Below are positions 1-64,000 of a stretch of 64,000 bases of DNA, piece after piece. Source of the stretch: Apostichopus japonicus. Taxonomy: Eukaryota; Echinodermata; Holothuroidea; Aspidochirotida; Stichopodidae. The notes beneath the pieces are model-generated. The model did no database searches. It worked only from the letters and a program-made list of their open reading frames with translations, and had not been told where the DNA came from. The DNA lies in assembly GCF_037975245.1 (NCBI RefSeq), contig NC_092568.1, positions 20,057,001-20,121,000 of the forward strand, in the 5' to 3' direction. Each line of letters begins with the position of its first letter. Position 1 is the stretch's first letter. A program made the position numbers and the translations under genes.

Positions 1-152
1 GGTCATCAGGGAGAGTGCCAGGGAGATATGAGGGGGGGTATAAATTTGCTAGGATTGTGATTAAAGTGGACTTGGCCAAGGTTGTCGTAATATTTCCACG
101 ATGAAATCCTCCTCCAAATCAAGCATCATATTATAGTTTTTCTCTTCCACAG

Positions 153-284
153 ATGATATCTGTCAAAAAATATCCAGAAGGAAAGGCAGTGTCCACCATG
201 AGAGGCAACACTACAAACTTGTCATCAGAAAACAACATCGGTCTGAAAGATGAAATACTGGATCTAAAGAACAAAATCCAAGAG
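153..284 (+). CDS. Upstream receptor: penultimate coding exon (coiled coil)
   Basis: 132 bases, 44 codons, phase 0 at both ends. It aligns with the 45-codon exon at 52139-52273: both start Met-(Ile/Val)-Ser-Val, share KYPEG, and end in a heptad-like stretch. The Met is internal to the protein, not a start codon. Confidence 0.8.
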
Positions 285-1788
285 GTGATTGTCAGATTGA
301 TCAGCTTATTCCTGCTTTATACTACTTCCTTGTCTCCTCTCAAGAACTAAACTCTTGCAGTAGTATGCACAGAGCACTTAATAAACCATAGTATTTGCTC
401 TCTCTAGGTAACTAGACTATATCAGTCTCACTTCCCAAACCAACCCCCCACCCCACCCTAGCTCCCTTCCCCCACACCAACAACCCTTTGTCATTCTACC
501 ACCCAAAGAAATAACCTACAGAGCTATCTTTTGTGGAGGACCTTTTAAAGATTCTTTACACTTTGGTATTGGAGTGATTTGTTCCTCTGCCAATCTCTCA
601 CAAGGGTGTAATATGTCTGCCTACCTGATACAAAGACTTGAAAACAAAATAAATTGTCAGTTTTTTTCTATATTGATGATGTTATAAAAAATCAATCAAA
701 CAATCTGCAATACATGCAAACTGTCAATATGGTTAATAATAGCTTTTCGAGTTAACTTTGTCAACTTTTTAGCTTACACAATCCTAACATTACATAGTAA
801 TATAGTTTTATACTAGTGTACTGGATTCAGGGGGTAGCGGGTCCCAAATGCACCACTTATAGTGCAACTATGAGATATAGTTAAAATAATGGCATACTAT
901 AACATTGACTACAAGTGTGCTATGCTGTAAAATAACGAACATGTAGTAGAAAAGAGAAATACTATGATCAGAAATTAATAAGAAATGCTTCAAAGATATG
1001 AATACTGAGTAGAGTTCTCCCTGGAATGTGGCCCTATATCTAAGTGTAATCATGGAATATCGGATGGAATGAAATGCTTGTGAATTAAATACTTGTCCTT
1101 ATCAATATCTTCGATCTGAATGCTATCTCAATCAAAACAACCATGGAACATAGGACTAGACTCTCTAACAGTTCTCATATAGCGCCCTCTAAAAAGCCCT
1201 CTAAAAAGAAACTTTAAATCAGGAAACTATACTGCCCAAATCAACTGGCCTAAGTAAAACTTTAATAAAGAAGTGAGGAAAGAATACAGCAAAGTTTAGC
1301 CATCTCATTGGCTTTGTGCATGTCATAAATGTCAACATAATGAGAAGCGTGCGGATCATGTATGAAATGTAGAAACCAGTGGAATTGCTATTATATACTT
1401 GCTATTATACATATTCCTTTGAAGACTACAGTCATATTATAAGCATAATAACCAGCAGGTTACTTGTATCAGTGCTGGAAATTGGCATCCCTAACACTAA
1501 AAAAAAATGTTTTGAAATATGTTTTATTATCTATCATAGCTCATGTCATGTCATTGGCTATTATAAATATAGGTTATGGTAACTGCAAAATTCCAATATA
1601 TTCTTATCTGTGTTTTTCTTTACTCACAGCTTGAAGAACGTAAATGCGACAGAAAGTATACTGGATGTGGCCTGTGGTGCCGCGGTGCGGTCTGCGAGTG
1701 CGGCGAAAGGAGCGATGCGTACACAGAAAACCCAATGGTAGTAAATAGCACAGAGACCTTAACAACTGTTAATACCATTAGCACTTGA
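153..1788 (+). CDS. GABA-B-like class C receptor, 3' end only (upstream tandem paralogue)
   Basis: Two exons, 153-284 and 1630-1788 (stop TGA 1786-1788), joined in phase 0. They encode the cytoplasmic C-terminus of a class C GPCR; the rest lies off the left edge. The first exon reads MISVKKYPEGK and continues into a short heptad-like segment (GLKDEILDLKNKIQE), the position of the coiled coil in GABA-B receptors. The second holds a Cys-rich tail with TGCGLW, then C-E-C-G and STETLTTV. Both exons match, with the same border phase, the last two exons of the complete receptor at 27465-52880, so the two genes are tandem paralogues. Acceptors are ttccacag and actcacag; the donor is GAG|GTGATT. The family assignment rests on the paralogue, because no membrane segment is visible here. 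Confidence 0.8.
285..1629 (+). other. Intron of upstream receptor gene
   Basis: AT-rich intron of 1345 bases between the last two exons. The matching intron of the downstream paralogue is only 442 bases. No coding signal or recognisable repeat was found; small ORFs here have no family features. Confidence 0.7.
1630..1788 (+). CDS. Upstream receptor: last coding exon
   Basis: 52 codons plus TGA. It contains seven Cys residues, the TGCGLW motif and STETLTTV, all shared in outline with the last exon of the downstream paralogue. No RSR(R) retention signal is seen. An ATTAAA at 1837-1842 and an AATAAA at 2811-2816 are possible polyadenylation signals. Confidence 0.8.
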   Translation, partial: LEERKCDRKYTGCGLWCRGAVCECGERSDAYTENPMVVNSTETLTTVNTIST

Positions 1789-2864
1789 TGCCAATGTCCA
1801 TACTACTGATGATAAATAGGAGATTCATCTCACAGTATTAAACAAAATCCCTACAGTTATAACCCTATAGCGAAGGTGTTCGCGATTAATTTCCTACCAG
1901 GGGCCAGAGCCAAAAACATGGATGGTTAGTTGCCAATTTTGACACTTAAAGCAGAGAAGGTTGTCTTTCAGTATAAGGTTAAATTTATTCAATGTTCATA
2001 GAAGGGATACAAAGTCAAATATAAAGAAAATAACTCATTTGCAATGTCACCTTATCAGCTGGAGAGCCCAATTCAATATATATATATATATACATTTACT
2101 TTATTACTTTAATAATAATAACTAAATATCCCTGCTGTCACAACCCATGCCCCCAGTTTGGACAATTTTTTTTGCTATACTTTAATTTCATGTAATGTTT
2201 CATAGAACTTCTACAGCCAATATGAGTAGTTTGAATATCATGATAAGAGTAAGGAACTTTCTATACTTTAAGTAGGAGTTCTTTGCAGTGCAATATATAT
2301 GAGAGGAGAGCATAGAGTGGTATTATTGTTAGAAAATTTTTCCCAGCTGGTGGTTGGATGTTGGTTACTCACTATTAAAAAGGATCATACTATTATTATT
2401 GTTTAGACCAGCGCAGAAAATGTTGTATCTCACATTTTAGAATGCGACTCGCTTAAGGTTTGTACCGTAATATCAGCAATTTTTGGTGCATTTTCAGGCA
2501 TTAAATGTACATATTATATTTCCAGAGTCATATATCTATCTTTTAACAATCAAGTCCACTGAAATTGCAAATGCAAAAGGTAGCTTGCAGAATCTGGAGA
2601 AAAGATGCTTTGTATTAATATTTACTTTGCACCTTGTAATAAAACAGAAGACATTTAGCTCATGAAATGATTCCAAGAGGAAAGGTAACCGTTATTGCCC
2701 CTGCTTTCTTTAGACAACGGAATCTTTTGTAACAACTTGCAAGTTATGTTTGTGCAAAACTTTTGTAACAATTTTTATTCTTAAAAAAAACACAAAAAAA
2801 GAACAAAAAAAATAAAACATTGTTAGCAAACTGCTTAATATCCACTAAAGATCCTGTGTAAGAG

Positions 2865-2935
2865 AATTTGTAAAAGTAAGTTTGCCCTGACGTTTCAATC
2901 CTAGCAGGATCTTCTTCAGAGGCTGATATTTATTC
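2865..2935 (-). mobile_element. Penelope-like element 3' end with hammerhead-like motif (reverse copy)
   Basis: The reverse complement carries the same 3'-terminal block as the elements ending near 8065 and 44030: CTGAAGA, a GATCC/GGATT stem with TGCTA loop, GAAACGTC, then a conserved stretch reading AACTTACTTTTACA. Homology stops just upstream (higher coordinates), so only the terminus is present. Confidence 0.6.
2884..2924 (-). ncRNA. Hammerhead-like ribozyme motif, Penelope copy C
   Basis: On the minus strand: core CTGAAGA, a 5-bp stem II closed by a G-U pair, GAAA, then ACGT (self-complementary, stem III) and C at the expected cleavage position. One extra A lies between the core and stem II, so activity is uncertain. 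Penelope-like elements are known to carry minimal type I hammerheads. Confidence 0.5.
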
Positions 2936-3395
2936 TTCTATCATATGGTAGTGCTCAATTGAAAGTAGTAAATCCTTTGAGATGAATGGAGCTCTTTTTT
3001 TTGTGCAATTTTTCTTTTTACATGTTTATATAGCCCCTGCTAGTAAATGAAATAAGTATTAACTTTAAATTCATCTGTTTGTGTTCTTGTATGGTATTTA
3101 TTTTTCGGTACGATTGTTGTAAAATTGTTTCACAATCAATTTTAACAATTTTCAACAGTCACCTATCAATGCATCTATTCATTGCTGGGAGAAGTATTGT
3201 TTATTGTAATCAGTTTAATACAATCATATTTTGTTTTCTTTCCTTTATGTTAATATGTTTCTTCAGTCTATATTGTCTAAGGTCTAATGGCCATTTGTGT
3301 TTAATACTAGAAGCTAATTACTGAGCTAGGTTACTAAAAAGAAAAAAATATGCATATTTAGGTCCAAATTCAGATCTCCTAATAATTTGTGTTAC

Positions 3396-3453
3396 AATAT
3401 GTATATGTGTATGTATATGTATATATGTATATGTGTATATATATATATATATG

Positions 3454-3484
<31 letters not shown>

Positions 3485-3546
3485 CTATATATATATATAT
3501 ATATATACGTATATGTATATATATATACGTATATATATATATATGT
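3396..3546. repeat. TA/TG microsatellite
   Basis: About 150 bases of alternating TA with TG and TC interruptions. It creates artificial reverse ORFs rich in Ile, Tyr and His. Confidence 0.95.
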
Positions 3547-6307
3547 GTAGATGAATTATAAAACATTTCATGTGAGACCATTGATGCCAAATATTTCTGT
3601 AATGAGTTTTGTGTTGCTTTTGAGGATATGACCCATCAGTGTGGTAAACTAGTCCTTTCACTTTGATTGATGACCTATTGTTTAAAGTGTGAAAGCTTAA
3701 AGGTGAGGTATAGAAACATGGATTAAACGCAATTCTTTTAACTATGATGTACTGCAATTGTTACAGTTGAAAGCAAATGACTTAGCTAACACTTTCTGTT
3801 TGGCACTAGAACTTGGAAAATCTCATTGGGTTTGGAGTTATTTATAAATTAAATTAAAACATTGTACAAAGTCAGTGCCCTGGATAATAGAAATATGCAA
3901 ACTGTTTGTAATCTCTAGCTTAACTTTATATATTTATACTTTCTACATAGAACTTGTGTCCTTCATTATGAATAATTTTATTTCCCTCTGTGAATAATTA
4001 AAAAAAGTGCACTTCATATATACTGCTTTGTTTTTCTTCCATTAACTTTTGTCAGAATTTATATTAAACAAACCCCAAAATGCCCCTGCCCCTTCACCCC
4101 TTCATCATGGTTTACCACAAGGCATATGCTAACTGTTACACCTTATACTGAAATATGCTTATGTTACAGTAAAACAATTTTTTATTATTAACCTGTGTTG
4201 GGGTGCTCAAAGGAATATGATACTTGCTTGAGAATTCATGCCACTTCTTTGATACCTCGGGTGAATGACAAAATGTGAAGAAAAAAAATTATGGGAAGTT
4301 TTTGAAAAGTGAAGGGTGGTGGGGGGAGGGCTGAAAACTGGTGGGGTCTAGGGTCTTCACCAAAAGAATTTTAGTTTTGTCGATGCAATGATGGCCCAGA
4401 TATGACATCCAAACAGTTTACTATCCTCCACATTTTCAGTGCACAGAGAAAAATTGAAAATTAGGCTCAAATGAGGTATATGCAACAAACAATTGACAAT
4501 TTCATTGCCAGGCACTCCTTTGCTAATATCAAAGATGCAGTGGAATAATTGAGTGTTGCCATGGAGGACATCCATAGTCTAAAATTGAGGGGCCAGAAAC
4601 AAACACCTGCCCTTCCCAACCCACCCTACTTTTCAAATTGGTACCCACTGTTCTAACAACTGTGCTGCATGATCAAATATTAATGCAAAGGGCAAACGTT
4701 TGGTGTGGAGATGGTAGAGGATGAGTTTATGGATGAATCCTTGGGTTAGTTGTCAACACAGTATCACATATTAATAAGCAGTGTGATACATAGAAACACA
4801 GGAATAGTCTTGCACCTCATATTTACACAACATGACAAAACTTAAGCATTTCCATTTCCCCCTTCTCTCCTGTGTCAGCCTTTACTCGTAGCTAGGCATT
4901 GACCCAATGATGATCATGCCACTGGTCACAACATTCACTGTGGAAATGAGAGTTGCCTTCGTGGCCTTTGATCTATTGATCTAAAAGTTGTGGCTAAAGG
5001 TCAACAGACAGTAGCGAATGAATTGCTAGTCAGGGTTGATCTGTAGTTGGGGTAGGGGTTGCACATTTCCAGTACACCTCTACGCATCAAAATGTGGGAA
5101 CAGACGACCGACAACAGGGTCAACCATAATTGGCACACTATTGTTACTTCGAAAGCCTAACGTTAGGTATTGAACCCTCTGATACATGTGTGATATTATT
5201 ATTACATTTAACAGATATAGAACCATATTATAACACACGCCTGTGTTTCTTATCTGAGTCATCATCTTACTCTCATGAAAGTCGAGTAGGAAGGTGATGC
5301 TGCATGTGCAGACGGCACCTGTTGAGAAACGAAGCAATGGCAAGTAACCTAAGCATAAAGTTAGGGTATAGTCAGTATTGCGAAGTTCGCCATACTGCGA
5401 AAATCGGCCACCCTTAAGAAACACACGATTTCACCATGACAACCTATAGCAACAGCCAATTTCACGAAAAATTACGAAGCTACAGTTATTTTCTCTCCAA
5501 AATGACCCGTGTGCAAGAAATTACTTACATATTTGTCAATAAAATGACGAAAGATCTATGAAGTCTGTTATAATTACTGAAAAAGCAACAGCGCCACCAA
5601 TTTTTACCAGCGCCACACTGTAGGTTGCGTGGCCGAAATTCGCAATACTCTAGCAAGAAATACCAGTTCCACAATCACGAAGAATTTTCTTGGAAAACAA
5701 CGTGAAAACAGTTTGCAGGAAAGAAAGTTTGGCCGTGTATCGTACTAAAACACAATTCTCCCACCATATGAAGTTTATTTTCTGGTGATTTATACCAGAA
5801 GATTTAGTTTTGGGGTGTTTTAAGTCTTAAGTGGGCGAACTTCGAAGTCACCATCCTACTAATTGAGAATCCGTACCATTCGACTATTTCTGTTAATCCA
5901 TATCCCGCTTACTATCTCTCTCGCCCACATTCATGCAAGCACTCCCTATTTCCACCTCCCGTTCTTCTTTCTCATAATCCTAACCGGATTATACAGTTGT
6001 TATTCTGCCGATTCGAAGTAAGCTTTCCCATTCATATGGTACGGATTCTAAAGTTAGGCCAAAGTTAGTCCTAGGCCTTGGCTAGGTTAACCTACAGTAT
6101 CATGTATGTCGGCACCACTGACCCCTACCACCCGGCAGCTTTGAACATTCCGTACCCAACTGTGGGGCCGAATTATGCAACTGAGTTACGGTATAACCAA
6201 GTTAGGCTACGCCCTGGCCCAAGCTAGGCCGTTGACTTTCTTATCCTGCTGGATTTTTCCAGCATAATGTTTTGATTCTACTTACAACAATACAAATAAA
6301 CAACATC

Positions 6308-6498
6308 ATGGAATTTAGGACCGGACAGAAAGTGCAGGCTGTAGATGAGTTAGGGAGATGGGAAAACCGTGTGATCAAGAGCGATGACTCAAACAGTGGT
6401 TACTATGTAACTATCGATGGATGGTCTTCCGAATTCGATGGTTGCGTACCACCGAACTTGGTTCGAATTCCGATCGACCCGGCAAAAAGATGAATATG
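6308..6498 (+). CDS. Tudor-like gene exon 1
   Basis: Start ATG in AACATCATGG context. It encodes the whole Tudor/MBT-like domain and ends at the strong donor ATG|GTAAGC. In-frame TGA at 6491-6493, preceded by AGA; a CGA to TGA change at a CpG would explain it. Confidence 0.6.
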
Positions 6499-9400
6499 GT
6501 AAGCATGCACCTACAATTTTACAGTTCTCTTCAATTTTATTGGGGTGGAAGGAAAAATGTTTTAAAGTTGTGCAACGATAGGCTAAGCATTTAACTGTTA
6601 GGCTATTTAAGTAGTTATACAGTATATTAAGCCAAAGTACCTTAGAAAGTTAACCTAGCCTACATCATTATAGGGGCCTTGGTCGGTTACAGTAATTGTT
6701 TCTCTCAGTTGCCAGTACTTGAATAGCATCTTCAAATGTGACGGTTCGCTGGATAGACTGAATTGTAGTTAAGACAAGATTGGGGAATTGATACATAGTC
6801 TTTAATGTGTACAGGTTGATTGAATAGTTTGAATTGTAAGTTTGTAAGAGTTGATACACTGTTCAGATACATATAATAGTTAGAAGGGTGCGTGAAGCCA
6901 TTCAGAGAGTCTGCTCCCTTTCCAGATCATCTACTTTGGCAGTGAAGAACAAAAAGGGACGAGATTGCGACAACAAGCTCCCCCTGGTTGTTACTTTCCA
7001 CCCAAATCTTCCTCCTCTTCAGCAAATCACCTCTAACAACCACAACATTCTCCTCACTTCAGATAGAGTCCAACGAGCCGTCCCTGAAAAACCCAACATC
7101 GCCTACAGACGACCCTGCAACCTACGAGACCTTCTTGTGTGTGCTGCTGTTTCACCTCTAACTACTAACCCTCCCCCCCCCATCAGCATGGTACTTTCAA
7201 ATGTGATCGTACTTCGAGATGCATCATCTGCAGCCATCACATTGTTGAATCCAGTTCCATCACCAGCCACAGCATGCAACTCACACACAAGACTAAGGGT
7301 CACATCACTTGTACTACCACTAATGTCATATATCTGATCTCCTGTAGAGTTTGCGGCATCCAGTATGATGGCGAAACCAAAACCACCCTCAAGAAGTGAT
7401 TCTATGGTCACAGATCCACAGTCAACACCATGAAGACTGAGACCCCAGTTGGAGAACACTTTAACCTTCCCAACCATACTATTAAAGACATGTCCCTACA
7501 GGGTATTGAATCCTTAGGTAGCCGTCCTGACCTAGTACGTATCAGCAGAGAGAGGCTGTGGATGCAACGCCTTCGCACCATTCAACCTCATGGGCTCAAC
7601 ATTCAGGAAGGACATGATTAACTTTTCTTCTGTCTTCTGTCCCCCTCCTTCTCCCCTTGTCCCCCCCCCCCTTTACTCCTCATCTCATAGCTCTCTTTCA
7701 CTCCTCTTCTCATAGCTCTCTTCCACCCTTTTTTCTCCACACCTTTCTGTCTTTGTCCTTCTCCAGTTTATTCCCTTCCCTTAATCCTCTCTTTGTCCCT
7801 CCACTGTTTATCTCCTACCTCTTCTCTTCCCCTGTTGGTTTCTTTCTTTCTTCTCTCCATCCCTTGTCTGCTAATCCCCTTTCATCCATCTCTTTGTGCT
7901 CACCATGCTCATTAACCTGTCTGTATTTTGTGTGTGGTTTTGTCCCTTCTGTTACTGTTACTTGTCATTTAGCCTTTGAAGAAGATCCTGCTAGGATCGA
8001 AACGTCAGGCCAACTTACTTTTACACATATAATAGTTTGGTTGAATAAATTGATTAAATTAGGCTGATTGTTATTTAAAAAGTCCGATTCTGATTGTCGA
8101 TTTATATGACTGATTTTTTAAAGGGAAGCGAAGCAATGCACAATGCACCCACAATAATGCTCTTTCCGCCATACTGTGCTTTACCGTCATGGTGGGAACA
8201 TGGCGGAATGGCACTTTTTTCTATGACGGAAAGAGCAAATTTTAACAAGTACAGTTCAATGACTTCAATTCAGTACATTTAGCACTAGAGATAGTAAATG
8301 GCATTAGATTCTTTGTCTTGTTGAAGTATGAATGGTGTATAAAGTATATATGCTGTTTATACTTACTCCTTGTATTTGAAAAAAGTGGGATGAAGATCAA
8401 AGAATACATATATCCCTGTGGGTTACATTAAATCATTCCCTTCATTTTGTAATTAAATAATAAGGTCTTCCTGATTGGCTGTCATCAACAGCTCATGAAT
8501 TATGTAGCAAGAATGTCACACAAACAGTGCGGTTTTGAATATTTTCGAGTAGATACTATAACAGAAATGGTTAGCTCCAATTACTGTAAGTTATTGGCTT
8601 GATTTCATAAATAAGACAAGTTATGGGATGAATCTCAGGGAAGTGTTTTTAAAGATCAATCCATGGAGATGTATAGGTGGATCTCCAGTTGGGTGAGAGG
8701 AAAGCATTTTTTGACAAACCCAGAATATCGCTTTAACGTGCCGAAGGGTATGGTGTCACCCATTCTTGCTTCAAGTTACTGGCTGACTCCTTTATTATTG
8801 TTAAAAGAAAGGAATGAATGTTGTAAGGGTTGTTCCTACCTCCCCCACATTAATGTAATTATCTTGGTACCTAGGTGAGCTAGTCATAATGCACATACTT
8901 GAGTATGTACAGTATGTAAGTAGATTTATTGCCAGTTTAAATTTAAAAGAAAAGATGTATTGCCAGTGGTGCCCACTCTATTTTATTTTCCAGCCACATA
9001 GAGACAGTGTGCTTATAAGCCAGGAAAGGTTTTGATATAAATTTTGGACCACATTTCATGAGTGGTAATGTTTGTTTCCCTGGCAGAGCACTTTTTGTTA
9101 TGTAGGGGCTTCTCTTTTCTGGGAGTGTGGTAAACCTGGCTGAGAGGGATTTATAGTGATTTGCATTATAGAAGGTAACATAGAACGATGCACTACATTG
9201 TAGAATCTGCACCTGTTTGTTATTGAGTGCATTTGCATATTGGTATATAAGTTATATGCATGCCGTCTGCTCATCCTTGTTTCACCCTGTCTCTCCATCT
9301 GTCAACACGTATTCTCGGACACGTCGTCCGATATCTGTCCTGTATAGCATGACTATGTTACGTATTAAAATATAACATGTTAATACTCAACGCCGACGAC

Positions 9401-12400
9401 TGTGTTCCACTTGATTGCTTAAAGAACTCATATATTTAAACAAAGAAACATTAAGTTGAGAAGTTATTTGATACATTTTTTCAATTCTAGGAACAGAGAA
9501 AAGGGAAACACTAAGAGGAAGGTCACAACTCCTAAGGCTGTCAAGGTTATCACATCAGGTACAGTTCCAAGCAAACTGTCAGTTCCTTAATTATAATGAA
9601 AGAAATGGAAGTTTGTTTTTAATTAAGCTCATTTTCTCACTCAAAAGAAGGATATATATGTCAACCCTAGTTTGGATTGAAGGGGGTTTTTTTGTCCTTG
9701 AGCTCATTTTCACAAGTTTGTTAAGAGCTTCTAAAGAGTATTGCCAATTGTGAAAACAAAGCAATGCCTCCTGAAAAGAAAGACTTTCCTAGGGAATCCC
9801 AGGAGTGTCAATTAAAGAGATTCTTCAAAATATGTATATATGTGACATGTGTTACAATTGGAAAGGCGTATTAAACAGCGGCATCTGTAAAAGAGTGTAT
9901 ATATACTGTACACAGTATCTACACAACATTTATGGGAGCATATAAGATATGTTCACACCTTGCTGATATAAGATGCAAATATAATAGGTATATCGGATCG
10001 TTGAAATGGTTATAGTTGGCCACCATGAAGGGGAAGGAACGATTTGGGTGAGTATTTATGACTTAAGTTTTATTGAAAGAATTGAAATACAAGCATCACT
10101 TCATCTCAAATTTTGCCCTTCACTTGAAGGAACAAATTACTTGTACGATCATTGCCCTCTGTCACTCTCAATAGCTAGAATTTTTCGGATAAACGGATAC
10201 TTCAGAGCACTTGGATTGTAATACTTAAAACTTTGAGTACTCAGTGAGAAATATATCTATATTCAGATCAACTTTTGTATTATGCAACATTATTTTTGGT
10301 TCAATTCAAGTTCAAAATTATTTCACATGTACTAAGTTCAAAATTATTTCATATGTACAGTAAGCGAGTGGTACTGAAAATGTTCATACAAGTGCATAAA
10401 AAGAATATAACATAGGCCTATAAAGGATACTATAGAGACACATATATTTAACATGGACAGTGAACTGATGAAAAGAAGAAGGTCTGTATTTGTAAATTAG
10501 GTGAAGACAGAGTTGTTTAGCTAAATGACAGTATCCTATATGCTAGGGGCAACACCACCATACAGTGCTGTACATATAGTGCTGTACATGCTTAGCAGTT
10601 TGCCTGTAGACAGAATTCAGGCTGAAATAATGGAGTGCTGGAAGTAGAACACCAAGTTCTTCAGTGATGCATGTCTTATAGCCTTCATGAAGAAAGCTTT
10701 ATATTTAAAAAAAAAAGATCCCGGCATCATTAACAAATTTCTCTAAAAAAAGTCATCTCGTAGAAAGTGCATGGAGTCTCCTAATTTAATTTTCCTGATT
10801 TCAACAGTTCAAAATTGTTAATTACATCTTGCCTTACTTATACTTAGAGAAGAAATGAAACCATGAAGGTATTGAGACGATTAAAATATTTATCAGATAG
10901 ATATATATTATAGCTGCATGGCTATACAGTCAATTCATTGGATTATGCACTTCAAACTTGGTTTGTATCTAACCTTAGTATGCAAATTATGTTTGATGGT
11001 TGAGGATTCTTAAAATATGGTTATATAGGCCTATCAAAATTCTGCTGGTAAAGCTTTACAGTTATATCTAATTGTAGCATTATATGCTGAGCTGTTGTAA
11101 TATTGACCTATATATGCAGTCAAGTTGCTGTGTGTGTGTGTGTGTGTGTATGTGAAATCCTAGCTTGTAAACATGATATCTCAAGATAGTTAACCATTGC
11201 AGTTCTCATATTTAGCATGTGGCTGCCCCATAATGAGTAAAATAATCCTTTAGCTTTGGGTGGAGATCAAGGGTCATTTAGCATCAGCAGAGGGTAAAAT
11301 GTAAAAATCTAAAAAATGCTGTATCTCTAGAACCTGAACATCAGAGTAGCTCATCTCAAGGTTTGACACATTTTGGTGTATATCAGGGGTCTTTTAAGGT
11401 AACCAGGGGTCAAAACTTGAAATCCTTGTAAAGCACGATATTTCCAGATAGGAAACTTTAATGACTCTCATATTTTGCATGTGGCTTCCCTATGATGGGT
11501 ACAAGAACCTTATTTTGGGTGGAGGTCAAAGTTCATTTTGGGTCATCAAAGGTCACACTCTGTAAAGCCTTATAAACACAAACTTTGTAAACATGATAAT
11601 ATCCCAAGATGGGTTACATCACATAGCTTATATTTGGCATTTGTCTTTCTTACAGTGAGTACAAGAAACCTATTATTTTTGGTGGAGGTCATTGGGGTTA
11701 GCAGAGGTCCAAATGTCAAAATATCAAAAGTACTTAACTTGTGTGCTTTATCTTCAAATTATATATGCATGGTAGAATCCAATTGATAATAAAAATTCCT
11801 GCAAAATTTGGTATAAAAGAAAGCTCATTTGAGGTTGCAGTTCAGTCAAACCCTACACAATTTCTTAAGGTCAGGTCTCCATGAAAATGTAAAACTTATA
11901 CCAATTTGACCTTCCCATATGTAGTAGAACATCCTTGCTGTCATAGGTGGAGGTCAAAGGTCAGCGTAGGTACATGCTGTATGAACTTCAGCCAGGGTTA
12001 GCTTGCAAATTACACTTGTGCTGCATATGTAATTTATTTAAAGGCAAGTAACCACAGGGTGGGGACTTCCCTCTAGTTTTGTTTCCTAATCTAGCTCATA
12101 TACCCACTGGATCACATTCAGTTTTTATTGTGGTTACATGCAAATGAGTTAATAGTTATAGAAAGGAGAGTAAGAGTGGTTAATTGGTTCCGAAGTTTTG
12201 CCCATATGGGATTGGTTGCAATACTATAGTTTATATACCAAAATATTCTCAACATCTTCTAAGTTCTGTGAAAAAAAAAGAGAAAAAAAAGGTGACTTTG
12301 CAGCTACAGTATTCCCAGAATGATCACCAAGCACCTCTGTGTCAGCACACATTTATTCTCCCCAAGGTTGGGTTTTAGGTTGATTGTAAATACTTGTTCT

Positions 12401-12683
12401 TGTAAATTAGCAACTTAAGCCACTTATCATGCTTTTAGTAGTATATGGTCAAATGTTTAACACATCATCCATTGCATAACTTTTCATACAAACTCATTTT
12501 TTATATACTAAATACAAATTTAATCATTTGACTGTACAGTACCTCTACTCCAATGGCTTAATCTCTTAACAATAACTGATTTTGAAGCTCTCACTAGATT
12601 TCTGTATTTGATTATGACATAATACTGTACTTTTCACTTCAGCTCGTTTGCTTGAACTTGAAGTAATTCTCAACCAAGCTTAA
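6308..12683 (+). CDS. Small Tudor/MBT-like domain gene, three exons, interrupted by an in-frame TGA
   Basis: Proposed exons: 6308-6498, 9491-9558 and 12643-12683 (stop TAA). Residues 2-56 look like a Tudor/MBT-type barrel: FRTGQKVQAVDELGRW, then V-T-I-DGWSSEFD, the usual DGW(S)..(F/Y)D signature of histone- or methyl-lysine-reading folds. The second exon is basic (REKGNTKRKV), and the third adds a Leu-rich end (RLLELEVILNQA). Phases agree at both junctions (2, then 1) and all borders are GT/AG. The problem is a TGA at 6491-6493, two codons before the donor ATG|GTAAGC. Either the protein stops after residue 61 or this allele carries a nonsense change. The ATG at 6308 is chosen over 6272 because it directly precedes the domain. 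The function is probably nuclear, but that is only inferred from the fold. Confidence 0.5.
6880..8065 (+). mobile_element. Penelope-like retroelement, 5'-truncated, with GIY-YIG region (decayed)
   Basis: The open frame from 6888 gives a linker typical of GIY-YIG retroelements (FHPNLPPL, then IAYRRPCNLRDLLV). After a run of C near 7172 the frame shifts and continues with Cys pairs (KCDRTSRCIIC), NVIYLISCRVCGIQYDGET (the GIY-YIG core, here VIY and YDG), a TGA at about 7399, then HFNLPNHTIKD and a C-terminus ending at 7621. The tail is CT-rich (7630-7900) and ends with a hammerhead-like motif and AATAAATTG. The reverse transcriptase is missing, so the copy is dead. It lies in intron 1 of the Tudor-like gene. 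Confidence 0.75.
7973..8010 (+). ncRNA. Hammerhead-like ribozyme motif, Penelope copy A
   Basis: Core TTGAAGA (first C changed to T), one extra A, stem II GATCC/GGATC with TGCTA loop, GAAA, ACGT as a 2-bp self-complementary stem III, C at the cleavage position, and stem I GCCT/AGGC. Known in the family, but decayed at one core base here. Confidence 0.5.
9491..9558 (+). CDS. Tudor-like gene exon 2 (basic segment)
   Basis: A 68-base exon between tttttcaattctag and CAG|GTACAG. In the frame set by exon 1 it is open and Lys/Arg-rich with no acidic run. Another frame is also open, so the assignment relies on the matching phase. Confidence 0.45.
11160..11990 (+). repeat. Degenerate satellite with nuclear-receptor-like half sites
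   Basis: Imperfect units of roughly 115-160 bases. They begin with a GTAAACATGATATCTCAAG-like block (11166, 11428, 11585) and include a GGTGGAGGTCAAAGGTCA-like block. The same unit, better preserved, forms the array at 55310-55890. A perfect DR1 (AGGTCA-A-AGGTCA) lies at 11951-11963. Confidence 0.7.
12643..12683 (+). CDS. Tudor-like gene exon 3 (terminal)
   Basis: Follows acceptor tttcacttcag. In phase with exon 2 it reads a short Leu/Glu-rich end and TAA. It is short, so chance is possible. Confidence 0.35.
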
Positions 12684-12974
12684 GGATCATGTAAATAGCT
12701 CTGTGCTACCTGATGAGAGAACTTCTTAATCAGTCTGGAGTTGCTCAGCAAACAGGGCGTTTTTTATTTTTACTCGACGTATGAATTTCGGACGTTCAAG
12801 CTAATTGGAGCCTGTTCAATTGCAGCTTAAGTGAATTTCACCAATACAAATAAGGAATATTGCTTAATCTCCTTGAACTAAGGTATGTATATAGTATAGT
12901 AAGTGTTAAATTAAGTTGAAAATAACAAAGTTACTATTTCTGGTAGCCATTTAGTTAGTTTTGAAACCTTATTT

Positions 12975-14405
12975 TTTTTTAAAAAAAGTGTTTGACACAA
13001 CAGACCATCATTTATTGCTATAAAAATTAAATCATAATGGGTTTCAGTTCATGATTGGCTTAGTAGTTATTTATCCAATAGAAAACAGTATTTCCAATTT
13101 AATGACGTAAAATCCAATTTATGTAATGTTGTGTGTGGAGTGCCACAAGGGTCAATTCTGGGTCCCAAATTATTTATACTGTACATCAATGATATTTGCG
13201 ATGTTTCGAGGTTACCTGAATTTGTACTTTTTGCTGTTGATACTAATATTTTTTGTTCCCATGATGATATTGATATTCTTAGCAGTCTTAGTAAGCATGG
13301 AACTGCATAAACTTAAACATATGCTTTGCAGTTAATAAATTATCTCTCAATGTGAGTAAAACACATTATTTGATTTTCTCGAATCAAAGATTAGAGTCTG
13401 ATCTGAACATATATATTGATAAAGTTGCAATCGAAAGAGTATATGTTACAAAATTTCTTGGTGTTTTTATAGTATCAGAAACTAAATTGGAAAGAGTATA
13501 TTCTTTATTTATCAAAAAGATTTTCTAAAGCATTACAATTATACGGAAAGCTAGTCATTTATTAAACAGTGAAGAACTTAAAAACTTTATACTGTGCTAT
13601 TTTTCTTCCTTATCTTAATTACTGTGCTGAATTTTGGGGAAATATTTATAAGTCCAGTATTACTATTTTATTCCTAAATCAAAAGAAAGTTATTAGAATG
13701 ATTTGTAATGCCAAATATTAAGATCATACTTCTGAGCACTTTTTACAAGTTAAAAACTTTAAACTAATACCTGATATTGTAGACTTGTATACTGTACATG
13801 TGTGTTTATGTTTGAAGCATACAAAACATGCTTATCATCAAATTTACAAGTTTACTTCTCACTAATTCCAAATAACAGGTATAACACCAGACCAAAAAAT
13901 AAGTTTAAACAAAGATATGTCAGAACAAGAAAGAAGCAACTTTGTGTTTCAATTTCAGGTGTTAAACTTTGGAACACGCTCGATGATAACATAAAAAATA
14001 GCAAGAATTTACGTTTATTCAGAAAAGGGTATATAAGCAAAAATTATTGTCAACCTTTGTTTACCCGAATTAAAGTGACTATATTGTGACTGATTGTCTC
14101 AATTTGTGTTAGTATGTATTTATTTTTCTTGTTTATTGTTGTGTTTCACCAAATATTTCCAGTACATTTTCTGTCAAATTAATATTTCTAGGGGAAACGA
14201 TTGTATAAGTATAATCGTACTACTGTTTTTTCCATTTCCATGCATGAATTTGATATACATTAAAATATTTGTTCACTTGACTTATTGAAGTTACTTTCAT
14301 ATGTGTATGTCATATTGAGTATTTATACTTTTCATTGTCATTAATTGTCATTGTCATTGTATCGTAAGTTTTGTAGTTTGTATTGTAATAAACTAATAAA
14401 GTTGT
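12975..14405 (+). mobile_element. LINE reverse-transcriptase remnant (CR1/L2/Jockey-like), 5'-truncated
   Basis: Starts at VFDTTDHH, an AFDTVDHH-type RT motif. It continues across frameshifts with GVPQGSILGPKLFILYINDI and FAVDTN (normally FADD, so one catalytic Asp is lost). The C-terminal part at 13870-14040 (KQLCVSISGVKLWNTLDDNI) is typical of these LINEs. Near the end are tandem TTGTCA units (14331-14360) and AATAAACTAATAAAG. Many stops and shifts make it non-functional. Confidence 0.85.
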
Positions 14406-14639
14406 CATTGAATAGACATGGATGTTTTCATTTAGAACAAATAGGGAAACAACAATTAAATTATGCTTAACGTAACCAGGGGCGGATTGGCTTTATACCG
14501 ATTTGCCAGCTTGGAACCAGATGCTCTCCCTTGGGTCCAAAGGATAAATAAAAGGGCCTTTAGCTGTAGGTTGAAGTGCAGATCCCCTTTGGCCATGAAT
14601 GCTAATCTTGTTCCAGGTGCCAAATATCTCCCACCTCCC

Positions 14640-14708
14640 TGTGCCTCCCCCTCTCCTCCCCTCCCCCTCCCCTCCCCTCCCCCTTCCCCCTCCCCTTCCC
14701 CCTCCCCC
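14640..14708 (-). repeat. C-rich tract, G-quadruplex-prone on the minus strand
   Basis: About 70 bases of nearly pure CCCCT/CCCTC repeats. The minus strand has many runs of four to five G. No gene context is visible; it lies in intergenic DNA after the LINE. Confidence 0.8.
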
Positions 14709-15983
14709 AGAGTTGAAGGTTGGAAAAATTAGCAACTAGATATATTTGACACTGTCTACCCCTGAACGTGACTATGGTAGTTAGCTTTGTAATTCATAGT
14801 TGCTTATGATATTAACATGTGTTCATGTTGTGCCTTTGAGAATTTTACTCATTCGGTGTTTAACGCAGATATTTGCATTTGAATGGTACAATCTCATGGC
14901 AAGCATAGTTACATTGTTACGAAGAAGGAAAGACCAGTGATCACAGCTAGGTGACTGTTCCGTAAAATATTTTCCGGCTTGCACTAGTATATATATGGGT
15001 GAATTTTATTAGATCTCTGGCAAATGCAGAAAGAATGACAAATTATTATGGCAAATGAGCTGTATATATTGTCTTTTCCTTTTAATTAAATATGGCATGT
15101 AACATTGTTGAAAACATTTTCCTATTAATGAAAGTCTTGAATTTTAGAGTAACTTAATAGCATTTAAGAGCCAAACATTCCCAATTTACAATATCACATT
15201 TCAAAGAATATATTACAACAGATTGTAGTTTGCAAACTATATCATCATGTTCGTTAGGCTTGCCTGTAGAAAGATTGTACCTGCACTATAGAGAATAGTC
15301 TAGCATATCTAGCTATATCGAATATATCTAGGATAAATTTAGGATACATATGCCTTCTGTAATACTGTACAGTTTACAAGATACAATGTGTTTTCAAGCA
15401 AATAGCTATCAGTGCTTAGTCCAGAATGGTGAAACCTTAAGCGAGCATACGATAAATGGTTCTTTAACTCAATTGTGCCCCAAAAGTGTACTGTGCACCT
15501 TCTTGTATTGTAATATTTAGTAATTTGTACAAATTCTATGTTTGACATGAAAACATCATCCCTGGTTATATTCGATCCTGTTAACAAACCTCTATTCAAT
15601 TAATTCAGAGACATTAACAGTCACATTTCGGTTCAATTGAATTTCCATTTTTAATTGGTCTAGCCTGTAGCATGAATCATAATTTTAAATTTGTTTTCTA
15701 ATGCAAGTTTATGGATCAATTGCAACTTACCAGTACAGCTGGTATTTCTTACATACAACTAATTTGAAATCAACAGATAAGAGATGAGACAGAAAATCTA
15801 TTGGGAAAGAATATATACCTCATGTAAACATATATATTGGAATGTGAAATGAATGAAATTGCAAACTTAAGGGGGTGACCTATCTAACTATGGCTTTATC
15901 TGAAATGCGTATGTATCCTCTGCGTAAGTATAAAACCAAGACGTTGGCAGTAACCACTACTACATGAGTCTGTAATTTAGCTG

Positions 15984-16342
15984 TTAAAGGGTGTGAAGAC
16001 TCACACACAAAGAAACGTCTCATGCCGGTAATCTGACCTAGTTTCGAATGAGGTGTAACAGAAGTGTTAGACACCACCATCGATCCCAAAAAATACACAC
16101 ACAGCTTGCTACCGTCGGTAATTAGACACTAGTGTACAGTCAATACAGCTACAGTCAATACCCACAACACAGTGTACATAGCAGTGTGGACATCTCAGGT
16201 CTAGATAAAAGAACCAAGGTATCACATCTCATTATTGTCTGCATTTTGTAGCGACAAGAAGAAAACATCATTTGCAAGCAACGGAAAGTTAACTTTTTCA
16301 GAGCGCGGCACCCGGTTTGGGGCGAGTCTTCAATGCCTTTAA
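15984..16342. mobile_element. TTAA-flanked MITE, copy 1
   Basis: Flanked by TTAA at both ends. Inverted termini read AAGGGTGTGAAGACT and, on the other strand, AAGGCATTGAAGACT. The interior is non-coding and about 85% alike by eye to 53998-54344. TTAA target duplications point to piggyBac- or Kolobok-type transposition. Confidence 0.75.
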
Positions 16343-17789
16343 TTAGCTTCCATTTCCAAGACTCAATCGCTTTACAGAAAATTTTTTGATTTTACTTTGA
16401 CTTGGTATTCCTGAGAGCTTCTTGTAAATGATGTTAATGTAAAGTTTGACAATTAACACAAATATTTACAACACCCCCTTGCTGAACTAATTAGGATGTG
16501 TGTGTGTCGGTTGTCAAAATGGTTGAAGACTTCAGTAGCCTACTATCAATTAAGAAAGTTAAAAACCCTTGGAATTGAGTTTAAGTATCATACTTTATTT
16601 TGATCGCTAACATCATATTCTACACATTTTGTACAAATGTAATATGAACAGTACTTCACAAAAGTGCCCACTTAATTCGAGATTTCAAATTTTTGAAGAT
16701 GGTCTTTGCAATCTGTCTAAAACCATCCCAATCATCCTGGTCTGTTACTTTATTGCAAATGGAATCCTGACTTTTGACATTCATGAATACATTGATAAAC
16801 TTTATAGTTATTAAAACCAAAACAAAGTGCAATAAGTGCGCAACTTTATCAAGACATACAGGAAGACAGACTAAAAGCCTAAAAAACAAACTTCCGCTAA
16901 GTACTGATTCACATTAATATCACCTGAAATATTTCATAGCCAAATTTTGACTCCAATCTTTTGATACCAAATATCAATAACTTACTGACAAAATTCCACA
17001 ATAATAACCAATCAAGCTTCATTTTAAACAAAATGCAAGCAACATCAGTTTTCAAAATTGTTATTGAAAAAAAGGAAACATATATAATATGACTATTTCA
17101 CTGTTATGTATATTAATGACTATATCATTGGTTATAATTTAGACATGATAACACATCCAACTGCAAATAAATAAATTGAAAGAAGAGTCTGAGGGAATTC
17201 CCCATGACCTAGGCCACTCTTGTGAAGATTTGACCCATTAATTAAAATGGCTGCATTTACAAATTGCTGTAATACTGTGCACTGTTTGTTTGCTTATTTA
17301 TTTGTTTTATCACAAAAAAATTACAATGTGAAAGGAAGTCTTTTATAAAGCCTGAATTGGCTTAAGAGAGTAGAAGACTCCTTGGTAGAGAAGAAAATTA
17401 TAATACAAGTTGAATGAGCAGAATGATACAGATACTTTAAGGAGTAATAACTAACATTGTCCTAGTATATATATGCATGTGTTACACCGATAACACTGTC
17501 GCTGTTAAGTGTTGCATATTCATTACTAAACTCACTTCTAGGCGTGGTCTAGCTCTTATAATGAGAGCCAGTTTTCCAAAATTGCTTCCAAAATTTTACC
17601 ATTTGTTTACGCCGTTTCCATTAGTTTTAACAACTGTCACCGTCATTTTCGATCATCTAATGTCATATTTCATCCATGAAAGACACGGGTGGTACATTGA
17701 AAAATAAGGAAAAACAAAGGTTCAAACATTATCTATTTATTATGTTTTTCCTTTTACACAACCGAGTAATCACTTCAATGTCTTACAGT

Positions 17790-18205
17790 AGTTGTCAATG
17801 TTTCAGTTAGTGAGGTAACGGAGGTATCATGTTGTTTTTTGTCAATGTTTCATGTAGTGCGGTTACTGAGGTATCTTATTGTTTTCGTCAATGTTTCATG
17901 TAGTGAGGTTACTGAGGTATCATATTGGTTTTTGCTAATGTTTCATGTAGTGAGGTTATGTATCATATTATTTTTTGTCAATGTTCCATATAGTGAGGTA
18001 ACTGAGGTATCATATTCTTATTTGTCAATGTTTCATTTAGTGAGGTTACTGAGGTATCATATTGTTTATTGTCAATGTTTCATATAGTGAGGTTATGTAT
18101 CATTGTTGCTTTTTGTTGTCAATGTTTCAGTTAGTGAGGTAACTGAGGTATCATGTTGTTTTTTGTCAACGTTTTATTTAGTGAGGTTACTGAGGTATCA
18201 TATTG
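17790..18205 (+). repeat. Minisatellite, about 46-base unit, roughly nine copies
   Basis: Units follow GTCAATGTTTCATGTAGTG then AGGTTACTGAGGTATCATATTG and a T-rich spacer. Individual copies differ by point changes, and a few lack the CTGAG part. The open frame across it is a by-product of the repeat. Confidence 0.9.
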
Positions 18206-19481
18206 TTTAATTGAACACAAATTTCTGAATGTATCCAAATCGTTTCGAATTTGTCAGAACCTCTTGAAAAGTACAGTAGTTTTTAAAATTATTTTGGGGT
18301 AAGTTTTGTGTTCCAAGGTTGAGACGTACATTGAGGTTGCAAACACAGACAGCTGCTGCTATCAACTTAAGTTTCATAACTGTTGATATTTATTTTCCTT
18401 TATTTATACTTAAAGCTAAACAATTTATTTATAAGTTTGAATTGGATCAATCACAACTGAATAGCTTTGCAAGTGAATTTTATCAGATCTGCCGTAATGT
18501 TAGTCGTCAGTTTGGAAAGATAAGAGGGTTTTGTACGCACGCAATTCCAAAGGTTAAACCACTGCGCAGGTGGTGTCCTGGTTATGATACTAAATTTTAT
18601 GTCATTTTTTTGTGTATATTCCATATTGATCATAGTTAATAGAGTAAGCGTTTGCGTGTTAAATACTTTTGAAAAATTTTGAACTTCGATCCTGTTAAAA
18701 AGAGCAAGCTGGCTCACAGATTTTTATTACATTACAGTTACTAAAACATGGTCATTTTATCATGAAACGTAAGCAAAACTTCTCTGTATTACAGAATGAG
18801 TGAAATGAAAAGAAAAAAAAGACTTTTTGTTGTTGTTGAAAATGCCGTTACGGTAGCAGACGACTTCAGACACGGTGTTCATTTTGATTAAAACCATTGC
18901 TTTCAGTCCAGGTTGTGTACTGTACCTATCAAGAAGTTTAAATGTTGAAAAATGACCCTTTTAAACATCTGAGGGTTCATCAAATAAAGTGGCTGGGCTA
19001 CTAAGTCTAACTATATATCATAGGAGTGCCATATATGTTCCAAGCTTTCTACTAGTTGAAAAAAAATATACATCTCAATGTATGGGGTAAAATGAGCAAG
19101 TATCACAGGAAATTTCTAACCTCCTAGACAGTTTTGTCAATTTTATTAAAACTTTGGGAATTTCTTTTAATCATCGTATGTAAACTGAAATAGCAACTTT
19201 CATTTACTTTGCAACTTACATTTAAGAAACAAAAAGCTAAAGTTTGTCTGGAACATTAGCCTGTGTGTTACGTATTTCAATTCGCCAAGCCTAGCAAAGG
19301 TAACCAGCGTGGAAAGTCACTTATATTGCACGGCTCAAATTTCCTGTGATCTACCATGAGAGAATATAAAAATGCCCGAGGCAGGTAAACTGTTGTGGCA
19401 GTGGTATTAAAGGGCACTTTTTCAAATGTGGATGCTTTCAAGTGTTGAAAACATCATAACTCTGATAATTAGAGACAAGTG

Positions 19482-19838
19482 CAGGGGCGGATCCAGGGGG
19501 GGGCCCGGGGGGCCCGGGCCCCCCCTTTTTGAAAATCCTGATTTTTTTTTTTTTTTTTTACCGCGTTCGAGGGAAAGTGCCCCATGCGTGATCAGTGGCG
19601 TAGCTACGGGGGGCCTGAAATTGCAGACATGAGATCCATATTTTCAGGTTAGGTACATGCTGCTTAGAATACTCGGGAAGTGCCGTTTCCGGCCATCTGG
19701 GGGGTTTGTAAAGCCAAAAATTTTCTTGTACGCTCCGCGCCAACCGATGATGGCGCTCCGCTTAGATAGTCTTGCGTTCAGGCGCGGCTGGACCAGTCAG
19801 ACCCCCCCCCCCGTCACAAATCCTGCATCCGCCCCTGA
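19482..19838. mobile_element. CAGGGGCGGA-ended DNA element (hAT-like ends), nested
   Basis: Left end CAGGGGCGGATCCAGG, right end on the other strand CAGGGGCGGATGCAGGA, so the termini are inverted repeats. A second terminus, CAGTGGCGTAGC, lies inside at 19593 and starts a block that also occurs at 20772-20850. No 8-base target duplication could be confirmed. No transposase is present. Confidence 0.45.
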
Positions 19839-20118
19839 TATGTCATTGAATATTCCACAAAACAACTTTATATGTCCACGAAACTGTCGAAACATGATTT
19901 TCACTACTGGTAGAGATATAAAATATTGGGAATTCTGAATTTCCTGCAAACATGTGGCTGTGCCTGTTCAGTACTCACTACTGTATCGCCTTAAAAAATG
20001 ATGAGTGGAAATAGTTTCTCCAAGACCGTATCGTATCGTGGGTATCGAGTGCGTCTGATATACGAACGTACGTAGTACGTACGTACGTCTATGATGATAT
20101 GCACTGTACTGTACTGAT

Positions 20119-20336
20119 AAAAACATAGGTGAATTTCACTCCATGGGAGTGATCACTGAGCACATTCCGGTATAAGAGTGAATTTCCACTCCATTGGAGT
20201 AAATCTTAACTCCTAATAGAGTTATATTCACTCATATTAGGAGTGAGGGTAAACTCCAATAGAGTTAAATTTTACTGTTAATTTGAAGTGCGCCGAATGA
20301 TCACTCCAATGGAATGAAATCCACTCATTTGTTTTT
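20119..20336. mobile_element. Inverted-repeat MITE (about 45-base ends)
   Basis: The first 45 bases (AAAAACATAG then GTGAATTTCACTCCA) match the reverse complement of the last 45 with few changes. The interior repeats short ACTCC/GGAGT blocks in both orientations. It is non-coding. Confidence 0.6.
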
Positions 20337-20715
20337 AGAGTGTTGCTAGATATATGAAGAAGAAATTTACATACCAATACATGTTATCGGTCATCGATTG
20401 GCACAAAAAGCCAGATTCTGATGACAGCTGCCTCAAGAAACCCAATAAATGGCCTAATAAGCACCGAGCCATCAATGTGGACCATTACCGAAACATCGAT
20501 GCGTGTTAGTCTTCCACCCCCTTCCTCTAATGCTATTTAAGTCCACATGTGGGCATATCCTGCAAATCTACCGGTAGCCCACAGGGGTTTGAGTTGGGAG
20601 AAAGGCCTTGACAGCTTGAAACGACAAAAGATGCCAACTTCCCTCAAGTTAAAAGTCTGGCTGAGTTGGCAAGGCCAGTCAGCATGAAAGAGAAAAAACT
20701 TTTTTTGCATTTCTG

Positions 20716-20922
20716 TCACCAAAGTTGCACATCTTTTTGGTTGCTATTTTGCCTCACAGGTGACATCTCCTGCGATCTGGGGGGTGCTGAAATCTCAAAT
20801 TTTCTTTGTACGCTCCGCGCCAACCAAGGTGGCGCTCCGCTTAGATAGTAAACTCCGCCCCCCACCAGAAAGAACAGCGCCCATGGCCCCCCCCCACTCA
20901 AAAAATCCTAGCTACGCCACTG
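20716..20922. mobile_element. CAGTGGCGTAGC-ended element fragment
   Basis: Right terminus GCTACGCCACTG at 20911-20922. The block with TTGTACGCTCCGCGCCAACC (20806-20825) is shared with 19727-19746 in the same orientation, so both are copies of one family. Confidence 0.45.
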
Positions 20923-21181
20923 TGCGTGTAATTTTTTGTAAAATAAATTTGCAAAAAGAGTACACCATCATTCTGATAAAGTGAAGGTGAGAGGGGCACT
21001 CTGACTGCATCAATAGTCTCCATCTGGAGGGGGCATCCAAGATGAAATGGCCTGGAGTAGCCTGGTAAAAAGTAGTTTGCATCACCACCTACTCCCCAAA
21101 GACGTAAGTCCCAGCTCATTGCTCGAAATTGCAAATATATGCCCGGCAAACCATGAATACATGATTTATTGGAAATAAATT

Positions 21182-21357
21182 TTAGTCCAAACTTACACGA
21201 AAAGTAGCACCAGATTGCACCGAGGACCTCCATATTTTGTGAAATTTTCCCAAAGGGGGAGGGGGGCACCCACTCCCCTTAGACCCCTCCCCCAGGACGA
21301 CGATTAGACATTTCCCATCTGGGCCCCCCCTTCGGCGAAATCCTGGATCCGCCACTG
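21182..21357. mobile_element. CAGTGGCGGATCC-ended element fragment
   Basis: Right terminus GGATCCGCCACTG at 21345-21357, preceded by GGGCCCCCCC-like sequence as in the element at 19482. The left end was not found. Confidence 0.4.
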
Positions 21358-21689
21358 AAGTGCACACTGTTGCTGAAATTTTAGAGCAATTAGCAGAATG
21401 TCATCAAGACATAATGTTTTATTACTTTACTTTATCCTACCTTGTCCACATGGCAAAGAATCACTAAAACCTGTTGGCTTTCTGGTTTTGTAATTTTGCA
21501 GCTAACACAGTTTCTGTGTAAAGTTGTCAGATTCAAAGCACCAGGGGTGCACAGCTCTGTACAATCATATCACTTGGGTAATACGCCCTCAATGACAGTT
21601 ATACAAAGCCATTTTATACGCATGCACACACCAGTAGAATCACTGTGGTCGAGTGGTACGTGACACAAGATACGGGGTTCGATTCCTAC

Positions 21690-21731
21690 CTTCGCCTGAT
21701 GAGTCACAAAAGGACGAAACCGGTCGTGAAG
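21690..21731 (+). ncRNA. Type I hammerhead ribozyme, complete core
   Basis: Stem I 5' strand CTTCGC (21690-21695) pairs with GTGAAG (21726-21731), one G-U included. Core CTGATGA is at 21696-21702. Stem II is GTC (21703-21705) with GAC (21713-21715). GAAA is at 21716-21719. Stem III is ACC/GGT (21719-21724) with no loop. C at 21725 is the cleavage position. All invariant core bases are present. Stem III is self-complementary, as in dimer-active minimal hammerheads. Confidence 0.8.
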
Positions 21732-21736
21732 TGATA

Positions 21737-21741
21737 TTTTT
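21737..21741 (+). terminator. Possible Pol III terminator
   Basis: Five T residues six bases after the hammerhead's stem I, on the same strand as the A and B boxes. Confidence 0.35.
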
Positions 21742-24587
21742 CTGGTGTGTTATTCTTTATTTATTTACTATATATTCTCATTTTTTAGAAATCTCAGAGC
21801 TATCACTTTCTACCAAAATCGTCCGTAATTTTAGTATCAAGCATGTTTAGAAATGTTAGTATCATGCTGACCCTTTCCATGGAATGGTCTATATATATCT
21901 GTAGGCCTAGTACTGTATAAAGATTTGTATTTATACAGATTAGTTGTCAATGACATAAAAGGTTTTTGATCGCATATCCAAGGACACTGATATGTTCTTC
22001 ATATAAAAAGAACCAAGTTTGGTCAGAATCTATCAAACAATGGATTAACAGTTGACATTTAGGCCGTTGCTGCATGTACTTAGCCGTAATGTCGTCATCA
22101 ATTTAGCCGTCAAGGAGAATTCCAGAGATTAAAGCTCATGCAATTTAGAGCTGAAAAATCTGAAAACAGGAATTATAGCTACTGATTTCTTCAACATTGA
22201 CATATATGTTTCAAGGCTAAACGACTGCCTAAATTTCTCTCCCAAACCAATACAAAAAATCTTCAGGGATTAAGAGTAGGAATTTTTTGGTCATTTCGTT
22301 ATATATTTTACCATTTGAACGTACTTTAAGAAGTACTGCTTTGTGAAACAATTGCAGAGATCAAAGAAGTTTATGAGACTTTCCTAGATGGTAAATTCAC
22401 TAAGGGAACCGTTGAATTAATATAGCATTCAAATGGACGATTCCAATTCCATCATATGAATCTAGCTAGCATACACTGTTAAGCTAATTGAAATTCAGAT
22501 GTAGAATATTAATTTTGTGAATGATACTTAAAGGTTACTAAAAGGAAAGAATACCTTAAATTCTAGATGGCAATTGGATTGAACTGTCATTGAGTAAAGA
22601 GTTCTTGATTAGCCAATGAGGCTGAATATGCTAGAAATTGCTAGATCTACTAGAATATGATATAATTTTGATTACATTAAGATCAATTTGTATAGGTTTC
22701 ACTGTTGATATACAGTAATTTGTACAGTTGAATAATCCTTTAAAAATCAATATATATTTTTGGCGGTCTTTTTGGTCAGTCTTTGAGCAATTATTTTTGC
22801 TGGTGGGTTCGTTATACTACGTTTGACTCAAATAAACAATTATATAAGTCAAATAAATAACATTAAGTCTCAAATTATATACTTGTAAGTCTTATTTGTC
22901 CACTTTTTGTGTCATGTATTATTCACAATTTCTGTTTATACACTATCGCTAGCAGATTCAACCAGCCAACAGAATATTTTGCGCTTAATATGTTACATGG
23001 TTGAACAGTATATGAAAATATTGGATTCATTTCTTCCGTCTTACTGGCTAATGGCAAACGAAACACAGCTTAGTTATTTTTAAAATAAATAATTCGATTA
23101 CATTTTATGAGTCATGGTACGGGAAAGGTATTGTTTGTATATATAAGACCTCTTTAATTGAGATTTCAGCTTTTTAAGAGTAAGTTTAATATGCGTTGCT
23201 CCTTTTTGCAACATTACAGTATTATTCATGCCATTCCTGGTGAATGGAAACAATATTAAGTAAATAACAATCTTAATGAGAATATGGAGGGATCATTGTT
23301 CGGTAGGATTTATTGTTATCCGTCCTTATCACGTTATATTTACAACATTTTTTTAGTTATTTTAAGCTACCGTACATTCTAGTTGGACTAATATCATCAT
23401 GTTCATTTTTTTGTTATGTTGTACTTTATGCAACCTCCCCAAGGATTTGAAAAACCAAATTTGCTTTCAATAAAGTTTTCATCCTCGCTTGCCTCATAGT
23501 GTACTCACCTACGTAGGAAAGTAAATTATAAGATAAAACAAAATATTGACTGACATTAATACAAATGTTTCCCAGTAAAAGATATGTGGTGTTAATTATG
23601 ATGAATTCTTGTCAAATTAATGTTATTCCAATTAAGACTTAAGCTCAAGAGAGATTGAATGTTCAATTCAAATTATATACTTAATTTTAACACATATTGA
23701 GGTGAAAAAAAGAGAGAGATTGAAGGAAGCCTGCTCCCACCCCACTAATAAAAAATGTTATGCAAACATAAAACATATATTTATATACTCTGTATGTAAA
23801 GTTAAAACATTTAAAGGAGAGTGTTACCAGTGATTGGTTGGGCCAGCCTTTATAAAAAACTGGTAGTCAAGAGAATCTGGTTCCTGGGGCTTTGGCGGAC
23901 ACACATATTTTTATTTTTGTTATCAATTTCAAAGTAATAATTGGTATTGCTTAATGAGAAACATTACTACTGAAATGTTAATTTTTTTTTCTTGCACTAT
24001 GACACATCAAGACTAAAATTCTGTGTAATTAGCCATCTTCAGTGCAAATTCCTTGAAGTACTGTATGCATACAAACAAGTATTTCTCAATTAACTTTAAA
24101 AAAAAAAGGGGACCTTACTTTGTGATGATTGATATTGAAAATGTTACCAGTATACAACATTATTTGTAGGAGATTACAGTATTCTCTATACAGTACTGTA
24201 GCTCTGTGGTGTGAAAGAAAGATTTGTAACTTTGTTGTATTAGAATTTATATGAAAAGTTCCAATTGAAGCAGGATTTATGACAATAGAATATTAACATA
24301 CTGTAATAAAGTAGATTGCCGTCAAAAGAGCTACTCAAACACAAGTTAACTTACTTTTCATGAAGGGACCTTAAGTGACTAGTAATATAATATACCGTGT
24401 ATTAAAACCCTTGCTAGATTGCTTTAAAGGAACATAATACGTAATCCGATTTTTAAATGTTCGGCAAAGGAGTGGCTGAACCCTATAGTAGGTTCTTTAT
24501 TGAAACTACCAAAACCATTACAATTTGGTAAGAATTTTCCTCATACCTAAAGTACCTCTTTTGTGATTCCTAAAGCCGGATCTCGAA

Positions 24588-24591
<4 letters not shown>

Positions 24592-24638
<47 letters not shown>
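24592..24638. repeat. (TA)n microsatellite
   Basis: Pure TA repeat of about 47 bases. Confidence 0.95.
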
Positions 24639-24642
<4 letters not shown>

Positions 24643-25837
24643 AAAACTTGTATCCCAAATCTATTTTGTAATATGATCATTTCTTAAGAGAGACAGCTAA
24701 GTGTGCATCCTGTTCAGAAAGTTATGCAACATTTATTACCATAAGTTGCCAATTTGTAGATCGTGGTACTTCAAATATAATGAAAGTAATTTTATGATAT
24801 TGCTGTATAAGCTGTTCATACTCTAGCAATTTTCCTCCTAGATTAGGATACTATAATAACAAGTGATAAATGTAGTGCATTAAACAAAAGTACACTGACA
24901 CGGTACAGCACTATGCTAATGTTCACACTTTTTCCACATTCATTTCATATTAAGCACAATTCATCATGAAGACAATGTTGATTTTATCACTTAATGTCAG
25001 TGATCATTTTAATTATTCTTAAAACAGTCAATAATAAGCAGACAGAATTTGACTGAAATCGATCCATTGTGCAGAAGGTTAAATTTGCAAATTATGCCAA
25101 AATTATTATTAGTACTACCTAAAGACTCTCTTCCATATATGTAGTAAAAATAAAGGTAAATAAATTAAAATTTGAAATCTTTTTATTTTCATCAGTTTAA
25201 TATTAAATGATCACTTGCTTTATGCCACAGAAAACGTCAAATTTCTGTATAAATGTTTATGCTGGATTATATATATCGATGATCCATATATTGCTTTCAA
25301 TTAAATTGGAACACGCTAAAATCTCCCTGGAGGTTCTGCAACACATTTCCTTTTTCCCTGAACCTGAGGAGTGTTAAAAGAAAAAATGTCACGTTTTTAC
25401 CACAACCCAAATAAATAATCTGACATCACGTTCATCAATGCATGTCTGTGTGAAGGTCATGCAATGAGTGCATCTTTCCATATACTTGATCGCCACTCTT
25501 GCCTAAAGTAGTGACAATGCACAAAATTATTCATAAAAAACAAACAATTGATCAAAAAAAGATACGGTATTAAGGTCTGTCACCAACAATTCATTTATTA
25601 TGATATATCAGTAAATTGTGGAAATTGTTTTTCTCTATTTCTTCTTCTATTTCTTTCGATGTCAAACTTGCAGGCTATAAATTGGTGACAAAAGTGGTTA
25701 AGGTCATTTTAGAGTACTACCAGCATTTCTTCTATCAGGACCTCGATCAACAATGTGGCAATCGATGCAATTAAGTAGCCAGGCTTGAAGTTGCATTTAA
25801 ACTTGTTTTTTGGCAAAAGTATCTTGAACAATTTTAA

Positions 25838-26250
25838 GTGGTAATTTACACAGTTAAAAATTGTTTAAGTGGAAGGTTTACAATCTTGTTTGAGTCCAAG
25901 GCCCTGTCACATGACTTTAACAATTTAATCCCCTGGTCATTGGTAACTAGTCACACCCACACACCAAAGTGTGCACAATTCAAACAATACCTCCTGGGGC
26001 ACTACAGTGCTCCATGTCTACGTGCCCCCTGGAGGACTACCGATGGGGGGGGGCAGCCACAAACCTGGTGCACCCATCTTTATTTACAAGTTACCTTGTA
26101 AGTAACCATGTATACACCTTACTTAAGAGAGGCAATGGAGATTAAGTTCCTTGCCCAAGAATACAAAGTAATGATCTGGTCAGGGATTGAACCTAGCTTC
26201 AAACCTTAGATCAAACCTCCCCTGCTTTGACCACTTGACCACACTGCTCT
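25838..26250 (-). mobile_element. tRNA-derived SINE, reverse
   Basis: On the minus strand an A box TGGTCAAGTGG (26241-26231) and a B box GGTTCAATCC (26193-26184) are followed by a conserved-looking body with TTGGGCAAGGAACTTAATCT and CATTGCCTC. It fades out near 25838. Confidence 0.65.
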
Positions 26251-27109
26251 CGATCCACAAGTACTGTTTATCATTAACATGATTATGTGTTCACTGGAAG
26301 TACTTAATGTTGAAAGGCTCACATAACGTATGTATGATCTTATATATCTATTATTTACCCTTTCCAATCCTTGTCGACACAAATTTGCTTTAATCTTTTT
26401 CAATTGATCCTACACTGGAGGGAAAAAAAAGTGCAGTTAAAAAGTAGTTATGATAATGTGTAAAGATTGTTTCATGTAAACCCATAAATTGACCCCAAGT
26501 GTAGAGTACATGTTTACCTGTACGGTACTGTAGGTGAACAGTAATGTTTTGAAAAACAGAGTAGATTTTAATTTCTCAGCTGACAGAATTTAGAATGGAC
26601 AGTACAAATACTAATATTAGTCAATATCTTGTGGAAATTTACTGCCATAAGTTAAAAGTACTCAGTGAAAATTTTGAGTGTACTTGGGTTGATTATATAT
26701 ATGATGTACTATTGTTGTAGTGTTGTCATGCAAATGTTTTTTGTTTTTTGGCTCTAATAAATATTATCTTTTGTTTTCTTTGTTAGTATTATTCTTTAGT
26801 ATGACATATGTTCCGTGTATCCTTAACAAAGATTTAACAGTTGCAGGGAATAATCTATTTGGTATCGCATTGCAAAATGTCATACAACTAGTTCATTGGG
26901 CAACTTGCTATATACAGATGCAACCAAAGATCAAGTAGCAGTCTTTGTACACAGAAACCATCAATGTATTTTTTTTTACAAGAGAGCAAACTGCTACATA
27001 ATAATTTATACACTCAAGGATTCCCTGAGTTGCATTGGATAACATTGTTTTATAATTGGTCATTAAATAGATTAGTCACTAAGATGAAGCTGCACACTCA
27101 CAAGAGGAG

Positions 27110-27362
27110 TGTTAGCTCAATGTGTGGGAGTGTTAGCTCAGCGGTTAACGCTGGTGCCTTCCAATCATAAGGTCCCGAGTTCCAGTCACTTCAAGATTAA
27201 TGTATTTCTTCCAGTTACAGAGTTGTTGACAATTGACAATTCATAATCATGGACGTTAAATGTGAATGTAAGAGACTGACTTCGGTCAGCTTGCGGCTTT
27301 GATAAGCCAATGAGGCTTCTTCGCGAGTTCCTGCTTGCAGGAGGATCTAAAATACATACAAG
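27110..27362 (+). mobile_element. tRNA-derived SINE, forward
   Basis: tRNA-like head TTAGCTCAGCGGTTAACGC with a degenerate B box GAGTTCCAGTC, then a 180-base body including GACTTCGGTCAGCTTGCGGC and TTGCAGGAGGATC. The first bases are locally duplicated (GAGTGTTAGCTCA twice). It ends about 80 bases before the receptor's first coding exon. Confidence 0.6.
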
Positions 27363-27429
27363 ATTCTTTCAATGTTCCCCTGGAAATCTTTCGACATCGA
27401 TCTTAATTATTGTTTTATTTTCTTCTTCT

Positions 27430-27440
27430 ATCTCCTTAGT
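27430..27440 (+). promoter_or_regulatory. Splice acceptor in the 5' UTR of the receptor gene
   Basis: A strong pyrimidine tract and ATCTCCTTAG end at 27439, 25 bases before the ATG. The coding exon probably begins at 27440, with one or more non-coding exons and the promoter further upstream. Confidence 0.55.
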
Positions 27441-27464
27441 TCTTGTTGTTAGTTATAAGACAAG

Positions 27465-27851
27465 ATGCGGTGTTTGATGCTGATGATTCAAGTTCAATTC
27501 TTGTTGCATACGAGTCGGAAAGTTACCAGCCTTGATGTTACGACAGATGTCACCCCCGATCTCGTATCTCGGACAGCTGTACCTGGAACAGCTTTTCCTG
27601 GAACCACGGAAGAATGGTCAACTACTCCTAACGACACCACAGAGGCATCATCGGCAGTTAGTCAGACGACAACCAATCAGGAGAGTCCATCCGATAGGAT
27701 CCCTCTCTACATCGCTGGGTTGTTTTCCCTGGATGGAAATTTAGATGCTTCTGGCGTTTATGTCGGATCCAGTTTGGCGCTCAAGCATGTCAATCAAAAT
27801 CCAGACGTTTTACCGGGTTATGAACTCATAATGACGTTGTCTAATTCTAAG
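27465..27851 (+). CDS. Receptor exon 1: signal peptide, stalk, start of Venus-flytrap domain
   Basis: 129 codons, donor AAG|GTTAGT, phase 0. A hydrophobic start (MRCLMLMIQVQFLL) is followed by about 55 residues dominated by Thr, Ser and Pro, likely O-glycosylated, then the first strand and helix of the flytrap fold. At the place of the GABA-contacting Trp of GABBR1 (GGWPGG) the sequence is GNLDASG. Confidence 0.85.
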
Positions 27852-30800
27852 GTTAGTCTTTACTGCACTACATACACTCTCTTCTTGGTGGGTTTTTTTT
27901 TGGGGGGGGAGGGAAGGGGAGGTTTAGTTTATTTAGTTTATTACATACAACCATATTGTTAGTAATAATTATCTTTACATAATAGATTGAAATTTGCATC
28001 AAAGATTCTTAAGATTGCCAATAAATAAACCATACAAACACTAATTTTTTTGAATGCACATGCAACCTGTGTGCCAATTGACAGGCCAATCACTATGTAA
28101 TAATACAAAATAATCCCTGTTCAGATATATGAATTGAATTAGTTCTAAAGGTTTTCTTAGAGGGAATTGTCACAGCATGTTCTTGGGCCGCTAATGAACT
28201 AGTCATTGTCTTTAACAATTCATCAATTATTGCCCTCAGATATGCTAGAACATTGAATAATGTTCATTCAGGCCATAAGCTTCAACTGCCATGTACTTAA
28301 TATAGTGGCCTACATTACAAGTTTAATAGCTGGCAGTCACCTCAATAATAATATCTGGAAAGTGATCCTTGATGATTAAAAGCATACATTTTGTTCTTTC
28401 TTTGATATATGGTCAAAAGAAAGAATCAATTTTATTCACCTAATTTTCTAAACAGCATCAATGTGAAATCTAAAGATAAAAGAACTGCCTTGTCCTAAAT
28501 ATTTTCATAGAATCCTGCCTCAATTAAATCTCCTTTCATCCATGTTTAGTCCCTACCTTAAAGTTTAAATTCTTTTCTTTTTTTTTTCTCTCTTAAACTT
28601 TGAGACTCAGTTCATAAATATTTGATCAGGTCAATGTTTGTTTCTTCAATGGGCAGATAAAATATGTATACAAACAATAGCAAGGCATATGTACAGACTG
28701 ATATAAAAGAAAATTGAAGTAAAAGCTGCAGATATTAGCTCTTTTACGTCATTGCAACAGCAGCCTCCTCCCACCCCCTCAAAAAAAAAGAAGGAAGAAA
28801 CAAAAGACGAGAAAGAAAGATTTAACTGGATCGTGAGGACACTCAGAGTGGTTATTAATAGTATTGGGATTATGTGAATCAGAGAAGATTATATGTTTAT
28901 CCCCTAATTTAAAAAAAAAGTCATATCCAATCATATTAAGCTGACACTCAGGCAGTGTGACACTTGGTTGTCAAGGATGCAAATGAAGTTATAACCTCTG
29001 ACCTCAGTTGAGGAAGGAGTATGTATGTATCCTGTTAGTTTATAACTAACAGGCCACATGTATGGCCTTGGTGTCACAGAAAAACAACCTCTTATGGGTT
29101 GGAAATAAATTGATCTACATTAGAGAGAAATCTTTGTAGAACCACTAGAAAAGCCATACAGACATATATGACCTATATGTTGACCTCTAGTGATCATTGA
29201 TCTTCACCATTCTCAGTATAGGCTTTATTGTACTTACAAAGATGAATCCACATACTAATTAATGAAACTCAGTCAATTCATGTTGGAGTTATCATGTTAA
29301 CAAGATTGTATAGTATGCATGTATATACAAGCCTGCTACTACAGTGATTGGCTGCATACTTAAATATACTTGTCCGCTTGAGGTAACTATAAACCAAAGA
29401 TGTCAACCAAAGCAACATGAATTAAGTCTTGGACGGAGACGCAGACTTGTAAGGATTCCTAAACTGCAAAATTAAACTATTTATATACACTTAAACTATA
29501 CTAATAATGTCGCTAAAAATCCTTACAATGAAAGGTTTTCACTCTTCAAATATTATCCAATTTGCAGAATGGTATATTAGTATGGTTACAGAGACTACTT
29601 TAGTTTAGCCGACGATGATTCGCTTTAGAAGCTACAAGGTCATCAACTAATTAGAAGAACAATATTGCAATGTTCACAGCATTGCAAAATCTGTGTGGAT
29701 TAAAACAAAGAAAAGACAATCATGTTTAATCATATTTAATCATATTCATTGTTGTCAAAGTAACTGATGACGGATCATCCCTCTTCTAGCCATTTTTTTC
29801 CTCCAGAATATGGTAATTTTGCAGTATTAATTGCTAGTACTGGCAAACACACTGACAGCCCAACTCGAAAACTGTGGATGGGAATTTTAGGAATTGGTGA
29901 ATTTCACTTACTCTTCAGAGATAACCATATAGGTTAGGTCGAAGGTTGTGAGTATCAAATCCTAACCCTAATAGATGCCATCAATTGCATGGACTTTAGT
30001 AATAGAAAATATATTTAGCCCGGGCTCCCTTTTCTACCCTATAAACCCAAAAGCATAAAAAAGCAAGAAAGTTACTATTATAGTACTTGCCAAGCAGGCT
30101 AAGCTCATGACGAATATCAGTGCCTTTGCTCAAATTTGACCTTTAAGAGCCTCAGGTCCATCTATAAACTGTGGATTTTCTATTTTTAAATTTTGTCCCT
30201 TATTTTCAAACTTTTGTGGTAACAAATGAAAGCAGACATGTTGATTAGCAATTTAACAGTATTTGACATAATTATGCTGATCTAAATCATGTTAATTGAT
30301 ATGTGCTGAGCACCTGAGGTAGATATTCTTTTCAAAAAGTCGAAACTACTTCATTGTTTTATGTCTTTGTTTATAGTTCTTTTTAAAGAGAAGATTGATT
30401 TACTATGACTTATGTATGGTTATGACTGCAAGGTGCATTGATCAGATACTGTGTGCATAGAAGGGGAGGATTATAACATCTAGAAATGGGCCACGTTTAG
30501 CAAATTTCTTTCCAAAATTGTGATGTATTTTACTATCATGCTGTGTGATTTCTATCGAACAAATGCATGGTTAACCCTAATCTTAAAGAAGAAGTGGATA
30601 AAATATTCATAGTGTATATGACAAACTTGAGACTGTAAAACTTTGCTATTGGCTGATCTTAATTGAAGGATCAGTTTTATAAAAAAAATCTGTTTCCTCA
30701 GACTTGTAGTAAACAGTAGCTATATTAAACTGTTAAATTATTTACAAATTAAAGTGGTTCTAAGATTTAAAGGACAAAAAATGTTGAAGTGGGATAACAT

Positions 30801-32208
30801 TTTATTAACTTTTGTCATTTGGAAACTGGTTTGAATATATGTCAGGTCGTATCACAAATAACAGAGTTAGGTATATTGATGTCAAAAAGTTAAAAAAAAA
30901 GTTCAAAATGTTCCAAAAAGTATGCTTTGGATGGAAATTTATCCCTTTTTGCTTTCATACAATATATCGTCAATCTATTAAATAGATGTTTATTTTTCCC
31001 CTTTGAGTCTCGAAAACAGCTCTTCAGCTCCAAGGCTGTTGGGGTAGGTGAAGTATCGTGTTTGTCACGCATTCAGTGTGTATATATATGTACAGTTACT
31101 TTCATACCAGCATTCTCTCATAAAGATTGTATATAAATTCACATTGTAGGTATTCTCTAAAGTATCCTTGACAACTATCTTGAAAGCAGCAGTTTTAGAT
31201 ATATGTTGGCAGAGAAATCTCATTGCAGTCTTCATTAGCTGGATCAATCAAATGAGTTCAAAACTCGATCCTGAGTTTTTAATTGGATAAAATGCTCATT
31301 TTCTTTTCATTAAGTTAACAATTAGTGTAATTGCAATTGTACTATATGACTTAATTAGAATAGGGATAGGTAATTTTTCACCAATTAGCAACACACATAC
31401 CTACTATACAGTACATGTTTGCTTCAAGTTCACTTATGATACGTACAAACTTTAAAATAAAAATTCAACTATCATAATCTTGCAAATATAATTGTATACA
31501 AATTTCACTAGGATATGCTTAGAATATATGTCCGTCAGTATCTTCTTTCCATCCTTCATTGCTTAAAATGATATATATGGGAGTAAAATGTGCTAAAGTT
31601 AGATCAATTGGCTGATTATTCTGAGCACTAACAGTAGACTCAGTTGCTGAGTTTAAATTTTTAACCAAATGCATGCAAGAGGCTGTTTTAAGTCAATCAT
31701 CTGACTGCAAGTCTTCCTTAAGTTTAGTTTAGTATTTCCCAAGAGTCAGGAAACCAACAACAGCTCACAGTTTGAAACCCTCAGTGTCCATGTGATGATG
31801 TTGGATGACCACTCGCTTACACCAAGCCTTCTCTTTACCATGAGTGTTCAGATGGTTACTAGACAGGTATATGTAATTGTTGCATGCATTCCTGCTCCAG
31901 TGACCGCCATGTAACGTCCCCCATCCGACGGACGAGAGCATGCCTCAGCATGTGACCACGCTCTCTGATACCGAGGGAGGTAAGGACACCCCGTCGCTGT
32001 AGCTACAGTAGTGCAGCTATTGTGAAAGGAGTCATTTCACAACCTTTGAAAGAACAGAAACCGAACCTCAATTCGTAAACCAGACATATACCAAATCCAC
32101 GGAAGACTGAGGCACTCAGCGACAATACAAAGCAGCAATTTTGTATAGGTCAAGACAATCTGGTTCCTTGTGAGGATTTGAACCTGGAATAACTTTGGGT
32201 ATAGACAC

Positions 32209-32272
<64 letters not shown>

Positions 32273-35200
32273 CCAAAATGTTGGGAAATCAATATGTTTG
32301 GGCTGTTTTTATAGCAAAACTAATGTTTTCAAATAGAATGGCAAGAAAGTATGAATACATTAGGAGCCTGTATGGATTGTCACGCTGATTGTGTTGGATT
32401 CTTTGTTTTCATTTGAGATTCTCGCCGGCTAAAACGTTTCACATTGATTTTACACAGTGCACTGACGGGGTGGCCATTCAAAAGTTCTTTGAACAGATAT
32501 TCCAAGCACCGCAGAAGATACTAGTGGTAGGGCCAGCATGCTCACTATCGGCGCAGGCTATTGCCAGTACAGCACATTTCTGGAATCTCAATGTGGTAAA
32601 GTATACTGAACATATAAAGCAAGAAGGAATCTGTGTAAGGCTGTCATTAAAAAGCCTTGTTAATTGTAGAAAGTAAATCATGTATTTGTGGCAATATTAT
32701 ATTGTTCTGGAGCTGAATAAATGCCAAAGATTTCAAATCTAGGTATCAGTTTTGGTTTTATAACTAGCTTTAGTTTTTTACATATTCCGGCCTACGTTTA
32801 AATTAAAAGTATAGCATGCAAACTCCACGGTCAGTATTAACCTAGCTTTTCTGATGGAGATACCAGGTCTTTACATTTTCATAGCCACTGCAGCAAAAGA
32901 CTAATTTTGCTTGATTTGATTTCAAAATGATATCATTGTGTCAAAAGGTTGGAAAAGTACTGTTTTTGTCATTATTCCTGACAATTTTTAGACATTTTTG
33001 AATAGCTATGAGGATATACTTGCTGTTGGTAAAGTATCAGTTTTAATGTATTGACTATGAGGCTCCGTTTACATAAGAAGGTGAGCCTGACTGTGTCAAA
33101 GCCAACGCTCTGTCATAAATATGTAATTTCATTTTCCATGCCGTTTCTTCTAGTAAGGGAATGCCAACTTCTTGTTCAGTGATTTGTGAGGGGGGGGGGG
33201 GTTCAAAATAATTTAATGCTGCACATAGTGTATAGGGTCTGATGACTGTAATGTAAGCACAGCCTAAATGCTAATATCCTTGTTTCAATAACAGCAGTGT
33301 TAATTATACTGCTGAAAATTAGATCACTGCTACAGTTGTTCTCATTATTCCAGACATTTTTATACTAAATGGTAATATGATTGTCAGTAATATATGAATA
33401 TGACTATAATGATTTGTAATATGGGAAATAATCCCAATAATTTTTTTTTTCTCTTTGTTTTGAGGAAAACTTAATATGAAGACAAAGAATGTAACTGAAG
33501 TTTGTAAGCAATAGTTGAGTTTAACAATACATAACAATTGACAGTGATTTTGAATGCCAAAAAACCCCCACAAAATCTGCATGATTATTGGTTGCCATTT
33601 AGGCATAGTGTCCTGTTTGACAAATGTACACTCTACGGTGTATATTAGCTTAAACGCATATCTGGAGCCTTAAATACCCTCTGCCATGGATTCGACATAG
33701 AGAAAAGACAAATTTCACACTCTTTTTGTAAAATGAGTATTACTCCTTTAGTATAGCCTTAACATGCACTACTATGTACCACCATCACACTATGTCAGTG
33801 CCTATACTGTTAATATTCTCCATCCCCCCCCCCAAATATCACTTACAAGAAATGCTAATTTCTCGTCTTTTCAGATGTCTCCGACCGCCTCTTCTCCTGC
33901 ACTCTCAAACCGGAAGCGGTATCCGACCTTTTTCCGGATCATACCTCCGGAGACTTTGCTGAACCCTCCATTTGTACGCTTAATGAGGCACTACAACTGG
34001 AGTAGAGTGGCTACTATACATCAAAAGGATGAGCTGTTTGCACTAGTCAGTAGTATAATGGATAGTTTAGTTTTAAGTACATAGATATAGTGTCATCTGT
34101 CAGAGCTGGCCGTTCATCTTTGAATGGTCAAGTAATAAAACTAAATTTTGACAATTTTCCATCCAGTTGTCACTTTGTTAACATACTTCAATCTATCACA
34201 TAAGACACAGAGGCAGGTCCGGCTACTGTGTTGATTGCTCAAGAGAGTCTTTAATTGTCCGACATTACAGACCATAACTGCCATTTGATCGTTTTAGATG
34301 TGTACACACATATCTGAATACTTGTATATGTATCTATTATTTATACACCCAGTTTGGAATCTTTTAAAATCTTTATATATACTGTATCGTCATGCCATGA
34401 GTCAGAGCACTCGTACATACGTTATACGAGCGATATGAATTTTCCGTTTCTACTGCATAACGGATAGGAACCCTTCGTACTGTCAGACTTGTGTCAGTAT
34501 GAGTGCTTTCAAGCATCCAATGAGAGGACAGTATAGAGTGGTAAGAGCATTAGAAAATTCTCCCAACTGGCTGAATTTTAAGCAATTGATGCAACCATTT
34601 GGATTGTGAGTGATTTTGTAGAAACTTGAAGAGCATGAATTTTGGAAAAATTAGTTAAGAAAAAAAATTCCAACCTTCATTAAGATTTCAGCCCATGATT
34701 TGTGTTCTTTGGGGCCACAATATTGGACCCTTGGTTGTAGAGATTAGTGCCCATACCCTTGTGGGTCATGCATTAGGTTAATAAGAAAAACAAAAGAAAG
34801 GGAAAGAATGTAATGTTTGCTTCCAGAAACAAGAAGGGGCGATAGAAGTGTTGTTTAATATGCAGAAACAACAAATATTCTCTAGCTTATCTTATCTCAT
34901 CTCAGACTCACCAATGGCATGAGCTTATAATTTAAAATTGGACCGGTCAATTTGATATTGGGTATTTGTAACCTCCTTTGGATGTTAATTATCTAGAAAT
35001 CTTCTATACATATATGGCAAAGAAATCCCTTTGTGAATACTAATTACAGGTTATTAGACATTAAATTGGGATACAACTCAATAAGCAGGTACAAAACACG
35101 TACCATGATTAAAACATGCATTATGGTGCCATACAGGTCAAGAAATACTACAATTGGTAAGAAATGCTTTTAATTCATTAATAACCTGATCTAATTATGT

Positions 35201-36652
35201 ATTAAAAAAATTGCAATCTTCCTATGAAAAACTTAGGAATGAAGATCAAATTGAGATGGCTCAATAAGTTCAGGGTGAATTCTAGAACTTTAGTTCGATC
35301 ATCGGTGAAGGTCAAATTTCTCGTCAGATGACCAAAACAAGCTCTCAAATTGTTGACCTCATCTGATGGAAGACTATTTTTTGACATCAAATTCAGATTG
35401 CCTAATTGTAACTTAATGACCCAAATACAGTAGGTAAAGTGATCAATTGGTGATGTCGCCCTCATTTACTTTGGGGATACTGAAATAAGACATAATATGT
35501 TGTAGCTTACCAGAATGGGAATTCTGTACTGGCCCAAAGCTGGTGTTCTAGGTCCATCCACCAATCCAACAGATCTCTCCTAAAAATTTAAACAATGATA
35601 TTGGTCTTTCTTTGATATTTTGCTAATTTTTGAGGGACAACAAAATTAGCTGTTCAGACAACCAAAAGATAAGACCCTTAAACATTGCTGCCAATGGGCA
35701 AATAGACTATGCCAATAAACTATTTAGATTTACTAGGTCATTTTCCTGAATAAAGGAGAACAAGTTGTGGTCTGAGTTGCAGTGCATCTTTACACTCTGC
35801 TATATAGTGGTGGGGGGAGGGCGGGGGAATTTATTTTGATAGGTATCTAGATGAAAATGACTCTAGACTTAAAGTTAGAAATCTTGACTACAGAATGGCT
35901 GAATGACTGTTACTATTAGTTGTGACTTTCTGTTCTCAAATTGGAGTAGATAGCTGGCAAAATTACCATTAAAAAAACTTTGTCTGCTGTTTTTGTTTTA
36001 TACAACTTGGTCAGAATTACTTTTAAAAATCCAGATATGTTTTGATACTTTTTTTAAATCCATCCAGAGGTTCACATAACATAATAAGGAAAAATATTCC
36101 ACGACAATCTTGACATGATTGTAACCCTAAGTAATGATAATGTCTTTAGTAAGCTAAAATTAAATAGACCAACCCTTGGTGTCTGTTTGTTTGATTCTTT
36201 GTATGCTTGTTATTTGCTTTGCTAGGTAGATAAAATGGACTGTTGGTGCACAATTGATGCACCCATAGAAGAGAGATAAAAAAAATCTTAATAATATATT
36301 TTGTAACTAAAGTAAGTTATAAAGTTGATCAAACCTGTTTCATAACCAATATTTGTAATAGAAATTGATGGTTTTCTTCAACAATTCCCTCTTCAAGCAT
36401 ATATAGTCTACAGTATATATAGGAACATGTAAAGTGACTAAAAATGCAACTTAAGATCAACATGATCATAGTGTACATGGATATGTGTGTATGTATGTCT
36501 GAGCATGCTTGAGGGGTGGTGATAGTTGGGTGGTGGTGGTGGATTTGGAGGCATGGATGGAGGCAGGGCTTCTTCAGAATGATAATAGGGGTTGTGGGAG
36601 GAAGCCAAGACAGGAAATGAAAACAGATATGCAGAGTTTATAACAAAAAGCT

Positions 36653-36705
<53 letters not shown>

Positions 36706-39700
36706 CACAGTCATTGACTTACAATGCTGCATGATACCATTACATATCTTATTTTGTCATATCCAGAGCATTGATGACCTTTTGACCCGGCTGAGAGATT
36801 GCAACATCACAGTGATATCATCAGAGAGTTTTGATGAAAATCCCAAAAATCAAGTTGAAAATCTAAAGGTAATTATATAAGTATCTGCTGTCCGCAAGTT
36901 ACACATTGAAGTGTGGGTCTGTTAATTACAGAGTGGCAATAAACATGAGTACTCATGCGGTTGGGCCTATACAGCTGTCATGTGTGGAGTACGTACCAGC
37001 TAGAGAGTAGCCGTCATTTTCATGGATATTCGCCCATAGTGAGGTATACCTTCAAGGTGTTACAACTGCTGTCGCACAGTTCATCTTGAAGAAAATTCTG
37101 AATCAATTAAAAATCATCTGAACTTAGATTTGCAAGGTTTTCAAAGACTGGACCGTATGGGAAAGCAACTTAAAGGAGATTAGAGGGAACGGCCAGTGGG
37201 GGATCGAGGTATGCATATTATTTGTAACTGATCAATGTGCATTTGATGTGAGCATTTAGGAATGAAGAAATATCTGCATCAAGAGAGCCAATAGGCAAAG
37301 TCTAGGTATAAGCTGAGATGTGGAATCAACAGCTCAGGAATAACAAACCCCATTCAGTGAAGGGCTGTCTTGCATTTATCAACTGAAACAGTTTCGTAAT
37401 GCTCAAGAATTTAGAACAGTCGACCGAAGCATACTCGAGATTGTCTTATAAAGACTTTGGTTATTGTTCTCTTTCTTATCTTTCATAGAAACAAGACGCA
37501 AAAATTATTGTTGTTAGTATGTATGAATGGAACATACGAAGAGTTATTTGCGAGGTAAGTTATTTGCGAGGTATGTCTTTTGTCAATCAGAAAATAAAAA
37601 TAAATAAGATTAAACAAGGCCATGAGTTTAATATCATCAATTATAATTATAGAGGGTTATTCTACTTTAATATAAAAAAGACCTAAATCTAATGTATACT
37701 GACTTAATTGTTCTAGAATTCATGACAAAAACCTTTTTCTTTAAGAAAAAAATTGGGTCTATATTTTGCACAATTACTGTCAGAAATACCAATTTGATAT
37801 AATTTGTTTTGATATTGAAAGCCAGTAAAAATTGTCAGGGGTCTCAGATAGACACAGTTCAGGAACACATAATGAGGTCTATAAACTTTGAACCCTATAA
37901 CTTTGCTAGAATCTATTGTTTAAAACTAGGAAATATTTATACCCCATAATTTCATTATTTTTGCGTTGTGTTATATTGTAAAGGTTTTAAAGACCTGGTT
38001 TCACAGCATAATTATTATAAATAAAATAAAAAAATTATCAGCACTAACCGACATTTTTCTTTCACCTTAAAATTTATAGAATTAAACTCCACCCCCACGC
38101 CCAAATCTGCACTATAAAATCTTGCCACATTCGTCTATATTTATATTCAGCTGTGTTTAGTTTGTTGTATTTGCTACACGTACAGGCCTTCAAACTGGGT
38201 ATGTATGGCGAGGGATATATGTGGTTAATCCCTGGATGGTATAACAAGGACTGGTACAAGGAAGAACCGGACAGTGGTATCGACTGCACCGTTGGAGAGA
38301 TCTCCTTATTCATCGAGTCAACCATGTACATATCAACTCAAGAGAGATTACTTGGAAAAGAGGATACAGTGACTGTAGCTGGAATTGTGAGTTGTTTCAA
38401 TTTCCCGATTTTTTTTCTCCTTCCTATCAAAAGAAAGGAAAATTAGTGTTGGTCGAATCTAAAGTGAAACATTGGTGGTTTGTAGTTTGATTCAATTATG
38501 GTGCTTCTTTGTGGTTTTTATTACTTGGCTCCTGCTGAGGTATTATTGATCATTCTTGGAAACGATTCAATGGATCTATTTAATGAAAGCACGTTGGAGA
38601 CACACAGAGGGGATTCGATACCTTTCTTTTGATAAACTTTCTAAAAATGATCTTCCTCCGAAATTCTCCCTTTTTTTTTCTTCTACCCTAAACATCGGTT
38701 TTCTGCAGGGGTATCTTCTTGCTCGTTCACTGTATGCATTATACCATCTCACACTGGACAGCTCCCCCCCCCCCCAATTTACCAATGGTATAGCCTACTC
38801 TCATTTTCAAATGGCTCATTGGAAACTAAAGAGCAGCTGGAAAGGAGGGATGGGACGAGACAATTATGATAATTCTCTTCTAGCCTAAGTTTTTAATACC
38901 AGACAAACATGCAGTCAACTCATTAAGCATCATAGCTAGTTAACAATAGTAATGTTATAGGGTAGTGTTATAGGTCATATATGTTATGGTTATTTTTTTT
39001 TGTGGGGGTAGTACTTTTATAGGTGTTATGGTTATCTATTTTCTTTGATGGGAGTACTCTATTAGATTAAGCTCAAAAGGGTTTCTTAGTTTACTTCCTT
39101 TCACAGTTTTTACTTATTTGCAGTTATATTGTCTTGTTCATCTTGTTATACTATGTGATGAAACAAATAAAATAAATAATTAGTCACTTTTTAGATGATA
39201 ACATTCTCTGTCTCATCTTTCCTTTCTTTTAATTTTGCTCTTTTTCAGACCCCAGCCGAGTACACATCTCAATTATGGGAACATTTTAGTCTTCGAGAAG
39301 ATGAATTTCAAAACTATACGATGATCCCGCAAGCTTCGTACGGTTACGATGCCATTTGGGCAGTGGCCCTCGCTCTGAACCGATCAGTAGAAGTCCTGAA
39401 AGCAAAAGTGTTTTCAAACGGTCAGCAAAGGAGGTTGGAACAATTCAGTCATGGGGACAACGAAATGTTTGATGTGATCTTTGATGCCCTGGGATCTGTC
39501 GACTTTGAAGGTGTTTCGGTAAAGATCTCATGGCTATTTTATCCTTATACTGTTTTGAACAGTTTGAACAGTGAGAATACTAAGACAGAGATAACAAGTT
39601 GGTAATTATCTCAAATCAACGCAATTAACAGTAGGCTATGTTTATAGCTGCTGGAATGTCTTGCCCATTTTCTTTCATGAATGTGAAGATTGGTAGACTT

Positions 39701-42700
39701 TAGTAGTAGTAGTAGTAGTAGAAACATGGTGATGTATGTTTCTATGACCAACAATAATGTTCGAGACTTTCCAGATGGAAAACAAATAAAAATGGAAATT
39801 TCTGTTTGTGTAAATTTCCATAAAACCAGATGAAAACATTGCAAGCAGTTCTCAGGCAGTGTTTATTAGAGCCTTTCAGTTTGGTTTGCATGCTAACGAT
39901 CTCTGAAAACAAGGTTTGGTTATTTTAATGAATGCTCCATAAAATAATGAGTACTTTCATTTTATTGTCACTTTTAAGTTCAGTATGTGGTATAAGTTAA
40001 TACCTGGAGAGGAACCCTGATAATAGAGACAAAGCAAAGCTCTGTGAGATAAATGCTGAGAAAGCAATGTATTAAATTATTGGGGATATATACCTGCTAA
40101 ATGCAATAAACTGTAATGTGACATTGCTCTAATAGGCTCACTAATTTCAACATGCTTGTGAACATTTTTTGCAGTAAAGCTGTTTGAGAATTTAATTATA
40201 TACTCTGTGCAATATGCAGCCCCTTTTCAATTCTGTGTTAGACTTTTCCAATCTTTTCTTCCATAAAATGATCTCAAATATACATTCCCTTTAGTAATAT
40301 GTCACAGTAAACAATATCCCATGATATTTTCCATCAATTTACAGTTTACAATATATATCCTTTATTAATATCCCTCTTCACCATATCAACTTTTATATGC
40401 TGTCACTGTTTATTTTTTTACTCACTTCATTTAATTCATGCCTTCACAAGTTCTGATGATCAATATCCATCCATCCTGTCACACATTGTGATATCCTCTT
40501 GATGTGTCACACCTTCCAATAATCTTCCCTAAAGCTTCAAACGTTGCTCTCACAGTTGCCAGTATCCCCCTGGTATAAATTGATCCTTTCTTTGAAAGTC
40601 AGCAATGTCTTTATTGTTTCATTTTCAAACCTGTTAAGAGAAGACAACTCATCCCATTCTATTGTTCATCCTGTCGCAGTTTACAACATCCCCAATAAAC
40701 AGAACCTCCTTCACCAGATCTCCTAATGCTGTCACTGTTTATGTGACCCTTCAATTATCCATGCTGTGACACACCTTTCTTTTCAGCATCCTTTCTGTCA
40801 GAGGTAGTGATTTCTCATTTGTTATCCACCCTAGCTGTCACATTTTATCGTATAACCCCGTTTGTTGATTATGCAGGGACCTGTCAGTTTCAGTGGAAGT
40901 GATCGGATTGGCGTCATGAAGATAGAACAACTTCAAGGTAAATCCAAATTTCTGTTTGTTTACACAAATAAATTCCATAACTGTAGAGACTTATTTGTTT
41001 GTTTTAATATGTATTTTCTTAGAGTACCTTGGAACAAACAAGAAATTTGATATTTAATTTCATTGGCCAGCTGGTGATAGGAAAGATGGACATCCATTAT
41101 TGCTTATAAAAAAAATTTAACAAAATGCACAAGAAATGTGTTAATAGAATGAAATATTGTTACATAAAAGCAGCCATCCAAATTATAGGAAACATTTAGG
41201 TTTTCAAAATGGAAAATCAAATTTTAGTATCAAAGTTAAACTAAAGTTTTTACATTAACAATAAATATGAAATGAACAATTAAACTCAGACACGTAGATT
41301 CCAAAATTATTACTGAAAGCAGAAAAAAGGACAGAAAGAAAAAACGAATCAATTTCTCTTGACCTGCAAAATAAATGCCATGGACTTAAGAGAGAGATAA
41401 CCCACATAAATTACAATCTGGCAAATAATATGCAATCTTGAACTGCTAACAGTGAAACTGTTGCAACATGCTAGGGTGCTATGTATAAAAAGCAGAAAGT
41501 CAATTTGCCATGTCAAAACAAACACAGGAAATTGAAAAAATGTGATTTTGAAAGTTATTGTAAATTTAATGAAGGTACTTGTTCCTGATTTGTCACTTTT
41601 TCATTCTTTTTGGCCATATCTATTTCGTCAATTAAGTGACAGGCTTTGTTTTAGAGGATTGTATTGAAGGATGGTAATATTGTGACAAGTGAATCAATTA
41701 ATTGCAGAGAACTTTTTGAAAGTATGTATCCTTCAGTTCAAAGTTCATTAGTATTGCAACCAAATATGTTAGAAAGTTAAAATAATGGTCACGACTCTTT
41801 TTCATATGACTTCGAACGACCCATTATTTCCACCATCGAAGCATTTCCCTCATTAATAAGATCGTTCCTTCAACCTCACTTCTCAGGTGGTTGCCCCGGA
41901 GACTGGACACACCGAGGTCGATACTGCTATCTGTTTCTGTCGTCTGAACTAACCTGGGATGAAGCGGTCTCCTCTTGCAGCGATCTTGGCGGTTTCCTTC
42001 TCAGCATCTCGTCTGAGGAGGAAAGTCTATCGTTAAAGGAATTAATCACAGAACAAGATCTAGAAGATGGAAACCGATGGTGAATGAACCTGATAATTTC
42101 ATTTATGATTATTGCTGTAGGACTAGAGTCGATACTCACAACTCTTTCCAAGTTCCCTTTATTAAAGTATGTCGTACAGTTACATCAGTTCTTGAGCTTG
42201 ACAGTTTTTTATCCCTGTGTAAGTTAATGTGGTGTTAAAACCTCAATCTGTGGATATCCAGCGATATTAAAATCAACCTAACAAATTTTTCTCAAAAATT
42301 CGGTATTTCAATTAGGTAGGAATGGATTAGACTGAGAAGGCCAATGATTATTTTGAATGTCATCTGTAGGTTCTTTTTGATCCTATGGTGAATACGGATG
42401 GGGATTGGATGGGGGAGGGGGGGATGCATAGAGGGTTGATGGACAGCTTTCTCCTAGTTTAGTTCCTTTCAAGTTCACTAATAATATTAATAATAATAAT
42501 ATTATGTGATACCTTGAGGTGGATATCTCTAAGAAGACTGCCCTCCGGGGATTTGCGCTGGTCCGATGGTCTGGAAGAATCGGTTATGTGGATACCTCCA
42601 AACGGAGACAGCCCGATAGATGCCGGTGATGGCCCGTGCTTCATCCTGGACTCGAGTGTGAACGTTCGGTATTCCGTCCCATGCCGCAGAAGGCATTCTG

Positions 42701-45700
42701 TTATTTGCAAACAGTTTGCAGGTGAGTTTAACCAAGTCATTTGTTATAGAAATATATCAACCATCACATCACAATAACGATCATAATATCAATCATTGTC
42801 ATCATGCCAAACAATCGAGACTTTTCAGGGTCGGGTTGATTTAAATCACACTGAATTGAGTCATTTGATTTTGCTTAAAAAAAATTTCTGACTTTATGTA
42901 TGTTTCAGTTTCCTTTATTCCAGTATATATAGCATATAATACAATTTATAAATAGGAGAGTATAAAAAGTTATGATACAAAAATTACAATAAAAACGAAA
43001 GCAATTACAGACATTTAAATGGTAAGTAACACAACGTAGTTGTTCTTGAAAAAAATTTAAACTAAATCGAAAGGAAACAAACTTTGCTATAAAACCAACT
43101 TCGTGAAATGGTTCAATAATAGTAGATTGACAGGACCCACCAGACGGAGGACTTGACTCAACCGAACAACAACAAAAAATGTCTAAAAAGACAGTATTCA
43201 TACCAAACATGATAATGGGATTGAGCACCACATTTATGGTTACCGTATGAATTGATGTAATTTTGGTATTGAAATGCATTGCAAGTAGTACCTGCTTGGC
43301 TAAAAGTTACATGCTTTAGAATGTAATCATGAACAGGAAGCAAGTGGTACATTTATTCATGTATCCATGTCAAACATTGCATGGAATTAAAAAACAATAA
43401 AGAAAATGATATGCATATTAATAAAAAATTATTGAATTCAAATAAATCTGACTTATTTAAATTTGCATTTTTTTTTATTAAATTGCCAACCCTGTGATTT
43501 TCTGTACATCATATGGGTCAAAACAATAAATACAGAAACACAATTGAATCTAGATTTAGTATTACAGTGGCTTTGACTGACATAAATCAACCCCCCCTCC
43601 CGCCCTCACCCAAGTGCACAATATGATTGAATCTCCACCAACCAGTGGATGGATGTAGCCCAGTCTGTCTATTACACGACCTTTGATCCAGAAGCCACAG
43701 GGGATCCTATCCCAGCAAACATCATCACCACATGACCAACACTTTTGTAATTATCTGCGATTAAGAAACAATATCATCAAGTGAAATATGAACCAAATTT
43801 TATACCTCCCTCTGTTTATCTCCTACCTCTCCTCTTCCCCTGTTGCTTTCTTCTCTCCATCCCTTCTACTAATCCCCTTACATCTATCTCTTTGTGTTCA
43901 CGGTGCTCATTAACCTGTCTGTATTCTGAGTGTGTTTTTGTTTCTTCTGTTAATGTTACTTGTTATTCAGCCTCTGAAGAAGATCCTGCTAGGATCGAAA
44001 TGTCAGACCAACTTACTTTTACACATTCTATTACACAGGCTCTCTAGTGGATAAGCAGTTTGCTAACAGTTTTATTTTATTTTTATTTATAATAAGAACA
44101 GAGAACTAATTTACAGCATCCAGTGATCACCATTCAACTTCTTTTGTCTTCTTTTTCTTTTCTTTTATTTTTTGTGTTCCCATGTCCACAGAATTTTTGG
44201 AAGTTACAGTAGCCGAGCATGATCTAGCCAAGGATGAGATTGAATGGTTCAGTGATATTATATGGCCAGGTATTAAACATTCATTGAATTATGCCCGACT
44301 GCAGAAAGCAACGTTTCTTGAAATTTGAAGCAGCTTCGTTGGTACATTTTTGGCATAATTATGTCGGTGATACTAAACTGATATAACAATTTACAGTTCA
44401 TTAGATGGATTTAGTGAACAGTGATTTCCTTAAAGGAAGAAAGCCTGATGGTTTAAGCAAGGTCTGTAGGCAGAATTTTAGTCTTGATATGTCAAAACAC
44501 CATGCAGAAAACTTTTAAATGCTAGTATAAATGTTTTCAAAACCTATTCCGTTTTTCAAGACATGCAAAATCTCTGGAATGCTCTTTGAAAGGCTGAATT
44601 GATGATCAAGTCAGCTTGTCAATTCTTATAACTTAATAAAAACGTTTTCATTTAGCTTCATATGAACTTGAAGAACACAGTACCATTGGATGGCATTCAA
44701 CACCATTTGTCCTTTGACAAATTGTATTAATTTATTGTAAACACATAATCTGAGGTCTTAGAAGTCTTGTGTATTTTACTATTGAGTTTCAAGTTGTGTT
44801 GCATCTGCGAAAATTGTCTTTAATATATTCTATGTGTTGGATATATAGCAGTCCAACAACTTTAAGTAAGCCTCAGGTGTTTAAAGGGTTATTTCTCCAA
44901 AATTAAAGGCCATAGGGAACCCAACATCATAGGCTGCTAGCAGCCAGTGTTGTTTAAGAGTTTAACTTTATGCTTTACTTATTTAAAAGAAATTCTTTTG
45001 TATTTGATTGATACTGATATTGGGCAACAAACTTCCTGAGTTAGTATTCAAAACAAGAAAAAATTAATGTCTTAGACTCATTAATTGCAGTCACATCTTG
45101 AACAATAATTGGTAGTTTTGGTAACCCAAAAAAAGATGGTAAATAAAATAAGTTCGCTTTGAAATAGCTTTAATTCTAAAATATATTTTAAGAATTCTAT
45201 TATACCACATCAGTTGTAGATATAATATACAAATTGCTTACAGTGCCCCTAAAACATGCTAGAAAATCAATCAAATAACGCTCACGACAAATTTAAACTT
45301 TCAACAAGAATTTTTTTACTGTCACCATCAAAGGGTATTCCCTCTTTGAGACATCTTATCCTTAAAACATGAACATTTCTAATTTTTTTTTTATCAGTGA
45401 TTTTTGTGAACAATTGGAACCTCCCAAAATTAATTAACTTTAAAGATCTTTAACAATTTGATCCATCACATTTGCTTTTTCTTTTTTAATCTTCATGTAA
45501 TAAGCACCTGTTACCGCTCTTAAGTTTACTTAAGCCCCCCATCTTTTCATTTGTTCTTTTGTAAATTAATTTGCTTTCTTTGTAAAGCGCCTTGAGCAGT
45601 GACTTTTGACTACTGATTTGGCGCTATATAAGTCTCATTTATTATGATTATTATTATTATTATTGTAATTAATTTCAGGGGGTGCCGTTCCATTAGATCA

Positions 45701-48700
45701 TACACCACAGGTCATCTTCACGACAGTGGAGATTTATGAGGGAGTCCCGTTCTTTGTCTACATTATTAGCTGCTGTCTCGCTGGGCTTGGTATGATACTG
45801 GCAGTCGTTTGTCTGGTATTTAATATTTATCACAGAAACCAAAGGTAATCCTCTCATTAATTATTCAATTTCTCTTGTTGTGAATATAATCTTAAACTGA
45901 AAGTTACATTGCAAAACAAGAAAGATCTGTCTTAATTTGCATCGAGGTTTATTTCAACCATTTCGTTTCTCATTTATCTACGTTAATTCCTTGTCTTTAT
46001 GGTTTAATCTTTAATTAATGTATCTAGAGTGCAAAAACAATGATCTTCAACAAAATTGAAAAAAAAAAAAACAATGATTTTAATCATCGTCATTCATTTT
46101 CATCTAAATAGTATAGTGTATCTTTTGTGCTGGTGTGACAATATAATGTCATACTCTTCAGCTTAACATAAAAATCTCACAAAACTGTTACTGGGCTGGC
46201 ATGTGACTTTGGTATTAAGAAAATTGCTTGTCCAGTACTTATATATTGCAGATATGTTGCCATGGTAAATCATATGATTTTTCACAAACATAATTGATCT
46301 GGTTACCTTTTAAAGGCAAGGGGATGGTGGGGAGGGAGGGGGGAGGGTCGTGAGGCATGCCTTGTCTTTCACTGCTCAAATTATAACTGATAAACTGCAA
46401 CTGCAATATTTAAATTATGTCTAGCCTAAATTACTTATTAAGCTGTGAATTCATTTTTGTTCAATTATTACATAAGTACATTACTGATTGCAGCAGCTTT
46501 GGGCGAGAAGAAATACTTAAAAGAGTTGAACATTACAGTACATTGCAAAGATCCTAGAGCTGATCATTTTAGTTGTCTGCTTTATTCTCCAGATTCATCA
46601 AACTGTCCAGTCCGAACCTGAACAGCCTCATCATCTTTGGATGTATCATGATATATGCGTCAACTTGTCTCGTCGGTTGGGAAGACCCAAGTATAAACCA
46701 AGCCATCTTTCTTAAATTTTGCCAGGTGAAAATGTTTGATTTACCAAAATTTTTATATGACAAGTGCTACAATCTGATGCATCCATACTCGACCTTTAAA
46801 AGAAAGATGAGATATACCTGGAAAATGTAAAATTGTTACTTTGGTTCACCTTACTTGCACCAGGAATGTTGGAAAGTAGGTATTTAAGGGAAAGGTTTAC
46901 AAACCAAAGAAACAAAATAGTAAATTAAATGTTCGAGACACAACATATATTTCTTCTTCTGAAATTGCACTAAATGGTGTATAATGCACTATTATGAAGC
47001 TTATAATTGTAAGTAAGTAAAACTTTATATCTCCAAAAAGGAAATTTGTGTACTCTCACTACAAAACAATAAGACGAATATCATATGTAAATATTTAATA
47101 TGTAAAAATGTGGGTATATTCAGATAATATTATAGAAAGGATAAGAAAAATAAACGTAACAGAGTATCATTAAAAAGCTTCATTGCACGAGGAATAAAAG
47201 AATCCCGGGGTCTTGGTTTTTAGTCCCGGAAGTCTCAGCCTACCAATGCCTCTTGTCATTTGACTGTCATGCAATAGTTGATCATGGCCTGTTCTGCTTT
47301 CTTAATAATGCTATTGATAGGATTCTTTTCTGTATTATTAACGCTACCACCCCAACAGACCAAGCAGTATCGCCAAACCCCACAAATGGTAATTGGATGA
47401 CATATTTCATATTTCTTAAATATCACATCATACGCATTTATATTGCTTACAGATTCGTGTCTGGTTCTTCTCTGTCGGGTTTGTGCTGAGCTTTGGTTCG
47501 ATGTTTAGTAAAACTTGGAGAGTACATAAAGTCGCTGCCCTCAAAAATCCCAAGCGTGTCGTAAGTTAATGCATAGAAGGTCATGTGTGTAGTTGTGTTG
47601 ACTCTCCAATATTATTTATATATATATATTTATATTTGTGTTTGTAGATATACCTTTTCATTTACCTTGATAAAGAATATTTTTGTTTATGAGGTGAAAA
47701 TATACAATGATTATGAATACAAGGTAAGCAGCCACCAGAGGTTGTGAATGTGTACTGTTAACTGTAAAAAGAAATGTTATTCTTTAAAATTGAAAAATGA
47801 TTTTGAAGTCTGTTTTCTGTTGTTGATTTTACTTCCCTGCTAAAGACACAGCAACAGAGTGACAGAAGGGGGAAAACATTAATAAAGAAGCCCAAAAAAA
47901 AATCTGCACTCAAGGTAGTCACTTAATGAGTTTAATTTGCATTGATAACCAAAAATGGATTTTGTGAATGAATAAAAATAATACATGATGTCGGTTCAAA
48001 GTTTCTTATTTTAACCTGTTAGATCATTACAGATCGCCATCTCTTTCTGATGGTGGGTGTTTTACTCCTGATAGACGTCAGTCTCCTATCAGGATGGTTC
48101 ATCTTCAATCCCATGAGAGTGGTGAAAGAGTATCTCCACTCAGAGGTAAGGAAGACCAAAAACAAGAAGAGAAAAACATGTCATGAAGAGAATTTTCGCC
48201 TTTTCAAAACTTATCAGGCCCACAGTTCTGTCATGATGAATAACCAATACTTAATACAAAATATTTACTTCACTCCTCACCTACCTGTCTCTTGTAGATA
48301 CACACTCGGATCTAACCCTAGCCTAAGGACTGGTAAAATTCTTGGACTGTGCCCCCCCCCCCCATGACCCTCTCTCTGAGGTCCCCTTACCGAAATCCCA
48401 GATCTGGGCCAGATATAAAAATCCAGATCTGGCCCAGATCTGGAATTTCAATCTGGGCCAGATCTGCTGCAGATCTGGAATTTATATCTGGCCAGATAAA
48501 AAATTGGGCAGATATAACTTGATATAAAATAAAGTTTTATATGGCCCATATAAAATTTGATCTGGTTAAATTTTATTGCATCCATATCTGGGCCAGATAA
48601 AACTTTATCTGGTTGATATAAAGAAAATCCAGATAAACTTTTATATGGCCCATATAAAATTTGATCTGGCTAAATGTTATTGCATCCATATCTGGGCCAG

Positions 48701-51700
48701 ATAAAACTTTATCTGGTTGATATAAAGAAAATCCAGATAAACTTTTATATGACCGATATAAAAAAATATATCTGGCTAAAATGTCAATCAAATAGGAAAT
48801 AAGTGGCCAAAACTGGACTAGCATTGATATTAACTTTCCAGCGCGATCAGTTATCTCTGTTCTGGTACGGAGACCCATACAGAGAGCAAGACACACACAA
48901 AATATAAACACAGCTGTGTTCTAGAACTCAACTGGATTGGAACAAAGTGGAAATATGTAATGTGCAAGCTCGTTGCTGTTACCTAATCCGACTGCTATGG
49001 TCATAAAATGACAGCTGTTCAAAAATAATACTTGAAGGTTGAGTTCTTTATTCTTCTGTGGTCCTGTAGATGTTGATACTAAATTGTGTTGTGCTATTCT
49101 TTTATTTAATATATTTGCTTTAATAAATAAGTTCCAGGAGGGCCATATATGTTCCATTCAGTATCGAAGTTCAGTCCCAAAATATATTCCTTGTTGCCAT
49201 CCGTTCCAAAAACTTCTTCCTTACTTCTGACTGTTCAGTTCACTATAGAAACCTTTGCCAATGTCCTGACATCAATAGGATATTATTTATGAATCTCCAT
49301 CACCTTTTCTTAATGTACCAATCCTTTCTGTTAAACTTCCTTCTGCTCTTTACTCCTACCATGTGGACACTAGTGTACACATAGTTCCCTTTCCTATCTC
49401 ACTCCTAGAGTATCAAAACACATATGTCCATTGTTCAAAAGTGGCCTTCACACTTAATCAACCTCTGAGTCATCCTGTTTCAAGCTAAGACCCTGTGGTT
49501 GCCTAGCAACCCAGATAGAGATAGTTATTCCCCCTTTGACTTAGTGTATACACTGTAAGTGATTTACTATTGAAATATATATGAAAAGTGCAATGTAAAT
49601 CTCTATGAAAATACACTATGTAAGAGCATACAGTCTTAAAGTTTTATCTGTCAATATAAAGTCAAGTATAACTGGATAAACATGATGTATATCCAGTTAT
49701 ACCTGACTTTATATTGACAGATAAAACTTTATCTGCATATCTGGATTGACTCTATATCCAGTTATATCTGGCTTTATATGGCCAGATAAAACTTGATCTG
49801 CATATCTGGATTGACTCTATATCCAGTCAAATCTGGCTTTATATGGCCAGATAAAACTTGATCTGCATATCTGGATTGGCTCTTTATCCAGTCATATCTG
49901 GCTTTATATGGCCAGATAAAACTTGATCTGCATATCTGGATTGACTCTATATCCAGTTATATCTGGCTTTATATGGCCAGATAAAACTTGATCTGCATAT
50001 CTGGATTGACTCTATATCCAGTTATATCTGGCTTCATATGGCCAGATAAAACTTGATCTGCATATCTGGATTGGCTCTTTATCCAGTCATATCTGGCTTT
50101 ATATGGCCAGATAAAACTTTATCTGCATATCTGGATTGACTCTATATCCAGTTATATCTGGCTTTATATGGCCAGATAAAACTTGATCTGGCCAGATTAA
50201 ACCAGATGTAAAGCCAGATCTGGCATTTCGGTAAGGGTCACTATCCTACTCCTTTCAAAATCTACCATTTCAGCAGTCTTTACAGAAAATATCTGTTCAC
50301 AGATATATTGAATTGTATCTGATATATTTCTTGCACTCTACACAATGTCTAAATGCTTAATGCAGTTGATATTTGCTATATTTCATGTTAACAATTTCGA
50401 AACTACCTCATAAAGTTTCAAACTTCCATTTGTGGTATTTCCTTCTTCTCAGGAAGATTCGGAGAATCTCTTGATTCTGACGCCTTACATTCAATATTGT
50501 ACCACCGACAATAGCCTTATCTGGCAGTGCACCCTCTATGGCTATAAGGCGCTCCTCCTAATATTTGGTGTCTTTCTGGCGTGGGAAACACGAAAGGTGA
50601 GTTTGAGTGTATTTTAGGTGTGGTTAGGGTACTAATTAGTCGCTAGAAGTGTAAGTACTTGTAGACATAATAATAAGAATAATAATAATGACAACCACAA
50701 CAATAATGCCACACTAGCATACTGCTAACCTTATACAAAGTCCCAGAAGGGCTAAAATCCAAAGCATTCACTTGCAAAAGGTCAAAGCATGAACTCTATA
50801 TAACCATAAAAAGGCTGAACAAAGCTGATGCCAGTTGCCTGACAGCAACTGATGCCCATTTAGGTGAACAATGCTAAACATAAAGAAAAATGCTTGTTTT
50901 AGCCATATAGATCCATATAAATACAAGAAGATACTCAGAATTCAACATAGACCTCTGAATCAAATCTCTATAAATGCAGTTTTGATTCAAATCGGTTCCA
51001 GATATATTAAATGCTGATTACCTGATGTATCGATTGGTGTTGCATCAACATCAGATATCAATTCATCCCTATGATGAGTCGATATTTAATTTCATAATTC
51101 CTTGTAGACTAATTGTTTTCAGAATCCATTTCTTAAATTGAAGCTCTACACTTTTCTCTTACCTGAGTATAATTACAGACTACATGATGAGAATTAGTCC
51201 ATTAGGTTGCATTTTTCAGCTCTCTTGACCTCAACTTACTGAAACTTTATCTCTCCTGCAAACAGACTGGTGAGTTTGGGAGAGTTGATTTGTTCACACC
51301 TTGCCATGTCTGCCTTGATCTGATAGTGATTTGGCTACTAGCTGTGTGATGAGTTGCATAATAGACGAATAGGCAGCTCAACTAAGGTGCGAAAAGATGG
51401 GATTAATCACTCAGCTAACCAACTGGAAAGAACCCGCAGTTCAGTACAAACGACAGGTTTTTGGATGCAACCTATAGCTAATGGAAACTTTCACGGCATG
51501 TACTAGATATAGATATGAATGAATTCAGACTGATTAGTCAGTCTGTGTGTTCCCCTACACCTCATCCTTAGTTGCTATAATGGGTGTTGTGCATGGCAGT
51601 TTAAAAACACCCTAGGGATTAGCTTCTCTCATATGTATTATCTAAGCGATAATCCTAACCCCTATTGTGATGTTTTAACTTGTTGTATTCAGGTCACCAT

Positions 51701-52880
51701 TCCAGCTCTGAACGACTCCAAGCTGATCGGTCTCTGTGTCTACAACGTGGTTTTACTGAGCGCTATAGGGGTAGGGGTTAATCTAGCCCTCACCACTGAC
51801 CCTTCGCCATCTTTCATCTTTACCTCGGCCATCCAGATATTTTGCACCTCTGTCACTTTAATCATTATTTTTATTCCAAAGGTGAGTCAGTTGTAAACAG
51901 ACTGTAGTCAGAACAGATCGCATGTTCATGTCATATATGAATGGCAACATCTCAGTGCATTATGTTAGTTGATTTTATCAATTATGGTATCATTTTGGTA
52001 TGTAGGATTTATCTCTGTGATACATGATACTCCAGGATCGTAATTATAGAGCAAGAAATCGGAACAAGCAGATATAATTTACTCAGAATCTTTAATGCTG
52101 CATTGCATAATGTAATAAACCACCTCCTCTTGTCATAGATGGTATCTGTTAACAAATACCCAGAAGGGAAACATGTGACCACGATGAAATCCGAATCGAA
52201 TTTTGAAATGTCGTCTAATGGAAACGCCGAGATGAAAGATGAAATTACGAAGCTCAGGTCTGAATTAAAACAGGTCAGAACCTTAACTTACATATTATAT
52301 ATGGTGGCATTGAAAAGTTTATATATATAAATATATATATATATATATACAAATTATTGACACAACTCACTAAATAAAATCACGGCTCATAATGTAATTT
52401 GGATTATGAACCAACAAGCACATTACACTGCTGAGTAAATCTAAGAAGAATTGAGAGAATTCTTTTGTTCGTTGGCAGCCGGGACTATTATCAATCAGTT
52501 TGTGCGTTTTTGTTTTTGTTTTTTATTTAATTTGCACCAAAAAAGAACAAGAAAAAAATTCTCTCTGACAATGATAATGTTGGAGAGTAAAAACACCATG
52601 TAGATGTTTACTATGAATAATTCTTTTAATACTGTGGCTGCCAGAACAGCTATATAGCAAGCATACTTTGAGAAGAATTTCAAATCATTAATTCCTTCTT
52701 CTGTAATGTCTTTAGTTTCAGGAGCACCCATATCACTGCAAGCACACGGGTTGCGGTCTTTGGTTGGGTCGCATAATGTGTGCCTGTGGAGACACTGTTG
52801 CAGAATCGAGATATGACCTGGAATATAAGAGCACAGAAACTCTTTCAACCGTTACCAATTTAACACCTCCGCAAGCTTGA
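27465..52880 (+). CDS. GABA-B-like class C GPCR with inserted C-type lectin domain, 20 exons
   Basis: All 20 exons join in frame (3102 bases, 1033 residues). Layout by residue: signal peptide about 1-22; Ser/Thr-rich stalk 24-78; Venus-flytrap domain about 80-462 (PLYIAGLFSLDG, DVLPGYEL, ASSPALSNRKRYPTFFR, YDAIWAVALALN, IGVMKIEQLQG); C-type lectin domain about 467-596; linker to about 645; TM1 about 647-672; then six more membrane segments to 934; a short coiled coil about 963-979; a Cys-rich tail with TGCGLW. The Cys at the top of TM3 (KFCQ) and in the second extracellular loop (YIQYC) are kept. GABA-B receptors are plasma-membrane, Gi/o-coupled dimers. Residues that contact GABA in human GABBR1 look changed, so the ligand is unknown. 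A paralogue ends at 1788. Confidence 0.9.
31770..32190 (-). mobile_element. Probable SINE, reverse
   Basis: The minus strand has a B-box-like GGTTCAAATCC (32183-32173), then a body including CGTCGGATGGGGGACGTTAC and TGGCGGTCACTGGAGCAGG. This is a GC-richer block inside an AT-rich intron. The A box is not recognisable. Confidence 0.45.
32214..32269. repeat. (TA)n microsatellite in receptor intron 1
   Basis: Pure TA repeat of about 55 bases. Confidence 0.95.
32458..32595 (+). CDS. Receptor exon 2: Venus-flytrap lobe 1
   Basis: 46 codons, phase 0 at both ends; acceptor tttacacag, donor GTG|GTAAAG. It contains KILVVGPACSLSAQAIAS and FWNLNV, matching the GCS..ST..A and MWNLIV blocks of GABA-B receptors. 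Confidence 0.9.
33875..34045 (+). CDS. Receptor exon 3: Venus-flytrap lobe 1/2 hinge
   Basis: 57 codons. SSPALSNRKRYPTFFR is nearly the GABBR1 sequence. The following THPS, whose His contacts GABA, is replaced by IIPP. The initial Met is internal. Donor CTA|GTCAGT. Confidence 0.9.
36655..36701. repeat. (TA)n microsatellite in receptor intron 3
   Basis: Pure TA repeat about 65 bases before the exon 4 acceptor. Confidence 0.95.
36767..36868 (+). CDS. Receptor exon 4: Venus-flytrap lobe 2
   Basis: 34 codons, phase 0; acceptor catatccag, donor AAG|GTAATT. SIDDLLTRLRDCNITVI corresponds to the helix and strand before the lobe-2 ligand face. Confidence 0.85.
37489..37554 (+). CDS. Receptor exon 5: Venus-flytrap lobe 2
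   Basis: 22 codons, phase 0. KQDAKIIVVSMYEWNIRRVI parallels the DARIIVGLFYE..ARKVFCE block; the Tyr is kept. Donor GAG|GTAAGT. Confidence 0.85.
38186..38386 (+). CDS. Receptor exon 6: Venus-flytrap lobe 2
   Basis: 67 codons, phase 0. AFKLGMYGEGYMWLIPGWYN then IDCTVGEI match GABA-B (KYVWFLIGWYADNW, INCTVDEM), including the Trp and the Cys. Donor ATT|GTGAGT. Confidence 0.9.
39249..39518 (+). CDS. Receptor exon 7: Venus-flytrap C-terminal part
   Basis: 90 codons, phase 0. It contains YTSQLWEHF and YGYDAIWAVALALNRSVEVL. The EAPLAYD block of GABBR1, whose Glu binds the GABA amine, reads QASYGYD here. Donor TCG|GTAAAG. Confidence 0.9.
40877..40937 (+). CDS. Receptor exon 8: end of Venus-flytrap domain
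   Basis: 61 bases, ends in phase 1. GPVSFSGSDRIGVMKIEQLQ closes the flytrap domain as in canonical GABA-B receptors. There the next residues lead through a short linker to TM1; here a lectin module follows. Confidence 0.9.
40938..42518 (+). other. Receptor introns 8 and 9
   Basis: Introns 40938-41886 and 42080-42518 around the first lectin exon. Intron 8 is AT-rich with no recognised repeat; intron 9 holds a short ATA/ATT run before exon 10. Confidence 0.6.
41887..42079 (+). CDS. Receptor exon 9: C-type lectin domain, first half
   Basis: 193 bases, phase 1 in and phase 2 out. GCPGDWTHRGRYCYLF, TWDEAVSSC and GGFLLSISSEEE are the N-terminal Cys pair, the first helix and the (L)A.I.S.EE strand of a long-form C-type lectin fold. 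Donor GATG|GTGAAT. The frame stops shortly after, so the splice is required. Confidence 0.9.
42519..42721 (+). CDS. Receptor exon 10: C-type lectin domain, second half
   Basis: 203 bases, phase 2 in and phase 1 out. WISL (for WIGL), WSDG, GPC, VPC and ICK supply the core and the last three Cys. The sugar/calcium motifs EPN/QPD and WND are absent (PPN and SVN appear instead), so calcium-dependent sugar binding is unlikely. The acceptor is pyrimidine-poor (ataccttgag). Confidence 0.88.
43790..44035 (+). mobile_element. Penelope-like element, 3' fragment in receptor intron 10
   Basis: Matches 7790-8035: the CT-rich tail, CTCATTAACCTGTCTGTATT, then the hammerhead-like terminus and AACTTACTTTTACACAT. 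It is 5'-truncated and ends about 155 bases before exon 11. Confidence 0.75.
43970..44008 (+). ncRNA. Hammerhead-like ribozyme motif, Penelope copy B
   Basis: Core CTGAAGA intact (43974-43980), extra A, stem II GATCC/GGATC, GAAA, but stem III is ATGT instead of ACGT, a CpG-type decay. Stem I is shortened by a mismatch. Confidence 0.5.
44192..44269 (+). CDS. Receptor exon 11: linker after the lectin domain
   Basis: 78 bases, phase 1 at both ends. It encodes an acidic linker (EVTVAEHDLAKDEIEWFSD) with no Cys, between lectin and membrane. Acceptor tgtccacag, donor CAG|GTATTA. Confidence 0.8.
45580..45665 (+). mobile_element. SINE 3' tail next to exon 12
   Basis: TTTGTAAAGCGCCTTGAGC and GATTTGGCGCTATATAAG, then (ATT)n: the common 3' tail of invertebrate tRNA-SINEs and L2-like elements. 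The ATT run ends about 14 bases before the exon 12 acceptor. Confidence 0.65.
45679..45844 (+). CDS. Receptor exon 12: pre-membrane linker and TM1
   Basis: 166 bases. PLDHTPQVIF (like PPADQT in GABBR1) precedes a 25-residue hydrophobic segment and the NIYHRNQR cytoplasmic edge. The acceptor lies just after a SINE ATT tail. Confidence 0.9.
46593..46725 (+). CDS. Receptor exon 13: TM2 and start of TM3
   Basis: Begins RFIKLSSPNLN, the typical ICL1 (RYIQLSQPYLN). TM2 follows, and it ends at KFCQ, whose Cys forms the TM3-loop disulfide in this class. Confidence 0.9.
47453..47560 (+). CDS. Receptor exon 14: TM3 and intracellular loop 2
   Basis: 36 codons, phase 0. VWFFSVGFVLSFGSMFSKTW matches [20 protein letters not shown] of GABBR1. 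Donor GTC|GTAAGT. Confidence 0.9.
47846..47914 (+). CDS. Receptor exon 15: basic insert in intracellular loop 2 (possible cassette)
   Basis: 69 bases, exactly 23 codons, phase 0 at both ends, acceptor ccctgctaaag and donor AAG|GTAGTC. It is very basic (KKPKKK). Skipping it restores a loop of ordinary length, so it may be optional or a false exon. Confidence 0.4.
48023..48145 (+). CDS. Receptor exon 16: TM4
   Basis: 41 codons. ITDRHLFLMVGVLLLIDVSL matches the WKLYATVGLLVGMDVLTL block; FNPMRV corresponds to the VDPL segment after TM4. Confidence 0.9.
48541..48775 (+). repeat. 104-base tandem repeat
   Basis: Blocks beginning ATGGCCCATATAAAA recur at 48541, 48645 and, diverged, at 48749. Each includes GGGCCAGATAAAACTTTATC. 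Confidence 0.9.
49655..50200 (+). repeat. 65-base tandem repeat, about eight copies
   Basis: Unit start GCCAGATAAAACTTGATCTG at 49781, 49846, 49911 and onward with an exact 65-base period. Copies differ in a few positions (TTGACTCTATA or TTGGCTCTTTA). Confidence 0.92.
50453..50596 (+). CDS. Receptor exon 17: extracellular loop 2 and TM5
   Basis: 48 codons. YIQYC gives the loop Cys, and LYGYKALLLIFGVFLAWETR is close to GABA-B TM5 (FYGYKGLLLLLGIFLAYET). Donor AAG|GTGAGT. Confidence 0.92.
50597..52138 (+). other. Receptor introns 17 and 18
   Basis: Introns 50597-51692 and 51882-52138. No repeat or coding signal was recognised. Confidence 0.6.
51693..51881 (+). CDS. Receptor exon 18: TM6 and TM7
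   Basis: 63 codons. IPALNDSKLIGLCVYNVVLL (like INDHRAVGMAIYNVAVL), then TM7 ending FIPK as in FVPK of GABA-B receptors. Confidence 0.92.
52139..52273 (+). CDS. Receptor exon 19: cytoplasmic coiled coil
   Basis: 45 codons, phase 0. KYPEGK, then EMKDEITKLRSELKQ, a coiled coil of about two heptads, much shorter than in GABBR1/2. It is the counterpart of 153-284. Confidence 0.85.
52716..52880 (+). CDS. Receptor exon 20: Cys-rich C-terminus
   Basis: Starts at 52716 or, in the same frame, 52722 (two AG acceptors six bases apart). HTGCGLW, CACG and STETLSTV are shared with 1630-1788. TGA at 52878-52880. A candidate AATAAA is at 53854-53859. Confidence 0.82.
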   Translation, partial: FQEHPYHCKHTGCGLWLGRIMCACGDTVAESRYDLEYKSTETLSTVTNLTPPQA

Positions 52881-53997
52881 AAACTCCATAATATTATCTT
52901 AAGTATTTTTACATGTACCCTTATTGACCTCATTCTCCATATTCCTGTGCTATTCCATACCTCTTAGCTAGTAGTGAAGGACGAGATACTACCAAGACTG
53001 GGGGCAGGGTGGGGGAGTCAACTTTCCCCCTACGAGGTGGTTGGATAACACATTCCAGCCAGGAAAAACTGATCTGGGGGTTAAAGATGCAAATTTGTTT
53101 CTGTTATTTTGTTGATAAGTTTATTTATTTAAAAAAATGAAAAATAGTCTTCTTTTTTGCATGTGAGGGTTTTCTTTTTATTTTCACTTTGAACTGCAAT
53201 TTATCACTCCTAATATTTTCTTATGTTATATGAACAAACTGATCGTAAGGTATATGATGGTATACAGACCCTTAGCGGTACCAAGGGCATTATTGTCAAT
53301 GTTATGTAGTAGTGACATTCTCACTAGGCCGAATTTTCACTGCTGTTTTACTTGATTTCATCAATGAAATAGAAAAATTTGCACTTGTAAAGGTCGGGAG
53401 TCCAACTGTTCAAAGCAAGGACAAATTCCCCAAACTTTTGTCCATGTGTTCACAAGTTTACTGTATAATTCCGATAAAGTGGTAAAAATTTTTTTTTAAA
53501 AAGTCTCAAAATAGGGAGTTGATGTTTCCTTGTAGCAACTGTGGCTGTTTGCATTAAGGCTTTCTAGATTAACTTTGTGCTTGATAAAGTGGTTACAACT
53601 TGACTTTCAAACACAGCAACAGTGTCAGTCAGTGCATCTACATATGTATACCAAAGCCCGCAGAGTTAGGGGACATGTGAAGTTACCGTACACCACCATG
53701 CAAAGTTGAGGTTGAAAAAAACGTTTTTACATTACCTTTAAAACTGCAATTTGTTGCAATACAGTTCCAATCATGTTGTTGAATTTTAGAAAAAAATTAT
53801 TATCCTCGTTTATTAAGAAATGGTGGCAAAAACTGTTGGGGAGGGGAGGGGAGAATAAATTCTATTTATTTCATACACAAGTGCAATTAACAGGAATATG
53901 CTTTTGCCATTTTTGAAAATTATTTATATATAACTTAGGTATATATAATCAAATTATAAAGATATATATTTAGAATTTGTTGGTCACTGCCTTAGGT

Positions 53998-54344
53998 TTA
54001 AAGGGTGTGAAGACTTGCGCAAAAAGAAACGTCTAATGCCGGTAATCTGACCTAGTTTCGAATGAGGTGTAACAGAAGCGTTAGACACCACCATCGATCC
54101 CAGAAAATACACACACACAGCTTGCTACCATCGGTAATTAGACAATAGTGTACAGTCAGTACATACAGCTACGGTCAATATCCACAGCACAGTGTACAAA
54201 CAATACAGCGATGGACATCTCAGGTCCAGCTTAAGATAACAAGGTATCACGTTTCATTACTGTACTGTCTGCAAACGTCACAACGGAAAGTTAACTTTTT
54301 CTGATGGCCGCACGCGGTTTGGGGCGAGTCTTCAATGCCTTTAA
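53998..54344. mobile_element. TTAA-flanked MITE, copy 2
   Basis: TTAA at 53998-54001 and 54341-54344; the same inverted ends and interior as 15984-16342, same orientation. Differences are scattered substitutions and small indels. Confidence 0.75.
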
Positions 54345-55309
54345 GAAAGGATCATGGATGTCTCAGATTAAAGAAGGAAACAAAAACAGCCCTTGAAGGT
54401 TGGCATTAGATATAATAACATCTTTTCTTCTGTCTTTCTATATATCATAGTTTTGATTTCTTTAATGTGAGATTCTTATTCCCATCTACAAATTGACACT
54501 TAGATGTTGGTCGTATGTTTATTTTGTTTTTAAAACGCTATCAAATGCTATCAATTATGATATATAATATTAAAATCACATTGCACAGCTGATCCTGTTG
54601 TTTCTCTTTGTATTTCAGTCATATTCCTGTGTAAAATAGATGCTTCAAAAAAAAGCACCTTATTTATCTTGTGTGTGCATATTTTTAATCTTGCCTGGTT
54701 TACCATTATGAAAAGTTTCTTTGTTTAATGTTTGAGCAGGGAGGTCCCTGGAAAAAAAATGTACTCTAGTCTGTATCTAGGGTATCATTTCATTGATTGC
54801 TGCACGCGAGTTGGTTCTTGCTGCCAGGGTTCATGCAAACAATCTGGTAAACAAGGTCGCCTTTACTTCGTATATGGGGAGCAGGGGGGAGTTACTAAAG
54901 GTGCATAGACAGTGGGGCGGGTTCAGCTGATGTATGTAAAACGGTGGAGAGCGTGGACCGGTATGTAATTGTCAATGTTCAGTAAATCTTGTATAGGTTG
55001 CTGACACAGTTACGGGGTCGTTTATAACGCCTGTGCCAGTAGCGTTTTTGGTTTCGATGATAATCGTAACCTATGCAATCATGCGTGTGTTTATTGGTTT
55101 GTGCATGCGTGCGTTTGCTTTGTATTCTGACCGAGGACTTGAACGAAAGAATTTCAGGTCCTCGGTTGTGATTTCTAAAGAATCACCACGTCCCCGGAAG
55201 AATTCTATTGTATGGAGTATTGTTACGGTTAGTGTACATGGATTTGAACAATGGAAAATACAATGGGGTCCTCGGTCTGAATGTAATACAAACGTGTGTG
55301 TGTGACGCC

Positions 55310-55890
55310 TCTCTTGTAAACACGATATCTCGAGAAGGGAAGCTTGGACCAATCTAATAGTTGGTGTATATGAGTACCACATTGAGTAGAAGAACCCTAT
55401 TGTTTTGTTGGGAGGTCAAAGGTCATTTGGGTTCACCAGGAGCTAAATTGTGAAAACCTTGTAAACACGATATCTCAAGGAAGTAAACTTGGACCAATCT
55501 CATATTTCGTGAGTAGGAGAACCACAACTAAGAGCAACAGCCTATAGTTTTATGTGAAAATCAAAGGTCATTTGGGGTCACCAGGGGTCAAATTGAGTAA
55601 AACCTGTAAGCACGATATATCAATAAGAAAAGCTTGGATCAATCTCGCATTTCGTGTGAAGGTGTACCACAGTAGGTTCAAGATTCCTATTGTTTTTGGT
55701 GGATGTGCAAGTCCATTTGAGGTCACTAGAGGTCAAATTGTGAAAACCTTGTAAACACGATAACTCAAGAAGGGAAGGTTGGACGAATATCATATTTAGT
55801 ATGTAGTTGGTACACGTCCAGTACAAGATTTAATTGAGGTCAAAGGTCAGTTGGAATCACCAGACGCCAAATTGTGGCAACCTTGTTTAA
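55310..55890 (+). repeat. Satellite, about 146-base unit, with DR1 motifs
   Basis: GTAAACACGATATCTC-like starts at 55316, 55462, 55608 and 55751. Each unit also has AAGCTTGGACCAATCTCATA, AACCCTATTGTTTTTGGTGG and GGTCATTTGGGGTCACCAG. Perfect AGGTCA-A-AGGTCA lies at 55413-55425 and 55837-55849. The family also occurs at 11160-11990, and a piece near 60380-60480. Confidence 0.9.
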
Positions 55891-56931
55891 TAAGCTACCG
55901 TATCTCCTACAGACCAGCCTATCAGATAACATGTGCGTTACGCCTCATACGAATAGGAGGCTATTTGAAATGAGCCTATTAATACTGAGTCGAGTAACAC
56001 TTTCCGCGCAGTATTTTGTACCTCGGCGCAGGATCAGTCACTGTATTAACACTATGTGGAGATGAAATTTGTCAGATTCATTCAGATTATTTCAATAGTG
56101 AGTCTGCAGTCTGTCATTACTCTTTACGAAACTTGTAACGAAACTCGTTAGGTAAATTTAGTTGGGCCTCGATGAATATCTCCTATATTTCCTTTCAAGT
56201 TTGGGCTATCCATACATACAAAGGACCCGAGTGAAATGCAGTTTTACATAAACAATTTACTGGAGTGCTTGTTTTGAGAATTGAGTTTTGCGTTACGTAA
56301 AACCCAAATCAGTCTCATATATCTTATCAGGCCCTATAAGGCGAAACTCGAGTATTGGCCATTGGCATCGATCAATAAATGTGATCCAAACAGCGTCACC
56401 AGGCCTTGAAACAAGCGGCGCATTTGGTGCCTCTGCCAAAGGTAGCATGTTTTCCTATTTCGCGACCAAACCTTAAAGATCTCATGTGCCAAGAGTAAAT
56501 CAGCGCTTTCGACATGACAACTTGGCGGGGCTTTCTGTGAATTGAACCCAGCGGCGCACCGGTTGGAAATTTTATGGAGGTATTCATATGGTTAGTTATT
56601 CAGTTAAATGTTATAGTTAGTTTATTTTAACTAAATTCTGGATGAAACTTACAAAAAAAGAGAAGATCTATACGCTATAGTATTAACTTTTATTCTAACC
56701 GATAAAGTATTAGTGACCAAATACGTATAGCCCTTATTTGGATCAAACTGCATATGCCGTCATTAAATTGACAGCAAGAAAATAAATCGGCATCATCTCA
56801 TTGTCCACTTGACATTAATGCGGACCTTTATAGACATCATTGTTTGGTCTTGCGTAAGAAGATAATTTCCAATCAAGAGAGAGAGAGAGAGGAATGAAAA
56901 TATGGATAACATTGTCATCAACATACAGACT

Positions 56932-57855
56932 TCACCAACTTATATCGGAATCATTGTGTTGTGGCGATGGTACTTCCGTATGGGTCCACTTTACAAAAGA
57001 ACATGGTGGGACGATGGACAAATTATCGTTCTCCGAAACCAATTTGTTCAAATCGACCCTTCTCCCGTCACATGTAACGTCAGCTTTGTAACACTGTCCC
57101 AAGTTTAAGGCGGGCAATCTCGGCAAATCAATGTTGACCAACCTTAACCGCTGACAGCCGTACAAATTCAAATAGAGAAGTCCTATCGATGGTGGGAGGT
57201 GAAATTGCGTCAGAGACAAACATCTCTCGATGCATAAATGACTAATAAAAGAACAACCCATCAACGCCATTTGCATAGTATAATTTTGTAAGGAGCATCT
57301 GTAAAGCACTAATGCCCTCACTGACGGTGCCGACACACTGAGTACACCGAGCGAGCAATCAAACAGCTTGATGTTGCCCAGCATTCTATGCGCGTGTATC
57401 GTACACGACCTCAGCGAGATCATGACGTCATTGGTGGTATTCACGATTAATGAGTCTAAGAGGTCACATTGTACATGCAAGTTTCTCAAAGATAAAACTC
57501 CACACAAAGAAATGTTTTTGAGATGGTTTGCCACAATAATGACTGACTCTAGTTGTTCTGTAATATCGCACCCCTCCGATACATGTAGATCTTCTAAGGT
57601 AGGGCAACGTACGGACAGGACGCGACTCTTAAAATCCGGTTGAATGGTAAGTTTTTGAAGACGAGGACACCAGCTTGGCTCGATGTAAGTCTCAACGGCA
57701 GAGATCGCTCCCAATACGAGGTTGGTTATTGTCGAGTTGTTCTTGAGAAAACTTTGGAATTCAGATAAACTGAGGTCTGGGCAATTTCGAAGTTCTACGG
57801 TGGATAGCCGACTGCTACGAACAGCGATTAATCGTAATGCGCCGCTACCATCAAC
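56932..57855 (-). CDS. F-box gene exon 3: C-terminal LRRs
   Basis: 307 codons plus stop. Acceptor gtctgatcag. It continues the LRR pattern (LSTVELRNCPDLSL, LKNISLCGVLSLRNL, LLYLNLYGCQRLRLV) and ends in a short non-repeat tail. Confidence 0.85.
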   Translation of the reverse strand, partial: VDGSGALRLIAVRSSRLSTVELRNCPDLSLSEFQSFLKNNSTITNLVLGAISAVETYIEPSWCPRLQKLTIQPDFKSRVLSVRCPTLEDLHVSEGCDITEQLESVIIVANHLKNISLCGVLSLRNLHVQCDLLDSLIVNTTNDVMISLRSCTIHAHRMLGNIKLFDCSLGVLSVSAPSVRALVLYRCSLQNYTMQMALMGCSFISHLCIERCLSLTQFHLPPSIGLLYLNLYGCQRLRLVNIDLPRLPALNLGQCYKADVTCDGRRVDLNKLVSENDNLSIVPPCSFVKWTHTEVPSPQHNDSDISW

Positions 57856-60800
57856 CTGATCAGACGCCAAGTTAAGAAGGAAAAAAAAGTCAGATTGAAG
57901 TCACAAAATAAAGTAGTTGTAAAGTTGTTTTCATTGAACACAGTCTCAAATAATTAAAAATAAAACATCCGTATGGCTAGATGAAAGGATCATGTAGACG
58001 TATTGGTTTTCTAAAAAGGGTCGTTAAGAACACAGGGAGGGCCGCGAGGACAATTATATCACCGGGACCTCTTTTTGAGGTCTTCAGTTTTGCTTAGGTT
58101 TATGATGAAAATTGAAATAAGTTATCCAATATGCCCTGCCCCCCCCCCGATTGGCCATGGGGCTGTACTCACTCCCGACCCCCTCTCGTCTCCATGTCTA
58201 GATATGACTGTGCGGAATAAGAACAACTCGGTCACATACAATGATACAAATTTGGGAGTAAGACCCGGGGTCGGATCCATGATTTTATAAAGGTGCCGGG
58301 TGTGTATATAGGCATGAACGCCGACTCCCTTCTAGAGGGTTAGGTGATCCTCCTTCACAGAAGAAAAAATCATTGTTAGACGTGAAATGCGGCCTTCTTA
58401 GTAGGAATGTTTATGCTTTACATTAGCTGTATAATTAGATCTACACGCAAGGTTGTGCTTCTTTGTCTGTTGGGTTGGAAAGGGGGGGGGGGTGTAGCAT
58501 ATCTACACCCCACAACACCCCGGGCGCGAGCTTGAGCCAAGATATTCCACACTATACTAGTTGTTGAAAACAATCTCAACTTCAGCGTACTCTATGTGTA
58601 ACTGTGTGAATTGATATTCCGGTAACATGCAATGTAAAACTTACTCGGGAGACCATAATAACCATATCACATTTTCGTTGTTGAAAACTGTAAGTATATC
58701 ATTTGTCCCGCTCTTTTGCGTTATATAAATGCCAAAATGTGACCAGTTGCGCTTAGACCACTTGAATGACTGGTGATAATATGCGTATATAAATTACCTT
58801 TAAATTAATATCAGTTACAGCTTTGTCGTGGTTGAAATTGCATACATTTGTACATAAATGAAAGTTACTTACAGCCAATGTTTTCAGTTTATTTGCGTAG
58901 ACTTCCAGATGCTCACAAGATTCCATGCCATAGTCTATCCGCAGCCGACGTAATGATGGCGCAGTCACGCTTACGAAGTGTGCAGACCACAAACTATGCA
59001 GATTTAACTTTTGAAGAGACATTGACGTCAGGCGAACTCCGTGAAGTTTCTGCAAAAAGAATAAGACACGCAATATACGTGAATGTCGTGTCATATATTG
59101 AATGTGAGTTGTCAACTGGTTGCCTGTACTGTAAGTCTGTAGACACATACAGCACACACAACAACGGTTCCGATTCTACGGAAGCGTAGAAGGGACATTG
59201 CATTGACGAGTTACCAACTTGACAAAACGACAATTATCTGCAAATTGACGAGTTGACGAGATGGTAACGTGACAAAATTCAGAAAATTGACGTTTTGACG
59301 AGATAACGGATCTCGTCAATGCAACAATTTTCTGCAAATTGACGAGTTGCACACTTACTACCATCTCGACAAGATGACAAAATTCAGAAAATTGACGAGA
59401 TAACGGATCTCGGCAATGCAACAATTTTCTGCAAATTGACGAGTTGCACACTTACTACCATCTCGACAAGATGACAAAATTCAGAAAATTGACGAGATAA
59501 CGGATCTCGTCAATGCAACAATTTTCTGCAAATTGACGAGTTGCACACTTACTACCATCTCGACAAGATGACAAAATTCAGAAAATTGACGTTTTGACGA
59601 GATAACGGATCTCGTCAATGCAACAATTTTCTGAATTTTGTCATCTTGTCGAGATGGTAGTAAGTGTGCAACTCGTCAATTTGCAGAAAATTGTTGCATT
59701 GACGAGATCCGTTATCTCGTCAACTCGTCAATTTTCTGAATTTTGTCATCTTGTCGAGATGGTAGTAAGTGTGCAACTCGTCAATTTGCAGATAATTGTC
59801 GTTTTGTCAAGTTGGTAACTCGTCAATGCAATGTCCCTTCTACGCTTCCGTACGATTCCGTCAGTGCGATGACTGGACTGTACATGTTATGTAGCGCATA
59901 CACTTCATATTGCCGCTGTGGCAACAACGCATGTGTTGGTGCACACATTTGTTCGGCAGACTTCTTGGAAATTAGTGGTCAGATACCATTTATACTTCTC
60001 TCTTACCTAAAGTAGAATCCATCTCACCAGTCACCTGCAATCTTTGAGCATAGAGTAATAATTTATAATAAAATATTATATATATTTTAAATTTAAAAGC
60101 TTGACATTGAATACTGAAAACGAAATTATTATTTTGCCCCTGTTAAAACCTCTTACATCACAATGAACAATGCTGGTTGGCAACAAACTTAAAACAATGA
60201 GAAAATTGAAAAATAAATTGCTGTCGACATTTCATGACGACCACGCCCCTTTAAAATGTTAACCACGTGTAATGACTTTCTGCTTCTTGAAGTCACAAAG
60301 AATCTATTCAGTAGTGATGGCATGAGTGTGTTTGGGTGGGTGCGTGTATGTGTATGTGACGCATTGGTTTGTGCAAGACCTTATTAGCTGCAAGAACCCT
60401 ATTGTTTTTGTGTGTGGAGGTCACATGCATGGCATTTGCGGTCAACACTGAGAAAGTCATTGTCCGAAAACCTTGCATCACAAAAAATACTCCCAAAAAT
60501 TCATGAATGACTTTCATGCTTGGAGTATTTGGATCCACTTGATTAGTTTACGCAAATATATCCCCTTTAATTTGATTATCAACAGAAAGGGAGTTTATTA
60601 TTAGTTTCGTATGGAAGAAGTCGAAGAAATGATTTTTATGTTAAATGGAATGGAATCTAGTTTTGACTGAAAAGTCCCTCATGCAGTGGTGACACTGATT
60701 ATGGTACACTGTGTAATTGTATCGGCAAATGCGAAAAATGTTTTTTGTCAGTTTTCTTCCTCATGAAATGAAAAAGGGAAAAAGTACGCAGTGGTTGACG

Positions 60801-63033
60801 ACAACTTTTTTTATCTATAGAGAACAATGTCTTATAGTTAATCTACGGTGGGTATCATATTGTATAACAGTGGGTCAATTGAGTGTTAATAATAACGGCA
60901 CACAATAATAGCTATTCATATAACGTATCGAGGTGCAAACTATATGCGCCACAATAATGAGGAAGAACCCAAAACTCAAGGGAAGCGTGGGTTACGACTT
61001 TCGAAAACACATTTTCAAATCCTCTTTGGAAGTATAGACTAATGTACACGTTCACTGTCAATACCAACGATTTTGCAGCCAGTCCATATTGTTTAAAGAG
61101 CTCTACATGGTGTTGCAGTTGACATAAAATTTGGTGAACACAACTTTTATAAATACCTTTTCCCCATTTTTTACAATGTGCTTGTGCTATCACTGGGCAA
61201 TCCACAATTCCATGTGAATCAAACCCGAGCAGAAATCCATTCAATAACAGACTTGTGCCTTGCTTTATAGTTTATGCTAATTATATCCATTGACATTGAA
61301 ACCTGCTTTCCAAACAATAGCTTTGTGTTACCATAAATAGCCTATGACTGATGCTACGAGTGTTGAGCTATACAGTACTCTTCACAGAGTGGTGTAACAC
61401 CTGTCAGTGTTTGCTATTGTTATTTATCATCGATAACGGTTTCAGCAAACAAAAACCAGCTCATATCGGAAATAGCAATGAACCTGTCTTACCAACACGT
61501 TTGAGACAAGTCAACATTTGTATTCTAACGAGCCGGTAGTTCTATAATTACAAAAATGTACTAACGCGTTTCAGGTTATGGACGTTTAGTGAAACTGCCA
61601 TGTGAGAACTGCCTCAAGGAAGGTTGCTAACGCCAAATAGCTGTTTCATCATGCGGTGGTTTTCATGAGATGGAAGAGGGAGGACATATGGAGGTGGTGG
61701 GGGGGGGGGGTTGGAGAGAAAGGGTACAAATTGTCACGGTTAGCTTAAAACCGAGAGAAAATGCATCAAACGTAGGTGTATATTACTTGCTGCCTCTACA
61801 CTATCCTTGCTCTCCCTTCCCATCCATTATAGTTGTCTTTGTAGCTGGGTATCCGTACCTCAGGGCTAACAGCGGTTTGTTTTTGGACTTATTAATAGAC
61901 CTGCCTAATTATTGGGGTCAGTATATACACCTTGGTAGTCTTAACAGGTTACAAACATGTATGCATAGACCTATACACATAAATGCATACGAAGCGATAT
62001 TATATGTTGGACAATACATCAATACATGGATGACAACCGATTTATCTGAGATGCCTAGGCTTAAGGCCTGCGGCGGGTATTCATTGGAAGGTGCTCCCGG
62101 TCATCGACCCTTGACCCGAAGACGAACAGCTAAGTAAAACAGACACAGAAAAAATGATAGGTATATGTACATTATACCATACAAGTTACCCACCTCGCAA
62201 TTACAGACTGTTAATTTCTTCAGGTTTGGTAAACTTACAACAGCGCCCCATAATTCTTCAACTTCAACTGGGACAAGATTAAGCGTGAGTGACGTCATAA
62301 CATCGACTTTTGTCAATTCATTCAAGCTGCGAATTAGAATACTACCCTCCGTCATAGCACGGTCGCTACGTGCATCTTCAACTGGCAAACTGTTATTAAT
62401 TTTAAGACTACAGTCCTCTAGGCCTTCGAGACAAATCATGAATTGCTGGAGGCCCAACCAAGTGATTGCCCAACATGAAGACACGGTTACCCTCTTTAGC
62501 AAAGGGAACTGGACTGCGACTAGAAGTAAATCCTCGTCGGAAAGATCAAAGCCACCGTTGATGAAAACGTCTGTGAGTTGACTTAACGGAGAGAGAGTTT
62601 CTACCAGTGTTCGAGTCCACGTGATCGGAATGCTGAGTACAGTAAGTCCCGAAAGACTCGGTATCAGATAAAATACCGACTCGCTAATGCGCATAGCGGG
62701 TTCCCAGAGCAATTGTTGCACATGATGACCGTACGTTATGAATATAGCTCCTAAAACAGCGTACTGCGGTGAAGAGTCATGTTTCGTTTGGCGTACATGT
62801 ACTTTGCGCCATAATGATGGCGTCTCTTGAAGGACCTTACGCCATTTTTTGCAGACGCAAGCCAAGAGAGGAAGCGAGTCACACACGGGATCAAAGTGTC
62901 GGAAAATGCGGACGATTATCTCCCTCGGTAGTCGATTCATCGGACGATCATATAACAGCTGATCTTTTACAGGAGCTGGCGAAGTCTCTGTTACGCCTTC
63001 CGACACAGCATCCCATCGTAAGCAAGTTGCCAT
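56932..63033 (-). CDS. F-box / leucine-rich-repeat protein, three exons
   Basis: Exons 63033-62194, 59049-58873 and 57855-56932, all joined in phase 0 (about 646 residues). The F-box is at residues 33-78: MNRLPREIIVRIFRHFDPV, LACVCKKWRKVL, PSLWRKVHV. The rest is a chain of irregular LRRs (LTVLSIPITWTRTL, LTDVFINGG, LKRVTVSSCW, LKKLTVCNCE, LYLNLYGCQRLRL) with the Cys/Asn ends typical of FBXL proteins. F-box proteins dock on SKP1 in SCF ubiquitin ligases, and the LRRs usually hold the substrate; that role is inferred. The ATG at 63033 is the only Met shortly before the F-box that keeps the frame open. Which FBXL subfamily it belongs to is not clear. Confidence 0.85.
57856..58872 (-). other. F-box gene intron 2
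   Basis: About 1.0 kb. It has C and G runs (58138-58150, 58482-58492) and a segment near 58265-58330 loosely similar to 63740-63830 (GGATCCATGATTTTATAA against AATCATGGATTTTATAA), perhaps a dispersed element. No coding signal was seen. Confidence 0.5.
58873..59049 (-). CDS. F-box gene exon 2: LRRs
   Basis: 59 codons, phase 0. Acceptor ttctttttgcag, donor GCT|GTAAGT. It reads LTSMSLQKLNLHSL, APSLRRLRIDY and LEVYANKLKTLA, two to three LRR units. Confidence 0.85.
59050..62193 (-). other. F-box gene intron 1
   Basis: About 3.1 kb, mostly plain sequence, containing the foldback element at 59179-59850. The 110-codon reverse ORF at 60912-61244 and the forward ORF at 61670-62137 lack any recognisable domain. 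Confidence 0.6.
59179..59850. mobile_element. Foldback (long inverted-repeat) element with 97-base internal repeats
   Basis: Ends CGGAAGCGTAGAAGGGACAT and its reverse complement, flanked by TA on both sides (59177-59178, 59851-59852). The left arm has tandem 97-base units, with AAGATGACAAAATTCAG at 59371, 59468 and 59565. The right arm has inverted copies from about 59621. Units are rich in TTGACGAG and GAGATAACGGATCTC. Non-coding; the ORFs inside are products of the repeat. Confidence 0.85.
62194..63033 (-). CDS. F-box gene exon 1: F-box and first LRRs
   Basis: 280 codons. Donor GAG|GTGGGT on the minus strand. The frame runs on past the donor for about 30 codons but loses its LRR character there. 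Confidence 0.85.
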
Positions 63034-64000
63034 GACTCCACGTTACATGCATTGCTTCCTTGTTAATGGCGTCGTAATGATCTCAGTGTGCATTAGTACC
63101 CGGCTAAACTTGTCTAATTCTAGAATATCGGCCTACTCGATGGCGTGTCAACTTCAATGACATATCACACACGAGCGATCAGGATAAAAGTTGAGCTGTT
63201 TGTTCCACGTGTGTCGCTCCCACGGTGTAGGCTATAGATCTCTTGCACGTAGACATTGTAATCAGCCTACAGCATGCATGCTGCCATGACGACACGACTT
63301 TAACTCGCCATTATTTACTTGCATTGTACAAATACAAAAAAATCTAACATATGTTCGTTCTGTATAGAAAGTTTAGTTGAACTAGCCTCTTCGACCTAAC
63401 TCATTACCATCACCGCGGAATATCATGGTCTAACAGTACATCTGTAAACGCATGTCTGTATTGGCAAGCTAAACAACAAAATCTGATGATTCGCTGAGAA
63501 ACAAATGTGGCGGGGTGGGTGAGATTTGGGTGGGGGATGATTTGAGGCTTGATAGGGGTGGTATAGGGCTTGGGCATGGTTAAGGCTCTGATGGAGTGGG
63601 TGTGGGGTAGGTGATCCAGGGCGAGTGGACGGCGAGGTTGATGGCACGGGTGGCGTCGTGACTGTTAGTGGGTGGTGGGGTGGTGGGATGCAAACTTTCC
63701 CCGACTGACTGAGTAGGTGCCCGAACCTTTATGCCTTATGGAAGGATCAGAGTCGAATCATGGATTTTATAATGGAGGGGTGCTGCCATGGAGTCATTGA
63801 AACAGGTTCCCATATAGGCTTGGGGGGGGGGGGAGCTGTTGGTCTTGTAATACTTAAGACGCCAAATGGTGCGCTTATGTTAACGTGGGCCCTTACGTTC
63901 ATTTTCTCGTAGCAATGAAATCAGGCCTACTGATTGAAATTGAAATTATCCCTGAAGTATATGAAAGGTATTTAAAATGTTCTACAATACATGCTTCGAC
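63034..64000. other. Upstream region of the F-box gene
   Basis: The promoter is expected here, but no TATA box is clear. 63500-63720 is a loose GGGTGGG-type G-rich tract; 63730-63840 may be an element fragment related to 58265-58330. No gene was seen to the window end. Confidence 0.4.

Follow-up and report, generated by a model that had tools for sequence, protein, structure and literature searches.

The window, the 64,000-nucleotide stretch of DNA analysed here, probably from the sea cucumber Apostichopus japonicus, contains one plus-strand gene of 19 predicted exons, with AG and GT at every inner splice site and a spliced translation of 1010 aa free of stop codons. The predicted chain runs from a flytrap domain through a C-type lectin-like domain (CTLD) and a linker to a seven-transmembrane domain (7TM). 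The first exon (VFTa, 27465..27851) encodes the N-terminus, a Ser/Thr-rich stalk and the beginning of the flytrap; its start codon is tentative, no clear signal peptide being seen there by eye, and a homologous exon is present in six of the seven gene groups fetched. The flytrap continues through VFTb (32458..32595, including GPACSLS at the position of GABA-B1 Ser130), VFTc (33875..34045, including ASSPALSNRKRYPTFFR), VFTd (36767..36868), VFTe (37489..37554), VFTf (38186..38386) and VFTg (39249..39518). The last exon before the insert, VFTh (40877..40937), supplies the first strand of the hairpin that closes the flytrap and ends at ..IEQLQ|G in phase 1. The CTLD is encoded by CT1 (41887..42079, phases 1 to 2), which carries the N-terminal half with cysteines 1–3, and CT2 (42519..42721, phases 2 to 1), which carries the C-terminal half with cysteines 4–6. 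It is followed by LNK (44192..44269, phases 1 to 1), with the last flytrap strand and the linker (EFLEVTVAEHD..IIWPG), and by the transmembrane exons TM1 (45679..45844), TM2 (46593..46725), TM3 (47453..47560), TM4 (48023..48145), TM5 (50453..50596) and TM6-7 (51693..51881, including ..PALNDSK..FIPK). Two C-tail exons (52139..52273 and 52716..52880), the second less certain, extend the chain to a TGA stop codon.

On this single chain Pfam scored 7tm_3 at 1.7e-55, ANF_receptor at 2.3e-52 and Lectin_C at 5e-9; the version scored was 880 aa long and had two residues too many where VFTb meets VFTc, since removed. Judged by gene structure and predicted chain, this is a genuine gene for a class C receptor of GABA-B type. 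A sequence-only reading of the same DNA had placed a flytrap exon, a six-cysteine CTLD of two exons and a linker exon at the positions given above, with flytrap, lectin and 7TM on one chain. Its coordinates were correct, the window domain has both the Lectin_C match and the six cysteines, and the 19 exons read through with all three domains scored by Pfam.

GABBR1 and GABBR2 chains top both PDB searches, far above mGluRs, with GB1 the best match of the flytrap (about 254 bits for human) and GB2 that of the 7TM (248 bits), and both domains align over their full length. ANF_receptor and 7tm_3 thus occur on one chain whose best match is GABA-B, and the Cys-rich domain NCD3G is absent in the Pfam scan of the predicted chain. 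The linker motif W-x-G-G-x-x-P-x-D-x-T is common to GABBR1/GABBR2 and the window receptor, and the ETRxVxIPALNDSK motif of GB2 is kept in the 7TM. Unlike GABBR1 and GABBR2, which have no CTLD, the window receptor carries one of 132 residues in the terminal flytrap hairpin, one strand before the end of the flytrap. The alignment to GABA-B1 is interrupted at IEQLQ-GG and picks up again in the next strand. The CTLD therefore does precede the linker and TM1, as had been proposed, but its place is within the flytrap's last hairpin and not beyond the flytrap. The linker exon (EFLEVTVAEHDLAKDEIEWFSDIIWPG) is kept and aligns to the canonical last flytrap strand and linker of GABA-B1; linker loss was rejected on this ground, and a lectin domain standing in for the coupling linker, as had been suggested, is not supported. 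It is plausible that the CTLD would provide a second sensing or docking surface.

Nine further genes on the same contig (C8) have the same two CTLD exons in the same place and order. Because the exon order is identical at all ten loci examined base by base, among them that of the window, the arrangement is not due to chance. In four of them (g184, g185, g187m and g188m) the CTLD exons were read by hand and not by automatic exon calling, and VFTa–VFTd of g188m were not found within the stretch fetched. At the seven loci with junctions printed, VFTh invariably leaves one base and the CT1 acceptor invariably fits phase 1. A tandem array adds nine more members, recognised by exon matches only, so that this chromosome carries 19 or more genes of the family; within the array, all ten VFTg exon matches are followed by a CT1 match on the same strand, 0.4–6.2 kb on. 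A locus at C8:3.10 Mb was suspected to be CTLD-less, having no search match there, and reading showed both CTLD exons. An assembly join was ruled out, since the layout is repeated in diverged copies.

The CTLD cassette has phases 1-2-1 and is, as a pair, symmetric 1-1. Three CTLD-less relatives were read, and an empty intron at the insertion site was found in one: in the C16 relative, a phase-1 intron lies at the corresponding residue (QLQ|) and is empty. The C7 relative has a consistent phase-1 linker acceptor, the exon preceding the intron not being identified, and the C14 relative has no intron at the site. Further GABA-B-like matches on C22, C17, C12 and C14:17.8 Mb fall outside this set. 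The symmetry of the phases, together with an empty intron of matching phase at the site, upholds the earlier proposal of a module acquired by exon shuffling. Distances among CTLDs and among receptors agree (Mantel r 0.965, 0/9999 shuffles), as they do across seven collapsed lineages (r 0.789, 1/5040 permutations including identity), and the unrooted trees of CTLD and receptor show the same main groups. Synonymous sites are saturated, with the CTLD frames still open. Given the empty intron in C16, the recurring layout, the agreeing trees and the open frames, the family probably goes back to a single insertion of the two exons into a phase-1 intron already present in a GABA-B-like gene, after which the fused gene multiplied. 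No CTLD donor stands out, the best matches outside C8 being weak (28–44% over the whole or part).

Lectin-type exons are very numerous in this genome (at least 151 Lectin_C matches), a circumstance that could favour reading CT1 and CT2 as a separate lectin gene nested in a receptor intron. Against this, the open frame around CT1 (41781–42083) contains no Met, the cassette is in phase with the host gene on either side, and the same order and strand recur in 10/10 loci read across saturated divergence; a nested gene is hardly credible and was rejected. A different proposal is that CT1 and CT2 form an optional cassette, with transcripts made with and without them and the skipped form an ordinary GABA-B-like receptor. 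The symmetric 1-1 phases would keep joint skipping in frame and recreate the layout of the C16 gene, whereas skipping CT1 alone shifts the frame, and the CTLD is under purifying selection, from which it follows that the CTLD-inclusive form matters. Optional use of the cassette is accordingly rather unlikely. Selection is seen in the comparison of the window CTLD with its neighbour (pN 0.33 versus pS 0.82); among recent duplicates, dN/dS of the CTLD rests on just 1 to 7 synonymous changes per pair and is hardly informative. The flanking receptor exons compared have changed more slowly than the CTLD (pN 0.24 versus 0.33, and 0.29 versus 0.45), a pattern that also fits loose constraint. The faster change of the CTLD, together with its location at the base of the head, would suit a domain that acts purely as a spacer or as a brace for the dimer and binds no ligand itself. 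A simpler sequence would do for a spacer, however, and the six cysteines of the long-form pattern are present in 10/10 CTLDs read, with the core Trp and other fold positions kept in the seven aligned. We consider such a structural role doubtful, to much the same degree as the optional cassette.

The window CTLD scores 37.3 bits against the Lectin_C cut-off of 22.6 in Pfam. Its best PDB matches are the yolk sac IgY receptor, LY75/DEC-205, PLA2R, MRC-type receptors and NKG2D, at a low likeness that indicates the fold family and not the ligand. Sugar binding by such domains involves the Ca2+ site 2 motifs EPN/QPD and WND. The window CTLD has neither, WND is absent from all ten CTLDs read, and EPN/QPD occurs in the long loop of just two, as EPN in the recently duplicated pair g187p and g188m. 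A Ca2+-dependent sugar-binding lectin, by which the receptor would sense glycans, could still be argued from the fold family, from the EPN of that pair and from the weakness of the motif control: QPD and WND occur together at one of the seven other CTLD loci readable (8 given), these motifs being often lost elsewhere among the CTLDs of this animal too. With the classic Ca2+/sugar site missing a glycan ligand is less likely, which weakens the glycan cue suggested earlier, and we regard the sugar-binding explanation as improbable.

The ligand site of the flytrap has also changed. Residues of the GABA site are Trp65, Ser130, Gly151, Ser153, His170, Tyr250, Trp278 and Glu349, with Glu349 and His170 anchoring the ligand (PMC7997371). 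In the four genes compared, Ser130 and Tyr250 are kept in all, Ser153 and Trp278 in three and Trp65 in two, whereas Gly151, His170 and Glu349 are kept in none; the Glu349 position holds Q, Q, Q and L, and the His170 position I, I, I and Y. The full set of eight residues of a GABA-binding GABA-B1 subunit is thus not found. The receptors may sense something other than GABA, and that they no longer bind GABA is no more than predicted, because Ser130 and Tyr250 are kept in 4/4 and Trp278 in 3/4.

Among the literature matches listed, mostly as titles and the start of abstracts, with subscription papers and preprints outside the scope, no flytrap-CTLD-7TM protein was found described, nor was a lectin-type domain in the head of a GABA-B relative. 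The sushi modules of GABBR1a lie at the N-terminus of that subunit, whereas the CTLD here lies near the membrane-proximal end of the head. GABBR1a, for which Sushi and ANF_receptor are listed together, resembles the window receptor in carrying extra binding modules on a receptor of GABA-B type (PMC8687355). The mGluR, CaSR and T1R receptors have a disulphide-rich module (NCD3G) near the joint of flytrap and 7TM, as the CTLD is here (PMC12716839), but theirs follows the flytrap, and the insert in the last hairpin is Lectin_C and not NCD3G. Placozoan and amphioxus adhesion GPCRs also bear a CTLD, but belong to the Secretin/Adhesion family, in contrast to a class C receptor with a flytrap. Venus kinase receptors and Hydra Sweet Tooth likewise join a flytrap or a CTLD to another signalling domain; these are tyrosine kinase receptors, and neither is described in the passages on them as flytrap, CTLD and 7TM together. 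The architecture of animal class C receptors is described as constrained, with nothing but the flytrap in GABA-B receptors (PMC12716839). A CTLD in the last hairpin of the flytrap departs from this pattern.

Taken as a whole, we favour, with a probability of roughly 0.78, a GABA-B-type gene that gained a CTLD at the turn of the final flytrap hairpin by insertion into an intron, multiplied to at least 19 copies and most likely acts as follows. The flytrap and GABA-B2-like 7TM would function in the GABA-B manner, dimerising and coupling to Gi/o, with a flytrap unsuited to GABA that might bind some other small ligand instead. Sitting on the membrane-proximal lobe directly before the linker, the CTLD would dock a cue, whether a protein or another kind of surface, independently of Ca2+, and docking there would shift lobe 2 against the 7TM; alternatively, the CTLD may determine the partner or surface with which the receptor comes into contact. 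Should the CTLD prove to gate the receptor, nature would here provide an example of a class C GPCR driven through lobe 2. The sea cucumber is reported to rely on chemical sensing (PMC7042368), and such gating would offer a route to the cues of this animal. The empty intron of the C16 relative, for its part, makes the birth of the fusion readable from sequence. More tentatively, and at somewhat under even odds, the family may be a new class C subfamily with two sensors per chain: a flytrap no longer tied to GABA, and a CTLD that needs no Ca2+ and exerts a direct pull on the membrane-proximal lobe. On this two-sensor reading, at least 19 genes and a CTLD outpacing its flanking exons would point to a chemosensory or self/non-self repertoire of sea cucumbers. 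Such a repertoire would be built on a neurotransmitter receptor.

The CTLD of the window receptor appears to lie within the flytrap rather than in place of the linker that follows it. When the predicted protein was aligned to human GABA-B1 with phmmer, the flytrap matched up to IEQLQ-GG, the CTLD was skipped and the alignment resumed after it (HDLAKDEIEWF against YDSTKDDLSW). This break, with its restart in the next strand, places the CTLD in the predicted turn that joins the two final strands of the flytrap; from class C structures, we take these strands to form a single hairpin of the membrane-proximal lobe 2. The last flytrap strand and a W-x-G-G-x-x-P-x-D-x-T linker remain after the CTLD, and the linker is therefore not replaced by the lectin domain, contrary to one suggestion of the sequence-only reading. 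The exons, phases and cysteine count given in that reading were recovered. Flytrap exon VFTh (window 40877-40937, plus strand) ends in ..IEQLQ|G in phase 1 and is followed on the same strand by the CTLD exons CT1 (41887-42079, phases 1 to 2) and CT2 (42519-42721, phases 2 to 1), which encode the long form's six cysteines, and by the linker exon LNK (44192-44269, phases 1 to 1).

The predicted gene extends from 27465 to 52880 on the plus strand, where joining 19 predicted exons, with AG/GT at all inner boundaries, gave an open frame of 1010 residues. Pfam searches with an 880-residue version, carrying two extra residues at the VFTb/VFTc joint that are absent from the refined model, returned ANF_receptor (2.3e-52), Lectin_C (5e-9; 37.3 bits, cut-off 22.6) and 7tm_3 (1.7e-55). 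A 16-base repeat, AGTTATTTGCGAGGTA (37542-37582), spans the donor of flytrap exon VFTe, leaving the donor sequence present twice. The TM4-TM5 intron contains a 65-base unit repeated in tandem (7.7 copies, 94% matches), together with related shorter, CCAGATA-rich repeats at 49688-50190 and 48393-48767.

Protein searches of the whole genome (671,581,487 bases, 35 contigs) placed flytrap, CTLD and 7TM exon matches at many sites on C8, the contig that carries the window (C8:20057001-20121000). VFTh, CT1, CT2, LNK and TM1 kept identical order and strand at all ten loci read, comprising the window, seven gene groups, part of the gene at 3.10 Mb and part of one member of the 41.75-42.03 Mb array; the single base left by VFTh was present in 7/7 loci with printed junctions. 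Within the array (C8:41736053-42026780), a CT1 match followed the VFTg match by 0.4-6.2 kb in 10/10 cases and CT2 matches accompanied eight of these ten pairs, nine of the ten genes being known from exon matches rather than base-level reading. The 7TM search gave 12 TM6-7 exon matches there against 10 flytrap-CTLD pairs, and two copies may therefore be partial or decayed and lack the remaining exons. In total the family numbers at least 19 genes, every one on C8, a lower bound given that the search scored best candidates only. In one array gene (C8:41755290-41755795), two additional partial copies of the CT1 end (62-63% across about 30 residues) lie behind the exon, as though its edge had been duplicated within the intron. 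The 3.10 Mb gene (minus strand) is a lone family member with long introns containing simple repeats, and its CTLD is the longest of seven aligned (144 aa against 125-134).

No CTLD was present at the flytrap-TM1 joint in the three GABA-B-like genes read off C8, on C16, C7 and C14; further GABA-B-like loci on C22, C17, C12 and C14:17.8 Mb are known as search matches only. In the C16 relative a phase-1 intron separates ..MHKQLQ|G from ..DHDEVKVAEYYAVTDSLNLTDEFIWIG, so that the family's phase-1 intron is found at the identical residue, but empty. Two CTLD exons were therefore most likely inserted into a pre-existing intron. In the C7 relative the acceptor of the linker exon is also phase 1, the preceding exon not being identified, and the C14 relative is without an intron at the flytrap-linker joint. 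Distances between CTLDs and between receptor parts were correlated across ten genes (r = 0.965; 0 of 9999 permutations) and also when these were collapsed to seven lineages (r = 0.789; 1 of 5040, counting the identity). FastTree recovered identical main groups for both parts, with a differing branching order among three near-identical copies. The correlation and the shared groups fit a single insertion followed by joint inheritance.

Between the window gene and its upstream neighbour, synonymous sites were saturated (pS 0.82 in the CTLD, 0.89 in VFTg, VFTh, LNK and TM1 combined), and pN was 0.33 in the CTLD against 0.24 in those exons. Against g38, another C8 family locus, pN was 0.45 in the CTLD and 0.29 in flanking exons. 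Recent duplicates carry too few changes to be informative. The pS and pN values indicate a CTLD that is retained yet evolving faster than the flanking exons compared.

The sequence-only reading had proposed a glycan or protein cue. WND was absent from all ten family CTLDs read, and the long-loop EPN occurred in two of ten, one recent duplicate pair. QPD plus WND is likewise rare among other CTLDs of the genome (1/7 readable, eight given), and the motif loss therefore seems not to be peculiar to the receptor family. A Ca2+-dependent sugar ligand for the CTLD would be less likely. For the flytrap, GABA-B1 site residues (PMC7997371) were compared in four genes: Ser130 and Tyr250 were retained in 4/4, Ser153 and Trp278 in 3/4, Trp65 in 2/4, and Gly151, His170 and Glu349 in none. 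Glu349 and His170 of GABA-B1 presumably hold the amine end of GABA. On these residues GABA is unlikely as the ligand of the lectin-carrying receptors, and they may bind a small ligand other than GABA. The 7TM is closest to GABA-B2, the coupling subunit (248 bits, the best GABA-B1 chain scoring 203).

GABA-B receptors are described with a flytrap alone in PMC12716839, whose main text lacks the word 'lectin'. The portions available of two further sources give CTLD-bearing GPCRs for the adhesion class only (PMC6321704), and Lectin_C under a class B group only, with Sushi plus ANF_receptor for GABA-B (PMC8687355). Five GABA receptors are listed for an earlier A. japonicus assembly in PMC7042368, 'lectin' being absent from its main text, and the main text of a gene-family study of another sea cucumber is without 'GABA' (PMC13228809). 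No flytrap-CTLD-7TM protein was found among the matches listed from the open-access literature; this absence does not establish that the layout is novel. Downstream of the receptor, the minus strand carries a predicted F-box protein with weak LRR matches (56932-63042): an F-box-like match at 62101-63042 (5.9e-11) and LRR model matches, below their own cut-offs, at 56932-57900 and 58753-59175, which may belong to a single gene.
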